Shown here piece by piece: positions 1 to 64,000 of a stretch of 64,000 bases of DNA. The first letter of the stretch is position 1. Each line of letters starts with the position of its first letter. The notes under the pieces are model-generated. The model worked only from the letters and a program-made list of their open reading frames with translations. It was not told the origin of the DNA and did not search any database. The DNA is from a bacterium. Lineage in GTDB: Bacteria > Oederibacteriota > Muellerivitia > Muellerivitales > Muellerivitaceae. The translations under genes and the position numbers were made by a program. Location of the stretch: assembly GCA_035549195.1 (NCBI GenBank), contig DASZRK010000080.1, forward strand, positions 100,376 to 164,375, given 5' to 3'.

Positions 1-1
1 T

Positions 2-2402
<2,401 letters not shown>

Positions 2403-2415
2403 CCGATCTCGGATT

Positions 2416-2436
2416 GCCCGTTGCGGGCCTTCTTTT
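2416..2436 (+). terminator. possible weak intrinsic terminator after tgt
   Basis: GCCCG and CGGGC can pair around a TTG loop, followed by CTTCTTTT. The stem is only five pairs. The same bases could instead be the -35 region of the accA promoter; a very similar element lies before eno. Confidence 0.3.
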
Positions 2437-2450
2437 GACCCCCTTATAAT
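2421..2450 (+). promoter_or_regulatory. putative sigma70-type promoter for accA
   Basis: A perfect TATAAT lies at 2445-2450 with TTGCGG at 2421-2426, an 18-base spacer. The accA start is 30 bases downstream. The -35 is weak, so confidence rests on the -10 box and position. Confidence 0.5.
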
Positions 2451-2479
2451 GACGCCTCATTTTTAAGGGGTTCATTCCA

Positions 2480-3334
2480 TTGATCAAAACCGCTAAAACG
2501 AATCACATCTCGTCCAAAAAGACGGCACCAGAGCCTTCGGGCGCCTGGAAAAGGGTCCTCTTGGCCCGCCACCCCCAACGTCCCTATACCCTGGATTACG
2601 TCAAAAGGCTGATCACGGACTTCCAAGAGGTCCATGGGGACCGTGCCTTCAGCGACGACCAGGCGATCATGGCGGGGTTCGGTTTCTTGGGGAAACAACC
2701 GGTCTTCATCCTGGGCCATCAAAAGGGCCGCGAGATCAAAGAGAACATCAAACGGAATTTCGGCATGCCCAATCCGGAAGGCTACCGAAAGGCCTTACGG
2801 GTCATGAAGATGGCCGAAAAGTTCAAGAAGCCTCTTCTGACCTTCATCGATACACCCGGCGCCTACCCCGGATTGGGCGGGGAAGAACGCGGACAATCGG
2901 AAGCCATCGCCCGGAACCTGCTGGAAATGGCCAAGCTCAAGGTCCCCCTCGTCGCCTCGGTCATCGGGGAAGGCGGCAGCGGGGGTGCCCTGGGGATCGG
3001 GGTCGCCAACCGGGTCCTGATGATGGAGAATTCGGTCTATTCGGTCATCTCTCCCGAGGGTTGTGCCGCCATTCTTTGGAACGATCCCTCCAAGAGCCAC
3101 CAGGCCGCGGATGCGATGAGGATGACGGCCCAGGACTTGGTCGCCTTTAATATCGTGGATGAAGTGGTCCCGGAACCCGCGGGTGGCGCCCATTCGGACC
3201 ATGACTTGGCCGCCTCGAACCTCCGGAAGGCCATTGAAAAGAACCTTCATCCGCTCCTGAAGCTTTCTCCCTCCGCCCTGGAACAACAACGCTATGAGAA
3301 GTTCCGTTCCATGGGGGTTTTCCGAGAAAAGTGA
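2480..3334 (+). CDS. accA: acetyl-CoA carboxylase carboxyltransferase subunit alpha
   Basis: Forms the carboxyltransferase with AccD and moves CO2 from biotin to acetyl-CoA, the first step of fatty acid synthesis. It has 284 residues, shorter at the N-terminus than the roughly 320 of E. coli. Conserved blocks include FIDTPGAYPGLGGEERGQ and GEGGSGGALGIG, and SPEGCAAILW. The start is TTG at 2480 with AAGGGG about nine bases upstream. AccD and the biotin carrier are not in the window, but biotin ligase is (8202). The stop overlaps the next start as GTGA, suggesting translational coupling. Confidence 0.95.
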   Translation: MIKTAKTNHISSKKTAPEPSGAWKRVLLARHPQRPYTLDYVKRLITDFQEVHGDRAFSDDQAIMAGFGFLGKQPVFILGHQKGREIKENIKRNFGMPNPEGYRKALRVMKMAEKFKKPLLTFIDTPGAYPGLGGEERGQSEAIARNLLEMAKLKVPLVASVIGEGGSGGALGIGVANRVLMMENSVYSVISPEGCAAILWNDPSKSHQAADAMRMTAQDLVAFNIVDEVVPEPAGGAHSDHDLAASNLRKAIEKNLHPLLKLSPSALEQQRYEKFRSMGVFREK

Positions 3335-4053
3335 CACTTTTTTCCCCCCGTTCCTTCCTGGTCTTTTGCCCTGTTTTCCTTTCCCTCTCCATCGTTCTGG
3401 GGACCACATCCGCTTGGGCCAAGCCCCTGGTGGTGGTCGATGCGGCCCATGGCGGTTCTGAAAGCGGGGTCAAGGCCGGCGGCGAGGTGGAGAAGGACTG
3501 GAACGTCCGGTTCGCCAAGGCCCTGGAGAAGGCCCTGGTGGCCCAAGGAATGGACGTGGTCCAGGCCCGTCAAGGGGACGAGACCCTGCCGATCGAGAAG
3601 CGGGCGGAGACCATCAATGCGACCCAAGCCTCCGCGGTGATCGTCCTGCATGCTGAGCGTGACCGTAACGACTGGATCAAGGCCCCTTGCGTCGTCGTCG
3701 AGCCGCCGACCCAATCGACCGAGTTCACCGAGGCCGCCCGATGGGGGGCGACCCCGCCTTCCCTTTACCGGGCCAGCCTTCGGTTAGCCCGTGCGTTGGG
3801 CAAGGCCTTCGGGGTGGGGACGGACCTCTCGGTCCTGTCGGACAGCCGGGGTCTTCCGGGAGAGGTGACCACCTTCACGGGACACCTCTATTGCCTCCCC
3901 CACCAGAGCCTGCGCTACCTGACCCTTCCTTCCGTGGTCGTGGTCCCGATGTTCCTGACCTCCGCTTCCGACGTCAAAAAATTCTCAGCCTCCTCGGAAG
4001 TGGATGATTTCGCCCAAAAGGTCGCCCGGGGCGTTGCGGAGTACGTCCAATGA
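3331..4053 (+). CDS. exported N-acetylmuramoyl-L-alanine amidase-like protein, active site incomplete
   Basis: A 240-residue protein with a signal peptide (about residues 1-30, ending TSAWA). It matches the Amidase_3 (AmiC/CwlM) fold: VVVDAAHGG gives zinc ligand His40, GGEVEKDW gives Glu54, and VIVLHAE gives His107. The family's late catalytic glutamate (in P-A-V-L-V-E-x-G-F) falls on Val205 in LPSVVVVPMFL, so hydrolysis may be lost. It sits between accA and a GerMN-domain gene, with 4-base overlaps on both sides. It could be a peptidoglycan-binding or regulatory pseudoenzyme; the fold call is good, the activity is doubtful. Confidence 0.7.
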   Translation: MTLFSPRSFLVFCPVFLSLSIVLGTTSAWAKPLVVVDAAHGGSESGVKAGGEVEKDWNVRFAKALEKALVAQGMDVVQARQGDETLPIEKRAETINATQASAVIVLHAERDRNDWIKAPCVVVEPPTQSTEFTEAARWGATPPSLYRASLRLARALGKAFGVGTDLSVLSDSRGLPGEVTTFTGHLYCLPHQSLRYLTLPSVVVVPMFLTSASDVKKFSASSEVDDFAQKVARGVAEYVQ

Positions 4054-4643
4054 AGCGTCCCCTTCCCATCCCCATCGTGGCTCTCGGTGGGTTGGTCGTC
4101 CTGTCGGTGGTGGTCCTTTTCTGGCTCCATGGGCGTGGGCACCATGGGGCGGGACCGGTCAAGCACGCCGCCACCGCGCCTCTTTATGAACCGGGGGACA
4201 AGCCCGCGACCCTCTATCTGCGGGCCTTGGACACGGAAACGGGCAAGCTGGTCAATCAGACGGCCGTCATCCGGGCGAGCCGCCTCAGGGCCAACCAGGT
4301 CAAACAGCTTCTGATGGCATTCCTCGATGGGGCCCGGTCGGGAAAGGTGCAGGTCCCTGTCCCGGAGGGCCTGGCCTTGAACGAGTTCTACCTGACCCCC
4401 TCGGGCCAAGCGGTGGTAGACCTTTCCACGGAAGGGGTCCGGAAGGACCATGTGGGATTTTTCGAGGAAGCCTTGCTGGTGCGGTGCCTGGTTGATACCT
4501 TGGACGGAAATTTCTTCGAGGTGCACTCGGTCAAGATCCTTTTGGATGGGCAGGAGGTCCCAAGCCTCTTCGGGCATTATGCCTTGGGGACCAGTGAAGC
4601 CAATATGGCCTCCACGGCCGCGGGGACCTCGCCCGTCGACTAG
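4050..4643 (+). CDS. GerMN-domain membrane-anchored protein
   Basis: 197 residues with one N-terminal membrane helix (about residues 8-27), then a GerMN domain. The domain's features are visible: a YLRALDTETGKLV strand, RANQVKQLLMAFLDG helix, and later LNEFYLTPSGQAVVDLS and LVDTL with VKILLDGQEV. GerMN domains occur in spore-germination proteins but also widely in non-sporulating bacteria, often near amidases, and are thought to act in the cell envelope. No sporulation genes are seen here, so a general envelope role with the preceding amidase-like protein is inferred. Starts by ATGA overlap. Confidence 0.75.
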   Translation: MKRPLPIPIVALGGLVVLSVVVLFWLHGRGHHGAGPVKHAATAPLYEPGDKPATLYLRALDTETGKLVNQTAVIRASRLRANQVKQLLMAFLDGARSGKVQVPVPEGLALNEFYLTPSGQAVVDLSTEGVRKDHVGFFEEALLVRCLVDTLDGNFFEVHSVKILLDGQEVPSLFGHYALGTSEANMASTAAGTSPVD

Positions 4644-4696
4644 CGGAAAGGGCGCCCCCCAGGGTCCGCCCCATCAATATTCCCGAGGGATTCCGG

Positions 4697-7354
4697 ATGG
4701 AACAAGAAATGAACCTGCCTTCGGCCTATGAACCGAAGGATGTCGAGGCCAAGTGGTACCCCCTTTGGGAAGCTTCGGGCGATTTCCGGGCCGAGGACCG
4801 GTCGTCCAAACCCGCCTTTTGCATGGTCATGCCCCCTCCCAACGTCACCGGCAGCCTCCACATGGGCCACGCCCTCAACGACACCCTGCAGGACCTGATC
4901 GCCCGGTTCAAACGCATGCGGGGCTTCAACGTCCTTTGGTTGCCGGGGGTGGACCACGCCGGGATCGCCACTCAGAACGTGGTGGAGCGGGTCCTTAAAA
5001 AAGAAGGGAAGAGCCGCCATGACCTGGGCCGGGAGGCCTTCATTCGGAAGGTCTGGGAATGGAAGGAGAAGTACGGCGCCACCATCAACCAACAGATCCG
5101 CAAGATGGGCGCTTCCTGCGACTGGAGCCGCGGCCGGTTCACCATGGACGAGGGCCTCTCCAAGGCGGTCCAACAGGTCTTCATCAGCCTTTACAACGAA
5201 AAGCTCATCGTCCAGGACTATTACCTCATCAATTGGTGTCCCCACTGCCGCACGGCCCTCTCCGACATTGAAGTGGAGCACAAGCCGGTCCACGGGAATT
5301 TCTACCATCTCCGATACCCTTTCGCCCATGACCCGTCCCAGGGGCTTGAAGTGGCCACCACCCGTCCCGAGACCCTGTTGGGGGATACGGCGGTGGCCGT
5401 CCATCCGGAGGACGGGCGTTACGCGGGACTCGAAGGGAAGTCGGTCCTCCTTCCCCTCTTGGGCCGGAAGATCCCGGTCCTGAAGGATGCCTATGTCGAC
5501 AAGGAATTCGGAACGGGGGTGGTCAAGATCACCCCGGCCCATGACTTCAACGATTTCCAGGTGGGGAACCGGCACAAGCTGGAACGCATCAATATCCTGA
5601 ACCCGGATGGGACCCTGAACGAGAACGCGGGCCCCTATCAAGGGATGGACCGTTTCGCGGCCCGCAAAAAGATCGTGGCCGACCTGGAGGCCGGCGGTTT
5701 CCTCCTGAAGGTCGAACCCCATGAGCACAACGTGGGCCATTGCTACCGCTGCGGGACGGTGGTGGAACCTTATTATTCCAAGCAGTGGTTCGTCCGGATG
5801 AAGCCCCTGGCCGAGAAGGCCTTGCAGGCCGTGGCCGAGGGGAAGACCAAATTCGTCCCCGAGATGTGGCGGGGTGAATACGAGAGATGGCTGTCCAATA
5901 TCCAGGATTGGTGCATCAGCCGCCAGATCTGGTGGGGTCACCGCATCCCGGTCTACAACTGCACTTCCTGCGGCAACCAAGTGGCGGCGGCCGAGACGCC
6001 GGGCCCTTGCGCCAAGTGCAAGGCGTCGGCCTGGGAACAGGACCCGGACGTGCTGGATACCTGGTTCTCCTCGGGGCTTTGGCCCTTCTCAACGCTGGGG
6101 TGGCCCGATCCGATGGCCCAGGACCTGAAGACCTTCTACCCGACCTCCGTGCTGGTGACCAGTTGGGACATCCTGTTCTTCTGGGTGGCCCGCATGATGA
6201 TGATGGGTCTCAAGTTCATGGGGGACGTGCCTTTCCGGGAGGTCTATATCTATTCTTTGGTGGCCGATGAGGACGGGAAGAAGATGAGCAAGTCGAAGGG
6301 CAACGTGGTGGACCCCCTGGAGATCATCGAGAAGCATGGTTGCGACGCCCTCCGGTTCACCCTGACGAGCATCGAGACCAAACAACGTTATGTGGCCCTG
6401 ACGCCTCAGAAGCTCGAATCCTCCCGTAACTTCGTGAACAAGCTCTACAACGCCACAAGATTCGTGCTGTTGGGCCTGTCCGACGGCACGGCGTTGAAGC
6501 CCCTGACCCCGTCCGACCACGGGAGCCTCCGTTTGGAGGACCGTTGGATCCTGTCCCGGCTCTCGAAAGTGACCGCCGAAGTGACCCAGGACTATGAACG
6601 CTACCGGGTGGCCGAACTATCGGCCACCCTCTATCGTTTCGTTTGGAACGAGTTCTGTGATTGGTACCTGGAGAGCGTGAAGCCCCGCCTTTACGCCCTG
6701 GCCGGGTCCCCGGAAAAGACCTTGGCCGCCTCGATGGTAGTGACCGTCCTGGAGGGGATCCTCAGGCTCCTGCATCCGGTGACCCCCTTCGTGACCGAGG
6801 AGCTTTGGCATAAGCTGCCGGGCCGCTCCGAAAGCATCATGAGGTCGCCCTGGCCCGATCCCAAGGACTACCCGGTGGACGAGAAGGCCCTGGAGGAATT
6901 CGCCTTCCTCCAGGAGGTCGTGACGGGCATCCGGACCAGCCGAAGTGAATTGAACGTTCCGCCCTCGGCCCAGGTGAAGGTCTCCTATCAAGGGGCGGCC
7001 CTGGCTTTCTCGGCCGGGTCCGCCCAGGAATCCCTCCTCAAACCCCTTGGCCGGGTCCAGGACTACGGGCCGGCGAAGGAACGCCCGGTCAAGACCGCGC
7101 TGGTGGTGGTCAAGGGCGGGGAACTCTATCTTCATTTGGAGGGCCTCATTGACCTGAAGGCGGAGGCCGCCAAACAGGTCAAGGAGCGGGAGAAGCTGGC
7201 CAAGTACGTCCAAACCATCGAAGGCAAGCTCCGCAACGAGTCCTTCGTCAAGAATGCCCCGGTCGAATTGGTCGATGCCGAAAAGGCGAAACTGAGGGAG
7301 ACCCAGGAGAAGATCGCCCGGATCGAGAACAACCTGAAGTTCCTGGAAAATTGA
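4697..7354 (+). CDS. valS: valyl-tRNA synthetase
   Basis: Class I synthetase charging tRNA-Val, 885 residues, full length. The HIGH-type signature is PPPNVTGSLHMGH near residue 50, the editing domain has TTRPETLLGDTAV, and KMSKSKGN lies near residue 530. A C-terminal coiled-coil arm, rich in Lys/Glu (about residues 815-885), is typical for ValRS. The ATG at 4697 has GAGGGA six bases upstream. Its stop overlaps the TTG start of nadC. A cysteine-rich insert at about residues 415-440 (CTSCGNQ, CAKCKA) may bind zinc. Confidence 0.97.
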   Translation: MEQEMNLPSAYEPKDVEAKWYPLWEASGDFRAEDRSSKPAFCMVMPPPNVTGSLHMGHALNDTLQDLIARFKRMRGFNVLWLPGVDHAGIATQNVVERVLKKEGKSRHDLGREAFIRKVWEWKEKYGATINQQIRKMGASCDWSRGRFTMDEGLSKAVQQVFISLYNEKLIVQDYYLINWCPHCRTALSDIEVEHKPVHGNFYHLRYPFAHDPSQGLEVATTRPETLLGDTAVAVHPEDGRYAGLEGKSVLLPLLGRKIPVLKDAYVDKEFGTGVVKITPAHDFNDFQVGNRHKLERINILNPDGTLNENAGPYQGMDRFAARKKIVADLEAGGFLLKVEPHEHNVGHCYRCGTVVEPYYSKQWFVRMKPLAEKALQAVAEGKTKFVPEMWRGEYERWLSNIQDWCISRQIWWGHRIPVYNCTSCGNQVAAAETPGPCAKCKASAWEQDPDVLDTWFSSGLWPFSTLGWPDPMAQDLKTFYPTSVLVTSWDILFFWVARMMMMGLKFMGDVPFREVYIYSLVADEDGKKMSKSKGNVVDPLEIIEKHGCDALRFTLTSIETKQRYVALTPQKLESSRNFVNKLYNATRFVLLGLSDGTALKPLTPSDHGSLRLEDRWILSRLSKVTAEVTQDYERYRVAELSATLYRFVWNEFCDWYLESVKPRLYALAGSPEKTLAASMVVTVLEGILRLLHPVTPFVTEELWHKLPGRSESIMRSPWPDPKDYPVDEKALEEFAFLQEVVTGIRTSRSELNVPPSAQVKVSYQGAALAFSAGSAQESLLKPLGRVQDYGPAKERPVKTALVVVKGGELYLHLEGLIDLKAEAAKQVKEREKLAKYVQTIEGKLRNESFVKNAPVELVDAEKAKLRETQEKIARIENNLKFLEN

Positions 7355-8205
7355 ACTTGAGGACCCTCCAGGCCCCCGGGCTCCAGGAAATTCGGCCGCT
7401 GCTCCAGAAGGCCCTCCGGGAGGATGGCGCTTGGGCCGACCGGACCACCAGGGGGGTGGTGCCTGCGGGTGCCAGGGCCCGGGTCGAACTTCTTTGCAAA
7501 TCGAACGGTGTGCTGGCGGGATTGCCTTTCTTTATTGAAACCTTGCGGCTGATGGAGCCCCGGGCCAAGTTCCGGCCCCTTGCCCGTGACGGTCAAAGAT
7601 TGAAGGCCGGACAAAGGGCCCTTTGGATCGAAGGGAAGGCCCGGGGTCTCCTGTCGGCCGAAAGGACCGCTTTGAACCTTTTGAGCAGGCTTTCGGGGAT
7701 CGCCACCCTGACCCGGAGGTTCCGGGAAAAATTGGGAATTGCGCGTCTCTATGACACCCGAAAGACCACCCCCCTGTGGCGCGAGTTGGAGCGTTATGCG
7801 GTTCGGGTGGGCGGCGGGTTGAACCATCGGTTCAATTTGGCCTCTCAAGTGCTCATCAAGGACAATCACCTGAAATTAGGCGGCGGGGTCTATGCTTCGG
7901 TCCGGGCCGCCCGGAAAAGATACGGCCCGGGGGAATTCATCGAGGTCGAAGTGGAAGATTTCGTGGAAGCCTCCGAAGCCCTAAGGGCCGGGGCCGACAT
8001 GATCCTGGTGGATAATGCCGATCCGCGTCTGTTGAAAAAGGTCCTGGCCCTGGTGAAGGGGAAAATGGGGGTCGAGGTCTCGGGTGGGCTGACCCTGTCC
8101 AACATCCATCGTTATGCCGCCTTGAAGGCGGACCGGTTCTCCTCGGGCTCCCTGACCCATTCGGCCCCGTCCCTGGATTTTTCGCTGGAGTTCCATCCCC
8201 TTTGA
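7351..8205 (+). CDS. nadC: nicotinate-nucleotide pyrophosphorylase (quinolinate phosphoribosyltransferase)
   Basis: Makes nicotinate mononucleotide from quinolinate and PRPP in de novo NAD synthesis. The 284-residue protein shows ALREDGAWADRTT near the N-terminus, the substrate-binding TRKTTPLWRELERYAVRVGGG block, LIKDNH and EVEVEDF. The TTG start overlaps the valS stop as TTGA. No nadA or nadB is in the window. The placement between valS and birA looks like a housekeeping operon. Confidence 0.95.
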   Translation: MNLRTLQAPGLQEIRPLLQKALREDGAWADRTTRGVVPAGARARVELLCKSNGVLAGLPFFIETLRLMEPRAKFRPLARDGQRLKAGQRALWIEGKARGLLSAERTALNLLSRLSGIATLTRRFREKLGIARLYDTRKTTPLWRELERYAVRVGGGLNHRFNLASQVLIKDNHLKLGGGVYASVRAARKRYGPGEFIEVEVEDFVEASEALRAGADMILVDNADPRLLKKVLALVKGKMGVEVSGGLTLSNIHRYAALKADRFSSGSLTHSAPSLDFSLEFHPL

Positions 8206-9011
8206 ACCCCTTCCGGAGGACGACCTTGGGCCCGGCCATCCGCGCCGGCCGGTTCGGCTCCGTCCTTCTTTCCTTTTCCGAGATCGATTCGACCAACCGT
8301 CTCTTGTTGGACCTGGCGGCCCAGGGTTATCCCGAAGGGACGGTGGTCCAGGCCGATTCCCAGACCCGGGGCAGGGGAAGGCAGGGGCGCCGTTGGATCA
8401 CCCCGCCGGGACGGGCCTTGGCTTTTTCCCTGCTTCTACGGCCCCGATCGTCGCCCAAGGACCTTCCTTGGGTGACCTTGATGGCCGCGGTGGCGGTGGC
8501 CCGATGCCTGGAGACCTTCCGGGTCCGGGCGGGGATCAAGTGGCCCAACGACCTGCTCTTGAACGACAAGAAGGTTTGCGGGATTTTGACCGAAGTGGGT
8601 CCTTCCCGGGATAATAGGCCGTCGATCGTATTGGGAGTGGGGCTCAATGTGAACCAGGTCGCGAAGGATTTTCCGCCCGGACTTCGGAAGGCCGCGACCA
8701 GCCTTCAAATGGCCACGAAGAGGACCTGGGACCGGCAGAAGCTCCTGGGCCGGCTCCTGGATCATCTGGAGGAAGGGTACGAGGACCTTCTCCATGGACG
8801 GATCGACCGGTTGAGCGAACAATGGGGAAAGAGGAACGTGACGCTGGGCCGGGAGGTGCGGCTCACCCAAGGCAAGCGGAGCATCACGGGTATGGCCTTG
8901 GGCTTGGACCGTAACGGGGCCCTTCTCCTGAGTCTCAAGACCGGAGAGGTCCAAAGGGTCCTTTCCGGGGATGTCACCTTTCGGGCCAAGGGCCACAAGG
9001 GGATCGCGTGA
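8202..9011 (+). CDS. birA: biotin--[acetyl-CoA-carboxylase] ligase
   Basis: Attaches biotin to the carrier protein of acetyl-CoA carboxylase. It has 269 residues with SEIDSTNRLL, the biotinyl-AMP loop TRGRGRQGRRW at about residue 55, KWPNDLLLNDKKVCGILTE, and a small C-terminal beta domain. It lacks the N-terminal DNA-binding winged helix of bifunctional BirA, so it is probably enzymatic only. The TTG start overlaps nadC as TTGA. Its presence a few genes after accA is functionally coherent. Confidence 0.94.
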   Translation: MNPFRRTTLGPAIRAGRFGSVLLSFSEIDSTNRLLLDLAAQGYPEGTVVQADSQTRGRGRQGRRWITPPGRALAFSLLLRPRSSPKDLPWVTLMAAVAVARCLETFRVRAGIKWPNDLLLNDKKVCGILTEVGPSRDNRPSIVLGVGLNVNQVAKDFPPGLRKAATSLQMATKRTWDRQKLLGRLLDHLEEGYEDLLHGRIDRLSEQWGKRNVTLGREVRLTQGKRSITGMALGLDRNGALLLSLKTGEVQRVLSGDVTFRAKGHKGIA

Positions 9012-9763
9012 TCTGGACCTTACTGGTTGGGAATACCCGTACCGTCGCCTCCTTGATGGAAGGGAGCCGCATCCTTTCCCGGCTGTGGGTGCCGACCGCG
9101 CGACTCCGGACACGCATGGGGCCCCCTTCATTCTTCGGGAAACTGGCCAAGCGAAAGAGGGTGGAGGGTTTTCTGATCGCCAGCGTGGTGCCGCCTTTGG
9201 ACCCTCTCCTTCGGAAGTCCTCGCAAAAGATTTTGGGCCTGGAACCCCATTTCGTGACCCACCGGAGCCCTTTGGGGGGGCGGGTCGGGGTGCTCAAGCC
9301 CTCCCAGGCAGGCGCGGACCGTTTGGCCAACGCAGTGGCGGCCCGGGAGCTCTATGGCCAACCCTCCATTGTCGTGGACTATGGGACGGGGACGACCTTC
9401 GATGTGGTGGACCGGAGGGGGGCCTATGTGGGTGGGGCCATTCTGCCGGGTATCGGGATATCCCTCCGGGCACTGCATGATTTCACAGCCAAGATTCCCA
9501 TGGTCCCTTTTGAGAGGACCCACCAAGTGGTCGGGCGGACGACGGAAGCCGCGGTCCGTTCCGGCGTCTATTACGGGGCCATCGGCACGACGCGGGAACT
9601 TCTTCGGGAGATACGCCGGGAAATAGGCCCCCGGGCACCCGCCATCGCCACCGGCGGCTGGTGCCGACTTTTCCGTTCTTCGGGACTTTTTGACCATATC
9701 GATCCGGACCTGACCCAAAAGGGCATGGCCCTCATCTGGCGGAACCTCCATGCGCTCGATTGA
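9008..9763 (+). CDS. coaX: type III pantothenate kinase
   Basis: Phosphorylates pantothenate, the first step of coenzyme A synthesis. It is 251 residues long with GADRLANAV (Asp104, the catalytic aspartate region), VDYGTGTTFDVV, GGAILPGI and IATGG. The N-terminal D-x-G-N-T motif reads LVGNT: the aspartate is Leu6. This is unusual for an active enzyme, although the other motifs are intact. The birA-coaX pair is common in bacteria. The GTG start overlaps birA as GTGA. Confidence 0.88.
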   Translation: MIWTLLVGNTRTVASLMEGSRILSRLWVPTARLRTRMGPPSFFGKLAKRKRVEGFLIASVVPPLDPLLRKSSQKILGLEPHFVTHRSPLGGRVGVLKPSQAGADRLANAVAARELYGQPSIVVDYGTGTTFDVVDRRGAYVGGAILPGIGISLRALHDFTAKIPMVPFERTHQVVGRTTEAAVRSGVYYGAIGTTRELLREIRREIGPRAPAIATGGWCRLFRSSGLFDHIDPDLTQKGMALIWRNLHALD

Positions 9764-12104
9764 GGACCTGGCGGCTGAGGAGAACGCCCGCCTATGGGAA
9801 GAGCGGGGGGGGCGTTTCAACGGTCTTCTTTGGTTCGCCGCCTTCGGTCTGGGCCCCTGGGGATGGTATCTCTTTTCCATGGGCAAGATGGGACAGGGTT
9901 CGGTCCTTATCCTCGGTTCTTTTTTTATGTTCCTCTTGGCTTCCGGCGTCCTCAGGGGTTCCGGGCCCTCCCTGCCAGCCTTGATGGCCGCGTTCGGGAC
10001 CTTTCTTTTCAGCGGGACGATCTATTTTCTTTCCAGGATGCCGACCTTTTTTTGGGGGAAGGATCCGTCCTTCTGGACGGCGGTCCAAGAAGGAACGGTG
10101 GTGGAACCGCTTTGGTCCCCATTGAGCTATCTGGTCGGACAAACGACCGTCCATCTTTTCGGCCCAGGGGACATGTCCCTGCTTCCGTTGGCTTCAGCCG
10201 CATTCCTGGCCGCTGGGCTCGGATGTTGGGCCGCCGAGTCGTTCCATCGCTCTCCGAAACAAAACCTCCAGGTTTGGTCCATCACCCTCCTGATGGGTAT
10301 GGTGCTCGCCATCAGCACGCCCTTTTGGAACCTGGGAACCTTGGCCTCGGGCCTTCCGGCATCCCTTGGATTTTTCCTTTATCTCCTGCTTCGGGGCTGT
10401 CTGAACAGGGATGAAAAGCCATGGCTCACGGTCACTTTCCTGGCCGCTCTTCTTTTTTCGGTCCATCCCATCTGGGGCCTATTGGGGATCCTGGCTGTTT
10501 GGGGCCGCCAAGAAGTTTCCGAGACCCCGGTGTGGAAGGGTCTGCTATGCGTTGTGGCGGGGTTGACCCCCTATCTTTGGCTTTTTTTTCGCGCGGACAA
10601 GGTGTTCCCATCCTGGGGAGGAAAGTCCCCTTTCCGGACCCTTTTGTTCCAGTGGCGGGAGGTTTGGACGGCGCATTGGGCCCAAGACGCACCGGCTTGG
10701 AGGTCGGTCTTGGACTGGACGGGATGGTCCGGTGGATCGATCTTGGTCGGAGCCATCCTCAGCCTTTTGGGTTTCGGACTTTTGGTCAAAAAAGGCCGTA
10801 GCGGGATGACCCCGGGAAACACCTTTTGGGTTTGGGTCCTTTCAGGCCTTGGCGGCATCCTGTTCGCCTCCCGCACAACGGAAACATTGGGGCCGACCTT
10901 TCTTTGGTTCCTGGCGGAGGCGGCCTTTTTCTTTGACCAGGGCTTGGAAAAAGCCATGGGATCCTTGGACCAACGCTCCAAAAAACCACTGAGGGGAACT
11001 TTGGGGGCTCTGATCCTTTTTTTTGGCCTGATCGGCGCCGCCTTGTGGCAGGGCCAAGGATTTTGGAGGAGCGATTTCTACTTTCCCGCCCAGCATGCGG
11101 AGAACCTCTTGCGGACCATGGGTCCCCGCTCCCTCTTGATCTGCCGGGATCCGTTCCAGAATTGGGCCTGTGTGGCGACCCAAAGGTCGCTGGGCCTGGT
11201 GACGCATTCGGTGATCTTGAACGAGGACTACCTCGGGAAAAAATGGTTCGCGGCTGAAGCCATTGAAAAGGAGCCGGAGATCCTATTCTCGCGGGCGGGC
11301 GGCGAACCTAAAGGGAACTTGGACCGGTTCATTCGGGACAACTGGGGCCAATGGAACTTGCTCTTGGACGAGCCCTTTCCCATCGGGAAGGGACTGCCGA
11401 GCTATTCTTTGGGCCTGGTCCGTCTTTTCGTGTCCGATCCTTCCAAGGGACCCGATCCCGAAGGGGTCCCGGCCCGTTACGACCTGGTGGGTCTGCCGAA
11501 GGCCGGAACGATCAAGGATCCCTGGACCCAACACTATTTTGGATCCTATGTGGAGGGCTTCAATCAAATGGGTCTGGACCTGATGGAACGGGGGCTTTAT
11601 TCGGAAGCAATCCGGTCCTTCGACCGCGCCTTGAAATTGGACCCAAGTTTCAAAGAGGCCCAGGACCATTTGGCGTGGCTTTATTCCCAAAAGAACATGC
11701 TGGAGGCGGCCCAACTGGATTTCGAGGCGACCCTGAAGAGCCATCCAGCCCGGATCGCCGAACTTTTGAGGGAATTGGACGATTCAAGGGTCTCGGGGCG
11801 CGAGGACCGGACGGTGGAGCTTTTGGACCGCATCATTCATTTGGACGCCGAATTGGCCAATTCCCAATACCAACTTTCGAAGATCTACGATAAGGAAGGG
11901 CGGTCGAAAGAAGCGCAGGATCTTTTGGAGGCTTCGGTGGTCTTGAACCCCAAACAATTGCAAGCCCAGTTGAGCCTGGGGAAACTCATGAAAAAAATGG
12001 GGGACAAATTGAGGGCCCGGGAAGCGTTCCATGCGGCCCTGGTCCTGGACCCCTTGAACAAGGAAGCCCAGGTTGAATATTGGCGCTCGTTGAACGATCG
12101 ATAG
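9750..12104 (+). CDS. polytopic membrane protein with C-terminal TPR domain
   Basis: 784 residues. Roughly the first 440 contain about eleven or twelve hydrophobic helices, after a short cytoplasmic N-terminus. A soluble region of about 150 residues follows, then tetratricopeptide repeats from about residue 610 (YVEGFNQMGLDLMERGLYSEAIRSFDRAL type units ending in DP or NP). The arrangement resembles DUF2723 glycosyltransferase-like proteins with TPR tails, but the DSGE signature of that family (present in the next gene) is not visible here. It may be a diverged partner of the next gene. The start overlaps coaX by 14 bases. Function unknown. Confidence 0.75.
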   Translation: MRSIEDLAAEENARLWEERGGRFNGLLWFAAFGLGPWGWYLFSMGKMGQGSVLILGSFFMFLLASGVLRGSGPSLPALMAAFGTFLFSGTIYFLSRMPTFFWGKDPSFWTAVQEGTVVEPLWSPLSYLVGQTTVHLFGPGDMSLLPLASAAFLAAGLGCWAAESFHRSPKQNLQVWSITLLMGMVLAISTPFWNLGTLASGLPASLGFFLYLLLRGCLNRDEKPWLTVTFLAALLFSVHPIWGLLGILAVWGRQEVSETPVWKGLLCVVAGLTPYLWLFFRADKVFPSWGGKSPFRTLLFQWREVWTAHWAQDAPAWRSVLDWTGWSGGSILVGAILSLLGFGLLVKKGRSGMTPGNTFWVWVLSGLGGILFASRTTETLGPTFLWFLAEAAFFFDQGLEKAMGSLDQRSKKPLRGTLGALILFFGLIGAALWQGQGFWRSDFYFPAQHAENLLRTMGPRSLLICRDPFQNWACVATQRSLGLVTHSVILNEDYLGKKWFAAEAIEKEPEILFSRAGGEPKGNLDRFIRDNWGQWNLLLDEPFPIGKGLPSYSLGLVRLFVSDPSKGPDPEGVPARYDLVGLPKAGTIKDPWTQHYFGSYVEGFNQMGLDLMERGLYSEAIRSFDRALKLDPSFKEAQDHLAWLYSQKNMLEAAQLDFEATLKSHPARIAELLRELDDSRVSGREDRTVELLDRIIHLDAELANSQYQLSKIYDKEGRSKEAQDLLEASVVLNPKQLQAQLSLGKLMKKMGDKLRAREAFHAALVLDPLNKEAQVEYWRSLNDR

Positions 12105-12112
12105 GGGGGACG

Positions 12113-13792
12113 ATGGGCGGTCGTTCGGTGAATGGCAAATCCTTCACGGCCGGGTGGCTGGACGCGGGCATCCTCTTGGTCCTTTGGGGGATCCTTCTGC
12201 GGATCCAAAACCCTGGATTGATGGCCGATGACAGCGGTGAAATGGTCGCGGCGGCGGTGGGCCTGGGGATACCCCATCCCCCGGGATATCCATGGGTGGT
12301 CTTGCTGGGCCATATCATGAATTGGTTGCCGGTGGGGACGCCAGCCTTTCGGATGAACCTGTTGTCGGAAGGGCTTCTCCTGGCGGCAGTATGGGTCTCC
12401 TTTCCCCTTTTGAATTCACTCCGAGGAAAAGAACCATCCCTGGCTTCGGCCTTTCGAGACAGGATCTTCTTCGTTCTTTTACTGTTCTCGATCCACGCTT
12501 TTGTGGCCCAGGCACTCACGGCCAAAGGGGTGGTCTATGCCTTGAACCTTTTCTTGGTCTGTCTTTTGATGCGGGTCGGTTCGTCCGACCGGAGCGGAAC
12601 GGGGACGGTCGGGGCGACGATGTTCCTTTGGGCGATCGGAATGGCCAATCATTGGCAAACCATGGTCCTTTGGAGTCCCCTGGTGGTTTGGAACTGGGGT
12701 CGGTGGGGAAAATGGCCTGGTCTCCGCATCCTTTTGGTGGGTTCGGTTCTGGGGATCGTGGGGCTTTCGGTCTACCTTCTGCTGCCGTTGAGAGCGATCC
12801 AGGATTGTGTGCCTTCCTGGGGTTATCCCGTTCATCCATCCCTTTTTTATTGGGTCCTCTCCCGCAAATTGGTTTCTCAGGTGGAACATTGGGTCCAACC
12901 ATTCGATTTTTATTCCAAAAGTTTCCTGGAAATGGTCCGCTTCTTTGCCCGGGGTGTTTTTCCCCTCCTCGTCCCGATGGGTGTGGTGGGGATCGGTTGG
13001 CTTTTTTATAAACGGAAGACCTGGTTCTGGAAGACCCTGCTTTGGGCCGGACCCGTTCTGATGGGGGTCTTGTTGATCCACGAAGATCAAAATACCTATT
13101 TGGTCCCCGTTTATTTGGTTTCGATAAGCGTGGCCTTGGCGCTCTTGGCCGTGGTTGGTCTCAGGTGCTTTGAGGATCGGGTGAAAGAAAAGAGGGGGAT
13201 CCTGTTCTTCTTCCTGGGGATGGGCCTGGCCCTCTTGGTGTGGGATGGTTCGGTCCTACGGGCGGAGGATAAAATGGGATATCTATTGGCGTCCGATTTC
13301 GGCGTCAATGTCCTTCAGGATCTGCCGCGGGGTTCGGTCCTTTTGGCGGAAGGGGACCCTTATGTCATGTCGGTCTGGTATCAAAGGATCGCCGAGAAGA
13401 GGAGGGAGGATGTCATTTTTGAGCCTGCGGTCTTCCTGGTCCATGGTTGGGGCTGGAAACAGCTCGCGGACCAATCGCCGGGGATCGCCGCTCTTGTCCG
13501 GAGAACATCCGTTTTCCAAGAACGACTCCAAGGTCTGGCCGATCTGGGCGCCGCGCATCCATTCTGTTATTCGTTGGGACGATGGAAAATGGGAGGGGCG
13601 CTCTTGGAGATGCCGGGGGCTTGGCGTTCCTTGGGGCTTATCACGACTCAGGCGACGGCAACGAAGAACAAGTTCCTTTCCAGCGGGGAAAACTCTTACC
13701 GGATCAGGGTGACCGATCCCATACCCATGGATACGGCCTCCCTGGGCATTCTTGCCTATTACCGACTCGCCGCTGGGTCTGCGCGGCCCTAA
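12113..13792 (+). CDS. DUF2723 family membrane protein (protein O-mannosyltransferase-like)
   Basis: 559 residues with about ten to twelve membrane helices. The N-terminal part has the family signature: DDSGEMVAAA, then LGIPHPPGYPW and later FRMNLLSE. DUF2723 proteins belong to the GT-C-like integral membrane superfamily and are presumed glycosyltransferases acting outside the membrane. I start at ATG 12113 because AGGGGGGA stands just upstream and eight bases separate it from the previous stop. A TTG at 12080 in frame would overlap the upstream gene. Paired with the preceding polytopic TPR protein, probably co-transcribed. Confidence 0.82.
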   Translation: MGGRSVNGKSFTAGWLDAGILLVLWGILLRIQNPGLMADDSGEMVAAAVGLGIPHPPGYPWVVLLGHIMNWLPVGTPAFRMNLLSEGLLLAAVWVSFPLLNSLRGKEPSLASAFRDRIFFVLLLFSIHAFVAQALTAKGVVYALNLFLVCLLMRVGSSDRSGTGTVGATMFLWAIGMANHWQTMVLWSPLVVWNWGRWGKWPGLRILLVGSVLGIVGLSVYLLLPLRAIQDCVPSWGYPVHPSLFYWVLSRKLVSQVEHWVQPFDFYSKSFLEMVRFFARGVFPLLVPMGVVGIGWLFYKRKTWFWKTLLWAGPVLMGVLLIHEDQNTYLVPVYLVSISVALALLAVVGLRCFEDRVKEKRGILFFFLGMGLALLVWDGSVLRAEDKMGYLLASDFGVNVLQDLPRGSVLLAEGDPYVMSVWYQRIAEKRREDVIFEPAVFLVHGWGWKQLADQSPGIAALVRRTSVFQERLQGLADLGAAHPFCYSLGRWKMGGALLEMPGAWRSLGLITTQATATKNKFLSSGENSYRIRVTDPIPMDTASLGILAYYRLAAGSARP

Positions 13793-13816
13793 AAAAGCCA
13801 AAAGGTTCGGTTTTTT
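13791..13816 (+). terminator. possible terminator with A-rich/T-rich arms
   Basis: AAAAAAGCC and GGTTTTTT can pair with one bulged G around AAAAGGTTC. The T-run suits an intrinsic terminator for the DUF2723 gene. The stem is AT-rich and weak. Confidence 0.35.
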
Positions 13817-13835
13817 CAACCCCCGTTGATATAAT
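13806..13835 (+). promoter_or_regulatory. putative promoter for the pilT-like gene
   Basis: A perfect TATAAT at 13830-13835 preceded at 18 bases by TTCGGT (13806-13811). The gene starts 45 bases downstream. It may drive the whole pilus/chemosensory cluster, because no other strong -10 box was noticed before 26.5 kb. Confidence 0.5.
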
Positions 13836-13879
13836 GCCACCGTTGAAACGACGCATTTGAACGCCCTTTGGGAGAAGGA

Positions 13880-16183
13880 ATGGACCTTCATCAACTGCTC
13901 TATTCCATGGTGGAAAAGAAGGCCTCGGACGTCCACTTAAAGGCGGGCGCCTTTCCTCTTTTCCGTATCGACGGTGACCTGACCCCCCAAGGCGAGACCC
14001 TCCTGACCTCCCAAGATCTTGCCGAGATCGCCTCCTACCTGATGGATGAAAAGCAACAAAAGTTGTTCTTTGAGGACCACCATGAGGTGGATCTGGCCTA
14101 TGCGGTGGAGGGATTGGCCCGGTTCCGGACCAATGCCATGTGGCAGAGAGGCCTTCCTGAGATCATCATGCGGGTCATTCCCCAACGGATCCCGAGGATC
14201 GAGGACATCAATATGCCCACGGCGGTCCTCAAGCAGATCGCCCTGGAACAGCGCGGCCTCATCCTGGTGGTCGGCATCACAGGATCGGGGAAATCGACCA
14301 CCCTGGCTTCCCTCATCAACGAGATGAATACCAACCGGGCGGCCCACATCGTCACGATCGAGGACCCCATCGAATTCGTCCATCCGGACAAGAAGTCCAG
14401 CATCACCCAACGCGAGGTCGGGCTGGACACGGAAAGTTTCAAGGCTGCCCTGAAATATGTCCTGCGGCAGGACCCAGATATCATCCTCATTGGTGAGATG
14501 CGTGATACGGAAACGGTCTCGGCGGCCATTTCCGCGGCCGAAACAGGCCATTTGGTCCTTTCCACTCTGCACACATTGGACACGGTCCAGACCATCGAGC
14601 GCATCCTGGACTTTTTCCAGCCGGAGCAGCAGAACCAGATCCGGGTCCAATTATCAGGTACCCTGCGGGCGGTCATTTCCCAACGTTTGGTCAATAAGGC
14701 CGATGGCGTTGGCGTGGTCCCGGCCTGCGAGATCATGATCGTTACCCCGACCATCAAATCCCTCATTGCGGAAGGGAAGGTCTCATCGATCCGTCAGTTC
14801 ATAGCGGAAGGGAACAGCCAATATGGCATGCAGACCTTCGACCAGTCCCTCATTCAATTGGTCCGTTCCGGGATGATCACGAGGGAAAGCGCCTTGGAGC
14901 AGGCTTCTTCCCCTAGCGAGATCGACCTTGGGCTCAAGGGTATTTCGTCCTCCAAGGCCTCGGCCCAATCCCTGATCTCCCAAATGGAAAATTCCCAACA
15001 AAAGGAACGGCTTTCGGGTTGGTTGCGGAAGGCACAGGATTACTTCGATAAGCGGCGCTATGACGAGGCGAGGGGCGAATTGAAGCGGGTCCTTCAAGAG
15101 GTTCCCGATCATAAGGAAGCCAATGTCCTGATGGCGAAAATCCGGGAAATGGATGACAAGACCGAAAAAAAGAAGGACGCGACTTCCAACATCAAAGCCG
15201 GTCTCCAAATGTACCGGGAAGGGAAACACCAAGCCGCGATCATTGAATTCCAAAAAGCCTTGGAGGTCGACTCGGAGAACAAGCAGGCGCAGGGATATCT
15301 GAAGGCCATCCAAGAGGAGATGGAGAATCGATCCAAGGCTCGGGAGTTCTATCAAGCCGCCCTCAATGCCCAGAGCCAAAATGATTTTGCGGGAGCTTTG
15401 GCGTTCGTTGAGCAGGCCTTGATGGTGGATCCGGAGAACGAACAGGCCCGGGTCCTTCAAAGGAACATGAAGACCGCCCTCCAAAAGGAACAAGCCAAGG
15501 TCAAGGCGGATGGTTACAACCAGTCGGCCATTGAACTTTACAAGGCGGGGGATCTCTTGGGGGCCCTGGTTTCTTGGAACAAAGCTTATGACATCAATTC
15601 GGATTTGGAGGATGTGGCCCGATACCTCCAGCAAGGCATCGCCAAATTGCTATCCTTCGGCGTGGATGGTTTGGACGGAAATCCCGAAAAGGACCAGGTC
15701 CTGGCCCTTTTCGAGCAGGGGGTGCGGTCCTATGTGCGCAGCGACTTCCAGACCGCCATTGATTTCTTCAAGAAGGCCCTGACGAAGGCGGAAGGGAATG
15801 CCTATTTGAACGCGTACCTTCAAAAATCGACCCAAATGCTGGAGCAGCAGATCGTCGAGATCGTCCAGGAGGCGGGCCGTTCCTTCCAAATGGGCGATCT
15901 GGTCACGGCCCAAAAAGAATATACCAAGACCTTGAGGCTGTCCCCGGGGCATCCCGAAGCCATCCAACAGCTCGGGGTGGTGAAGGGCGCCATCCAACAG
16001 GCGGTCGAAAAATTCTACAACGACGGCAGACAAGCCTTTGATTCCAACAACCTGGACCAGGCCATGCGGATCTGGGGCCAGGCCCTTGAGCTGGATCCGT
16101 CCAATGAGCGGCTGCAAAAGAAGATCGAAGAGGCCAAGATCAAAAAGAGCACCTTGAGCGGCATCTTCTCGAAGATCAGTTAA
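13880..16183 (+). CDS. PilT-type ATPase fused to a C-terminal TPR domain
   Basis: 767 residues. Residues 1-345 are a PilT/PilU-like hexameric ATPase: ASDVHL near residue 15, Walker A GITGSGKSTT at about 132-141, DPIEF (Asp box), Walker B with LIGEMRD, and the His-box LSTLHT. PilT powers retraction of type IV pili. PilT proteins normally end near 350-380 residues; here about 390 further residues form TPR-like helix pairs (for example YDEARGELKRVLQEVPDHKEA). I start at ATG 13880, preceded by GGAGAAGGA; a TTG at 13868 is possible. No pilin or assembly genes are in the window. The TPRs may dock the chemosensory proteins encoded downstream. Confidence 0.9.
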   Translation: MDLHQLLYSMVEKKASDVHLKAGAFPLFRIDGDLTPQGETLLTSQDLAEIASYLMDEKQQKLFFEDHHEVDLAYAVEGLARFRTNAMWQRGLPEIIMRVIPQRIPRIEDINMPTAVLKQIALEQRGLILVVGITGSGKSTTLASLINEMNTNRAAHIVTIEDPIEFVHPDKKSSITQREVGLDTESFKAALKYVLRQDPDIILIGEMRDTETVSAAISAAETGHLVLSTLHTLDTVQTIERILDFFQPEQQNQIRVQLSGTLRAVISQRLVNKADGVGVVPACEIMIVTPTIKSLIAEGKVSSIRQFIAEGNSQYGMQTFDQSLIQLVRSGMITRESALEQASSPSEIDLGLKGISSSKASAQSLISQMENSQQKERLSGWLRKAQDYFDKRRYDEARGELKRVLQEVPDHKEANVLMAKIREMDDKTEKKKDATSNIKAGLQMYREGKHQAAIIEFQKALEVDSENKQAQGYLKAIQEEMENRSKAREFYQAALNAQSQNDFAGALAFVEQALMVDPENEQARVLQRNMKTALQKEQAKVKADGYNQSAIELYKAGDLLGALVSWNKAYDINSDLEDVARYLQQGIAKLLSFGVDGLDGNPEKDQVLALFEQGVRSYVRSDFQTAIDFFKKALTKAEGNAYLNAYLQKSTQMLEQQIVEIVQEAGRSFQMGDLVTAQKEYTKTLRLSPGHPEAIQQLGVVKGAIQQAVEKFYNDGRQAFDSNNLDQAMRIWGQALELDPSNERLQKKIEEAKIKKSTLSGIFSKIS

Positions 16184-16210
16184 AGACGCAGGAAAGGGGT
16201 TCCGTTCTTC

Positions 16211-16618
16211 ATGAAGAAATTGATCATTGGCGCTTTGATCTTGATCGCGGTTTTTGTCGTTGTTCTGAACACGGGCATAGTGGCCGGACAGGCCTTGGAT
16301 TGGGTGAAGGAAAACCCTAAGGATCCGGATGCACCCTTGGTCCTCTACAGGACCGCGCGTTGGTGCGACATCATGGGAAGCGACCAAAGGGCGGAGTCCA
16401 TTTATCTGCAACTTTATCAGCAATATCCTGAAAAGGCCGAGTTGTGCGCGCCTGCCCTTTATTATGTCGCCCTGGACATCAGTAATTCTTCTTATGCCAC
16501 CGGTGTTCGTAAGCAGGCATTGCCATACCTGCAGACCATCATCGATAAATATTCGGATCAGGAAGAATGGCGAACAAAGGCCAAACAACTTTACGACGAG
16601 GTGAATTATGCCCACTGA
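16211..16618 (+). CDS. small membrane-anchored TPR-like protein
   Basis: 135 residues with an N-terminal hydrophobic helix (residues 4-24, no lipobox cysteine) that probably anchors it in the inner membrane. The rest is helical and TPR-like: YRTARWCDIMGSDQRAESIY, YQQYPEKAELCAPALYYVA, and ALPYLQTIIDKYSDQEEWR, reminiscent of YfiO/YbgF-type repeats. I do not recognise a named family. It overlaps the next gene by 11 bases and lies between the PilT-TPR gene and cheR, so a role in the same surface apparatus is possible. Confidence 0.6.
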   Translation: MKKLIIGALILIAVFVVVLNTGIVAGQALDWVKENPKDPDAPLVLYRTARWCDIMGSDQRAESIYLQLYQQYPEKAELCAPALYYVALDISNSSYATGVRKQALPYLQTIIDKYSDQEEWRTKAKQLYDEVNYAH

Positions 16619-17612
16619 GAAAAAGGTCTTTGGGTCCTTTTGGGTCTTGGTATTGGTGATGCTTTTGGCGCGTCCGGTTTGGGCCGCGACGATCGAAGTG
16701 GAAAGCGACGAGGACGAACCGACCGGGACCCCGACGGTGGTGATCTCTCCGGCCGAAAAAGCCCCCGTTGAAAAAGTGATCCCGACTTCCACGCCGACGC
16801 CTTTACCGGAACCGACCTTGGCGCCTACGGCACCTCCGACGGTCGCTCCAACGTCGGTGACCGGCGAAGGAACGGTGGGACCGGAGGAAAAGATGGGGAC
16901 CCAGAAGCCCAGGCCACGGGTCCGGGTCAGCGATAAGGTCAATTTCTTTTCCTTTGTGCAGGCGGGGTACTTGGTGGGGGATCCCACCGAAGTCCAGGGG
17001 ATTGGGACGGTCGTGGGGATCGGGAATGTGGAAAATTTTACGGTGGGGCAAAAATCGGCGGTCGATATCGATGCCGCCCGCTATCCGGTCAAAAAAGGGG
17101 ACCTCTTTTTTGTTTACCGTTGCGACCGATCGATCCAGGAACTTCATTTGGGACACTTGGGATTCCAGGTGGAAAATCTTGGCTTGGTCGAGGTCATCGA
17201 AGTCCAGAAACTCCGCCATTTAGTGGTGGTGAAGAAAAGTTTCAAACCATTCATGGCGGGTGATCAGGTAGTTCCCTATGAAAATGAGGTCAAAAGATGG
17301 AAACGAGCCCAGATCAAAAAACCGTTGCCGGACCAGCCCATCAGGGCTTATGTGGCAGGGCTGGACGGTGCTAGGGGCCATTTCAGCGCTTCGGATCACA
17401 TCCTTATCACGGCCGGAAGCAAAAAAGGGGTGGTCGAAGGCCAGAAATTTTCCTTGTTCGAGGTACACCAGGGGGAGTTCGACAAGGAAGACCTGGGGAT
17501 CCCCACTGGGGTCGCCCAGGTGCTTTATTGCGGTCCGGAATGCTCCATCGCCACCATCTTGACCAGTCATGAGCCCATCGAAGCCGGTTTCCAAGCCGTT
17601 TATCGGCCTTGA
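16608..17612 (+). CDS. exported protein with Pro/Thr-rich linker
   Basis: 334 residues: signal peptide (about 1-26, ending VWA), an acidic stretch, a Pro/Thr-rich linker at about residues 40-85 (repeated TPT, APT), then a beta-rich domain of about 230 residues. In that domain GDLFFVYR, GLVEVIEVQ, FKPFMAGDQVVPY and GVVEGQKFSLFEV suggest a repeated small barrel of the kind found in the C-terminal parts of some LysM-containing envelope proteins, but no LysM motif is seen. The function is unknown. It is probably translated with the preceding small protein, and its linker resembles those in the large surface protein at 59.6 kb. Confidence 0.6.
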   Translation: MPTEKKVFGSFWVLVLVMLLARPVWAATIEVESDEDEPTGTPTVVISPAEKAPVEKVIPTSTPTPLPEPTLAPTAPPTVAPTSVTGEGTVGPEEKMGTQKPRPRVRVSDKVNFFSFVQAGYLVGDPTEVQGIGTVVGIGNVENFTVGQKSAVDIDAARYPVKKGDLFFVYRCDRSIQELHLGHLGFQVENLGLVEVIEVQKLRHLVVVKKSFKPFMAGDQVVPYENEVKRWKRAQIKKPLPDQPIRAYVAGLDGARGHFSASDHILITAGSKKGVVEGQKFSLFEVHQGEFDKEDLGIPTGVAQVLYCGPECSIATILTSHEPIEAGFQAVYRP

Positions 17613-17639
17613 GGCGCGCTTGCCCCGGATCCTGTTGGA

Positions 17640-18494
17640 ATGAAGACCGACGTCCAAGAGGATCCCTTTTTCCGACGGATCCTGGAATTGCTCCTAAGAT
17701 CGAAAGGTTTCGACGGGAACCATTACAAACCGAACTATATCAAGAGGCGCATCGCGGTGAGGATGCGCGCCATGGAGAAAGGGTCCTTCTCTGAGTATTA
17801 CCATCTCCTTCAAAGGGATCCCAAGGAGATGGGCAGGCTCCTTGAGCGGCTTACGATCCATGTGACCGAATTCTTCCGGGATCCAGAGGTCTTTCGATCG
17901 CTCCGGCAGACGGTCCTTCCGCTGTTCGCGGGGAATGTAAACAAGAACATCCGCGTCTGGTGCGCGGGCTGTAGTACGGGCGAAGAACCCTATTCGTTGG
18001 CGATCCTTTTGCAAGAGTGGGCCCCGCCCCTGGGGATGGGGTTCGGCATCCTGGGCACCGACATCGATCCGGTAAGCGTCCGGACCGCCGAAAGGGCGGA
18101 ATATCCGGTCGAGTCCGTTGCGAAATTGCCTCGTGACCAGGTGGCCCGTTGGTTCGTGAAGGAGGGCGGGCATTTGAGGATCGCCCGTGAACTCCGTCAA
18201 AAAGTGCAATTCCGGACCCATGACCTCTTGGGCCCTTGGGGCCCTTCCATGAACGAGTTCCAGATGATCTTTTGCAGGAACATGCTCATCTATTTGACGG
18301 CCGTGCAGCAACAGGGCATCTATGAAGGGTTTCACAAGGCCTTGGCGCCGGGGGGATATTTGGTCCTTGGGCTCACCGAGACTCTCTTGGGGCCTTCGCG
18401 CCGCTTCTTCAAATGTGTGGATATCCGGCATCGCATCTACAGGGCCGTCGAGAACGAGGGGACGGTCACCGGATCCGAGGGAAAAAATGGATAA
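17640..18494 (+). CDS. cheR: chemotaxis protein methyltransferase CheR
   Basis: Methylates glutamates on chemoreceptors using S-adenosylmethionine. The 284-residue protein has the N-terminal helical domain (YIKRRIAVRMRAM), HVTEFFRDPEVF, the SAM-binding motif VWCAGCSTGEEPYSLA, GTDIDP and FCRNMLIYL. It has no C-terminal TPR itself; instead the next gene encodes a TPR protein and overlaps it. It begins the che cluster. Confidence 0.95.
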   Translation: MKTDVQEDPFFRRILELLLRSKGFDGNHYKPNYIKRRIAVRMRAMEKGSFSEYYHLLQRDPKEMGRLLERLTIHVTEFFRDPEVFRSLRQTVLPLFAGNVNKNIRVWCAGCSTGEEPYSLAILLQEWAPPLGMGFGILGTDIDPVSVRTAERAEYPVESVAKLPRDQVARWFVKEGGHLRIARELRQKVQFRTHDLLGPWGPSMNEFQMIFCRNMLIYLTAVQQQGIYEGFHKALAPGGYLVLGLTETLLGPSRRFFKCVDIRHRIYRAVENEGTVTGSEGKNG

Positions 18495-19668
18495 AGCGCT
18501 GGATCACATCAATCTCGGGAAGGCTTTCGCCCTTTCCAGGCGTTTTGAGGACGCGATCATCGAATTCCGCAAGGCCTTGGAATTGAGCCCCAAGGATGGG
18601 GAGATCTTTTTCCAGTTGGCGGGTCTTTTCACCAATGTCGGGAATTATGCCGAGGCGGAGAAGTATTATCGGGAATGTCTGGAAGGGAACCCCTTGAATC
18701 TTAATGCTCATTGCAAGCTTGGGTTATTGTTGGAAGCCCAGGGCAAATATCCGGAGTCAGTGGTCGAATTCGAGAAATCCTTGGAGATCAATCCGGGAGA
18801 TGCGGGACTCTACAACAACCTGGGGAATGTGCTGTCCAAGATGGGAAAATACAAGGAGTCGGTGGGGCAATTCCGGCGCTACATCGAGATCAACCCGAGC
18901 AATGCCGAGATCTATTTCAAAATGGGCTTTGCCCTGGAGCAGGCCGGTGATGGGGATGGGGCTATCGAGGCCTATGAGCGGGCCATTTCCATCAACCCCC
19001 GGCACGCGGCGGTCCACTCCATTCTCGGGAATGTTTACTTTCAAAAAGGTCGCTACACCGAAGCCATTGAACGGTACCAGGAAGCCGCACGGATCAATCC
19101 CATGGAGCCTGAGGTCCACTTGAAATTGGGACAATGCCTGATGTCGATGGGTCAATACGACAGGGCGCTGGAGGTTTTGAAGGTCGCCTTGGAAAAAAAT
19201 CCCCGCAATGCGGAAGTCTACCTGAAACTTGGGATGATTTACGCGGGCAGGGGCCAACACGACGAGGCCATCCAAATGTACCGGAAGGTCATGGAGATCA
19301 ATCCCCGGGATGCCAGCATCCATAACGTTCTCGGTTATATCTACGATAAACAGGGTGAATTGCAAAAAGCCCTTGAGGAATACCAGATGGCGAAGGCCAT
19401 CAATCCGAACGATGTGCTTGTCCTAGACAACCTGGCCAATTTGAACTACAAAATGGGGCGTTTGGCCGAAGCGCAGCAGGAATATTCCCGTTTGCTGGAA
19501 CTGAACCCGAACCATTTGGATTCCCTGGTCAAACTGGGGAACCTGCACTTGAAGAAGGGCGACAAATCCTCCGCCCTGACCCTTTGGGAGAAGGCCCTTT
19601 CCATCGACCCTACCAACGAGATACTCAAGAACAACATCCGAATCGCCAAGGAAAATCCGATCCAATGA
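18487..19668 (+). CDS. TPR repeat protein
   Basis: 393 residues made almost wholly of about eleven 34-residue tetratricopeptide repeats, each ending in NP (INPGDAG, INPRHAA, INPNDVL). No signal peptide, so it is probably cytoplasmic. I place the start at ATG 18487, overlapping the cheR stop, with GAGGG five bases upstream. Some CheR proteins carry fused TPRs; this gene may be the split equivalent. Its stop overlaps the following CheW-like gene as ATGA. Confidence 0.88.
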   Translation: MDKALDHINLGKAFALSRRFEDAIIEFRKALELSPKDGEIFFQLAGLFTNVGNYAEAEKYYRECLEGNPLNLNAHCKLGLLLEAQGKYPESVVEFEKSLEINPGDAGLYNNLGNVLSKMGKYKESVGQFRRYIEINPSNAEIYFKMGFALEQAGDGDGAIEAYERAISINPRHAAVHSILGNVYFQKGRYTEAIERYQEAARINPMEPEVHLKLGQCLMSMGQYDRALEVLKVALEKNPRNAEVYLKLGMIYAGRGQHDEAIQMYRKVMEINPRDASIHNVLGYIYDKQGELQKALEEYQMAKAINPNDVLVLDNLANLNYKMGRLAEAQQEYSRLLELNPNHLDSLVKLGNLHLKKGDKSSALTLWEKALSIDPTNEILKNNIRIAKENPIQ

Positions 19669-20300
19669 AGCCACAAGAGAAATCCCTGGGCGAGTTGCTC
19701 CGGCAGGCCGGCAAGATCACCTTTCGGCAGATCCAGGTCGCCTTGGCCGAGCAAAAAAGGACCCACGAACCCATTGGAAAGGTCCTTGTCCGCCTCGGTT
19801 TCGTTGAGGAAAGGGATATCCTGCAGGTCATGCAAGGAATGACCGCGCTCACCTTCCGGGTGGCGAGCGAGTGGTTCGGCATCGAGACCTTCCGGGTCAG
19901 GGAGGTCCTTAAATACGGCGAAGTCCTGCCTTGGGACAGGTCCGCCTTGCCGTGGATCGGGACCTTCCTGTTGCGCGGGAAATCCCTGGCGGTCGTTTCT
20001 TTCCGTGCCTTTCTCGGCATGGAGCCGCCGGGAACCGCCTCCGGAACTTGGTTCGTGGTGCTTGAGCATAAGGGGCAACCCTTCATCCTCTGGGTGGATC
20101 AAGTGCGGGAAGTGGCCCGGTTCAAGATCGACCAGATCGAGCCCTTGCCGCCCTATTTACTGGGGAAAAAGAACGATTTGTATTACTGTTTGGGTAAAAT
20201 AAAGGAAGACCTTTATTCCATCATGAATCCGGATAAATTGTTCGAAGAACACGGTCTATCCTTGCCGCCCTCCGAGGTTGGTCATGCCTTCCCGTCCTGA
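19665..20300 (+). CDS. CheW-like protein with N-terminal pilus/secretion-ATPase (GspE-N/MshEN-like) domain
   Basis: 211 residues in two parts. Residues 1-60 (LGELLRQAGKITFRQIQVALAEQ, then IGKVLVRLGFVEERDILQVM) resemble the helical N-terminal domain of type II secretion and type IV pilus assembly ATPases, a region known to bind c-di-GMP in MshE-type proteins. Residues about 65-190 resemble a CheW domain: FGIETFRVREVLKYGEVLPW, LLRGKSLAVVSFRAFLGM, FILWVDQVREVARF. The usual VxGxxxLRG stretch is weakly kept. Translationally coupled to the TPR gene before it and overlapping the TPR gene after it. The two-domain reading is by eye. Confidence 0.65.
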   Translation: MKPQEKSLGELLRQAGKITFRQIQVALAEQKRTHEPIGKVLVRLGFVEERDILQVMQGMTALTFRVASEWFGIETFRVREVLKYGEVLPWDRSALPWIGTFLLRGKSLAVVSFRAFLGMEPPGTASGTWFVVLEHKGQPFILWVDQVREVARFKIDQIEPLPPYLLGKKNDLYYCLGKIKEDLYSIMNPDKLFEEHGLSLPPSEVGHAFPS

Positions 20301-22497
20301 AACCAAGACACTGCGTGAGATGGCCAATGGAAGCGATCAGGGTGACGCCTCCACCCACAATAACCTGGGTGTTTTTTACTATTCCAAGGGGATGTATGCG
20401 GAAGCTGTCAAGGAGTTCAAAACGGCCCTTGAGGTGGACCCCGAGAACCCGCAAGCCCAGGAGAATTTGAAGGCCGTTAACCGCCAAACCGGGCTCCTGG
20501 ACCGCTCGGTGGAAGCCTACCGCAAATCCATCCAGATGTTCCCCCAGGATGCCGAAGCCCATTACAACCTCGCGGGTGCGCTGCGTTATCTTGGCGAGTT
20601 CGAGAGGGCGGCCGAGGAATACCGAAGGGCTTTGGACCTGAACCCGGACCATCCTTACGCCCGGAACTATCTGGGGATCGCTTACAAATGCCTGGGGCGT
20701 TTCGATGATGCCATGGTCGAGTTCAGGACGGCCATCGACAAGAACCCCTTTTTCGCCGACCTCCACAATAACCTGGGCGAGATCTACTACAAGAAGGCGA
20801 TGATCAACGAGAGCATGATCGAGTTCAAGAAGGCGATCTCCTTGAACCCCGAATACGCCACCGCTCATTACAATTTGAGCTTTGTCTATGGCGACAAGAA
20901 CATGATCGAAGAGGCGGAACGGGAGTTCAAAAAGGCGGCCGAACTCAACCCGAATTTCGGGCAAGGCGCCCAAGCCCTCTTGACCATCGACCGTCCGAAG
21001 TCGCTCGAGGAGAAAATGGCGGAAAAATTGGCCGCCCAACCGCAAGGCCCAAGCGGCGTGGAGACCTACCTGAGCCTGGCCTCCGCTTATCGGGGGAAAG
21101 GCCTCATGGACGAGGCCGTTCGTGAATACAAAAGGGCGATCGAGGCCATGCCGGGGGAGGAAAGGCTTTATCGGGCCCTGGGTGAGGTCTATCTACTGAA
21201 AGGCCAGCTGGAGGACTCCCTCATTGCCTCCCAGAGGGCCATCCAATTGGCGCCCCAGGTAGTCGAGAACTACATCCAGGCGGGGATCGCGTTGCGGGAA
21301 CTGAATCGCACCGACCAGGCGGCGGACCACCTTCAAAAAGCCATTGATCTGGTGCCAGGTTCGAGCATGGCCCATTTCGAGCTCGGGGTGACCTATTTCA
21401 AGATGGGAGAAAGCGAAAAAGCGACCCAACAGGTGCGCCAAGCACTCGAGATCGATCCCCAGAATGCCGAGGCCCACTACTATCTCGGTGTCTATTACTA
21501 CAAGGTCAGCCTTTTTGACGAGGCCATCCGGGAGATATCCCAGGCCGTGGAGTTGAACGTCTCCATTGCGTCGAGCGCCGAAGCCCTGACCTACCTGGGA
21601 CTCGCCTTGGCGGATAAGGGACGTTTCGAAGAGGCCATTGCCGAGTACAAAAAGGCCATGGAGTTCGATCCCAAGAATCCCATCATCCATAACAGCCTAG
21701 GTGTGGCCTACAAGAACGCCGGGATGATCCCGGAAGCGCTCAAACATTACCAACAGGCCATCGATCTGAACCCCAATTATGCCAAGGCCTTCAACAACCT
21801 GGGGGTGGTCCATTTCAAACAAGGTCATTACGAGAAGGCCATTGAGGCCTTCAAACGGGCGGTGGCCATCGAGCCCGATTACAAAACCGCCCAGAACAAC
21901 CTTCAAGTGGCCATGAAGAAGAAAAGCGCCTTGTCCGAGGCTTCGGAGCAATTGATCAAGCAGATCATGGCCGATCCCGAGAATCCGGCGCTCCATTTCA
22001 ACTTGGGGTCCCTTTACAAGACCACGGGGCAATACGCGGAAGCGGTCCGCGAGTTCCAGGAAACCATCCATCTCACCCCCAAGAACCAAGAAGCATTGAC
22101 CAGCTTGGGAGAGGCTTATCTCCAAATGGAATCCTTGGACGAGGCGGTCAAGATCCTGGCGCGGGCGGTATCCTGTGACCCGAAATTCCCCGAAGCCCAT
22201 CTTCAACTGAGCAAGGTCTACATCCGGCGCCAGTGGTGGGATGAGGCCCTGGTTGAATTGAAAAAGACCCAGGAACTGCGTCCGGAGCTCTCCGAGATCC
22301 ATTTTCATCTTGGGCAGGTCTATCGCTCGAAGAGCTGGTGGGATGAAGCGATCCAAGAGTTCCAGAAATACCTGGACTCGTCCCAGCCTGATGAGGAAAA
22401 AGTCCTTCAATGCATCGACGCGATCCAACAGGTCCAGGCTTGGAAAAAGGAACTTCAAGTCTCGCCGAGCGCCAGCGTCTCGAAACTCATCAAATAG
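20284..22497 (+). CDS. long TPR repeat protein
   Basis: 737 residues with close to twenty tetratricopeptide repeats in at least two blocks separated by a non-repeat linker near residues 235-255 (EEKMAEKLAAQPQG) and another near 540-560. Repeats typically read HYNLGVAYKNAGMIPEALKHYQQAI with NP ends. No signal peptide. ATG 20284 is preceded by GAGG at six bases; it overlaps the CheW-like hybrid by 17 bases. As with the other TPR protein of the cluster, it probably serves as a scaffold. The Tyr and Lys-rich repeats show no catalytic motif. Confidence 0.88.
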   Translation: MPSRPETKTLREMANGSDQGDASTHNNLGVFYYSKGMYAEAVKEFKTALEVDPENPQAQENLKAVNRQTGLLDRSVEAYRKSIQMFPQDAEAHYNLAGALRYLGEFERAAEEYRRALDLNPDHPYARNYLGIAYKCLGRFDDAMVEFRTAIDKNPFFADLHNNLGEIYYKKAMINESMIEFKKAISLNPEYATAHYNLSFVYGDKNMIEEAEREFKKAAELNPNFGQGAQALLTIDRPKSLEEKMAEKLAAQPQGPSGVETYLSLASAYRGKGLMDEAVREYKRAIEAMPGEERLYRALGEVYLLKGQLEDSLIASQRAIQLAPQVVENYIQAGIALRELNRTDQAADHLQKAIDLVPGSSMAHFELGVTYFKMGESEKATQQVRQALEIDPQNAEAHYYLGVYYYKVSLFDEAIREISQAVELNVSIASSAEALTYLGLALADKGRFEEAIAEYKKAMEFDPKNPIIHNSLGVAYKNAGMIPEALKHYQQAIDLNPNYAKAFNNLGVVHFKQGHYEKAIEAFKRAVAIEPDYKTAQNNLQVAMKKKSALSEASEQLIKQIMADPENPALHFNLGSLYKTTGQYAEAVREFQETIHLTPKNQEALTSLGEAYLQMESLDEAVKILARAVSCDPKFPEAHLQLSKVYIRRQWWDEALVELKKTQELRPELSEIHFHLGQVYRSKSWWDEAIQEFQKYLDSSQPDEEKVLQCIDAIQQVQAWKKELQVSPSASVSKLIK

Positions 22498-22509
22498 GCG
22501 AGGATCTTC

Positions 22510-22848
22510 ATGAAATTATTGGTCTGCATGATCCCGACGAAGAAGATCGAACAGGTCCGAAAGGTCCTTTGGGAATCCGGGATAAGGGGTGTGACCCTTT
22601 CCGAGGCCTCCGGTTATGGCTATCAAAAGGTCCAGGTGGATTCACTTCGGGGAGGGGATTACAAGGTCCAATATCAACCCCGTGTCCGGCTGGAGATCGC
22701 CCTTCCGGATGAGGAGATCGAGGCGGTGGTGGACCTGCTCCTCGAGACCGTGCGGACCGGGCGGATCGGGGACGGCAAGTTCTTTATCCTCCCCTTGGAC
22801 GAGGTGATCCGGGTCCGGACCGGGGAACGGGGAGAAATGGCCCTTTAG
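22510..22848 (+). CDS. P-II family signal protein (GlnB/GlnK-like)
   Basis: 112 residues, the normal length. P-II trimers sense 2-oxoglutarate and ATP/ADP and signal by binding partner proteins. The sequence aligns end to end with GlnB: start MKLLVCMIP, SEASGYGYQKVQVDSLRGGDYKVQY (T-loop with Tyr51, the uridylylation position in E. coli), RLEIALPDEEIEAVVDLLLETV, TGRIGDGKFFILPLDEVIRVRTGERG. It differs from GlnB at several T-loop positions. No glutamine synthetase, amtB or uridylyltransferase gene is nearby; it sits between a TPR gene and cheY, twelve bases after the former. Confidence 0.88.
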   Translation: MKLLVCMIPTKKIEQVRKVLWESGIRGVTLSEASGYGYQKVQVDSLRGGDYKVQYQPRVRLEIALPDEEIEAVVDLLLETVRTGRIGDGKFFILPLDEVIRVRTGERGEMAL

Positions 22849-22852
22849 GGCG

Positions 22853-22873
22853 GGTTGAAAAGGGTTTTCAACC
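22853..22873 (+). terminator. perfect 9-bp inverted repeat after the P-II gene
   Basis: GGTTGAAAA and TTTTCAACC are separated by GGG. The hairpin lies just after the P-II stop and 73 bases before cheY. It could attenuate or terminate transcription, although no T-run follows. TTTTCA at 22865 and TAACAT at 22888 could form a weak promoter for cheY. Confidence 0.4.
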
Positions 22874-22946
22874 AGGATGAAAACCATTAACATCGAGGAT
22901 CGCTTTTCGGGGTCGAACGGCTTGAAAATCCTTTGGAGGTTGGACC

Positions 22947-23309
22947 GTGGCTCAACGGGTCATGCTGGTGGACGATGCGTCCTTTATGCGGATGATGCTC
23001 AAGAACATCCTGGTGGGCGCGGGTTACGAGGTCGCCGGAGAGGCCGAGAACGGCGCGAAGGCCATCGAACAGTTCAAGGCCCTGAAACCCGACCTGGTGA
23101 TCATGGACATCATCATGCCGGAAATGGGCGGGATCGACGCGGTCAAGGAGATCGTCAAATTGAACCCGTCGGCCAAGGTCCTGATGTGCAGCTCCATGGG
23201 CCAACAGTCCCTGGTGGTGGAGGCGATCCAAGCCGGGGCCAAGGATTTCATCGTCAAACCCTTCCAACCCTCGAATGTCCTGGAAGCGGTCAAGAAGGTC
23301 ATCGGCTGA
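22947..23309 (+). CDS. cheY: chemotaxis response regulator CheY (first copy)
   Basis: A single receiver domain, 120 residues. Acidic pocket Asp9/Asp10, phosphoacceptor Asp54 in VIMDIIMP, Ser/Thr at CSSMGQQS, and Lys in IVKPFQP. The MGQQS...AIQAGAKDF segment is the form seen in Firmicutes and Thermotoga CheY. GTG start with TTTGGAGG seven bases upstream. Followed directly by a cheC phosphatase gene. Confidence 0.94.
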   Translation: MAQRVMLVDDASFMRMMLKNILVGAGYEVAGEAENGAKAIEQFKALKPDLVIMDIIMPEMGGIDAVKEIVKLNPSAKVLMCSSMGQQSLVVEAIQAGAKDFIVKPFQPSNVLEAVKKVIG

Positions 23310-23335
23310 TCCACGCCGTTCCTTAAGGAGGAGCC

Positions 23336-23974
23336 TTGGGCGCGGAGAAACCCCTTTTCAACGATTTTCAACTGGATGCCCTCCGCGAGATCGGCAATGT
23401 CGGGGCCGGGAACGCGGCGACCGCCCTTTCCCAAATGGTCGGCCGACGGGTCGATATGTCGGTCACCAAGGTCCTGGTCCTCAAAACGGAGGATATCGGG
23501 GAATTCCTCGGCGGGGTGCAGCAGAACGTGGCGGCCGTCCATATGCCCGTCTATGGTGACCTTTGTGGGGTGGCCCTGATCCTATTTCCCCTGGAAAAGG
23601 TCATGGACCTATCCGCGATGTTGGTGGGTCAACGGGATGCCGACCCTTTCCATCTTTCCGAGATCGGTCAATCCGCCCTGAAGGAACTGGGCAGCATCCT
23701 CACCGGGGCCTATCTGAGCGCCTTGTTCCGGATGGTCCATGTCCAGATGATCCATGGGGTCCCGCACCTGGTGCTGGACATGGCCCAGGCCGTCCTGGAC
23801 ACGGTCCTTGTTGAGCTCGATCAAAAGGATGATGTGGCCATCTTGATCGAGACCGAATTCATGGAGAGCAACGATCAATTGACCGGAAGCTTTTTCCTGC
23901 TCCCAGAGGCGGGGTCCTTGAAGAGACTGTTCTCTTCTTTGGCCCGGTCCCTCGGACTTCCCGAAAATGACTGA
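23336..23974 (+). CDS. cheC: CheY-P phosphatase CheC (first copy), one active site altered
   Basis: 212 residues with the CheC/FliY internal duplication. Site 1 reads DALREIGN (Asp14, Glu18, Asn21), matching the D/S-x3-E-x2-N phosphatase signature. Site 2 reads SALKELGS (Ser113, Glu117, Ser120): the asparagine is serine, so this half may be inactive. The start is TTG 23336, fixed by a strong AAGGAGGAG ribosome site at 23325-23333. It overlaps cheD by eight bases, consistent with CheC-CheD interaction. Confidence 0.9.
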   Translation: MGAEKPLFNDFQLDALREIGNVGAGNAATALSQMVGRRVDMSVTKVLVLKTEDIGEFLGGVQQNVAAVHMPVYGDLCGVALILFPLEKVMDLSAMLVGQRDADPFHLSEIGQSALKELGSILTGAYLSALFRMVHVQMIHGVPHLVLDMAQAVLDTVLVELDQKDDVAILIETEFMESNDQLTGSFFLLPEAGSLKRLFSSLARSLGLPEND

Positions 23975-24452
23975 GGGGCCGATCGCGGTCGGTATCGCTG
24001 ATTTCAGGGTTGGATCGGAACCACAGAACCTGATGATCTACGGGCTCGGATCCTGTGTGGGCGTGGCCCTTTATGATCCCGCCGTCCGCTCCGGGGGGTT
24101 GGCGCATGTGATGCTCCCATCCAGTCGGCTCAGTTCGAAGGTCCACTTGCCCGGGAAATTCGCGGACACCGCCGTTCCGGCCCTTGTGGAAGGATTGCTC
24201 CGGCAAGGCGCGGTCCGGGAGCGTTTGGTGGCCAAATTGGTCGGTGGCGCCAACATGTTCTCTTTCCTCCCCCAGGCCACAGTCTCCATTGGGGTCCGGA
24301 ATGCCGCTGCGGTCCGTGAGAAACTCACCGAGATGGGGATCCCCATCTTAGCCGAGCGGACCGGAGGCGATCAGGGGCGGACGATCCTTTTCGACCTGAA
24401 GGACGGGCGCCTGGAGATACGAAGATTGAACCGTTCCAGTGAATGGATCTAA
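23967..24452 (+). CDS. cheD: chemoreceptor glutamine deamidase CheD
   Basis: 161 residues. Deamidates receptor glutamines and binds CheC. The Cys-His-Thr triad is visible: GLGSCVGVAL (Cys), GGLAHVMLP (His), and FADTAVPALV (Thr). GGANMF and the IGVRNAAAVRE segment are also typical. It overlaps cheC. Confidence 0.94.
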   Translation: MTEGPIAVGIADFRVGSEPQNLMIYGLGSCVGVALYDPAVRSGGLAHVMLPSSRLSSKVHLPGKFADTAVPALVEGLLRQGAVRERLVAKLVGGANMFSFLPQATVSIGVRNAAAVREKLTEMGIPILAERTGGDQGRTILFDLKDGRLEIRRLNRSSEWI

Positions 24453-24463
24453 AGGGGAGACCT

Positions 24464-24982
24464 GTGCCGGAAAGTATTTCAACGGTCCCATCATCCGCGG
24501 GTGCCCAGTGGGTCATCTTCCAGCTTTCGGCTTGCGAGCTGGCGCTCCCCATCCAACGCTTGCGGGAGATCATACGCCCGGGGGAGATGACTTTGGTCCC
24601 CAAGGCTCCACCTGCGGTCGTGGGCGTCATCAATCTTCGGGGGCGGGTGCTTCCGGTGGTCGATCTCCGGCGTGCCTTCAAAATGCCGGTCCTGGACCCG
24701 ACGGATGATTCCCGGATCCTCGTCGTCGAATTGGGGACCCAATCGGTGGGATTCCTGGTGGACCGCGTCCTGGAGGTCCTCAGGGCCCCCGAGGACGCCT
24801 TGGAATCGCCCCCAGGTTCGATCCTTGAAATCGGTATGGAATTCATCCTGAAAACATTAAAATTGGGCAAAAGGACCATCGTGTTCCTGGACCTGGACCA
24901 GGTCTTTGGGCAAGCCGGTTGGGAACGTTTTTGGGGGAAAGAACGGGGTAACCCGATGATCGGGAGCGCTCGTGGGGCATAA
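24464..24982 (+). CDS. cheW: chemotaxis coupling protein CheW
   Basis: About 172 residues. Links receptors to CheA. Typical CheW blocks: WVIFQLSACELALPIQRLREI, PAVVGVINLRGRVLPVVDLR, VGFLVDRVLEVLR. The GTG at 24464 follows AAAGGGGAG and gives a clean start 11 bases after cheD; an ATG at 24443 in frame would overlap cheD by ten bases. The 3' end overlaps the second cheY by 11 bases. Confidence 0.92.
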   Translation: MPESISTVPSSAGAQWVIFQLSACELALPIQRLREIIRPGEMTLVPKAPPAVVGVINLRGRVLPVVDLRRAFKMPVLDPTDDSRILVVELGTQSVGFLVDRVLEVLRAPEDALESPPGSILEIGMEFILKTLKLGKRTIVFLDLDQVFGQAGWERFWGKERGNPMIGSARGA

Positions 24983-25337
24983 GATCATGTTCGTGGACGA
25001 TTCGTCCTTCATGCGGTCCCTTTTAAAGGGGATCATCCTGAAGGACGGTTTCGAGCTTGCCGGTGAAGCCGAGAACGGCCGGGACGCGGTCGAGCTTTAC
25101 AAGAAGATCCGACCGGACCTGGTGACGATGGACATCGTCATGCCGGACATGGACGGGATCGAGGCGGTCAAAACCATCCGGTCCTTCGATCCCGAGGCTC
25201 GGATCATCATGGTAAGCGCCATGGGCCAGCAAAGCATGGTGATCGATTCGATCCAAGCCGGTGCCCGTGACTTCATCATCAAGCCATTCCAACCCCCAAG
25301 GGTCCATGAGGCCCTTCGGCGGGTCATGGGCGGTTAA
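24972..25337 (+). CDS. cheY: chemotaxis response regulator CheY (second copy)
   Basis: 121 residues, a receiver domain very similar to the first CheY: Asp9/Asp10, Asp54 in VTMDIVMP, SAMGQQS, and IIKPFQP. The GTG start lies within the end of cheW. It probably arose by duplication. Two CheYs with two CheCs suggest separate output branches or one regulator acting as a phosphate sink. Confidence 0.93.
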   Translation: MGHKIMFVDDSSFMRSLLKGIILKDGFELAGEAENGRDAVELYKKIRPDLVTMDIVMPDMDGIEAVKTIRSFDPEARIIMVSAMGQQSMVIDSIQAGARDFIIKPFQPPRVHEALRRVMGG

Positions 25338-25359
25338 CGTCCTTCATTGAAGGAAGGTC

Positions 25360-26445
25360 ATGCCTTCTTCGCTTCCTCCAACCATCCGTGTCCTCATCGT
25401 CGACGACTCCTTTTTCATGAGGAAGGTCCTGAAGGACCTTTTGTCCGAATCGGCCCCCCAGATCGAGGTGATCGGCACCGCTTCCGACGGTCAAGAGGGC
25501 TTGGAAAAGACAAGGCGCCTCAAGCCGGACGTCGTGACCTTGGATTTTGAGATGCCGAAGTTGAACGGATTGGACGCCCTGCGTGCCATCATGGCCGAAT
25601 GCCCGACCCCGGTCATCATGGTCTCCAGCCATACGGCAAAAGGGACCGAGACCGCCCTGAAGGCCCTCGAACTGGGTGCGGTGGATTGCGTGGCGAAACC
25701 ATCGGGAAGGGCCTTGGAAAACATCCGGCTCCTGGAGCCGGAATTGGTCGAGAAGATAAAGGTCGCTTCCATCAGTAAGCCGGTCGCCCGGTCCCCGGAG
25801 GCCCCTGGGACCGAACGAACGAGAATCCCTAAGATCCCGCCCAGCCCGCTCGAACGTCCCGCGACCTTCCTGGTGGGAGTCGCATCTTCGACGGGAGGGC
25901 CCAAGGCCCTCCACGAACTTTTTGAAGGGGTGAAAACCCACCCGACGGCCTCTTTCGTCGTGGTCCAGCATATTTCATCGGGCTTTACCCAAGCCTTGGC
26001 CCGTCGTTTGTCCGAAGTCACCGACGTTCAGGTGGAAGAAGCGATTCATGGGGGCGTTCTCTTGGGGGGAAGGGCTTATGTGGCCCCGACCGGGACGCAT
26101 TTGATCATTGAAGGATCGCCGGGGCGGTTCCGGTTCAACTTCGACGACCAACCCCCGCGACTGGGTGTGAAGCCTTGTGCCGATCTCATGTTGACCTCGA
26201 TGGCCAAGGCGACTCGGGGCCAGTGTTTGGGCATCGTCTTGACGGGCATGGGAAAGGACGGAACCCTGGGTTTGGGGGCCATTCAAAAGGCGGGTGGCAC
26301 AACCTTCGCCCAGGACGCAGAAAGCTGCGTGGTTTACGGGATGCCGAAATCGGCGGTCGAAGCGGGGGTCGTCACCCGACAGGTCCCCCTGGCGGCCATG
26401 GCCGATGAGATCAATATGGTCCTTGTGAAAACCAAGGGGTTTTGA
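25360..26445 (+). CDS. cheB: chemotaxis methylesterase CheB
   Basis: 361 residues: a receiver domain (Asp14/15, phosphoacceptor Asp62 in TLDFEMP, SSHTAKG) followed by a methylesterase domain with catalytic Ser in ASSTGGPKAL, His in VQHISSGFT and Asp in LTGMGKDGTLG. Removes methyl groups added by CheR. GGAAGGTC precedes ATG 25360. About 150 bases separate it from cheA, where a promoter-like element is seen. Confidence 0.95.
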   Translation: MPSSLPPTIRVLIVDDSFFMRKVLKDLLSESAPQIEVIGTASDGQEGLEKTRRLKPDVVTLDFEMPKLNGLDALRAIMAECPTPVIMVSSHTAKGTETALKALELGAVDCVAKPSGRALENIRLLEPELVEKIKVASISKPVARSPEAPGTERTRIPKIPPSPLERPATFLVGVASSTGGPKALHELFEGVKTHPTASFVVVQHISSGFTQALARRLSEVTDVQVEEAIHGGVLLGGRAYVAPTGTHLIIEGSPGRFRFNFDDQPPRLGVKPCADLMLTSMAKATRGQCLGIVLTGMGKDGTLGLGAIQKAGGTTFAQDAESCVVYGMPKSAVEAGVVTRQVPLAAMADEINMVLVKTKGF

Positions 26446-26565
26446 GACAGGCGGCTGCCGGGCCAAAGGCGCGGACCCTTCGAAGCTCTTCCGATCCGGA
26501 TCCATCCCTTTTCCACAAAAAGCGTGGTCCCGAAGTCTGTCCTAAGGACTTTCCGGGGCTTTTGT

Positions 26566-26571
26566 TAAAAT
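26566..26571 (+). promoter_or_regulatory. -10-like box before cheA
   Basis: TAAAAT, followed at a suitable distance by AAAGGGGT and the ATG at 26597. No convincing -35 was found. The box overlaps an upstream in-frame ATG at 26570, which argues against that ATG being the start. Confidence 0.35.
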
Positions 26572-26596
26572 GGCCGAAGTCCTCAAAGGGGTCGGC

Positions 26597-28654
26597 ATGA
26601 ACACGTCGGATTACAAGGAACTGTTCCTTTCGGAGGCCAGGGAATACCTGTCGAACCTCAACAATTCCCTGGTCCAACTGGAGAAGGATCCGGCCCAGGG
26701 TGAACCGATCAAGGAGGTCTTTCGGTCCGCCCACACACTCAAGGGCATGGCGGCGACCATGGGATACGAACCCATGGTCCGATTGACCCATGAGATGGAA
26801 TCGGTCCTGGATCCGATCCGTTCCGGGAAGGAAGAGTTGAGCACCCGGCTCATGGATGCCCTTTTCCTCTGCCTGGATCAACTGGAAAAATGGGTGGATG
26901 CACTTTCCAGGCAGGATTTCATCGAGGAGGAGTCCCTGGAAGAGGCCATGAAAGTGCTTCGCCGGGGCGCTTCTGAAGGGGAGCCGGGACGCGCCGAGTC
27001 GGCCGCACCGTTGCCCGCCTTCCAGTTCTCGGCGGAAGAAACGGAGATCCTTTCGCAAGCCAAGAGGAACGGCTTTTCCATCTTGCAGGTGGCCGTCCAG
27101 CTGGTTCCGGAGTGTCAATTCAAGGAAGTCCGGGCCTTCATGGTCCTCAAAGCCATCAACGGCCTTGGGGAGATCGTCCATAGCGAACCTTCCCCCGAGG
27201 AGATCGAGAAAGGGCTTTTCAAGGACCGGTTCCTCCTGGTGGTCGTGACCGATTGCTCCGCCGAAAGGATCCGCGATGGCCTGACGGGCATCGGGGAAGT
27301 CGCTTCGGTCCGTATCGATGAATTCAAGATGGGGCCGACGGGAAAAAAAGAGCCAGCGACGGAACCGGGACACGCGTCCCCCTTGGCGGCGGAGAACGGA
27401 AAAGGCGATGTCGAGGAACGGTCCTCCTTGCTCCCGACGGTCCGCGTCCACACCACCAAACTGGATAAATTGATGGCACTGGTCCAGGAACTGGTCATTT
27501 CGAAGATCCGTTTCGAACAGATCGCATCGACCCAATCCTTGAAGGAATTGGACGGACCTCTCTCCCAACTCCATCACGTGACCGATGAGCTCCAGGACGA
27601 GATCATGAAGGTTCGTCTCATGCCGGTGAAACAGATATTCGACCGATTCCCGCGGATGGTCCGGGACCTGGCCAAAGGACTTGGAAAACAAGTCGATCTT
27701 GAGATGGACGGTGGGGAGGTCGAACTGGACAGGACGGTGCTCGAGGAAATGAGCGAACCTTTGGTCCATCTTCTCCGTAACGCCGTCGATCATGGCATCG
27801 AGGTCCCCGACTTCCGTGTCCAGGAAGGCAAAGAACCCATGGGGACCATCCGGCTCCAGGCACGTCGGGAAAGGGCTTATGTGGTCATCACCATTTCGGA
27901 CGATGGAAGGGGCATCGATCCGGACCAAGTACGCCAAAAATCGGTAGCCAAGGGCCTGCTGACCCCAGAGGATGCGGCCCGCCTGACCGATGAAGAATCC
28001 ATCCGGTTGATCGCCTTGCCGGGTTTTTCGACCCTGGACAACGCGACGCGCATTTCGGGGCGTGGGGTCGGAGTGGATGTGGCCAAGACCAAAGTGGAGG
28101 CCCTGGGAGGGACCCTGCGGATCCAAAGCAAGAAAAGTGTGGGGACCAGCTTTATCCTCCGGTTTCCGCTGACCTTGGCCATCATCAAGGCCCTGATGGT
28201 CCGCTGTGCCGGGGAGGTGTTCGCCGTTCCTGTCACCAACATCATCGAAACCCTGGATGTCCCATTGTCGGATAAGAAGGATATCCAGCAGCGACAGGCC
28301 CTGATCCTGCGGGAGGACGTGGTGCCCTACTATCCCTTGGCGGAACTCCTGGAAATGGAGGGAGACCCCGGGGACGACCCTTCGGGGCTGGAAACGGTCC
28401 TCATCGCCGAGGTCGGGGATTCCCGAGTGGGGTTGAAAGTGGACGAGGTGATCGGCCAGCAGGAGATCGCCATTAAGCCCATGGACCCGCTTTTGAAGGG
28501 GATCCGGGGTTTTTCGGGGGCCACGATCCTGGGGAATGGTAAGATAGCCCTGATCCTGGATGTGAACGGCTTGGTCGAGGATTTCAAAGATAAGCGCTTT
28601 CAGGTCGACCATAGTGACGTGGAAAAGGACCTTACCCATGCTCCCCAATCTTGA
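26597..28654 (+). CDS. cheA: chemotaxis histidine kinase CheA
   Basis: 685 residues. HPt domain at 1-110 with the phosphorylated His46 in FRSAHTLKGMA; a P2-like domain at about 140-245; dimerisation helices (LDKLMALVQELV); an ATPase domain with LLRNAVDHGIE, DDGRGID and GRGVGVDVAK; and a C-terminal CheW-like domain (AIIKALMVRCAGEVFAVPVTNI). ATG 26597 has AAAGGGGT upstream and gives the classic CheA N-terminus; ATG 26570 in frame overlaps a -10-like box. The stop overlaps the second cheC by 17 bases. Confidence 0.95.
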   Translation: MNTSDYKELFLSEAREYLSNLNNSLVQLEKDPAQGEPIKEVFRSAHTLKGMAATMGYEPMVRLTHEMESVLDPIRSGKEELSTRLMDALFLCLDQLEKWVDALSRQDFIEEESLEEAMKVLRRGASEGEPGRAESAAPLPAFQFSAEETEILSQAKRNGFSILQVAVQLVPECQFKEVRAFMVLKAINGLGEIVHSEPSPEEIEKGLFKDRFLLVVVTDCSAERIRDGLTGIGEVASVRIDEFKMGPTGKKEPATEPGHASPLAAENGKGDVEERSSLLPTVRVHTTKLDKLMALVQELVISKIRFEQIASTQSLKELDGPLSQLHHVTDELQDEIMKVRLMPVKQIFDRFPRMVRDLAKGLGKQVDLEMDGGEVELDRTVLEEMSEPLVHLLRNAVDHGIEVPDFRVQEGKEPMGTIRLQARRERAYVVITISDDGRGIDPDQVRQKSVAKGLLTPEDAARLTDEESIRLIALPGFSTLDNATRISGRGVGVDVAKTKVEALGGTLRIQSKKSVGTSFILRFPLTLAIIKALMVRCAGEVFAVPVTNIIETLDVPLSDKKDIQQRQALILREDVVPYYPLAELLEMEGDPGDDPSGLETVLIAEVGDSRVGLKVDEVIGQQEIAIKPMDPLLKGIRGFSGATILGNGKIALILDVNGLVEDFKDKRFQVDHSDVEKDLTHAPQS

Positions 28655-29252
28655 TGAGATGACACCGACCCAGGTCGATGCCATCAAAGAGGTGGGCAAT
28701 ATCGGCGCCGGTCATGGCGCGACGGCCCTGTCCCAACTGCTGGGAAAACGGATCTCCATCACGGTCCCGAAGGCGAACATCATCCCCCTTTCGGAGATCT
28801 CCCAGGTGATGGGGGATCCGAACACGCTGGTGGCGGGTTTGATCCTTTCCATCCTGGGCGATGCCACGGGGAAGATCATCCTCTTGTTCCCGCGGGATTC
28901 GGCCCTTCATTTGGCCGACATGCTCTTGAAACAGCCCCTGGGAACCAGCAAGATCCTGTCGGAGATGGGCCATTCCGCCATCAAGGAGGCAGGGAACATC
29001 TTGACCGGCGCTTACTTGAGCGCCTTGAACGAATTCCTGGGAATGCTCCTGTTGATCTCCGTGCCGACACTTGTTTTCGACATGGCGGGTGCCCTTCTTT
29101 CCACGGTGACCCAGGGCCTGGATAAGGATTCGAAGGTGATCCTCATCGAAACGCGCTTCTTGGATGATCAGCAGGAGATCGCGGGCTATTTCGTATTGGC
29201 CCCCGATAACGTTTCCTTGCGGGCCATCTTCCAGGCGATCAAGGTCAAATAG
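28638..29252 (+). CDS. cheC: CheY-P phosphatase CheC/FliY-like (second copy)
   Basis: 204 residues, internally duplicated. Both phosphatase signatures are complete: DAIKEVGN (Asp14, Glu18, Asn21) and SAIKEAGN (Ser113, Glu117, Asn120). This contrasts with the first copy. Starts within the end of cheA at ATG 28638 with AAGGA eight bases upstream. No SpoA domain follows, so it is not a FliY switch protein. Confidence 0.9.
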   Translation: MLPNLDEMTPTQVDAIKEVGNIGAGHGATALSQLLGKRISITVPKANIIPLSEISQVMGDPNTLVAGLILSILGDATGKIILLFPRDSALHLADMLLKQPLGTSKILSEMGHSAIKEAGNILTGAYLSALNEFLGMLLLISVPTLVFDMAGALLSTVTQGLDKDSKVILIETRFLDDQQEIAGYFVLAPDNVSLRAIFQAIKVK

Positions 29253-29286
29253 CCCCGTTTTCCACGTTTTTCCAAAATGGTTCTGA

Positions 29287-29292
29287 TAAAAT
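29287..29292 (+). promoter_or_regulatory. -10-like box before the GGDEF-like gene
   Basis: TAAAAT in TCTGATAAAATACC. Upstream is a T-rich stretch without a clear -35. The hairpin at 29295 and the short leader reading frame at 29321 lie just downstream. Confidence 0.35.
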
Positions 29293-29294
29293 AC

Positions 29295-29316
29295 CGTTCT
29301 TCTTGCAGGAAGAACG
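29295..29316 (+). repeat. perfect 8-bp inverted repeat in leader of GGDEF-like gene
   Basis: CGTTCTTC and GAAGAACG enclose TTGCAG. The 3' arm overlaps the only AGGA sequence before the short reading frame at 29321. It could be an RNA hairpin affecting translation or an operator dyad near the transcription start. Confidence 0.5.
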
Positions 29317-29320
29317 ACGA

Positions 29321-29356
29321 ATGGCGCTGTCGTTTATTTACTTGAGGGAACTATGA
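29321..29356 (+). CDS. possible 11-residue leader peptide
   Basis: ATG to TGA encoding MALSFIYLREL. Its stop overlaps the ATG of the GGDEF-like gene as ATGA, the same coupling used between genes elsewhere in this window. Its AGGA ribosome site would be partly inside the 29295-29316 hairpin. There is no proof that it is translated. Confidence 0.3.
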   Translation: MALSFIYLREL

Positions 29357-30429
29357 ACAGCCTGACCGATCTGCTGGGGACACTCCACAAACACTGTGGG
29401 CAGGATCCGGTCACCCCCGACGCCCTCAAGGCCTGTTGCACCGAGATCAACGGCCATTTCGGTTTCGACAGCGTCTTCCTGGCCCGGGCTGGAGCGCCGG
29501 AAGAGACCCTTTCCCCCTTGGTCCTGGAGGGAAAGGAAGAGGTCATGGAGACCTGTCTTTACCGGCTTGGCGTTGAAGAGAGGATCGCGCTCGCCAAGAC
29601 CCCCATCAAGACCTACCAGGACATGACCGGAAAGCCGGTCTTCAATAAAGCCGGATCCCTGCGGATCCAAAAACCCAACAGCGGCATTTTTCAGGTCCTT
29701 TACCACCCGGGAAAGATCTATCTGCTTTTCGGTTGTGCGCATCAGAATTCCCAAAAATACGAGAACGAGGTCTTGACCCAGTTGGGTGAGATCTGGGCTA
29801 GTTGGAACGTATTCCTCTTGGAAGCCTTGGAACGGTTCGACCATCCCAAGGCAACGCCACTGCCTCCGCCGGCTCCCCCGCCGGTCCTGGAGCCGACCCA
29901 GGGGACCCCCGAGGCGGAACCGGCCGCGCCCCACACGAACGACGGCCGGAGACCCCTGGTCTTAGTGGATGAAGAGACCCGTTTGTTCAACCGTGAATAT
30001 TTTTCGGAGTGCCTTGGTATCGAGGTGGAGAGGGCCAAGCGCTATTCCCGCAACCTGAGCCTCATGTTCTTGAGTGTTTCTCCCGTTCCCGGAAAAGGGC
30101 CAGAAGCCGCAGAAAGGAAAACGGCCACCCAGATCACCGAGATCCTGTCCAAGAGCCTGAGGCGGGTCGATATCATCTGCCGGATCGAAAAGGACAAATA
30201 CGGGCTGATCCTTCCCGATACGGCCAACAATACCTACGGCATCATCGCCAAACGGGTCTTCAAGCATTTCAAGCAGGTCATGGGGGATGCTCCCCCCATT
30301 TTCCTGAACATCAGCGCCTGCACCTTTCCCAAGCATGCGGCCGACCATATCGGCCTATTGGACAACGCCGAAAAACTACTGGCGCAGGCCAAGGATGTCG
30401 GTCCTAACAAAGCCGTTCTTCCCGAATAG
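29353..30429 (+). CDS. degenerate GGDEF-domain protein
   Basis: 358 residues. Residues 1-160 look like a GAF-type sensory domain; 165-200 is a Pro-rich linker; 205-358 follows the GGDEF fold (VDEETRLFNREYFSECLGIEVERAKRY ... RRVDIICRIEKDKYGLILPDT ... ISACTFPKHA, the last where the family has SiG..). The GG(D/E)EF signature is replaced by EKDKY at residues 279-283, so cyclic-di-GMP synthesis is not expected. It may bind nucleotide or partners. ATG 29353 is preceded by GAGGGAA. Located right after the che cluster, close to two other c-di-GMP-type proteins (PilZ genes at 44 kb). Confidence 0.8.
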   Translation: MNSLTDLLGTLHKHCGQDPVTPDALKACCTEINGHFGFDSVFLARAGAPEETLSPLVLEGKEEVMETCLYRLGVEERIALAKTPIKTYQDMTGKPVFNKAGSLRIQKPNSGIFQVLYHPGKIYLLFGCAHQNSQKYENEVLTQLGEIWASWNVFLLEALERFDHPKATPLPPPAPPPVLEPTQGTPEAEPAAPHTNDGRRPLVLVDEETRLFNREYFSECLGIEVERAKRYSRNLSLMFLSVSPVPGKGPEAAERKTATQITEILSKSLRRVDIICRIEKDKYGLILPDTANNTYGIIAKRVFKHFKQVMGDAPPIFLNISACTFPKHAADHIGLLDNAEKLLAQAKDVGPNKAVLPE

Positions 30430-30439
30430 ACCGGTGAAC

Positions 30440-31552
30440 ATGGACCGACGAAACGCCCTACTAGCGCTCCATCTTTCGGGGGTCATCGGACCCCGCAGGC
30501 TCCAGGGTGCCAAGGCAAGGTTCGAGGACCTGGGGGACCTTTTTGGGGCTTCGGAGGCGGAATTGGCCTCCTTGGAAGATTGGAACCTTTCCTCCGCGAA
30601 GAAGGTGCTGGCCATGAAAGACCCTGTGGAGCGGGTCGGACGGGAATTGGAAGAAGCGGAAACCCATGGGATCGAGGCATTGGTCGAGGGGGATGATGAT
30701 TTTCCAAGTGTTTTTGCCGATCTTTACGATCCTCCTTTCGTCCTTTGGCGAAAGGGGAGCCTTGGGGAAGGGGACCAGAGGTCCATCGCGGTCATTGGCT
30801 GCCGGAAACCCAGCGCTTACGGAAAGCAGGCCGCCCTTCGTCTTGCGGAGGACATCGCCCGGGCGGGATACACAGTGGTCTCCGGCCTGGCCCGCGGCAT
30901 CGATTCCCAGGCCCATCGGGGGGCCCTCCGCTTTCCGGAAGGAAGGACATTGGCCTTCCTGGGAAGCGGGCTTCTGAACCTTTACCCGCCTGAGAACAGG
31001 GAACTGGCGAATGAGATCGCGGACCGTGGGGCGATCCTCAGCGAATATCCCCTCCGGGCAAAACCACTTGCCCTCCATTTCCCGCAAAGGAACCGGCTAA
31101 TCAGTGGGGCCTCCCGTGGCGTCCTAGTGGTGGAGGCCAAGAAGGATAGTGGGTCCTTCATCACGGTGGATCACGCGTTGGACCAGGGGCGTCCCGTCTT
31201 TGCCGTGCCCGGTCCCATCACCCATAGCGAATCGGAAGGCGCCCATGCCCTGATCCAACAAGGGGCCAAACTGGTCATGGGGGCCGAGGACATTTTCCAC
31301 GAACTCAACGACCTTAGGGCGGAGACGGTCTTCAAGGCACGTCGTGGGCGACCGGCGGCTCCAGGTCTTGCGGTGGACTGGTCCCCGGAGGAACGGACCC
31401 TCTTGGAGAAGCTCACGTTCGCTCCCCAACACGTCGATCTGTTGGTCCGGGACACCCAATTGCCATTGCGCCGGATCAATGAACTGCTCTTGGTTCTTGA
31501 AATGAAAGGCGCGGTCCAACAGGCTCCGGGACATTGTTATTTCAAACTGTGA
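30440..31552 (+). CDS. dprA: DNA processing protein DprA
   Basis: 370 residues. Loads RecA on incoming single-stranded DNA during natural transformation. The Rossmann-type core shows VIGCRKPSAYGKQAAL, SGLARGIDSQAHRGAL, LGSGL, FPQRNRLISG and KKDSGSFITVDHALDQGR; a C-terminal winged-helix domain follows (LLEKLTFAPQHVDLLVRDTQLPLRRINELLLVLEMKG). I take ATG 30440, ten bases after the preceding stop; GTG 30434 is an alternative. dprA-topA order is common in bacteria. Confidence 0.93.
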   Translation: MDRRNALLALHLSGVIGPRRLQGAKARFEDLGDLFGASEAELASLEDWNLSSAKKVLAMKDPVERVGRELEEAETHGIEALVEGDDDFPSVFADLYDPPFVLWRKGSLGEGDQRSIAVIGCRKPSAYGKQAALRLAEDIARAGYTVVSGLARGIDSQAHRGALRFPEGRTLAFLGSGLLNLYPPENRELANEIADRGAILSEYPLRAKPLALHFPQRNRLISGASRGVLVVEAKKDSGSFITVDHALDQGRPVFAVPGPITHSESEGAHALIQQGAKLVMGAEDIFHELNDLRAETVFKARRGRPAAPGLAVDWSPEERTLLEKLTFAPQHVDLLVRDTQLPLRRINELLLVLEMKGAVQQAPGHCYFKL

Positions 31553-31561
31553 GCGGTCCTT

Positions 31562-31577
31562 GACGATAATTTTCGTC
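31562..31577 (+). repeat. short inverted repeat after dprA
   Basis: GACGA and TCGTC around TAATTT, with GTTTTTCTT about ten bases later. It could be part of a weak terminator; the stem is short and the T-run distant. Confidence 0.2.
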
Positions 31578-31665
31578 CGGGTGTTTTTCTTCCCAAAACC
31601 TTTGTTTATATGACGAAATCCAACCCGCGAGCCGCCAGAGGCCTTTGTCCCGACCGGCGCGAAAC

Positions 31666-31696
31666 TTGACAAGAACGCAAGAGCCTTCCTATTCTT
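31666..31696 (+). promoter_or_regulatory. putative promoter for topA
   Basis: A perfect TTGACA at 31666-31671 and TATTCT at 31691-31696, spacer 19 bases. The GTG start of topA is about 60 bases downstream. Confidence 0.5.
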
Positions 31697-31757
31697 TGCC
31701 CCATTGGCCGGAATATCGTGTCCCGCCTTAATTTCCCACTACCGATCGGAGAATCCC

Positions 31758-34094
31758 GTGGCCAAGGCCAAAAAAGAGAAGGAACCGAACAAGAAACTTG
31801 TGATCGTGGAATCGCCTTCCAAGGCCAAGACCATCAATAAATACCTTGGTTCGGAATATTTGGTGTTGGCTTCCAAAGGTCATTTGATCGACCTTCCCAA
31901 AAGCAAATTGGGTGTGGACCTGGAAAAGAATTTCGAGCCCCAATACATCCCCATCCGTGGTAAGGCCTCCATCATCAAGGAACTGAAGAAGGCGGCCCAG
32001 AAATCCTCCGCCGTCTACCTGGCCGCGGACCCGGACCGGGAAGGGGAGGCCATCGGCTGGCACATCCGAAACTTCCTGAGCACCCTGGCCACCGTACCGA
32101 CCATCTACCGGTTGCGGCTCAACGAGATCACCAAATCGGCCATTGAAGAGGCCATTCAGACGCCGAGCGAGGTCGACTTGAACATGGTCAATGCCCAGCA
32201 GGCCCGCCGGGTCTTGGACCGTTTGGTGGGTTATGGGATCAGCCCCTTGTTATGGAAGAACATCCGCCGCGGTCTTTCCGCTGGCCGGGTCCAATCCGTG
32301 GCTTTGCGCCTTATTTACGAACGGGAAAAGGAGATCGAGGGGTTCAAGCCCGAGGAATATTGGACCCTAGAGGCCGACTTCACCATGGAGGACGGCCGGG
32401 TCATCCGTACCAAATTGGCCAAGGTGAGCGGGGAGAAGCCGGTCCTGAAGACCGAAGCCGATACCCAGGCCCTGATCGCCCGGATCCAAGGCGCGGATTT
32501 CAAGGTCTCCGCCGTCCTGCACCGGGACAAATCCAAGAAACCGCCCATGCCTTTCACGACCTCCAAACTGCAGCAGGAAGCCTATAAGCAACTGCGCTTC
32601 GGAGCCCGGAAGACCATGTCGATCGCCCAAGGACTTTACGAAGGTATCGAAATGGGCTCATCCGGTCCCGTGGGTCTCATCACTTATATGAGGACGGATT
32701 CCAAACGCGTTTCCCCGGAAGCCAAGACCGAAGCGGCGAAGTTCATCCTGGAGACCTATGGCGATAAGTTCCAGGCCCAAGGGGAGCGGGATACGTCAGC
32801 CAAAGGCAAGATCCAGGATGCCCATGAAGCCATCCGACCCACTTCCGTCTACCGCACCCCCGAACAGGTCAAAAGTCACCTGACCCCGGAACAGTTCAAG
32901 CTTTACAAGCTCATTTGGGAGGACTTCGTCGCCAGCCAGATGAGCAATGCCCAATACCGTGAGACCAGCGTGGAGATTTCCGGCAATGAAGTGGTCTTTC
33001 GGGCGACCGGTACGGAGACCGTTTTTGAGGGCTTTACCAAGGTTTATGAGGAGTCCGCGGACGAGGACAAAAAGGAAGGACCGGGGGCCGAGGGCGAGGA
33101 TACGGAAGAGGTCAACCCGAACAAGCTTGCCGGCATCAGCGAGGGCCAGAAGGCCGAATGGAAAGGTCCGCAGCCTGAACAGCATTTCACCCAACCTCCC
33201 CCGCGTTATACCGACGCCTCCATGGTCAAGACCTTGGAGGAGATGGGCATCGGACGCCCCTCCACCTATGCCCCGACCCTGGAGACCATCCAAGCCCGCC
33301 ATTATGTGAAGAAGGAGGGTGGCAGGTTCTTCCTGGCCGAATTGGGACAGCTGGTCCTGGAATTGTTGATGAAGAATTTCCCAACGGTCCTGGATTACGA
33401 ATTCACGGCCAAGATGGAATCGGAATTGGACCAGGTGGAAGCGGGTGAACAGGAATGGCGTAAGGTCATCGGCGATTTTTATACCCCCTTCAAGGACGTC
33501 TTGGCGGAAGCCGAGAAGATGATGGGCGAGGAAAAAAGCAAGATCGAGGTCGTGACCGACATCCCGTGCGAAAAATGCGGTCAGATGATGATCGTCAAAT
33601 GGGGACGTCATGGGAAGTTCCTGGCCTGTTCCAAATATCCCGAGTGCCAGAATACCAAGAGCCTCAAGGAGACCACGGACGGCTCCATCCAGGTCGAGGA
33701 GGACGCCAAAACCGACGAGAAGTGCCCCAAGTGCGGCGCCGACATGGTGGTGAAGCGGGGACGCTTCGGGAAGTTCCTGGCTTGCTCCAAGTATCCCGAA
33801 TGTAAGACGGCCAAACCCATCCCCTTGGGCATCAAGTGTCCTTTGGGTTGTGGCGGGGAAGTGGTTTCCCGTGGGTCCAGGCGCGGGGTCTTCTACGGTT
33901 GCAACAAGTATCCCGACTGCAAGTTCATCTCCTGGTACAAGCCCATCAACCGGGCCTGTCCCCAATGCGCCAGTCCCTACCTGGTGGACAAGTACCTCAA
34001 GACCTTGGGTCCTCACGTCGCCTGTCCCAACAAGGAATGCGACTACAAGGAATTCCCCAAGGCTGAGGCTGCCGCCGAACCCGCCACCAACTGA
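31758..34094 (+). CDS. topA: DNA topoisomerase I
   Basis: Type IA topoisomerase relaxing negative supercoils, 778 residues. TOPRIM domain at the N-terminus (LVIVESPSKAKTINKYLG ... AADPDREGEAIGWHI), catalytic tyrosine in GLITYMRTDS at about residue 300, and SAGRVQSVALRLI. The tail carries four zinc-ribbon-like modules: CEKCGQMM...CSKYPEC, CPKCGADM...CSKYPEC, CPLGCGGE...CNKYPDC, and CPQCASP...CPNKEC. The GTG at 31758 has GGAG six bases upstream; longer in-frame reading begins with non-standard codons. DprA precedes it. Confidence 0.96.
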   Translation: MAKAKKEKEPNKKLVIVESPSKAKTINKYLGSEYLVLASKGHLIDLPKSKLGVDLEKNFEPQYIPIRGKASIIKELKKAAQKSSAVYLAADPDREGEAIGWHIRNFLSTLATVPTIYRLRLNEITKSAIEEAIQTPSEVDLNMVNAQQARRVLDRLVGYGISPLLWKNIRRGLSAGRVQSVALRLIYEREKEIEGFKPEEYWTLEADFTMEDGRVIRTKLAKVSGEKPVLKTEADTQALIARIQGADFKVSAVLHRDKSKKPPMPFTTSKLQQEAYKQLRFGARKTMSIAQGLYEGIEMGSSGPVGLITYMRTDSKRVSPEAKTEAAKFILETYGDKFQAQGERDTSAKGKIQDAHEAIRPTSVYRTPEQVKSHLTPEQFKLYKLIWEDFVASQMSNAQYRETSVEISGNEVVFRATGTETVFEGFTKVYEESADEDKKEGPGAEGEDTEEVNPNKLAGISEGQKAEWKGPQPEQHFTQPPPRYTDASMVKTLEEMGIGRPSTYAPTLETIQARHYVKKEGGRFFLAELGQLVLELLMKNFPTVLDYEFTAKMESELDQVEAGEQEWRKVIGDFYTPFKDVLAEAEKMMGEEKSKIEVVTDIPCEKCGQMMIVKWGRHGKFLACSKYPECQNTKSLKETTDGSIQVEEDAKTDEKCPKCGADMVVKRGRFGKFLACSKYPECKTAKPIPLGIKCPLGCGGEVVSRGSRRGVFYGCNKYPDCKFISWYKPINRACPQCASPYLVDKYLKTLGPHVACPNKECDYKEFPKAEAAAEPATN

Positions 34095-34102
34095 GGCCCG
34101 CC

Positions 34103-34966
34103 ATGCAAGGTTCGATCGAGAAGGCCCAGATCCTGGTGGAGGCTTTTCCCTATATCAAGAAGTGGTCCGGCCGGACGGTGGTGGTCAAATATGGCGGAAG
34201 CACCCGCTCCGGCGACGCCGCCCTGCGGAGTACCCTCCAGGATATCGTCCTCATGAAATTCGTCGGAATGCGGCCCATCGTCGTCCACGGAGGCGGCAAG
34301 GACATCACCAAGGCCGTGGAGGCCATGGGGATCAAGCCGCGTTTCGTGGACGGGTTGCGGGTGACCGACCAGGCCACCATGAAGGTGGTGGAGAAGGTCC
34401 TGGCCGGGACCATCAATAAAGAACTGGTCCACCTGGTCCATGAACTGGGCGGCCGTGCGATCGGCCTTTCAGGTAAGGACGCCGGCATGCTCCAGGTCGA
34501 CCGGGTCCGGTCGAGGACGGGGAAGGATATCGGATTCGTCGGCAAGGTGAAAAAAGTGAACACGGCCGTCCTGGAAGGATTGGACCGGGAGAGATATATC
34601 CCCGTGATCGCTCCCTTGGGATACGGTGAAGAAGGGAAGAGCTTCAACGTCAATGCCGATGAGGCCGCTGGGGCCATCGCAGCGGCCCTGAAGGCGGAAA
34701 AGCTGATCTTCCTGACCGATGTTCCAGGGATATGCAAGAAGAAGGACGACCCCAAAAGTTTGATCTCGACCCTGCGGACGCGGGAAGTGCCGAACCTGGT
34801 GAAGAAGGGTGTGATCTCCGGTGGGATGATCCCCAAGATCGACGCTTGTCTTCAGGCCGTCAAAGCGGGGGTCCATAAGACCCACATCATCGATGGGACC
34901 CTTCCCCACGCCCTTTTATTGGAGATATTCACGCCCCAGGGTGTTGGGACCGAGATCGTTCCTTAG
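34103..34966 (+). CDS. argB: acetylglutamate kinase
   Basis: Phosphorylates N-acetylglutamate in arginine synthesis. 287 residues with VVKYGGS, VVHGGGKDI, RFVDGLRVTD, LSGKDAGML, and SFNVNADEAAGAIA with LTDVPGI. Starts eight bases after topA. No other arg gene is in the window. In many bacteria P-II proteins bind this kinase; a P-II gene exists at 22.5 kb, but a link is only speculative. Confidence 0.95.
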   Translation: MQGSIEKAQILVEAFPYIKKWSGRTVVVKYGGSTRSGDAALRSTLQDIVLMKFVGMRPIVVHGGGKDITKAVEAMGIKPRFVDGLRVTDQATMKVVEKVLAGTINKELVHLVHELGGRAIGLSGKDAGMLQVDRVRSRTGKDIGFVGKVKKVNTAVLEGLDRERYIPVIAPLGYGEEGKSFNVNADEAAGAIAAALKAEKLIFLTDVPGICKKKDDPKSLISTLRTREVPNLVKKGVISGGMIPKIDACLQAVKAGVHKTHIIDGTLPHALLLEIFTPQGVGTEIVP

Positions 34967-35013
34967 GATTCCCCTTCTTTTCGTTCCTTTCCCCCTCCGG
35001 ATTGAAGCCTTTC

Positions 35014-35041
35014 TTGTCGGGCCCTCTACCTATGGTATAAT
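35014..35041 (+). promoter_or_regulatory. putative promoter for nrdR
   Basis: TTGTCG (35014-35019), a 16-base spacer, then a perfect TATAAT (35036-35041), 41 bases before the start codon. The sequence after TTG (TCGGGCC) resembles the accA and eno elements. Confidence 0.55.
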
Positions 35042-35082
35042 CCGGCCCAACGTCGCCACCCACAACCCCTAGAGGTGCTTGA

Positions 35083-35541
35083 ATGAAGTGTCCCTTTTGT
35101 GGTCATCAAGAGGATAAGGTCATGGACTCCCGTCCAAGCAAAGGGGGATCGGCGATCCGCCGCCGGCGGGAATGCCTTAAATGCGAGAAGCGTTTTACGA
35201 CCTATGAGCAGATCGAGGAGATCCTGCCCATGGTGGTCAAGAGGGATGGACGGCGGGAACCCTTCGATCGGTTGAAGATCGTGGCCGGTGTGCGGAAGGC
35301 CGTGGAGAAAAGGCCGGTTTCCTCGGAAAAGATCGAGTCCCTCGTGGACGATATCGAAAATGCGTTGATGGAACGGTCGGCCAAGGAGATCAACTCGACC
35401 GAGGTCGGGGAAATGGTGATGAACCGCCTCAAGGAATTGGACGACGTGGCCTATGTCCGCTTTGCCAGTGTTTACCGGCAATTCAAGGATATCAATGCCT
35501 TCATGGACGAGGTCAAGAAACTCCTCAACCGCAAAAGCTGA
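35083..35541 (+). CDS. nrdR: transcriptional repressor NrdR
   Basis: 152 residues. Nucleotide-sensing repressor of ribonucleotide reductase genes. N-terminal zinc ribbon ([16 protein letters not shown] ... [17 protein letters not shown]) followed by an ATP-cone domain ([23 protein letters not shown]). AGAGGTG lies five bases before ATG 35083. The ribonucleotide reductase genes are not in the window. Confidence 0.97.
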
Positions 35542-35594
35542 AGCGCCGCATCCCGTTGTCCCCAAGATCCCATTAAAAACAAGCGAGGCCTATC

Positions 35595-38289
<2,695 letters not shown>

Positions 38290-38300
38290 GCCGCGAACCA

Positions 38301-38342
38301 AGCCGCGGGTGGGATCTGTCCTATCCGCGGCTGTTTCATTTT
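38301..38342 (+). terminator. intrinsic terminator after eno
   Basis: AGCCGCGG (38301-38308) pairs perfectly with CCGCGGCT (38325-38332); inside it GGAT and ATCC can extend the stem. GTTTCATTTT follows. Confidence 0.65.
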
Positions 38343-38351
38343 GGAGCCTGG

Positions 38352-39272
38352 ATGACCCCGACCGCCATGAACCCGCCCCGCGTCTACGAGAACGTCACCG
38401 AGTTGGTCGGGCGGACGCCCATGGTCCGGATCCACAGCCATGGGGTTCCGGGTGTCGAACTCTGGGCGAAACTGGAGAACTTCAATCCGGGGAGGTCGGT
38501 CAAGGACCGTCCGGCTCTTCGAATGATCCAGGAAGGCATCAAGAGCGGGAAGCTGACGAAAGACAAGACCATCTTGGACGCCACCTCGGGTAATACGGGC
38601 ATTGCCTATGGCTGGATCGGCGCGGCCCTTGGTTACAAGGTTTCCTTGGCCGTCCCGGCCAACGTCAGCGACGAGCGCAAGCGGATCCTCAAGTCCTTCA
38701 ATGTCGAGGTCCATTATTCCAGCGAGATGGAAGGGTCCGACGGCGCCATCCGATTGGCCCGCGAGCTCTATCAGCAAGACCCGGGACGCTATTTTGTGCC
38801 CGATCAATACAACAACCCGGAGAACCCCCAGGCCCACCGGTTGACCACGGCCGAAGAGATCATGGAATTGTTGGGCGACCGCATCACCCATTTCGCGGCC
38901 ACCATCGGCACCAGCGGGACCTTGATGGGAACGGGGCACCGGATCAAGGAATTGAAGCCTTCCGCCAAGATCATCGCGCTGGAACCCGCTCAGCCTTTCC
39001 ATGGTTTGGAGGGGTTGAAACACATGGCTTCTTCCATCGTTCCTGGGATCTATGACCCAAAGGCCTACGACGAGAACATCCCGATCGATACCGATGAAGC
39101 CTATGAATGGGTCAAAAAACTTGCCCGCCAGGAGGGTATTTTGGGTGGTCTCTCGAGCGGCGGCGCCATGGCGGGATGTGTTCAATTGGCCAAGCGCATC
39201 CAAAAAGGCTGCATCGTCACGATCTTCCCGGATTCGGGGGACAAATATCTTTCCACAAGGGTGTGGGAATAA
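38352..39272 (+). CDS. cysteine synthase family PLP enzyme (CysM/CysK-like)
   Basis: 306 residues. Beta-replacement enzyme making cysteine. Lys51 in NPGRSVKDRPA is the PLP lysine; TSGNTGIAYG binds substrate; GTSGTLMGTG binds PLP phosphate; the end FPDSGDKYLST is typical. Whether it uses O-acetylserine or O-phosphoserine cannot be decided by eye, but the next gene encodes a JAMM protease, as in the mycobacterial cysM-cysO-mec cluster. TTGGAG precedes the ATG. Stop and next start overlap (TAATG). Confidence 0.9.
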   Translation: MTPTAMNPPRVYENVTELVGRTPMVRIHSHGVPGVELWAKLENFNPGRSVKDRPALRMIQEGIKSGKLTKDKTILDATSGNTGIAYGWIGAALGYKVSLAVPANVSDERKRILKSFNVEVHYSSEMEGSDGAIRLARELYQQDPGRYFVPDQYNNPENPQAHRLTTAEEIMELLGDRITHFAATIGTSGTLMGTGHRIKELKPSAKIIALEPAQPFHGLEGLKHMASSIVPGIYDPKAYDENIPIDTDEAYEWVKKLARQEGILGGLSSGGAMAGCVQLAKRIQKGCIVTIFPDSGDKYLSTRVWE

Positions 39273-39679
39273 TGATCCGATTCGATGAGGGCGCGCGGAA
39301 CCAAATGCTTGCGATCGGGGAAAAGGGCTACCCCCATGAGATCTGCGGGCTCATGTTCGGAAAGGCCGGGGAGACACGGCTTGTGACCGAGATTTTTGAA
39401 TGCGGGAATCTCAACAAACACAAGCCTGAGACCCGCTACGACATGGACCCCAAGGATTATATGAAGGGTGAGGCCCTGGCTCGCCAAAAGGGTCTTGATG
39501 TGGTCGGCATCTTCCACTCGCATCCGGACCATCCTGATAAGGCTTCCGAGACCGATCGGCAGGCGGCCTGGCCCGGATTTTCCTATGTCATCATGTCCAT
39601 CCAAAAAGGAAAATTCGCCTCGATGAAGTCGTGGGTCTTGAACGACAAGGAACAATTCGACGAAGAACCCATTGGCTGA
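39272..39679 (+). CDS. JAMM/MPN+ metalloprotease (Mec-like)
   Basis: 135 residues. The JAMM zinc motif is complete: Glu23 in PHEICGLMFG and H82-x-H84-x7-S92-x2-D95 in HSHPDHPDKASETD. Bacterial members such as Mec remove cysteine from a ThiS/MoaD-like carrier (CysO). It overlaps the cysteine synthase gene by one base. No carrier protein gene is adjacent, so the carrier must be elsewhere or this protein acts otherwise. Confidence 0.88.
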   Translation: MIRFDEGARNQMLAIGEKGYPHEICGLMFGKAGETRLVTEIFECGNLNKHKPETRYDMDPKDYMKGEALARQKGLDVVGIFHSHPDHPDKASETDRQAAWPGFSYVIMSIQKGKFASMKSWVLNDKEQFDEEPIG

Positions 39680-39685
39680 AATTCC

Positions 39686-40507
39686 ATGATCTGGCTTTGG
39701 ATGGCGGTGATCGCCGGATTCTTCAATGCCCTTTGGACGGCCATCTCCAAGAAAGTCCTGGTCCGCCTCTCCCCCCGTGAATTCACCCTTGTCTTCCGGC
39801 TCTTGACCGCCCTTTTTCTCCTGCCGCTCGCCATCTATCAATGGACTTGGCCGCTTTCCCTCAAGTGGTGGGGACTGACCCTCTTGGCCGGCCTTTTCGA
39901 GGGACTCCGCACCTGGATGCTGGTGCGAGGGGTCAAGACCGATTACTACACGACTTATGCTTTCTATAACCTGACCCCTTTTTTTACGGTCCTGGCCGCG
40001 CCATTGTTCCTGCCGGAATCCCAGTCGGGTTCCTTGGTCTTGGGGGGTGTCTTGATCGGGTTGGGAGCCTTCGTTTTCCACCGTTTGGGAGCCTGGTCCT
40101 GGGGTGGACTTTGGGGCGCCGTCTTTTCAACGGCTGGGGTCATCGTGAACAAGATGGCCTTGGCGGATTCACCGCCCCTCTTCTTCGCCTTCTGGTCCTT
40201 CGGGATCGGGGCCCTTTGTCTTATCCCATTGGAAAGTTTGGCCCATTCGGCCCTCCGGCCCAAGGTGATGCGTAAGGAATGGCGGGGGGTCCTGGCTCCC
40301 GCTTTTTGGTCTTTCCTGGCGTCGGTCCTTTTTTATGTGGCCCTAGCCCATGCGCCCGCCTCCAAGATCAATCCTTTGGTCCGCGCCAATCTTCTCTTCG
40401 GCTTCCTTTTTAGTTACTTCTTGTTGAAGGAGCGGAAGGATTGGAAGCATAAGGCCTTGGGCGGGGGATTGATCCTGGTGGGTCTGGTCCTGGTGGCGTT
40501 AGCATGA
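39686..40507 (+). CDS. EamA-type membrane transporter (first of a tandem pair)
   Basis: 273 residues, about ten membrane helices in two homologous halves, as in the EamA/DMT drug/metabolite transporter superfamily. Substrate unknown. Starts MIWLWMAVIAGFFNALWT, closely matching the start of the next gene ([18 protein letters not shown]). It follows the JAMM gene by six bases and overlaps the next gene as ATGA. Cysteine or related metabolite export is one guess from context. Confidence 0.8.
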   Translation: MIWLWMAVIAGFFNALWTAISKKVLVRLSPREFTLVFRLLTALFLLPLAIYQWTWPLSLKWWGLTLLAGLFEGLRTWMLVRGVKTDYYTTYAFYNLTPFFTVLAAPLFLPESQSGSLVLGGVLIGLGAFVFHRLGAWSWGGLWGAVFSTAGVIVNKMALADSPPLFFAFWSFGIGALCLIPLESLAHSALRPKVMRKEWRGVLAPAFWSFLASVLFYVALAHAPASKINPLVRANLLFGFLFSYFLLKERKDWKHKALGGGLILVGLVLVALA

Positions 40508-41322
40508 TCTGGTCCCTTTGCGCCCTGGCCTCGGGGACCTTCAATGCCCTATGGACCTCCCGCATCAAGGGGCGAGTTCAAACCGAGGGAGCCTTGCCCT
40601 TCGCGGCCTCGGTCCGCTGGGGCGTGGTGATCTTACTGTTGCCCCTGGCGTTCGTAAGCGCCGGGCCACTCCCGGCCCGTTGGTGGGCTTTCACTGCCCT
40701 GGCTGGGCTGTTGGAATCGTTGAACGTTTGGACCTTGGCCCGGGGGTCCCGTCGAGATTACTATTCGACCTATGCTTTGGCCAACACCGCACCCTTCTTC
40801 ACGGTCCTGCTGGCGGTCCCGTTCCTGGGGGAAAGGGTAACACCCTGGTTGGTGGCCGGTATCCTGCTGGTGGTGGCGGGGGCCGTCTGGCTTTATTATC
40901 GTGACCACTGGTCTTGGTGGGGACTGGCGGCGGCGCTGGCGGGGACGGTGGGGAACCTCTTCAGTAAGTCGGTGATCGGCCTTGGGAGCCCCTTTAGTCA
41001 CGCGGCGTTCTGTTTCGCGTCCGGTGCCTGCCTGACCACGGCGCTTTCCGTTCAACAGGGGCCATCCGGGTCTTTTTCCAGGTTGGGCAAGAACATTTGG
41101 ACCAACCGCGACTTGGCTTTCTTCTCCTTCCTGGGGACGGTGACCTTTTACCTGGCACTCTTCCATATTCCTGTGAGCCGGGTGAGCCCGCTCTTTCGCG
41201 TGAGCATGGTAGTGGCCTTCTTCCTGAGTGTCTTTCACTTGAAGGAACGGCGGGATTGGAAGGGGAGGGGCGTGGGCGCTATATTGCTTCTCCTAGGGTT
41301 GCTGTTGGTCCTGAAGGGATAA
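40504..41322 (+). CDS. EamA-type membrane transporter (second of a tandem pair)
   Basis: 272 residues, ten-helix architecture. It shares many positions with the preceding protein (WWxFTxLAGLxE, RGxxxDYYSTYA, [18 protein letters not shown]) and is clearly a tandem duplicate. Some DMT transporters work as two-subunit pairs; this may be such a pair. Confidence 0.8.
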
Positions 41323-41329
41323 GGGAACC

Positions 41330-41743
41330 GTGAAATTTCTGACCGAGTACATGACCTTCGCTACGTCCAAACACCGGGAATATATCAACATCACCCATGA
41401 TGTCGAAAAAACGGTCCAAAAGAGCGGGGTCCAGGAGGGAATGGTCCTTGTCTCGGCCATGCACATCACCGCGGGGGTCTATGTCAATGATGCGGAGGAT
41501 GGCCTCATCCAGGACATCGACGAATGGCTGGAAAAACTGGCTCCCTACAAGGACGGCTACCGCCATCACCGGACCGGGGAAACCAATGGCGATTCGCATT
41601 TGAAGAGCATGTTGGTCCATCATCAGGTCGTTGTCCCGGTGACCAAGGGCCGATTGGACCTTGGACCCTGGCAGCAGGTCTATTACGCGGAGTTCGACGG
41701 CCAACGAAAGAAGCGTCTCATTATCAAAGTGATGGGGGAGTGA
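41330..41743 (+). CDS. YjbQ family (UPF0047) protein
   Basis: 137 residues. The YjbQ fold is recognised by [57 protein letters not shown] and [14 protein letters not shown]. Members show weak thiamine-phosphate synthase activity in some bacteria, but the natural role is unsettled. The conserved His residues are present. GTG start, seven bases after the transporter; one base separates it from the next gene. Confidence 0.9.
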
Positions 41744-41744
41744 C

Positions 41745-42041
41745 ATGGAGTCCAGCAAACCGGCTTTTGAGAAATATGTTTTCGTGTGCGTTAACGAAAG
41801 GGGACCGGGGGAACGGGTCTCCTGCGGTGCCACCTTCTGCGGGAAGGAACTGTCGGAAAAATTGAAGGAAGCGGTGAAGGCCGCCGGACAGGCCAAACGG
41901 ATCCGGGTTTCCAAGAGCAAGTGCCTGGATGTCTGCGAGGAAGGGGCCAATGTCCTCATCTATCCGGACGATCTCTGGTTGAAACACGTGGAATTGGCGG
42001 ATATCCCGTCCATCCTTGAGAAGTTGGGCATAAAGATCTAA
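41745..42041 (+). CDS. thioredoxin-like 2Fe-2S ferredoxin
   Basis: 98 residues. Four cysteines in the pattern of thioredoxin-fold 2Fe-2S ferredoxins: VCVNE near residue 15, then VSCGATFCGKEL and SKCLDVCEEGANVLIYPDDLWL. Such proteins transfer electrons in varied pathways. It ends the run of genes starting at cysM. Confidence 0.85.
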   Translation: MESSKPAFEKYVFVCVNERGPGERVSCGATFCGKELSEKLKEAVKAAGQAKRIRVSKSKCLDVCEEGANVLIYPDDLWLKHVELADIPSILEKLGIKI

Positions 42042-42062
42042 TATTTCATGCCCTCGGTCCAA

Positions 42063-42092
42063 ACATTCCACCCGGCTTTGCTGGGTGGATGT
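42063..42092 (+). repeat. stable hairpin between the ferredoxin gene and tmRNA
   Basis: CCACCCGGC (42068-42076) pairs with GCTGGGTGG (42080-42088), one G-T wobble, and flanking ACAT/ATGT extends it with one bulged base. CCCTC at 42051 and GAGGG at 42096 could form an outer stem. No T-run follows, so a classic terminator is not shown; it may end the upstream transcript in another way. Confidence 0.5.
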
Positions 42093-42139
42093 CCTGAGGG
42101 TCACAAGATCCGTACCCTGTGCAAAGCATCCGGCTCCTG

Positions 42140-42171
42140 TTGCTCGCCGGAAGGCCAGGGCACCATAAAAT
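42140..42171 (+). promoter_or_regulatory. possible tmRNA promoter
   Basis: TAAAAT at 42166-42171 with TTGCTC at 42140-42145; the 20-base spacer is long. A transcript would start about 20 bases before the mature 5' end, allowing RNase P processing. Confidence 0.3.
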
Positions 42172-42200
42172 GTCTTTTTGAATTTTGTGGTTCATTTTAT

Positions 42201-42542
42201 GGGGGTGACCGGTTTCGACTGGGAGACTGAACTTTTGGGTGCGTGTCGAGGCGCCATCGCTCGTCAAACATGGCAACGGTTTAACTGCCGACAATCAGTT
42301 AGCTCTGGCCGCTTAAGCGGTTAGCGTTCCGCCTTTGATGCCTATTAGGGGGAGGGAACGTAAGCAGTAGGCTGGTCCGCCACAGGGTTGTTCCACCGAT
42401 GGGCGGACGAGAACCAATGGGGCTGGCTCTCCGCCGGCCGCTCGAGAGCGAGCGGGGGGCGAGACTCTTTCTTGAGCTACGCACGTAGGGCCCATTACGG
42501 ATGTTTTTCAGGACGTGGGTTCGATTCCCACCACCTCCACCA
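42201..42542 (+). ncRNA. ssrA: transfer-messenger RNA
   Basis: Rescues stalled ribosomes together with SmpB. The 5' end GGGGGTGACCGGTTTCGAC is the standard tmRNA start, and the 3' end carries a T-arm (GTGGGTTCGATTCCCAC) and encoded CCA. GGGGGTG pairs with CACCTCC (one G-U) as the acceptor stem. Length is 342 bases. The tag reading frame is internal (42287-42316). One-piece form, not the permuted two-piece type. SmpB is not in the window. Confidence 0.95.
42287..42316 (+). other. tmRNA tag reading frame
   Basis: GCC GAC AAT CAG TTA GCT CTG GCC GCT TAA encodes ADNQLALAA. The resume codon GCC follows TAACT, the position of TAGTC in E. coli. The ALAA end matches the protease-recognition tail typical of tmRNA tags. 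Confidence 0.88.
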
Positions 42543-42551
42543 TTCCGATCC

Positions 42552-42576
42552 CCGATCGAACCTCGCGTTCGATCGG
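42552..42576 (+). terminator. perfect 10-bp inverted repeat just after tmRNA
   Basis: CCGATCGAAC and GTTCGATCGG enclose CTCGC, starting ten bases after the CCA end. No T-run follows. The position suggests transcription termination or 3' processing. The rest of the gap to 42787 holds no gene I can support. Confidence 0.55.
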
Positions 42577-42787
42577 CGGACAATCCTTTCAGCCACGAAC
42601 GATCCGAAGAGCGGTTGGACTTGATCCGGTCTTTGCCCTGAGGGACCGTGAGCGACCTCGGTGACGGACCCGTTCCGGTTTCAAATCGTTCCTTTTAACG
42701 CTTTTAGGTTTCCGGTTAAACCGCCCTCGGCATCCCAAGGTCGAAGGTCCCGTCGGTCCCCCTTTTCGGCGGTTGGGGGAAATGACT

Positions 42788-42815
42788 TTGCAAAGAAAAA
42801 CCCATTTGTTAGACT
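42788..42815 (+). promoter_or_regulatory. putative promoter of the beta-helix protein gene
   Basis: TTGCAA (42788-42793), a 16-base spacer, TAGACT (42810-42815). The ATG is 42 bases downstream and has its own AGAGG site. Confidence 0.45.
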
Positions 42816-42856
42816 TTAGCTGCTTTTTCAACAAAACCTTGAAAAGAGGCCGTTCC

Positions 42857-43897
42857 ATGAAACTGTGGATATCGATTTTAACCTTTGCCCTGATCCTGGG
42901 ATTCGCCCCGCAGAGCTTCGCGGCGGGCCCGACCTCGGTCAGCGGAACGATCTCCACCTCCACGGAATGGACCAAGGACAACAGTCCCTATGTCATCCAG
43001 AGCGATGTCACCATCGCTCCGGGTGCCACCCTGACCATCGATGCCGGGGTCGAGGTCCAGTTCGCCGTTCCAGCCGGCGCCAAGGTCGGCTCCACCCCGA
43101 ATTTGGTGGTCCGTGGCGGCTTGCGTGCCATCGGCAATTCCACGGGATGGGTCTCCTTCACCCCCCAAACCGCGGGCTCCCTCTGGGGCGCCATCTATTT
43201 CTATAACTCCGACCCGATGAACTCCGTCCTCCAAGTCAGTACGATCAAGGGAGGGCGGGTGGTCTGCAACGGTTCCTCCCCCACCATCAGCCAGTGCATT
43301 CTCTTCGGGGCCAAGAGCGGCGTGGAGATCATGGGCAACTCCCAGCCCAAGATCATGGCCAACAAGATCACCGCCAACAGCGTGGGGATCGCCCTCCTGG
43401 ACGCCACGGCGAACCCGGTCATCTCCAACAACGACATCTACAACAACAACTATGGTTTCTACCTGAAAGATTTCGGCACTCCCACCGTCACCGGGAACCG
43501 CATTTACAACAACCTCAAGTACAACATGGTGAACTATTCGGCGAAGACCCTTTTGGCCCCGAACAACGACTTCCGTATCGCGGACGCCCAACAGATCATG
43601 CGGACTATTTATGACGGGGCCTATAACCCGAGCTTGGGACGCGTGAACTTCATGCCTTTCTCCGGCATGGCGGCGGGGGCTTCCACGGCCCAACCGGCGG
43701 TCGCCAGCGCCGGACAGGGAGCCGTGACCCAGGAAAAACCGGAGGTCAATGAGGAGGAGTTCTGGAGCTATGGACGCCCCTTTGATGCCATGAAGATATC
43801 CAACGTCGACAATCAAAAACAAAAACCCTCGAATACCGTCAAGGTCCTAGCCGTCGGCGCTACGGCCGTGGTGACCGCCGTCCTTCTCTTCCTCTGA
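42857..43897 (+). CDS. exported right-handed beta-helix protein
   Basis: 346 residues: signal peptide (1-22, ending SFA), then VSGTISTSTEWTKDNSPYVI and PGATLTIDAGVEVQF, a start common in secreted parallel beta-helix proteins, and repeated NxI/NxA coils (GNSQPKIMANKITANSVGIALLDATANPVISNNDIYNNNYGFYL). Residues about 325-346 form a hydrophobic C-terminal helix that may anchor it. Substrate unknown; such folds bind or cleave polysaccharides. The start at ATG 42857 fits signal peptide and AGAGG; upstream codons in frame lie in the promoter region. Confidence 0.82.
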   Translation: MKLWISILTFALILGFAPQSFAAGPTSVSGTISTSTEWTKDNSPYVIQSDVTIAPGATLTIDAGVEVQFAVPAGAKVGSTPNLVVRGGLRAIGNSTGWVSFTPQTAGSLWGAIYFYNSDPMNSVLQVSTIKGGRVVCNGSSPTISQCILFGAKSGVEIMGNSQPKIMANKITANSVGIALLDATANPVISNNDIYNNNYGFYLKDFGTPTVTGNRIYNNLKYNMVNYSAKTLLAPNNDFRIADAQQIMRTIYDGAYNPSLGRVNFMPFSGMAAGASTAQPAVASAGQGAVTQEKPEVNEEEFWSYGRPFDAMKISNVDNQKQKPSNTVKVLAVGATAVVTAVLLFL

Positions 43898-43937
43898 GTC
43901 CCGCCTCTTTTTAAATAGGTCCCCTCTCCTTCCGTGC

Positions 43938-43943
43938 CATAAT
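43938..43943 (+). promoter_or_regulatory. -10-like box before the first PilZ gene
   Basis: CATAAT overlapping an ATG at 43942. No clear -35. It supports the later start at 43978. Confidence 0.3.
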
Positions 43944-43977
43944 GGCGTCCAAGGGCAATCTGCTTTTGGACGGTGTC

Positions 43978-44340
43978 ATGGATCTGGAAAAAAGAAGGGA
44001 AGACCGCGTCCTGCTGAGCCTTCCGGTCCGGTTCAAGGTCTTCGATCTCCAACGCTTGGAAAAGGACGTCCAGGACCCCTCTTTGGGTTCCGAGGCCGAG
44101 CTCAATAACCTTTCCTCCAGCGGGCTCCAGATCGCGAGCACCCAACCCTTTCAACGAGGGGACGTCCTAGAATTGGAGCTGGACCTGCCGGAAACGGGAA
44201 GGATCCGCTCCGTCGCCAAGGTGGTCTGGTGCCGTAAGGATGGGGCTGGGAACGGGTTCCACTGTGGCATTCAATTGATCCCGGTCTATCCCGAGGACCT
44301 TGATAAATTGCACGACTTCCTGAAAAAGGAGCCAGGATGA
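43978..44340 (+). CDS. PilZ domain protein (first)
   Basis: 120 residues. PilZ domains bind cyclic-di-GMP through RxxxR and D/NxSxxG. Here RREDRVLLSLPVRF at residues 6-19 supplies the arginines, and NNLSSSGLQI supplies N-x-S-x-x-G. The ATG at 43942 in frame sits in a -10-like box, so 43978 is preferred; its ribosome site is weak. Stop overlaps the next PilZ gene (ATGA). Confidence 0.82.
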   Translation: MDLEKRREDRVLLSLPVRFKVFDLQRLEKDVQDPSLGSEAELNNLSSSGLQIASTQPFQRGDVLELELDLPETGRIRSVAKVVWCRKDGAGNGFHCGIQLIPVYPEDLDKLHDFLKKEPG

Positions 44341-44720
44341 TCCCTTCTTCCCCCCATTCGGACCAGCGGATCGCCGCGCGGTTCCCGGTCCGCATCCACA
44401 TCCGCTTCCGGCTGATGAATTCCCCGTCAGGGGAACCACCGGAATCCGAGCTCCACAATGGGAACAACCTGATGTCCAACGTCAGCCGGACGGGGTTCTT
44501 CCTTGCGACCAAGAACTACATCGAGATCGGTTCCCTGCTCGAGGTCGAGTTCCCGCTGGAGGAATTCAAGCAGGTCGTTCGGGCGGAAGCCGAGGTGGTC
44601 CGGGCCAATCACGCCAATTTTCCAAACCACGGGAAATATGAATACGGCTTGCGGTTCAGGGATATGCACCCCCATTTCCGTGAGATCATGGAAAAATTCA
44701 TCGAATTTAGGGTGGGTTGA
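44337..44720 (+). CDS. PilZ domain protein (second)
   Basis: 127 residues. QRIAARFPVRIHIRFRL and SNVSRTGFFLAT give the RxxxR-like and N-x-S-x-x-G motifs (the first is slightly altered: QRIAARF). The two PilZ genes are translationally coupled and may act together. With pilT and che genes 15-30 kb away, control of surface motility is possible. Confidence 0.8.
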   Translation: MIPSSPHSDQRIAARFPVRIHIRFRLMNSPSGEPPESELHNGNNLMSNVSRTGFFLATKNYIEIGSLLEVEFPLEEFKQVVRAEAEVVRANHANFPNHGKYEYGLRFRDMHPHFREIMEKFIEFRVG

Positions 44721-44729
44721 CCCCTTTGG

Positions 44730-44758
44730 TTGTCCCTGTCGTCCTAATTGTGTAATAT
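44730..44758 (+). promoter_or_regulatory. putative promoter of the skp-lpx operon
   Basis: TTGTCC (44730-44735), a 17-base spacer, TAATAT (44753-44758). The skp ATG is 37 bases downstream. Confidence 0.5.
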
Positions 44759-44795
44759 TTTCGTTCCACGAATCCATTCCAGTCCAGGAGTTGCC

Positions 44796-45311
44796 ATGCG
44801 TTCGATCACCTTTGCCGTGCTTTTCCTTCTAACGTCCGCGGTTTTCGCCCATGATTTCAAGACCGCCGTTGTCGATATGTCCCAGGTCTTCAACGAATAC
44901 CCCGGGACCCAGCGGGCCAAGGAGAAGTTGGCCAAGTGGGAGAAGCAAAAAACCGACGACCTTAGCGATGCCTATCAGGAGCTGAACGACCTGAACAAGG
45001 AACTGACCGGAAAGTCGGCGATCTCGGCCAAGATGAAGGCGAAAAAGCAAAGGGAGTTCGACGAAAAATTCGCCGAATATAAGAAAAGGGACGCCCAGAT
45101 CCGTAACGAGATCTCGGACAAAGAAAGCGCGATGACCCTGGCCTTGGTGGATGAGATCAAGCCCATCGTGGCGGAAGTGGCGAAACAAAAGGATGTGGAC
45201 TTGGTCCTGGATTCCTCGAAGGTCGTTTACAACGCCTCCCAGGTCGATCTGACAAAAGATATCCTGGAGCGCTTCAAGAAAATGAAGGACGATTCGGACG
45301 ATAAGAAATAA
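44796..45311 (+). CDS. skp: OmpH/Skp family periplasmic chaperone
   Basis: 171 residues with a signal peptide (1-18, ending VFA), KTAVVDMSQVFNEYPGTQRAKEKL at the mature N-terminus (the OmpH start), a long charged coiled coil (about 40-110) and a C-terminal return to the beta core (KDVDLVLDSSKVVYNASQVDLTKDIL). It holds unfolded outer-membrane proteins. ATG 44796 follows CAGGAG at five bases. The skp-lpxD order is classical; bamA, often upstream, is absent here. Confidence 0.9.
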   Translation: MRSITFAVLFLLTSAVFAHDFKTAVVDMSQVFNEYPGTQRAKEKLAKWEKQKTDDLSDAYQELNDLNKELTGKSAISAKMKAKKQREFDEKFAEYKKRDAQIRNEISDKESAMTLALVDEIKPIVAEVAKQKDVDLVLDSSKVVYNASQVDLTKDILERFKKMKDDSDDKK

Positions 45312-45329
45312 TTTCCCGGAGCCGACAGG

Positions 45330-46373
45330 ATGGGCGTTTCCTTCACGTTGAAGAGTTTGGCCGCCGAATTGGGGGCCTCCTTTGAGGGGGATGGGGAAAC
45401 CCTCCTGAAGGGGGTCGCTCCGTTGGAATCGGCGACCGAAGGCCATTTGACCTTCGTGACCAACCCGAAATACCTCAAGGCCGCCCTTTCGACCCGGGCT
45501 TCGGCCATCCTTTGCGGTGAGCCCGTTCCTGGATGGTCCAAGCCCCTGTTGTTGAGCAAGAATCCTTATTCGGACCTGGCCCGCACCATTGCCTTTTTTC
45601 ATCCGGAAACGCCCCTTCCGACTGGGGTCCAAGCCGGTTCCTGGATCTGTGCTTCGGCCCAGGTCCATCCATCGGCGACGGTCATGCCAGGTGCTTTCAT
45701 CGGTGAAAAGGCCAGGGTCGGGGCCGGTTCGGTCCTTTTCCCAGGTGTGTTCATCGGCGAAGGGTCCGTGGTCGGGGATGGATGCCGCCTTTATCCCAAC
45801 TCGGTGGTCCGGGAGGGGTGCGTCCTGGGCCATCGGGTCATCCTCCAGCCGGGCGCGGTGGTGGGATCGGACGGTTTTGGTTTCGCCAAGGAGGGGGCCG
45901 GCTACCGCAAGATCCCCCAGGTGGGGAACGTGGTCCTGGAGGACGATGTCGAACTGGGCGCCAATACCTGCGTGGACCGGGCGGTCCTGGGAACCACCCG
46001 GATCGGGCAGGGGACCAAATTGGATAACTTGATCCAGATCGGACACAACGTGGTCATCGGGAAGCATACGGTCATGGCGGCCCTCACCGGTATCTCCGGC
46101 TCCACCCAGGTCGGGGACCAGGTGGTGATGGGCGGCCAAGTCGGTTTGGCGGGCCATATCAAGATCGGGGACCAGGTGGTCCTGGCGACGCGCACGGGGG
46201 TTATGGAGGACATCCCGGAAAAGGGCGTCTATTTCGGCGCCCCTCACAATACCATGACCGCCGAAATGAAAAATGTGGCGGCCTATCGCCAGTTGCCCGA
46301 GATGCTCCGGCGTATCCGTTCCCTAGAGAGGGAATTGGAGGGACTGAAAGGGAACCAGACCCATGGCGGTTGA
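45330..46373 (+). CDS. lpxD: UDP-3-O-(3-hydroxyacyl)glucosamine N-acyltransferase
   Basis: Third step of lipid A synthesis. 347 residues: N-terminal uridine-binding domain ([18 protein letters not shown]), then left-handed beta-helix hexapeptide repeats and the catalytic [18 protein letters not shown], and a C-terminal helix ([18 protein letters not shown]). Overlaps lpxC by 11 bases. Confidence 0.96.
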
Positions 46374-47673
46374 CCTTCCCAATCAAAAGACCATCGGCCG
46401 TCCTTTTACCTTCGAGGGAACGGGCCTCCACACGGGGAAAAAATGCCTCGTGAAGGTTTCCCCCCTGCCCGCCGGCTCAGGGCTCAAGCTCTTCCGCAGT
46501 GACCTGGGGGTGGAGATACCCGTGACCCCCTTTGCCGTTTCCAGTACGGCCCGCGGGACCGCCCTTTCGGGCGAGAAGAATGCGATCGTCCACACCGTCG
46601 AGCACTTCCTGGCCGCGGTCCAAGGACTGGGGATCACCAACTTGAAAGTGGAGATGGACGGCGAGGAAATGCCCATCATGGACGGGAGTTCACGCTCCTT
46701 TTGCGATCTTCTGGAGAAGGCCGGGACCCAGGACCAGGGACAAGCTTGTTCCCCGATCCGGGTCACCGAAACGATCGAGCTGAAGTGGGGAGATGTGCTG
46801 GCCAAGGCCGAACCGGCGGAGGGCCTTCACTTGGATGTGACCACTTCCTTCCCTTACCCGGGCTTGGAGGATCAGAACCGGACCTTTCAATTAACAGCCT
46901 CCCATTTCCAGGAAGAACTGGCATCGGCCCGTACCTTTTGCTTCGAGGAAGAGGTCGAGCACCTGCGCCGCCAAGGGCTGATCAAGGGAGGGAGCCTGGA
47001 ATGCGCCATGGTCTTCGGGAAAAAAGGCCTTTTGAACGGCCCGGCCCGCTTCGAGGACGAGGTCGTGCGGCATAAAACGTTGGACCTGCTGGGGGACCTG
47101 ACCCTCCTCAACAGGCCCCTTTGGGCCAAGGTGACCGTCCGCAAGGGAGGCCACCGGTACCATGTCGAGCTGGCCAAGGCGATCCTGGAGCGATTCGGGA
47201 AAACGCCCCAAAATGAAACAAGCGAGGAAAAAATGTACGATATCCAAGCGATCCAAAAGATCCTTCCGCACCGCTATCCATTCCTGTTGGTGGACCGGAT
47301 CCTGGAATTGGAGCTCAACAAGCGGGTCGTGGCCATCAAGAACGTCACCGCGAACGAACCTTTCTTCCAGGGGCATTTCCCCGGTCATCCCATCATGCCG
47401 GGTGTCCTGGTCATCGAGGCCATGGCCCAGGCCGGCGGGGTTTGTTTCCTGATCGACCCTTCCAACGCCGGGAAGATCCTCTATTTAGCGGGTGTGGATA
47501 ACGCCCGGTTCCGAAAACCCGTCCTGCCGGGGGACCAGGTCCGTTTCGAGATCGAGGTGCTTTCTCTCCGCTCCAAGGTCGGCAAGATCCATGGGAAGGC
47601 CCTGGTGGACGGCAAAGTGGCCGTTGAGGCCGAATTGACCTGTGCCATCGTGGAACGGGAAAAGGTGTTCTAG
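46363..47673 (+). CDS. lpxC/fabZ: bifunctional LpxC deacetylase / FabZ dehydratase
   Basis: 436 residues, two enzymes in one chain. Residues 1-280: UDP-3-O-acyl-GlcNAc deacetylase (second lipid A step) with FEGTGLHTG, zinc ligands in [15 protein letters not shown] and [21 protein letters not shown], and catalytic His in GHRYHVELA. Residues about 288-436: 3-hydroxyacyl-ACP dehydratase with [13 protein letters not shown], the catalytic His in [14 protein letters not shown] and Glu in [10 protein letters not shown]. The fusion is typical of Bacteroidetes and relatives. The internal ATG of the FabZ part (47233) could allow separate translation, but no strong ribosome site was seen. Confidence 0.95.
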
Positions 47674-48459
47674 GTGGCTCCCGCACCCTTGGGCATTCAT
47701 CCGACCTCACTCGTGGACCCGGCCGCCAAGCTGGGGCCAGGTGTCTCGGTCGGTCCCTATTCCATCATCGGCCCCTATGTCGAGATCGGCGAAGGGACCG
47801 AGATCGGGGCCCATTGTGTCGTCGTGGGCCACACCCGGTTGGGAAAAAAGAACCGCGTCTTTACGGGCGCGGTCGTCGGTAGTGAACCCCAGGACGTGAA
47901 GTTCCAAGGGGAGACCACATTCCTCGAGATCGGGGATGAGAACATCATCCGCGAATACGCCACCCTCAATCCGGGCACCGGGGAAGGCTCCAAGACGGTC
48001 ATCGGGAACCGCAACTGGATCATGATCCAGGCCCATGTAGGCCACAACTGCGTGATACAGGACGACGTGAAACTGGCCAACGGGGTCATGTTGGGCGGCC
48101 ATGCGGTCATCGAGGACCATGCGACCGTGGGTGGCGGGACCCCGGTCCATCAGTTCGTCCGGATCGGCCGTTTCGCCATGATCGGGGGCGGTTTCCGGGT
48201 GGTGCAGGATATCGTTCCTTATATGATCGCCGGGGATGAGCCCTTGAAGATCTACGGGGTGAACCAGGTCGGGCTGGAACGGAACGGTTTTTCCAAGGAT
48301 TCGATCGAGGCCTTGAAACAGGCGCATAAGATCATTTTTCGAAAGAACCTGACCCTCAAGGAAGCCATGGCGGCCCTCAAGACCGAACTTCCCGGTTCCG
48401 CCGAGGTCGGCCAGATCCTGGAATTCCTGGCCCTGGCCACCCGCGGGATCGTCCGTTAA
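47674..48459 (+). CDS. lpxA: UDP-N-acetylglucosamine acyltransferase
   Basis: First step of lipid A synthesis. 261 residues, hexapeptide-repeat beta-helix (IHPTSLVDPAAKLGPGVSVGPYSIIGPYVEIG), the catalytic region MIQAHVGHNCVI, and a C-terminal helical domain. GTG start directly after the lpxC/fabZ stop; stop directly abuts lpxI. Confidence 0.96.
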   Translation: MAPAPLGIHPTSLVDPAAKLGPGVSVGPYSIIGPYVEIGEGTEIGAHCVVVGHTRLGKKNRVFTGAVVGSEPQDVKFQGETTFLEIGDENIIREYATLNPGTGEGSKTVIGNRNWIMIQAHVGHNCVIQDDVKLANGVMLGGHAVIEDHATVGGGTPVHQFVRIGRFAMIGGGFRVVQDIVPYMIAGDEPLKIYGVNQVGLERNGFSKDSIEALKQAHKIIFRKNLTLKEAMAALKTELPGSAEVGQILEFLALATRGIVR

Positions 48460-49260
48460 ATGTCCATTTCTTCATCCATCGGTCTGATCGCAGGAGCGGG
48501 CCGTCTCCCGCTGGAGTTCGTCCGTTCGCCCCGGCATTCCCAAGACCGCATCGTGGCGGCCCTTATAAAAGGAGCGGCCCCGACCGTTCTGGAAAAACGG
48601 CTCCCCGGGTGCCTTTGGATCTCGGTCGGTCAATTGGGCTCTTTGATCTCCTTTTTTAAAAAGCAGGGTGTTCGAAGGGCCGTCATGTTAGGGAAGGTCC
48701 AACATTCTTCCGCTTTGAAGGATCCCAGGTTGGATTGGCGCGCCATTCACCTCCTGGCCCGTTTAAAGGACCGGTCCGGGGAAACGATCCTCAAGGGGAT
48801 CGGGGAAGAGCTAAAGAAAGACGGGATCGACCTGATGGACTCCCGTAAGGCCTTGACGCATCTTTTGGCCAAGGAGAATGAGTCGGTGGGGCGCCCGGGG
48901 GCATCGGAGGCGCTGGAGTGGGGCCTTCGCAAGGCCCGCATCTTGGCGCGGGAGGGGATCGGACAGACCCTCCTGGTCAAGAAGGGGGCGGTGGTGGCGG
49001 TGGAAGGCGCTGAAGGGACCGATGAGGCCATTCGCCGGGCGGGCCGGTGGGGCGGAAAAGGGGCCGTTCTCTTCAAGGTCGCCAGCCCCCATCAGGATTG
49101 GCGTTTCGATGTTCCCGCGGTCGGGCCGGCGACCCTCCAGGCCTTGTCCCGGTCCAAGGCGGCCGGGATGGTGATCGAGGCCGGGAAGTGTTTCCTGTTG
49201 GAGAAGGAGAGGACATTGGCCCTGGCCCGCCAGAGGGGCCTGTTCATCCGGATCGTCTGA
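48460..49260 (+). CDS. lpxI: UDP-2,3-diacylglucosamine pyrophosphatase LpxI
   Basis: 266 residues of the DUF1009/LpxI family: IGLIAGAGRLPLEFVR, GQLGSLISFFKKQGV, MLGKVQHSS, VKKGAVVAVEGAEGTDEAIRRAG, and DVPAVGPATLQAL. Replaces LpxH in many bacteria. LpxB, LpxK and KdtA are not in the window. Ends seven bases before the convergent lptG. Confidence 0.94.
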   Translation: MSISSSIGLIAGAGRLPLEFVRSPRHSQDRIVAALIKGAAPTVLEKRLPGCLWISVGQLGSLISFFKKQGVRRAVMLGKVQHSSALKDPRLDWRAIHLLARLKDRSGETILKGIGEELKKDGIDLMDSRKALTHLLAKENESVGRPGASEALEWGLRKARILAREGIGQTLLVKKGAVVAVEGAEGTDEAIRRAGRWGGKGAVLFKVASPHQDWRFDVPAVGPATLQALSRSKAAGMVIEAGKCFLLEKERTLALARQRGLFIRIV

Positions 49261-49267
49261 TGAACCG

Positions 49268-50356
49268 CTACTTGTTCTTCCAAAGGAGCATCAAGGGCGT
49301 GGCGGCCGCGAAGATCAGGTTGACCACCCAGACCGAAAGGAAGGGGCTGACGACCCCCGATTCCCCCAGGTGTTGTCCGATCTCCATCCCCCCGATGTAA
49401 ACAAGCCCCACGATCAGACAAATGGCGAATGAAAGGACGCCTCCGGTGTATTTCCGCATGGTCCAGCCCCAGGGTACTCCCAAAAGCGCGAGGATGACGC
49501 AACCGAAGGGCGAGGCGAATTTGTAGAAGAGATAGACCTCCTCCTTATGGACGTCCATGCCGTTCTTTCGCAACCGGCCGATGTAAGCGGAAAGTTCCTT
49601 GTAGTTCATTTGCTGCGCTTCGCGTTGTTCCTTCAGGAAGTCCCTGGGATCCTCCGGTAGGGCCAGGGAGAGCGTGTCGAAATTGGTCGAACCGATCTCG
49701 TCGTCGTTCCCGTCGAAAACGCGTTGGGTCCCGGTCCGGAAGATCCATTCCCCGTTCTCGTAACTTCCGCTCTTGGCATCCACTCGGGTCCGGATATGCC
49801 CGTCCGGCCCGAATTCCAGCATCAAAAAGTCGGCCAGGGTGTTCTGCGCCCCGTCGAAGGTGCCGATGTGGTAGAGCCGCCCATCGGCCCCCACCAAGGA
49901 AAGGTTCTGGCGGATCTTGTTGAAGGATGTCTCCGGTTGGTGCTTGATCCGGACGTCGCGGACCTGGGTCTTCAATTCTTCCGCCTTAGGGACGATGGTT
50001 TCATTGAAAAGAAGGGAAAAGGTCCCGATGAGGGCTCCCGCGAAAAGGAGGGGAAGGGCCACCGAAAGGATGTTCGCGCCCCCGGATCGCATGGCCATCA
50101 GCTCGTTGCCGCGGGAGAAGAGGCTGAGGGTGAAAAGGACCCCGAAGAGACAGGCCAGCGGCATGACCTGGACCAGGAAGGCGGGGAGGAAATAGGAAAA
50201 ATAGAGAAGGGCGGTCCCGAAGGGCGGTTTGAAGTCCCGCAGCAACTGCAGTTCCTGGAAGACCTGGGCCAGCAGGAAGATGACCCCAAATCCCCCGAGG
50301 GCCAGGAAAAAAGGCTTGAGGAATTCGGAAAGGATGTAACGGGGCAAGAGTCTCAT
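49268..50356 (-). CDS. lptG: LptF/LptG family permease (LptG-like)
   Basis: 362 residues, inner-membrane subunit of the LptB2FG lipopolysaccharide extractor. N-terminal helices (RYILSEFLKPFFLALGGFGVIFLLAQ), MPLACLFGVLFTLSLFSRGNELMAMRSGG (family block), a periplasmic beta-jellyroll domain at about 125-260, and three C-terminal helices. The ATG at 50356 overlaps the stop of the upstream gene as ATGA. LptF and LptG are similar, so which is which is assigned by order. Confidence 0.87.
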   Translation of the reverse strand: MRLLPRYILSEFLKPFFLALGGFGVIFLLAQVFQELQLLRDFKPPFGTALLYFSYFLPAFLVQVMPLACLFGVLFTLSLFSRGNELMAMRSGGANILSVALPLLFAGALIGTFSLLFNETIVPKAEELKTQVRDVRIKHQPETSFNKIRQNLSLVGADGRLYHIGTFDGAQNTLADFLMLEFGPDGHIRTRVDAKSGSYENGEWIFRTGTQRVFDGNDDEIGSTNFDTLSLALPEDPRDFLKEQREAQQMNYKELSAYIGRLRKNGMDVHKEEVYLFYKFASPFGCVILALLGVPWGWTMRKYTGGVLSFAICLIVGLVYIGGMEIGQHLGESGVVSPFLSVWVVNLIFAAATPLMLLWKNK

Positions 50357-51483
50357 TGTTTTCCGGTGGCCCGCCGCCTGAAGAGGGGGCGTTCGGTCAC
50401 GGCCAGGAAATAGACCAGGAAGCCGCCCGCTCCCAGGACCAGGTTGGCCCCCCAAAGCCCCAGGAACGGGGAAAGCCGCCCTTCGTTGCTCATGGTCTGG
50501 CCGAAGATGAACATCAGGTAATAGAGGAAGATGAGGATCAGGCCCAGGACGAAACCCATGAAACCCTTGGACCGGAGCCACAACCCCAAGGGGGCGCAAA
50601 ACCAGGGGAGGATCAGGCAGGCGAAGGGCAGGGCGAGCCTTTTCTGGAATTCGGCCCGTAGATGGTCGATCCGTTCGGGATCGGTCTCCGTTCCGATGGA
50701 ACGGCGGATCTCCGGGAGGTCCATTTCCTCATAATCCTTCTTCAGGTCGTTGCTGCCCGGGATCCGCCCTTCTAGTTTGAGACGGATGGTGTAGCGGTCG
50801 AAGAAAAGGCGGTTGTAGGTGTGGAAATTGCTGTTGGCCCAGGACATGACGCCGTCCCGCAGGTCGAAGAAAACCTGGTAATTCTTCTGGTCGGTGGAGA
50901 CCGAACCGGTCCTGGCCAAGGTGGTCTGGACCGTGGCCCCGGGTGCCCAATGATCGAAGACCTTGATGTCCGAAAGGGTACCGGAAGGGTCTTTGCGTCC
51001 GATGATGAATTGATGTCCCTCGAACTGGTCGATGAAAACATTCTCGCGGATGGCCACATCGGCCTTGTTCCGGACGATGTCGAATTCGGTCTTCTTGAAG
51101 AAGAACTTCGCCTCCGGCATGATCCGGTCGTTGAAAAAAAGCATCAGGGCCGTCATCCCGACCCCCAGGAACAGGATGGGAGCGATAAGGTGAAAGAGGT
51201 GGCCGCCGCCGCTTTTGAAGGCCGTGACCTCCATGTCGGAACTTAAACGTCCGAAGGAAAGCAGGGTCCCGACCATCATGGCCATGGGAATGGTCAGGGA
51301 AAGGATGAAGGGAAGGAGGCTCAAATAGAGGAATAGGGTCTGGCCCAGGGAGACCTTATTGCTGAGGACCAGGTCCAAATACAGGAAGACCTTGTTGACC
51401 ATGAACAGAAGGGTCAGGAGGGAGACGCTCAGGAGGAAGGATGGGAACATCTCCTTGAGGACGTAAGCGTGGATCGTTTTCAA
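50353..51483 (-). CDS. lptF: LptF/LptG family permease (LptF-like)
   Basis: 376 residues. Same architecture: two to three N-terminal helices, IPMAMMVGTLLSFGRLSSDMEVTAFKSGG, a periplasmic domain, and C-terminal helices (LPFACLILPWFCAPLGLWL). First gene of a two-gene - strand operon convergent with the lpx operon and divergent from the histidine kinase gene. LptA, B, C and D are not in the window. Confidence 0.87.
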   Translation of the reverse strand: MKTIHAYVLKEMFPSFLLSVSLLTLLFMVNKVFLYLDLVLSNKVSLGQTLFLYLSLLPFILSLTIPMAMMVGTLLSFGRLSSDMEVTAFKSGGGHLFHLIAPILFLGVGMTALMLFFNDRIMPEAKFFFKKTEFDIVRNKADVAIRENVFIDQFEGHQFIIGRKDPSGTLSDIKVFDHWAPGATVQTTLARTGSVSTDQKNYQVFFDLRDGVMSWANSNFHTYNRLFFDRYTIRLKLEGRIPGSNDLKKDYEEMDLPEIRRSIGTETDPERIDHLRAEFQKRLALPFACLILPWFCAPLGLWLRSKGFMGFVLGLILIFLYYLMFIFGQTMSNEGRLSPFLGLWGANLVLGAGGFLVYFLAVTERPLFRRRATGKQ

Positions 51484-51561
51484 TCCCGGGCCTTTGGATC
51501 GGTTTGGGTTCGGGCTTGTGCGTTTTCCCGGACGAAGAAGGGTTTGGCCCCTCGAAAACGC

Positions 51562-51567
51562 AGTATA
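51562..51567 (-). promoter_or_regulatory. -10-like box for lptF
   Basis: On the - strand the sequence reads TATACT, about 80 bases before the lptF start. The -35 is unclear. The divergent gap to 51705 also holds a GCCC/GGGC dyad near 51581-51592 and a TATTCT (51645-51650) that could serve the kinase gene. Confidence 0.35.
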
Positions 51568-51705
51568 ACATAGGCCAAACGCCCCTTTGGGCGCGCTTTT
51601 CGGCGGTTCGGGGCATGGTGCCGACCCCGTTCAAGCGGTTGGTCTATTCTTTAGGTGGTGAACCAGCCGGAACCCACTGTGGGGCCCGGAACGAACGGAA
51701 GTGGC

Positions 51706-52956
51706 ATGATCCAAACCTCGAAAAAGACCATTCCGATGGCACCGGTCCCCGGTGTCCTGACCGAAAAGCCGGTCGGCCGGGTCCCGTCGAACCGGACCTG
51801 GAAAGATCTGTTCGTCATCGATTTCGATCGTTCCTTTCTTTTGTCAAGCCTCAAGCTGCTTTTGGCGTTGAACCCCCTTTGGACCTTCGCGGTCTCCGCA
51901 TTCTTTGGGGGACATTCTTGGGCCTCGATCCTTTTTAGGTGGGGCTGGAACTTTCTGGAGGCCACCTTTGTTTGTTCCCTTGGATTGGTGGTCGCCTGGT
52001 TCTATCTGGTCCTGGAAAGGGCATGGGCGAAAAGGGTGGCCCGGACCCCTCCGCGCCACGGGACGGGTTGGTTCCTCCTTCTTTTGGCGTTCCTGGCGCC
52101 TCCCGGACTTTATCTGGCGCTTCGGATCATGGTCGCGGGTATCAATTTTTTCTATGAAGGGGACCCGATCGTCCCCCAGTTCAAATGGGAATATTACGGC
52201 CAAGAGATCTTTTGGGTCTGGACCCTTCTTTTGGTCTGCTTCGTCTTCAAGTCCTGGCTGGACCTGCGGGATACGGCCCAACACCATTTGTTAAGGGCGG
52301 AAGCCCTGGAGAAAGAGCGCTTGCGTGCCCTCCTGACACGGCTGCAGGACCAAATGAACCCCCATTTCCTTTTCAATACCCTCAACACGGTGGCGGCATT
52401 GATCTCCCAGGACCCGAAGAAGGCCGAGAAGATGGTGGTCAAGCTCTCGGGGCTCCTTCAAGGGGTCCTGGCCGCCGGACGGAAAACCCGGCATCCGCTC
52501 CGCCAGGAGCTGGATTTCTGCCGCGACTACCTGGAGATCGAACAAGCCCGGTTCGGCAAGCGGCTGAAGGTGACCTTCCGGGTCGAAAAGGAATTGGAGC
52601 TGGCCGCTCCCTTGGTCCCGGTGTTGATCCTCCAACCCTTGGTCGAGAATGCCGTGAAGCACGGTCTGTCCTCCAAGGCCAAAGGGGGGCAGATCTGGCT
52701 CTCCTGTGGGAAAGAGGCGGGTGGTTTGGTCATCCGGGTGGAGGATGACGGGGTGGGTCTCGGTAAGTCGCCTTACGCAGGGTCCGGGACCGCCTTGGAG
52801 AACGGGCGCAAACGATTGGCGCTCGAGTATGGGGAAGCAGGAAGCCTGAGGATCGGATCCCGGGATCCGGCCGGGACAGAGGTCGAGCTGCGCTTGCCTT
52901 TGGTCTACGATGAAAACACCCATGAGGGAGGCCGACATGCGGGTCCTGATCGTTGA
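51706..52956 (+). CDS. LytS/YehU-type sensor histidine kinase
   Basis: 416 residues with four hydrophobic helices in the first 190, then a kinase domain of the His_kinase family: QMNPHFLFNTLNTVAALI (phosphoacceptor His), LVPVLILQPLVENAVKHGL (N box) and VEDDGVGLG. It phosphorylates the partner regulator encoded next. ATG 51706 follows GGAAG at four bases and a possible -10 at 51645; GTG 51655 or 51658 would extend the protein by 16-17 residues. Overlaps the regulator gene by 20 bases. Confidence 0.88.
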   Translation: MIQTSKKTIPMAPVPGVLTEKPVGRVPSNRTWKDLFVIDFDRSFLLSSLKLLLALNPLWTFAVSAFFGGHSWASILFRWGWNFLEATFVCSLGLVVAWFYLVLERAWAKRVARTPPRHGTGWFLLLLAFLAPPGLYLALRIMVAGINFFYEGDPIVPQFKWEYYGQEIFWVWTLLLVCFVFKSWLDLRDTAQHHLLRAEALEKERLRALLTRLQDQMNPHFLFNTLNTVAALISQDPKKAEKMVVKLSGLLQGVLAAGRKTRHPLRQELDFCRDYLEIEQARFGKRLKVTFRVEKELELAAPLVPVLILQPLVENAVKHGLSSKAKGGQIWLSCGKEAGGLVIRVEDDGVGLGKSPYAGSGTALENGRKRLALEYGEAGSLRIGSRDPAGTEVELRLPLVYDENTHEGGRHAGPDR

Positions 52957-53683
52957 TGATGAAGCCCCGGCCCGGGGACGCTTGTCAAGGATGTTGGGCG
53001 AATTGAAGGACCTGAAGGTCGTAGGGGAGGCTTCCAATGGGGTGGAGGCCCTGCAGATGGCGGAGAAACTACAGCCCGAGGTCGTCTTCCTGGACATCGA
53101 GATGCCCGAGCTGAACGGGTTGGAGGTCGCCAAGACCTGGGGCGGTGACGGTCCGGCGGTGGTCTTCGTGACGGCTTACAGTGAACATGCCCTGAAGGCT
53201 TTCGAGCTTTCGGCCACCGATTACCTGGTCAAACCTGTCTCACCCGAGCGCCTCAAGGAAGCGGTGGAAAAGGTCCGCAAACGCAAATCGCCGCGATCCT
53301 TGGATCAGTTGCAAGGGTTGCTGGAAAAATGGGAGAAGGGACAGAACCCCCAACGCATGGCGGTCAAGACGGGCTCCAAGTACCGGGTCTTCGACCCATC
53401 CAGCATCTCGGCGGTCGTGGCGCGGGACCATTACGCCATCCTGTTGGTCGAAGGCCAGGAACTCCTGGCCGATGACAGCCTGGATATGCTGGAAAAACGC
53501 CTAGATGACAAGAAGTTCCTCCGCATTCACCGGAGCGCCATTGTTAACCTGGATTTTTTGAAGGAACTGGAACATGAAGGGGACCGTAAGTACCTGGCGG
53601 TCCTTTCGGATCCATTGAAGACGAAGCTCCCGGTCAGTCGGGAACGATTGGAGGAGCTTCGGAAGATCCTGGGATTGGAATGA
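52937..53683 (+). CDS. LytTR-family response regulator
   Basis: 248 residues: receiver domain (Asp7/Asp8, Asp53 in FLDIEMP, Thr in FVTAYSE, Lys in LVKPVSP), linker, and LytTR DNA-binding domain (KYRVFDPSSISAVVARDHYAILLVEG ... FLRIHRSAIVNLDFLKEL). ATG 52937 with GAGGGAG six bases upstream is preferred over ATG 52910. Directly upstream of the SprA-like gene, so it may control surface-protein genes. Confidence 0.92.
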   Translation: MRVLIVDDEAPARGRLSRMLGELKDLKVVGEASNGVEALQMAEKLQPEVVFLDIEMPELNGLEVAKTWGGDGPAVVFVTAYSEHALKAFELSATDYLVKPVSPERLKEAVEKVRKRKSPRSLDQLQGLLEKWEKGQNPQRMAVKTGSKYRVFDPSSISAVVARDHYAILLVEGQELLADDSLDMLEKRLDDKKFLRIHRSAIVNLDFLKELEHEGDRKYLAVLSDPLKTKLPVSRERLEELRKILGLE

Positions 53684-53716
53684 ACCGGGGCCTTCCGATG
53701 GCCATTCGAGAGAACC

Positions 53717-56700
53717 ATGAAACGACACCTATCCACCCTTAAACCCTTTTTGGCGTTCCTTTCCTGGATGCTTGTCCTCTCCTTCTTTTCACGGCTTGGG
53801 GCCGAGCCGACCCCGACGCCCGACCTGACCGTGAGTCCCGATGAAGAGATCCGGATCCTCGATGCGGTCGTAGGGACCTCCAAGACGCCTACGGCCGTTC
53901 CCAACGCGTCCACGACCTCGGAGGCCCAAGGCAACGGCCGCCCGGCCGTTCTTCCCGCCCGGCCACCCCTGGCGCCTACGGGACTTAAGGTCGAAGTGCT
54001 ACCGGATGGCGTCCATCTGACATGGGACAAGGCGTCCGCTTCTTCCCCCGTTTCCTTCTATACCGTCTATCGATCCCTCCTCCCGGGTTTCGGTTACAAG
54101 GCCCTGAACCCATCGCCGGTCCTTTTGAATTCTTTCCTGGACGGGGAAACGGAAAGTCCCACGCCCCCCAAGAACGGCAACGATTATTTCTATGTGGTGG
54201 CCGCCACGGATGCCCTGGGACGCCAGGGCCCCATGTCGGACGAAGTGAACGCATCGGCCGCGGGACTGGCCTTCGCCGCGGGAACCTCCGCTCCGGTGAC
54301 CTTGGGGGCCGAGGAGGGGGAGGAGGAGAAGACCCTGACCATCCCGGAACGGAACCTCGTCAATCTTCAACTTCCGGCCGATACCCAATTGTCCATCCAG
54401 GGTTACAAGAAGATCGACGCCCAGTTCTCTTTCCAACATTTCAACCGGGACGTCGTCAACGGCATCCCCAATGAGGTGGATACCACCCTGATCAACCAGG
54501 AATTGGTGGTTCAGCTCCAAGGTAAGGTTGGAAAGAACGTCGACGTGAACGTGGACTACAGCGACGTCAACCGGGCCGGGGGCGTGGATACAAGCAAACA
54601 GGATATCTCGATCAAATACCATGGGGACGAAGACAGCCCGGTCCAGGAAGTGGCCTTCGGCGACTTGCAGTTGCTGCTTCCCAATACCGAATTCGCCGGT
54701 TTCAGCAAACAGCTGTTCGGGCTCCAGACCAAACTGAAGTTCGACCAATTCCGTTTTACGGGTTTTTTCGCCCAGACGAAGGGCATCGCCGAGACGAAGG
54801 TGTTCAAAGGGAACTCCCTTCAGGTGGACAAGGTCATCCCGGACATCACCTATATCCCGCTCCGCTACTTCCTCATCACGCGCGCCTACACCGCTTACGT
54901 CGATCCGACCACCGGTCAAACGGTCAACGGTGCCTTGCCGGCCCCCAACAGTGAGCAGATCTGGGTGAATAGCGGGATCGGTACGATCAATCCGATCGGG
55001 CCCAACTTTGGGGGTCCAAACAATGCCTATGAGCACTGGCTCCCGGGCCGTGACTACACCATCGATTACAACACGGGGGTCATCACCTTCACCCGCGCCC
55101 TTTCTTTTTCCGCCCAGATCGCGGTGGGTTATACGTCCCGGACAGGTCAGGTGATCGCTTTGACGGGTTCGGGAGCATCACAGACATTGGATTTCACATC
55201 GGGATTGAAGGTGCCGGACGATGGGAATATCTCCAATGCGGCCCACATGATCAAGGACAACAATAACGGGACCGGGATCTCATCGCCCAATGCCATCGCC
55301 ATGAGCCCACTTTATCTCCCGAATTATTACGACCTGGGCCGGGATAAGATCGTTCCGCCGGACCAGGATCCGGATTTCCTTTTCCAGGTCATCTCCCAGG
55401 GAAGTAATAACATCCTGCAAACGGGCCAGGGGGTTTCCCAGGTCGGCGCGGCCAATCCCTGGGTCTACAACGTGGACCTGGACCTGAACGTCTTGACCGT
55501 CCTGAACGCCAATTTCATCACCGCCCTCGCTCCAAGCGCCCCTTCCTCGTTCCTGTGGCCGGAACGGCCCTTCGCCAACCTGGACCTTTTCGGAGGGGCC
55601 AATTCGGCGGCGAACCCGTCCGATGTCTACAGCCAAACCGTCCCCCCGACGAGCCTCTATTCGCTGCATATTCGCTACAAGACCCAATTGAATTTCTTCC
55701 AATTAGGGCGCTTTAACATCATCCGGGGGAGCGAATCCGTTTACCTCGACGGCCGACGTCTCCGCCGGGACGTGGATTATTTCTTCGACTACACCTCCGG
55801 GTTCCTGGACTTCCCGGATAAGAGCATCCTGCGGCCTGACAGCCAAGTGGTGGTCAGTTATGAATATTCGCCCTTCGGGGCCTTCAACCAGAACAACATC
55901 ATCGGGGCCCGGGCCGAATATGACCTGACGGACCACTTCTTCTTGGGGTCCACCTTTTTGGAAAGCGATGCCCAACAACCGCAGGACGTTCCGCAGATCG
56001 GTTCGACTCCGAATTCACTTTCACTGTTCGATGCGGATGCCCGCTACGACATGACCCCGGACGAACTACAAAGCATCTTCGGGATCATCCCCGGGCTCGA
56101 AAATTGGAAGCCGCCCTTTTCCTTGAAGCTCTCGGCCGAGGTGGCTCAGAGCTATTTCAATCCGGATACCTACAACGCTGAAGGGGAACAAGGGGTGGCG
56201 TTGATCGACAACATGGAAGGGATTGACAATGCCACCAACGCCTCCACCAACTCGACCTCGTGGCTTGTTTCGTCACCGCCCCAAGCGGTCGGTTTTTTGG
56301 GGAGCGTCCAATACGGTGCCGGATCGAATGCCTCGAACAACCGGATCCGCTTTTACAACAACGGGGCCCCGAATTCCCATTCGGTGATCTTCCAGACGAT
56401 CGGCCAAAAGGACAATTCGGGCCAAAGTTTCGGTGATGTGCCGGGTTATGGGGGCCACGTCTATGCCACCACCAACAACCCAAATGACTTCGTTTCGGTC
56501 CTCCAATTCCCCTATTCAGGCTTGACCAACCAACGTTGGGGTGGGCTTCGCCAGGTCCTTTCGGTGAACGGAACGGATCTTTCAAACGCCGCTTTCCTCC
56601 AGGCCTGGGTCTATAACGATGGGAACCCCAAGTGGATCATGATCGATTTCGGGATCGTCAGCGAGAATACAAACGGGAATTTGACCAGCGTGCCGAATGC

Positions 56701-59599
56701 CGATCCAAATCTGGGGACTTCCAAGACGGCCTCAGTCACATTTGGCATCCCATCCTTTTATTACTCGAATCCAGCCGTGACGGTCATCACACAGCCGGGA
56801 GAAACCACGACCCAAGAAGGGGTCAGCATTGGGACGGGGACCAATTACGTTACGCAAGACATGAACGCGGACAACGTCCTCGAATCGAGCGACAATTATT
56901 ATGAGTATGGTATCCAGGCCAATTGGTCGGGCTGGAAACAGATCAAGATCCCGATCAACTACTCCGCGGCACCGGGAATGCAATCCACGGCGGATTTCAA
57001 TTATTTCTTCAATACGGTCGGCTTACCGAACCCGAGCATCATCCGGGCCATCCGTTTTTGGATGGCGGGCGCCACGGCTTCGCCGGCCAGCGGGGATGTT
57101 TACGTGGAAAACCTGGGATTCGCCCACAATCTCTGGCAGCTCCAGGTCGATCCGACGGCCAATGTGAACCAAGGGGTCACGGTGAACACCTCGAAATTCG
57201 ACGTCACTTCCATCAGCCAGGACCAGGACAAGAGCTACGTCCCAACTTTGCGGTTCGTGAACATCCAAGCGGGACAGGATTCGAGCGCGATCGAATTCAA
57301 GGAGAAGGCCTTGAAACTGACCTATAACCTTTCTTCCACCGATATGGAGCCCCCAGGGGACCTTTCGGGACTGCCCATTTATTACGCCAGCCGGACCTAT
57401 AGCCAAGGCCTGGACCTGACCGATTTCGAGGAACTCCATTTCGATCTTCAGATCCGGTCCTATCAGCCGGGAGAGGTGCTTTTCGTCCGTTTGGGGAACG
57501 ATCAACAGAACTACTTCCAATACAACGTTCAATTGAACGAGGCGAGCAAGTCGAGCCTTTACTCCTGGGGGTCGGTCGGATTTCCCTTGGACGGCTCCCA
57601 AGGGAACCGGAAACAGGTGGGGAATCCCTTCTTGAACCGCATTACCCAGATCAGTTTCGGGGTCATCTCCCCCAACGGGCCCAATTCGAACATCGGGACC
57701 CTGTGGATCAACAACCTGCGCGGGGTCCGCGCCAATGTCCGTGCCGGCGTCGCCCGAAGGGCCAATGCCGCCCTGACCCTGGGGGATAATTTCGCCACGG
57801 TGAACGCCCGCTATCGTGAAGTGGATTCGGGGTTCACCCAGATCGACCAGACCACGACCCACTTCCAGCATTCGCGTCAGGTCGGGATGGACTACGCCTC
57901 CAGCGGGGTCTCGGTCTTTTCCCAACCCATCGTCCAGCAGTTCTCCGTCACCCGGCAGGACCTTTTCACCGAGGAGGCCTTGGCGAACAACCCATATTTC
58001 CTGACCCTGCCCAATTCGAGGATCGATACGGCGACGGGAAGCCTGTCCTACAGTAAGGACCTGGGGCCTGGCTGGGGAAGGATCACGACCTTCCGGTTGT
58101 CGGGAAGTTCCAATCTGGAGGACGACATCTACCAGCCCTATTACCTGTCCCAACCGGGGGTGCTAGGCAATGTCCACAAGGGGCAATTGATCGGGACGGC
58201 CAATGCGACCTACGATGCCCCGCCCGACCTCTTTTTCATCCCCTGGGGCGCCAACCAGTTCACGGGATCCTATTCGATCACCAAGGATACCCAAACCTTC
58301 GACAACCCCATTTACGCCCCCTATGAACGGCACACGCGGACCCAGACCTATGGCTGGACCAATACCACGGAGCTGGTGAAGAACCTGGTCTTCACGCCGG
58401 GGTTCACCTATTCCTTGACCGATGCGGTGGGCAACACCAATGCCCCGGGTGTGCCCGTGTCCTTGGCGTCGGCCGTCCCTCAATTCACGAACTTCCAGGA
58501 ACGCTACCAGCCCAAGGCCGGGCTGGTCTATCGGGGCATTCCCGGCGCCATCCCGTCCGTGGACTATTCGGGCAGCAACCAATACGATTACGTGTCCTTC
58601 TCCGACGGCCGGCGGTTCAACAACGCCAACAACCTGAATTACTCATTGAACCTGACCCCGGGGACTTGGTGGGATCCCTTCCAGAAAATGAACCTGACCA
58701 TTTTCGCGGGACGGACCGAGAGCGGAACGGCCTCGATCCCGGCCTTCAACCGGCAAAGAACGCTGACCTTCGAGGAGCAGTGGCTGACCACGCCCGCATT
58801 CGACATCGCCTTGAACGGGACCCGCTCCGTCGCCCATCAATTGAATGGGAGCTTCCGGCTTTTCGATGTCTGGGATTTCCGGCCCACGGGCACTTGGACC
58901 GATCAATTGAGCCTCCTGGCCCAAGGCACCAATCCGGTCAAGCAAGTGGGGGATACCTATGGACTGACCACGGTCTATAACCGGAAGATCGCCACCATCC
59001 CTTACATCGAGTTCAGCCTGGATTCGGCCCAGCTGCAATACACCCATTCGGACAGCACCCAATACGACAGTTCGCTGCCGCCGGACAAGGTCACCTCGGC
59101 GAACATCTCGAACCAGACCCAAAGCGAAACCTATGGTTTGACGCTGCCCTACGACATCGACCAAAAGGCCCAAGGGAACATCCGGTTCCAAAGGACGACG
59201 GGGACCCAATTCGGGCTCTCCACCACGAACACCCTGACGACCCAATTGGAGGACCAGGGCTCCATCGAATATACCCAGAAATTCGCCCCGAACCTGGAGA
59301 TCCACGTGCCCTTCACCCACTGGAAGCTCAAATTGCAGGACGCCATCGAATTCAGGGCCACCTTGCTCATGGATTTCGTGAACAACCAATCGGCCTATGT
59401 CTACAACCAAAGGCAGACCCAGCGTTACCGGGGGACGATCGACCTCAACTACAATGCCCTCAAGAATCTGAGGGTGGGCATTGGCTTGGTGAACGAGTAT
59501 TTCTACGATACGACCTATCAACTGTCGAACAGCACCCCTGACCACACGAAGGACTATTCCTTATGGCAGGGGACCATCTCCGCGGAGGCACGTTTCTGA
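53717..59599 (+). CDS. giant outer-membrane protein of the SprA type with N-terminal FN3 domain
   Basis: 1960 residues. Signal peptide (about 1-29), Pro/Thr-rich stretch, then an FN3 domain (about 85-175: PTGLKVEVLPDGVHLTW ... YTVYRS ... YFYVVAATDALG). From about residue 220 the chain resembles SprA, the very large outer-membrane channel of type IX secretion and gliding: VDVNVDYSD, FGDLQLLLPNTEFAGFSKQLFG and LQTKLKFDQFRFTGFFAQTKG, GRDYTIDYNTGVITF, and VYLDGRRLRRDVDYFFDY. The C-terminal half is rich in alternating aromatic/beta strands, ending ISAEARF with a terminal Phe, as outer-membrane barrels do. It is shorter than Flavobacterium SprA (about 2400). Homology is judged by motif reading only. 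Confidence 0.7.
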   Translation: MKRHLSTLKPFLAFLSWMLVLSFFSRLGAEPTPTPDLTVSPDEEIRILDAVVGTSKTPTAVPNASTTSEAQGNGRPAVLPARPPLAPTGLKVEVLPDGVHLTWDKASASSPVSFYTVYRSLLPGFGYKALNPSPVLLNSFLDGETESPTPPKNGNDYFYVVAATDALGRQGPMSDEVNASAAGLAFAAGTSAPVTLGAEEGEEEKTLTIPERNLVNLQLPADTQLSIQGYKKIDAQFSFQHFNRDVVNGIPNEVDTTLINQELVVQLQGKVGKNVDVNVDYSDVNRAGGVDTSKQDISIKYHGDEDSPVQEVAFGDLQLLLPNTEFAGFSKQLFGLQTKLKFDQFRFTGFFAQTKGIAETKVFKGNSLQVDKVIPDITYIPLRYFLITRAYTAYVDPTTGQTVNGALPAPNSEQIWVNSGIGTINPIGPNFGGPNNAYEHWLPGRDYTIDYNTGVITFTRALSFSAQIAVGYTSRTGQVIALTGSGASQTLDFTSGLKVPDDGNISNAAHMIKDNNNGTGISSPNAIAMSPLYLPNYYDLGRDKIVPPDQDPDFLFQVISQGSNNILQTGQGVSQVGAANPWVYNVDLDLNVLTVLNANFITALAPSAPSSFLWPERPFANLDLFGGANSAANPSDVYSQTVPPTSLYSLHIRYKTQLNFFQLGRFNIIRGSESVYLDGRRLRRDVDYFFDYTSGFLDFPDKSILRPDSQVVVSYEYSPFGAFNQNNIIGARAEYDLTDHFFLGSTFLESDAQQPQDVPQIGSTPNSLSLFDADARYDMTPDELQSIFGIIPGLENWKPPFSLKLSAEVAQSYFNPDTYNAEGEQGVALIDNMEGIDNATNASTNSTSWLVSSPPQAVGFLGSVQYGAGSNASNNRIRFYNNGAPNSHSVIFQTIGQKDNSGQSFGDVPGYGGHVYATTNNPNDFVSVLQFPYSGLTNQRWGGLRQVLSVNGTDLSNAAFLQAWVYNDGNPKWIMIDFGIVSENTNGNLTSVPNADPNLGTSKTASVTFGIPSFYYSNPAVTVITQPGETTTQEGVSIGTGTNYVTQDMNADNVLESSDNYYEYGIQANWSGWKQIKIPINYSAAPGMQSTADFNYFFNTVGLPNPSIIRAIRFWMAGATASPASGDVYVENLGFAHNLWQLQVDPTANVNQGVTVNTSKFDVTSISQDQDKSYVPTLRFVNIQAGQDSSAIEFKEKALKLTYNLSSTDMEPPGDLSGLPIYYASRTYSQGLDLTDFEELHFDLQIRSYQPGEVLFVRLGNDQQNYFQYNVQLNEASKSSLYSWGSVGFPLDGSQGNRKQVGNPFLNRITQISFGVISPNGPNSNIGTLWINNLRGVRANVRAGVARRANAALTLGDNFATVNARYREVDSGFTQIDQTTTHFQHSRQVGMDYASSGVSVFSQPIVQQFSVTRQDLFTEEALANNPYFLTLPNSRIDTATGSLSYSKDLGPGWGRITTFRLSGSSNLEDDIYQPYYLSQPGVLGNVHKGQLIGTANATYDAPPDLFFIPWGANQFTGSYSITKDTQTFDNPIYAPYERHTRTQTYGWTNTTELVKNLVFTPGFTYSLTDAVGNTNAPGVPVSLASAVPQFTNFQERYQPKAGLVYRGIPGAIPSVDYSGSNQYDYVSFSDGRRFNNANNLNYSLNLTPGTWWDPFQKMNLTIFAGRTESGTASIPAFNRQRTLTFEEQWLTTPAFDIALNGTRSVAHQLNGSFRLFDVWDFRPTGTWTDQLSLLAQGTNPVKQVGDTYGLTTVYNRKIATIPYIEFSLDSAQLQYTHSDSTQYDSSLPPDKVTSANISNQTQSETYGLTLPYDIDQKAQGNIRFQRTTGTQFGLSTTNTLTTQLEDQGSIEYTQKFAPNLEIHVPFTHWKLKLQDAIEFRATLLMDFVNNQSAYVYNQRQTQRYRGTIDLNYNALKNLRVGIGLVNEYFYDTTYQLSNSTPDHTKDYSLWQGTISAEARF

Positions 59600-59602
59600 C
59601 CC

Positions 59603-62600
59603 ATGAATGATCACGGCTTCCGTACTCTCGGCGTTTTCGCTTTCTTTTTGGTCTCCTACGGGGCCGGGTGGCTCCATGCCGCGCCACCGACCCCTTCGGC
59701 CTTGACCAGCGGTACGCCCGTCGCTGGACGGGTGGACCTCGACTGGGCCCCGGACTCGGCCGCCACCCCCGCTGTCACCGGGTATGTGGTCTACCGCCAA
59801 CTCCAGGATACCCAAACGCCAACGGGCACTCCGTTCCCGACCGCAACCCCGGTGGCGGTGGGAACGGTCCTGATGAGCGCCATTCCAAGTCCGGGAACCC
59901 CTGTCTTGACCGATTCCCAAGTCACCAATGGGAGGGTCTACCTCTATCAAGTGGCAGGAGTGGACGGAAATGGGGAAGGGTCGCCGGCCACGGTCCTGGC
60001 CTATCCTTATTCCGTGCCCAGCGCGATCTATCCGGTCACGGTCAAGAACATCCATAACCGTGCCCTGGATCTGGCCTGGAAGGTCCCGGATGCCAGTTTC
60101 CCGGTCTCTTATTACCAAGTCTTCCGCTTTGGTTTGACGACCCAGACGCCGACCCCGACAGGAACAAGGACGGTTACGGCCATCCCAATGGCCACCATGA
60201 CCGTCATCGCGACCCCGATCGGGACCACCAGTGCCAATTCCTTCGGGGATGCGGGGGCCGACCCTTCGGCGGCGATCGCCTATTACTATTACGTGATGGC
60301 CTTCGACGTGGCCGGGAACCGCAGCGCCTTCCCGCCCTTCTCCACGGATCCGGGCGTCCCGGTATCGATGGGATTACCGGGCCCGGTGACCGTCAACGCG
60401 TCCATTTCATTGTCACCTTTCGGGATGAACATCCTTTGGAACGGCTCCCTTGCCTCGGAGCAGGTGAGCGCTTATCAGGTGGTGCGCGATGGGACGCCCA
60501 TCGCCACGGTCGTTTATGCCCCTGGGACCCCGACGGTGACCTATTTGGACAATACGGTCCAAGAATCCAAGTTCGGGGTGGTCTATGGCGTCCAAGCGGT
60601 CAATCCCAATGGAACCACCAGTTCCGATCCGGTGACCCAATACTTGATCCCGGCCACAGGGGGAAGCGTCACGGTGACCCCGAGCCTATCAGGTACGGCA
60701 GTGACCGTTTCATGGGCACCGGCCTTGGCGGGCAACCTGGGCGTGGCGGGGTACCGGATCTATAAAGGACCTTGGGGGCCGCCGACGGTCAATCCGACGC
60801 CGGGGGCGACCCAAACACCCACCCCCACGGCATTCGCGACAGTGGCCTTCAGTCCCTCGGCCTCCTGGACCCTGACCCCGGTCGTGGATAGTTCGTTGCA
60901 GGACCACACCGGGTACTGGGTCCAGCCCGTGGATGGGGGAGGCCAAGGGGGATCCATCGGGATCCCCTCTCCGCCCTATTTCCAACTGGCCCCGACGCCA
61001 CCGACCAATCTTCAAGTGGCCCAGGCCTCTTCCGGGAACAATGCCTTCGACCTGACCTGGAACAGCGGGAACCCTGGTTTTTATGGGACTCCCGACCACT
61101 ATGCCCTTTATCGGAGCGTTCGAACGGTGGTCTTGACCCAGACACCGACCGGGACCGTGAGCCCGACGGCGACGCCCGTACTGGTCGCTACGGTGCCCTA
61201 TGGCCAGAATTCAACGTCGGATGTGGTTTCCAATTTCTCCCAAGGGAGCACGGTGGTCTATCAGTTGGGTCTGGTGGATCCCCAAGGCAACCTTTCCGAT
61301 CTCTTGACGGCTTCCAACGCGGTGACCCTGGGTGGGTCGGTGAACCCTCCCGTGGCCCCGTCCGTCCTGCCTTTCGCGGGGTCGGACCAGTCCATTCGAT
61401 ATTCCTGGCTCCTCAACCCGGGGGCGGATGCAGTGACGGCTTACCGGATCTACGGGAACGATTGGGCGCCGGGATCCTCGGTCACGCCGGTGGCGATCCT
61501 GACGAACCCATCCTCCACGCCGACCTTCGCGCCCACGCCTAGTCCCTGGGTGCCGAACGTTTTCTTCGTTGTGGCGCAGAACGCCATCTCGACATCGGCC
61601 CCGGCGACCCTGGCGGGCCTACCGGTGGGGAACTATACGGTCTCGGCCGTCGTGCCGGTGGGCACCCAGGCCGTTTCCCTGACCTGGAATTCCTTGCCTC
61701 CGCCCAGCGTGACTCCTGGCATCACGGGTTACCGGATCTATCGATCCTTGGCTTCGACTTCAGGTTTTACATCGGTCGCAACGGTGCCCTATCCCGTTCC
61801 GGGATATGAGGATGTGCCCCCGGTGGCGACGGCCGGTGTGACCTATTATTACCGGGTCGTGGCATCGGGACCAAATGGGGCGGAAAGTCCTCTCCTTCCA
61901 GACCTCACGCCTGACCCATATGCGAATGTTCAGGTCTGGCCTAATCCTCCTTCCGGGGTCACGGTCCAATCCATGGTCGCCCAAACCGGTCTCGGATGGT
62001 CCCCGAACCCGGCCGGAGAGAATGTCCTGTCCTATGTGGTCTATCGCAATGGCACCCCGACGATGACCGTTACCCCGAGCCCCCCCCTTTCCCTGGTCTT
62101 TTCCGAATCGGCCGGTGATCTTTCGGTCTATCAAGTGGCCGCCTTGAACCCATCGGGGTCCGGGAACCTTTCCCAACCCATTTCGGTCCTGGTTCCTCCT
62201 GCGATGACCCCGACCATCGAATGGACCCCACCCCCGACCGTGACCCCGGACCCCACTCCGGCTGTTTGGATCTCGGGCCTCACTTATGGAGGTGGTGTCC
62301 ATGGTTACGATATTTACCGTCAAGTTACGGTGACCGGGACCCCGTCCCTGATCGGTAATGTTCCGTCGCCGAATTCCTACTTCGAGGATCCCGATCCAAT
62401 ACCGGGTTTCATCAACCGATACCAGGTCGTGGCCAATAATGGATCGGGATTTGGTTCGGAACCTTCCATTTCGGCCGCCTTGGCCGTGACCCTTTGGCCG
62501 GCAAAACCTGTCTTTTCGGCCAATGGCGGTTCCGCCGGGATGACCCTGGATTGGGATGCTCCGGCGGGGGATGCGCCTGTCACATCCTGGGATATCTACC

Positions 62601-64000
62601 GGTCGGTCTATCCGACCACCACCCCGACCTTCATTGCTACCGTGGTGGGGGGCGGACAGACCTTCGTCGATCCGGACGTCACGCCGGGGGCGGCTTATGT
62701 TTATCAAATGAACGGCCAGAATGCTTCAGGGGCCGGTGTTCCCAGCGCCCCAGGGACCGCCTTGGCCGTCGATCCGCCGGTGTTGGCCGTGACACCTTTG
62801 GCCGATAAGAATTTTTTGGTCTGGACCGTTTTGACGCCACCGCCGGGAAGCCCTGTGAGCGGTTACAGCATCTATCGTGCCTTGCCAAGCCCGACCCCGC
62901 AATTCAATGTATTGGCGCCGCTGGTGGAACCCCTGACCAATACCGGTTATGTCGATACGGTGACGAACGGTTCGACCTACCTTTATAAGGTGGCAGGCAG
63001 TTCGACCAACGGCATCCTCGGCGGATTCTCCAATGTGGTGACCCAATTCGCAGCCCTTCAACCGGTCTCCATCCTCACGGCCGTCTCCGGGGACCGGTTG
63101 GTCCAACTGCGCTGGAACTATCAGGGGGTCAACACCATCACCTATACCCTCCAAAAGAAGCTGGGGACGGCGCCGGACGGCGATTTCCAAACGGTCCGCT
63201 CGGGACTGACCGGGACCAATTACGTGGACAGTGATGTGGCGGACAAGGAATTTTACGTCTATCGCCTTTATTCCGTGGATGCGGGGGGCAACACTTCGAC
63301 CTCTTGCGCCACGGCCCTGGCTTTGCCGGCCAAACCGCCAGTCGTGAACGACCGGTCGGTGAGCCTTTCCCAGAACACCACGAACCTCCAAACGCTGATC
63401 GGGAACAGCCTGAGCTGGAAAGGAGCCGATCAAGCGCCCAACTACGACCCTGCATCCATGTATCCCTTGGGTGGCTATACCCTTTCCCGCTCGACCGATG
63501 GGGGAGGGGTCTATCAAGTGTTGGCGACCCTTCCCGTGACCCTGGTGAACGGGGTCCCGGCGTCCACGGTCACCTATTTTGACGAGGTACCCCTGGTGAA
63601 CGGCAGCACCAATACCTACCTGGTCCAGGCCTTCGATGCGCCCCCTGACCTGCCGGTCCCACTGGCCCAGGCGGTGACCGAGGGATGGGTCCATACGACG
63701 TCCTACGATCCTGTGGTCGCCCATTCGATCACGCCGAATACCGCGCTGGACCGGAACGCCATCCGTCCCTTCGGGGCCTCCAACGAACAGGTCGTGAACA
63801 TCCGTTTCGTGGTGTCGAACCAAGGCCATGTGACCATCAAGGTCTATAACTTGGGCGGGACCTATATCACGCAGCTGGTCGACGCCGACTATTCACCGGG
63901 GATCTATTGGGCCAGTTGGGATGCCCACAACCGGTTCGGGGCCTTGGTGGCTTCGGGCGTTTACCTGATCACGACCGAATCGCCCGGTCACCAGGAATTC
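59603..64000 (+). CDS. exported multi-FN3 protein with Thr-Pro inserts, 3' end outside window
   Basis: The frame is open from ATG 59603 to the right edge, at least 1466 residues. Signal peptide (about 1-26, ending WLHA), then about twelve fibronectin type III modules recognisable by L/VxW near the start and Y.VYR or Y.IYR in strand C. Most modules carry a Thr-Pro-rich insert right after that strand. Near the right edge is VTIKVYNLGGTYITQLVDADYSPGIYWASWDAHN followed by GVYLI, a FlgD-like Ig / type-A sorting domain often found at the C-terminus of type IX cargo. It follows the SprA-like gene by three bases, so probably shares its transcript. Likely a secreted or surface adhesin. Confidence 0.8.
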   Translation, partial: MNDHGFRTLGVFAFFLVSYGAGWLHAAPPTPSALTSGTPVAGRVDLDWAPDSAATPAVTGYVVYRQLQDTQTPTGTPFPTATPVAVGTVLMSAIPSPGTPVLTDSQVTNGRVYLYQVAGVDGNGEGSPATVLAYPYSVPSAIYPVTVKNIHNRALDLAWKVPDASFPVSYYQVFRFGLTTQTPTPTGTRTVTAIPMATMTVIATPIGTTSANSFGDAGADPSAAIAYYYYVMAFDVAGNRSAFPPFSTDPGVPVSMGLPGPVTVNASISLSPFGMNILWNGSLASEQVSAYQVVRDGTPIATVVYAPGTPTVTYLDNTVQESKFGVVYGVQAVNPNGTTSSDPVTQYLIPATGGSVTVTPSLSGTAVTVSWAPALAGNLGVAGYRIYKGPWGPPTVNPTPGATQTPTPTAFATVAFSPSASWTLTPVVDSSLQDHTGYWVQPVDGGGQGGSIGIPSPPYFQLAPTPPTNLQVAQASSGNNAFDLTWNSGNPGFYGTPDHYALYRSVRTVVLTQTPTGTVSPTATPVLVATVPYGQNSTSDVVSNFSQGSTVVYQLGLVDPQGNLSDLLTASNAVTLGGSVNPPVAPSVLPFAGSDQSIRYSWLLNPGADAVTAYRIYGNDWAPGSSVTPVAILTNPSSTPTFAPTPSPWVPNVFFVVAQNAISTSAPATLAGLPVGNYTVSAVVPVGTQAVSLTWNSLPPPSVTPGITGYRIYRSLASTSGFTSVATVPYPVPGYEDVPPVATAGVTYYYRVVASGPNGAESPLLPDLTPDPYANVQVWPNPPSGVTVQSMVAQTGLGWSPNPAGENVLSYVVYRNGTPTMTVTPSPPLSLVFSESAGDLSVYQVAALNPSGSGNLSQPISVLVPPAMTPTIEWTPPPTVTPDPTPAVWISGLTYGGGVHGYDIYRQVTVTGTPSLIGNVPSPNSYFEDPDPIPGFINRYQVVANNGSGFGSEPSISAALAVTLWPAKPVFSANGGSAGMTLDWDAPAGDAPVTSWDIYRSVYPTTTPTFIATVVGGGQTFVDPDVTPGAAYVYQMNGQNASGAGVPSAPGTALAVDPPVLAVTPLADKNFLVWTVLTPPPGSPVSGYSIYRALPSPTPQFNVLAPLVEPLTNTGYVDTVTNGSTYLYKVAGSSTNGILGGFSNVVTQFAALQPVSILTAVSGDRLVQLRWNYQGVNTITYTLQKKLGTAPDGDFQTVRSGLTGTNYVDSDVADKEFYVYRLYSVDAGGNTSTSCATALALPAKPPVVNDRSVSLSQNTTNLQTLIGNSLSWKGADQAPNYDPASMYPLGGYTLSRSTDGGGVYQVLATLPVTLVNGVPASTVTYFDEVPLVNGSTNTYLVQAFDAPPDLPVPLAQAVTEGWVHTTSYDPVVAHSITPNTALDRNAIRPFGASNEQVVNIRFVVSNQGHVTIKVYNLGGTYITQLVDADYSPGIYWASWDAHNRFGALVASGVYLITTESPGHQEF

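Follow-up and report, generated by a model that had tools for sequence, protein, structure and literature searches.

Chemotaxis operons across a bacterial phylum carry a divergent P-II protein

Introduction

Few signalling proteins are as widespread as P-II, whose known work is metabolic, in nitrogen and energy sensing. Energy taxis, for its part, has usually been attributed to receptors in the membrane that respond to redox or proton-motive force. We know of no che system described with a P-II subunit, and two TPR proteins of the kind found in the cluster reported here are likewise outside the textbook che set.

The nearest published case is that of Azospirillum brasilense GlnZ, a P-II protein that influences taxis and adherence, has an indirect effect on aerotaxis, and interacts with many metabolic targets, c-di-GMP enzymes being among them (PMC7646526). 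The protein studied here resembles GlnZ in being a P-II tied to taxis, but it is a separate paralogue inside a che operon, an arrangement that the available part of that source does not describe for GlnZ (PMC7646526). No description of a P-II in a che operon was found in the literature searched, outside which most subscription journals lay, and an earlier description may exist. The 'PII-like' protein BB0017 of Borrelia was considered as a counterpart and set aside, since it is a membrane protein without the ligand residues. Here, we analysed a 64,000-nucleotide stretch of bacterial DNA (the window), in which a preliminary description had noticed a P-II gene among che genes.

Results

The che cluster of the window runs on one strand in the order cheR-TPR-cheW-TPR-[P-II]-cheY-cheC-cheD-cheW-cheY-cheB-cheA-cheC, with the features listed below.

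17640..18494, +, cheR
18487..19668, +, shorter TPR protein, ~393 aa
19665..20300, +, CheW with an N-terminal extension of ~60 aa
20278..22497, +, 739-aa TPR scaffold
22510..22848, +, che-type P-II, 112 aa, PF00543, with intact ATP-site residues and a divergent T-loop
22624..22683, +, T-loop region of the P-II, residues ~39-58, QKVQVDSLRGGDYKVQYQPR; Tyr51 codon at 22660-22662; R58 replaces the canonical Lys
22947..23309, +, cheY, stand-alone receiver
23336..23974, +, cheC
23967..24452, +, cheD
24443..24982, +, cheW
24972..25337, +, second cheY
25360..26445, +, cheB
26570..28654, +, cheA
28614..29252, +, second cheC-like gene, orthologues 55-81% identical in relatives

The set of cheC, cheD, cheR, cheB, cheA, cheW and cheY is shared with the CheC/CheD/CheY adaptation systems of the Bacillus/Thermotoga type. 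The P-II gene starts 12 nt past the end of the 739-aa TPR gene and is followed by cheY after 98 nt, so that gene spacing and cluster annotation agree with the placement first proposed, between a TPR scaffold gene and cheY. The same description had seen no nitrogen-metabolism gene nearby, and among the annotated neighbours at 0 to ~34 kb we indeed found none (no amtB, glnA or glnE). A gene for a PilT/T2SSE-type ATPase with a fused TPR C-terminus (13868-16183) lies upstream of the cluster, where it is conserved in families f1 and f2. Directly downstream is a GGDEF-family gene (29353-30429) whose signature, read by eye, is CRIEKDKYGLIL instead of GGDEF, and its product is therefore probably inactive as a cyclase. 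The N-terminal extension of CheW (~60 aa, 19665-19850) resembles by eye half of an MshEN/T2SSE_N domain; this reading was dropped, as no significant Pfam match was obtained.

The product of 22510-22848 matched PF00543 over the full profile length (78 bits against a cut-off of 25, E 8e-22; Pfam), and solved P-II structures matched it at E values down to 4e-30. Its AlphaFold model had a pLDDT of 78.5, and the top Foldseek matches were P-II proteins. Translation confirmed the landmarks noticed beforehand, namely a tyrosine at residue 51, the position that it has in GlnB, and intact TGRIGDGK (83-90) and RTGERG (103-108) blocks. The protein thus matches canonical GlnB/GlnK (PF00543) in length, in predicted fold and in the TGRIGDGK and RxRTGE residues of the nucleotide site, but it scored far below the NCBIfam GlnK/GlnB equivalog cut-offs (100.7 vs 181 and 94.2 vs 202 bits), lacks the UMP-site motif and any linkage to amtB or glnA, and falls on a separate branch of the tree.

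Profile searches, from which all genome-wide statements on this organism are drawn, found seven P-II genes in the 3.2-Mb genome, with the window copy scoring lowest; the gene is thus not the only glnB, as the preliminary description had allowed that it might be. Two of the paralogues lie beside amtB and one beside glnE. Two more flank a NirA-type nitrite/sulphite reductase adjoining an assimilatory nitrate reductase-like gene, neither call reaching its NCBIfam cut-off, and the sixth adjoins a porin gene, so that five of the six sit beside nitrogen genes. These settings indicate that nitrogen control is already served elsewhere in the genome. GlnD, whose presence had been put forward as a point to check, was not detected in this genome and did not exceed the cut-off in any of the 45 phylum genomes; the sole protein with GlnD-type domains in the window's genome was GlnE. 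By eye, none of the six paralogues (L001 to L006) has a tyrosine at position 51, in keeping with the absence of GlnD. At one locus of another phylum member (G017, L156), a tandem array of at least three P-II matches fits within 1 kb, one of them without a T-loop, with a fourth match close by on that contig.

We then compared the locus across the phylum. A P-II of this type (che-P-II) was present in 27 of the 45 genomes, with identity down to ~40%, and stood directly upstream of cheY in every one of them (27/27), so its position is fixed rather than variable among relatives. By profile score, 26 of the 45 genomes reached at least 147 bits, and the best of the remaining P-IIs in the phylum stayed at or below 122 bits. 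All 26 high scorers adjoin cheY, and 25 of them also have cheD at the expected place on the same contig; in one carrier, G006, the contig ends inside the cheY next to the P-II. G012 has the 27th, a more diverged copy that also lies between cheW and cheY. The gene order of the window was repeated in six of six carriers of the same family, in a genome of the same order (G008) and in distant families; overall, the che-P-II position was fixed across ten families, and the P-II/TPR/cheY order was found in each of the nine families that have the TPR gene. These results showed that the linkage of a P-II to chemotaxis is real and old.

Outside the phylum, P-II scores in 244 genomes were at most 149.6 bits, which, judged by score, is the range of ordinary GlnB. 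A contig scan was likewise dominated by ordinary GlnB and met the cluster at one of 80 loci (L066, the contig of G034). In the phylogeny, which had been suggested as a check, the che-P-IIs branched apart from the paralogues and the outside P-IIs: a branch supported at 94/98, just below the threshold of the tool, separated all 27 from the rest, and a clade of 26 without G012 was not rejected (p 0.07).

The 739-aa TPR gene occurred in 26 of the 45 genomes, exactly those whose che-P-II has the 112-residue form, and in none of the 19 others, and che-P-II was found in 0 of the 12 genomes without cheD, both being co-occurrence counts inflated by relatedness and shared operon history, with few independent losses beneath them. 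Among the 33 genomes with cheD, six had no che-P-II (G039, G041, G010, G030, G032 and G027). The two f14 genomes, G039 and G041, have lost cheR-TPR-cheW-TPR-P-II as a block, their cluster starting at cheY with cheY to cheA kept, which indicates that the P-II and the scaffold module upstream of it move as a unit. G010, G030 and G032 have different che clusters. Could the gene be an ordinary nitrogen P-II that landed in the operon by chance and was carried along? P-II genes are short and frequently relocate, and phylum genomes contain up to 10 P-II matches each, but the position is fixed across ten families, the other P-IIs of the genome stand mostly beside nitrogen genes, the gene is missing whenever cheD is absent, and its T-loop is rewritten. 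Such a passenger origin is disfavoured, and we regard it as very improbable.

We compared 26 che-P-IIs with 93 outside P-IIs. G24, G27, T29, G35, G37, E62, G84, D88, G89, K90, R101, R103, T104 and E106 were kept in all 26. The adenine-nucleotide residues T29, G37, G87-K90, R101 and R103 are all present in the window P-II, with G87 kept in 24 of the 26. In contrast to these, K9, R38, G41, H42 and Y46 were lost in 26/26, Y46 being invariant in 93/93 outside P-IIs and a Leu in the window P-II. Other positions varied, with K58 kept in seven of the che-P-IIs, Q39 in 17 and Y51 in 16 (lost in 10). Over the T-loop (37-55), che-P-IIs shared 38% identity vs 52% for the rest of the protein, the reverse of ordinary P-IIs (87% vs 64% for the core); the most conserved part of an ordinary P-II is thus the least conserved part of a che-P-II. 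Around Tyr51, the window protein reads SLRGGDY where GlnB has ELYRGAEY. The earlier remark that this tyrosine stands exactly as in GlnB was right for its position; its GlnB-like meaning was not borne out, as the surrounding T-loop differs and the uridylylation motif is gone. With Y46 replaced by Leu, Y51 lost in 10 of 26 and no GlnD detected, Tyr51 was rejected as a credible uridylylation site, and we read it as a positional remnant.

In known P-II structures, Mg-2-oxoglutarate is held by Q39 and K58, and phosphates are contacted by R38, K90, R101 and R103. The window P-II retains Q39 and has Arg at position 58, both positions varying among relatives, so it could bind 2-oxoglutarate, with R58 as a possible stand-in for K58. 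This bears on a different account of the signal, in which the P-II is wired to chemotaxis in the same way and still senses 2-oxoglutarate, and hence carbon/nitrogen balance, rather than adenylate energy. Q39 is present in the family of the window and in 17 of 26 members, and R58 preserves the positive charge of K58. However, Q39 is replaced by His, Arg or Glu in families f3, f9 and f13, where the operon setting is unchanged, and K9, R38 and G41 are lost everywhere. Since ligand residues vary while the place in the operon stays, the conserved role should not depend on 2-oxoglutarate, and we consider this account unlikely, if worth keeping in mind. Taken together, the residues are in keeping with a protein that still binds adenylates, has a reduced or absent response to 2-oxoglutarate and has acquired a new partner for its T-loop.

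The 739-aa TPR protein is the candidate for such a partner. Among carriers, the spacing from the TPR gene to the P-II gene ranged from -4 to 105 nt, a 4-nt overlap being frequent. The AlphaFold model of the TPR protein showed two TPR superhelices and a low-confidence tail at 728-739 that is probably disordered. The extreme C-terminus, encoded at 22462-22494 of the window, has a conserved SPSA....[KR].I[KR] pattern, and the tail together with the Trp before it reads ...W..ELQVSPSASVSKLIK; across 25 sequences, Pro at -10 and the basic residues at -4 and -1 were found in 25/25 and Ile at -2 in 24/25, and the Trp at -18 lies just inside the last helix. Conservation in a tail predicted to be disordered suggests a docking motif. 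From guilt by association in the operon, we infer a contact between the P-II and the TPR protein. The divergent che-P-II of G012, whose T-loop is the most altered of all, occurs without the 739-aa TPR gene, which rules out the TPR protein as the sole partner everywhere.

Discussion

A P-II found phylum-wide in the che operon of these uncultured bacteria suggests a metabolic sensor wired into the machinery that steers movement. In the reading that we favour, with a probability of roughly 0.55, the che-P-IIs are a P-II subfamily devoted to chemotaxis, which uses the TPR scaffold to inform the array of adenylate status. This reading is based on the linkage, the co-occurrence with the TPR gene, the retained nucleotide site, the lack of a detectable GlnD, and the losses in the GlnB T-loop and the 2-oxoglutarate site. 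Mechanistically, che-P-II would be a homotrimer with ATP or ADP bound, and the bound nucleotide would set the shape of the rewritten T-loop. The loop would dock on the TPR scaffold, possibly at the conserved disordered C-terminal tail, and through the scaffold the P-II may raise or lower the output of the array, with CheR/CheW on one side and CheY/CheC/CheD on the other. As a result, steering would be gated by the energy state of the cell. A more specific version, to which we give somewhat less than even odds, is that the trimer serves as a built-in cytoplasmic ATP/ADP receptor feeding the kinase array via the TPR scaffold, was fixed in the phylum before its families split, and works largely independently of 2-oxoglutarate and uridylylation. 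The idea of a P-II that controls motility signalling was raised at the outset; its chemotaxis link stands, with the position fixed in 27/27, and the control as such is what we infer.

If a P-II is fixed in the che operon phylum-wide, it would link adenylate status to steering directly at the molecular level. The case also shows how a P-II evolves when the partners of its T-loop change and the nucleotide site stays.

Which motility apparatus is steered may differ between lineages. FlhA was found in 26 of the 45 phylum genomes, and on the same contig as the cluster in the window's genome. Six genomes with che-P-II had no FlhA match at 86-97% completeness (G015, G020, G026, G029, G034 and G037), and several flagellated genomes of the phylum were without che-P-II; the presence of the P-II therefore follows that of the che cluster and not that of the flagellum. 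The che-P-II genomes without FlhA also lend something to the proposal that the target of the protein is c-di-GMP or type IV pili instead of the che array, its place in the operon serving co-expression only. The PilT-like ATPase with TPRs and the GGDEF-like gene that flank the cluster point the same way, as do the binding of c-di-GMP enzymes by GlnZ and its effect on aerotaxis (PMC7646526). However, the PilT and GGDEF neighbours were matched only in f1 and f2, whereas the P-II/TPR/cheY order holds in nine TPR-gene families, and the GGDEF gene has, by eye, no GGDEF signature. We therefore rate that proposal as improbable. In some lineages, the che cluster may steer type IV pili.

Follow-up and report, generated by a model that had tools for sequence, protein, structure and literature searches.

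The window, the whole 64,000-nucleotide stretch of DNA analysed here, lies on contig C80 of a 3.2 Mb genome (G000) that is assembled in 80 contigs and is 97.86% complete. A gene for an outer-membrane translocon of the SprA type is located toward its 3′ end, preceded by a two-component pair and by divergent permease genes and followed by a gene that runs over the edge of the window. The features, in window coordinates, are as follows.

49268–50353, minus strand: LptF/LptG-type permease (PF03739, 274 bits)
50353–51483, minus strand: LptF/LptG-type permease, the divergent neighbour kept beside SprA (homology to a Pfam-confirmed neighbour)
51655–52956, plus strand: histidine kinase (PF06580) overlapping the regulator gene (Pfam, locus comparison)
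52910–53683, plus strand: response regulator with LytTR domain, ending 34 bases before SprA (Pfam, locus comparison)
53717–59599, plus strand: SprA-type outer-membrane translocon, 1960 aa (TIGR04189, orthologue profile, predicted-fold matches)
53717–53803, plus strand: signal-peptide-like N-terminus, about residues 1–29 (hydrophobic stretch read by eye from the translation)
53975–54241, plus strand: FN3-like module, residues 87–175 (Pfam fn3, orthologue profile, iterated profile)
54359–59596, plus strand: SprA core, residues 215–1960, homologous throughout the phylum
59603–64000, plus strand: N-terminal part of a 1473-aa FN3-repeat protein, whose gene runs on to position 164399 of contig C80

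The SprA-type open reading frame starts with ATG and is a single intact frame. Its product matched the NCBIfam model TIGR04189 (T9SS outer membrane translocon Sov/SprA) over five stretches with 227.4 bits (E 2.4e-67), above the curated equivalog cut-off of 200 bits, and this equivalog model, not Pfam SprA_N, is the defining test of the family. SprA_N itself remained below threshold on this protein (19.8 bits against a cut-off of 27) and matched 2 of 14 SprA relatives at E 0.01. When the PDB was searched with the single sequence, two weak FN3-type matches were returned and nothing more; the profile of 14 SprA orthologues from the phylum matched the F. johnsoniae SprA structure 6h3i at E 9.4e-49. 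The homology of residues 215 to about 1376 reaches Elusimicrobiota as well. The whole SprA barrel has 36 strands, and we modelled two overlapping parts of the protein with AlphaFold, residues 205–1400 (pLDDT 74) and residues 761–1960 (pLDDT 80.5); the alignments given for these parts held 48 and 34 of the 53 prepared rows, respectively. For both models the four best PDB matches were the SprA chains 8gl6, 8gl8, 6h3i and 6h3j (E 1e-48 to 3e-31), and the next-best matches were only at about 1e-5. The TM-scores against the SprA chains were modest (0.35–0.44 by query length) and the rmsd values were large, as may be expected for models of pieces of one barrel. We regard the identity of this protein as secure: it adds a member to the SprA family. 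The first-pass annotation, which had proposed a SprA-like channel of 1960 residues and a search with SprA family profiles, is thus upheld by the TIGR04189 score and by the SprA chains as best folds, while the SprA_N profile that it named stays sub-threshold.

The same annotation had placed an FN3 module after the signal peptide, and this module is weak in the protein alone but clear with its relatives. Pfam fn3 did not reach its cut-off on this SprA (14.9 against 25 bits), whereas the profile of 14 SprA proteins of the phylum matched FN3 chains in the PDB (e.g. chitinase A1, E 1.4e-5) and Pfam fn3 is present in 5 of the 14 members. Starting from the module of this protein, we built an iterated profile and counted FN3 copies in 20 rows, comprising this SprA and 19 relatives (L030 was left out of the 20 fetched): one copy was found in nine rows, three copies in eight and none in three. 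As the phylum carries zero, one or three copies, the module is a lineage-variable N-terminal extension and reflects no special event in this gene. Its position makes a role in binding cargo or a partner at the periplasmic mouth of the channel plausible.

The named SprA loci nearest to this one belong to FCPU426, whose group also takes in Goldiibacteriota and Firestonebacteria, and those of Elusimicrobiota follow; the organism therefore groups with the candidate division FCPU426/Goldiibacteriota/Firestonebacteria, in agreement with the first-pass view that the lineage is not typical of Bacteroidetes. The available part of PMC7031533 treats the FCPU426 cluster as Goldbacteria. One row titled Proteobacteria (L039) was placed by the tree among FCPU426 and is taken as a mislabelled bin. 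SprA matches were obtained in 34 of the 39 genomes of the phylum and in 23 of the 24 good ones, with 24–28% identity between the families of the phylum. A search of the genome contigs with the single SprA sequence returned no relatives, and the alignment-based search returned 78 loci. In a 53-row SprA tree, the split between FCPU426, Goldiibacteriota and Firestonebacteria on one side and the Elusimicrobiota side on the other was fully supported; the tree was built by a quick method, contained no Bacteroidota rows and does not bear on the root.

We compared the gene neighbourhoods of 39 SprA loci, 21 from the phylum and 18 chosen by hand from the Elusimicrobiota side. The histidine kinase and the LytTR regulator precede SprA in all seven loci of the window's family. 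Divergent lptF/lptG genes lie beside SprA in 23 of the 39 loci (12/21 in the phylum and 11/18 on the Elusimicrobiota side) and comF lies downstream in 19, both counts being lower bounds because some loci end at contig ends. Since conservation of the divergent lptFG neighbours extends to Elusimicrobiota, SprA looks old in the lineage, not recently acquired. Recent transfer from Bacteroidota was considered and set aside, being unsupported by synteny or by the tree, the latter without Bacteroidota rows. The protein encoded directly 3′ of SprA has a C-terminus resembling FlgD and the type IX sorting domain, and a homologous end is encoded at the same position in 11 of the 21 loci of the phylum, this one included; on the sorting-domain model TIGR04183 the FN3-repeat protein remained below cut-off (14.8 against 23 bits).

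The recurrence of lptFG next to SprA, together with the fact that LptD was not found in the window's genome, could also mean that the SprA barrel now serves the export of lipopolysaccharide or lipid alongside LptF/LptG. We consider this very improbable. LptD-like matches occur in 7 of the 39 genomes and all seven hold SprA too, so that SprA does not simply replace LptD there, and the cargo-carrier gene pairs described below fit protein export.

Several other genes in the window and on its contig were noted. A single open frame at 13868–16183 of the window encodes both a T2SSE-type ATPase domain and an extensive TPR region, and 26570–28654 encodes a CheA-type chemotaxis kinase. Flagellar-looking genes were seen by eye in L154 (C80:54000–72000), on the same contig as SprA; from these and the CheA-type kinase, the organism probably swims.

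The PorV family (NF033709) was found above cut-off in all 39 genomes of the phylum and in all 21 genomes of the Elusimicrobiota side, the latter chosen because they hold SprA. The window's genome gave 28 PorV/PorQ-family matches, which we merged by hand into 23 genes where pieces share one frame, 13 of them above the family cut-off. Among the putative carriers scanned, the specific PorV and PorQ cut-offs were not reached, and those matched by both specific models had the higher score on PorQ.

Many of these proteins are longer than a carrier barrel. At least 110 residues extend beyond the matched barrel domain in 15 of the 23 (for the C48 carrier the barrel match is partial and the tail length overestimated, with TPR repeats at its end). 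TPR repeats were found in the carriers encoded on C18, C23, C59, C45 and C48 and by both C36 genes, and FN3 domains in those of C17, C31 and C80:63015; FlgD_ig and OmpA domains follow the barrel in C76:17763 and C63, and FlgD_ig, OmpA and TPR in C24, while the tails of C73 and C80:60974 gave domain matches of the barrel type only. The C-terminus of the PorV barrel is periplasmic, and the tails should therefore face the periplasm. Twin-cysteine tails like those of SprF/PorG, as given in the accessible text of PMC12635249, were discarded as a description of these extensions: no Cys-X-Cys pair occurs in 22 of the PorV-family proteins, the C24 gene being excluded.

Two carrier genes have unusual architectures. 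The gene on contig C24 (L157:5910–7919, minus strand) encodes a 670-aa protein that joins a PorV-family barrel to an FlgD-type Ig domain, OmpA and TPR, and it lies directly downstream of a sorting-domain match. In another genome, a single frame of 1024 residues (G023:C49:227461–229572) contains two PorV-family matches and is perhaps a fused carrier pair.

Candidate cargo is similarly abundant. The sorting-domain model TIGR04183 matched 51 times at E ≤ 0.1 in the window's genome, the FN3-repeat protein next to SprA not among them, and 31 and 49 times in the genomes G004 and G014, respectively; 20 of the 51 matches were above cut-off. In the control genomes, 6 of 14 gave a match at E ≤ 0.1 and one of these was above cut-off. 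A TIGR04183 match lies directly upstream on the same strand of 9 of the 23 PorV-family genes in the window's genome, with 0.10 expected, and ends 105–324 bases before the PorV domain in these nine pairs. Four further cargo-carrier pairs (L153, L155, L156 and L164), outside this count, were recognized by eye and with a regular expression. Tails are present in 11 of the 13 paired carriers, including these four, as compared with 4 of the 10 others; the C5 gene is cut by the contig end. One of the paired cargo proteins is a serine protease of the S8 type (L161). An additional gene (L158:5220–6083) encodes an N-terminus that by eye resembles an anti-sigma factor and an Ig-like end of the FlgD/sorting-domain type; it is located two genes before a PorV-family gene.

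The same arrangement was found in the two other genomes. A PorV-family gene follows on the same strand, at −4 to +86 bases, 7 of the best 20 of 49 sorting-domain matches in G014 and 3 of the best 20 of 31 in G004; none of 20 arbitrary stretches, hand-picked at round coordinates and all from G014, held a PorV-family gene. Five tailed paired carriers from G014 and G004 were scanned, and TPR repeats were found in four of them (below cut-off in L200) and none in L183. As 13/20 matches in G014 and 17/20 in G004 are unpaired, most sorting-domain genes have no adjoining PorV gene.

The sorting domain resembles FlgD_ig, and these Ig-like C-terminal domains might instead be FlgD-like modules of surface or periplasmic proteins that serve as no export tag, with SprA and the PorV family handling other cargo. 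The C-termini indeed score as FlgD-like, the unpaired majority of sorting-domain genes fits such modules, and FlgD_ig also occurs inside the OmpA-tailed carriers, so not every such Ig domain is an export tag. Nevertheless, 20 matches in this genome exceed the cut-off of the T9SS model for type A sorting, and the pairing with PorV-family genes greatly exceeds the chance expectation in one genome and was also seen in two more. This explanation therefore appears improbable to us.

Further components of a type IX system were sought with profiles for the motor and ring proteins GldL, GldM and GldN in the 39 genomes of the phylum. GldN matched in none of them, this genome included. GldM was above cut-off in none and gave weak matches in two genomes (E 0.01–0.06); GldL was likewise above cut-off in none and weak in 18 of the 39. 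Because 9 of the 14 control genomes also gave weak GldL matches, we regard these as noise, and GldM too gave only noise-level matches in the controls. As the controls included no genome with an established type IX motor, the three absences are strong hints rather than proof. Peptidase_C25 is the core of the PorU sortase; it was not found in this genome and was found in 4 of the 39 (G009, G019, G023 and G037; L170–L173), where the proteins may be PorU-like or plain cargo. The PorP/SprF family was above cut-off in none of the 39 genomes and weak in 18, with no match in this one. In three genomes of one family, weak PorP/SprF-family matches lie 5 to 9 kb from SprA on the same contig:

G024, contig C90, 39222–40097: weak PorP/SprF-family match
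G036, contig C49, 13209–13979: weak PorP/SprF-family match
G038, contig C162, 15532–16428: weak PorP/SprF-family match

Because searches of this genome turned up neither GldL, GldM or GldN nor a peptidase of the PorU type, the system departs from a standard T9SS. The type IX-like secretion suggested by the first-pass annotation is retained in part: the genome is rich in PorV-family carriers and in cargo with sorting domains, so the other type IX components are not all absent, while the motor and ring proteins and the PorU-type peptidase were not recovered.

A complete conventional type IX system, whose motor, ring and linker are now too divergent for Bacteroidota profiles to detect, would account for these negative searches. 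SprA itself is divergent between the families of the phylum and falls below the SprA_N cut-off, the motor profiles were run with no control genome in which a motor is established, and there are weak matches to GldM in two genomes and to the PorP/SprF family on the SprA contig in three genomes of one family. The available sections of PMC10994853 describe that in F. johnsoniae cargo passes from SprA to the carrier via a lateral opening and that release of carrier and cargo needs energy from the GldLM motor, and a motor required for release in Bacteroidota argues for one here as well. However, the three motor and ring profiles were above cut-off in 0 of 39 genomes, while the SprA, PorV-family and sorting-domain profiles do give matches, and by eye no motor-like gene recurs beside SprA among the gene families present in at least 4 of the 39 loci. 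A diverged motor is a possibility that we rate as rather unlikely; it is a more cautious reading than a system with no motor at all.

We consider it reasonably likely that this SprA is the translocon of a type IX-like system that is reduced and rewired and whose PorV-family carriers are dedicated and tailed. Cargo proteins, each ending in an Ig-like sorting domain, would cross the inner membrane by means of a signal peptide. From the periplasm they would move into the SprA barrel, to be handed across the lateral opening to a carrier barrel of the PorV/PorQ family. Many cargo genes are followed directly by a PorV-family gene of their own, and the products of most of these carrier genes bear C-terminal TPR, FN3 or OmpA tails, presumably on the periplasmic side. 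By analogy with PorP/SprF for type B cargo in Flavobacterium, the carrier probably remains with its cargo as a surface anchor. Since this system seems to lack the GldLMN part of the drive as well as the PorU sortase, release of carrier and cargo would be driven another way.

One form of this idea is a type IX system that has no motor, in which cargo-specific PorV-family carriers, perhaps used only once, pull cargo out of SprA in place of a proton-driven ring. TPR arms or OmpA peptidoglycan anchors would capture and hold the loaded carrier after it leaves the channel, so that the supply of fresh dedicated carriers and their tethering would replace the motor and drive the exchange. The core of SprA, PorV and sorting domain would then predate the motorised version of Bacteroidota, be more widespread than it and be shared with Elusimicrobiota. 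We advance this tentatively and hold it to be doubtful.

The reduced, rewired system can be set against known ones. As in the SprA/Sov and PorV system of F. johnsoniae and Porphyromonas gingivalis (6h3i, 6h3j, 8gl6 and 8gl8), which supplies both the equivalog and the best fold matches, the genome has PorV-family carriers and type A-like sorting domains. The protein differs from known SprA in its length (1960 versus 2403 residues), its N-terminal FN3 module and its lineage, and the system differs in that searches did not recover GldL, GldM, GldN or a peptidase of the PorU type and in its 23 PorV-family genes, many of them paired with cargo and tailed. SprE/PorW is a TPR protein and the PorE-like proteins are OmpA proteins of type IX systems. 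Here, TPR and OmpA domains would likewise lie below the outer membrane near the carriers, but they form part of the same polypeptide as the carrier barrel. According to the accessible parts of PMC12618676 and PMC12635249, type B cargo of F. johnsoniae has a PorP/SprF carrier encoded directly downstream, whereas type A cargo shares PorV. The carrier genes in this genome resemble the type B arrangement in lying directly downstream of the cargo, presumably with one-to-one pairing and surface anchoring; the differences are that the carriers belong to the PorV/PorQ family, that the cargo has a type A-like end and that the genome gave no PorP/SprF-family match.

Type IX secretion is described as confined to Bacteroidetes (PMC4793230) or Bacteroidota (PMC10994853), or to the Bacteroidetes-Chlorobi-Fibrobacteres group (PMC12421860, PMC11205867), in the portions available of these sources. 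Among the matches listed in the open-licence literature, no report of a type IX system in Elusimicrobia, Goldbacteria, Firestonebacteria or FCPU426 was found. What is new here is the same channel, carrier family and sorting signal with motor and sortase not found and with carriers that are dedicated and tailed. If this reading is true, a SprA-PorV system without recognisable motor in two further groups would uncouple the channel from its engine, reveal which part of the type IX system is ancestral and provide a natural test of what drives release.
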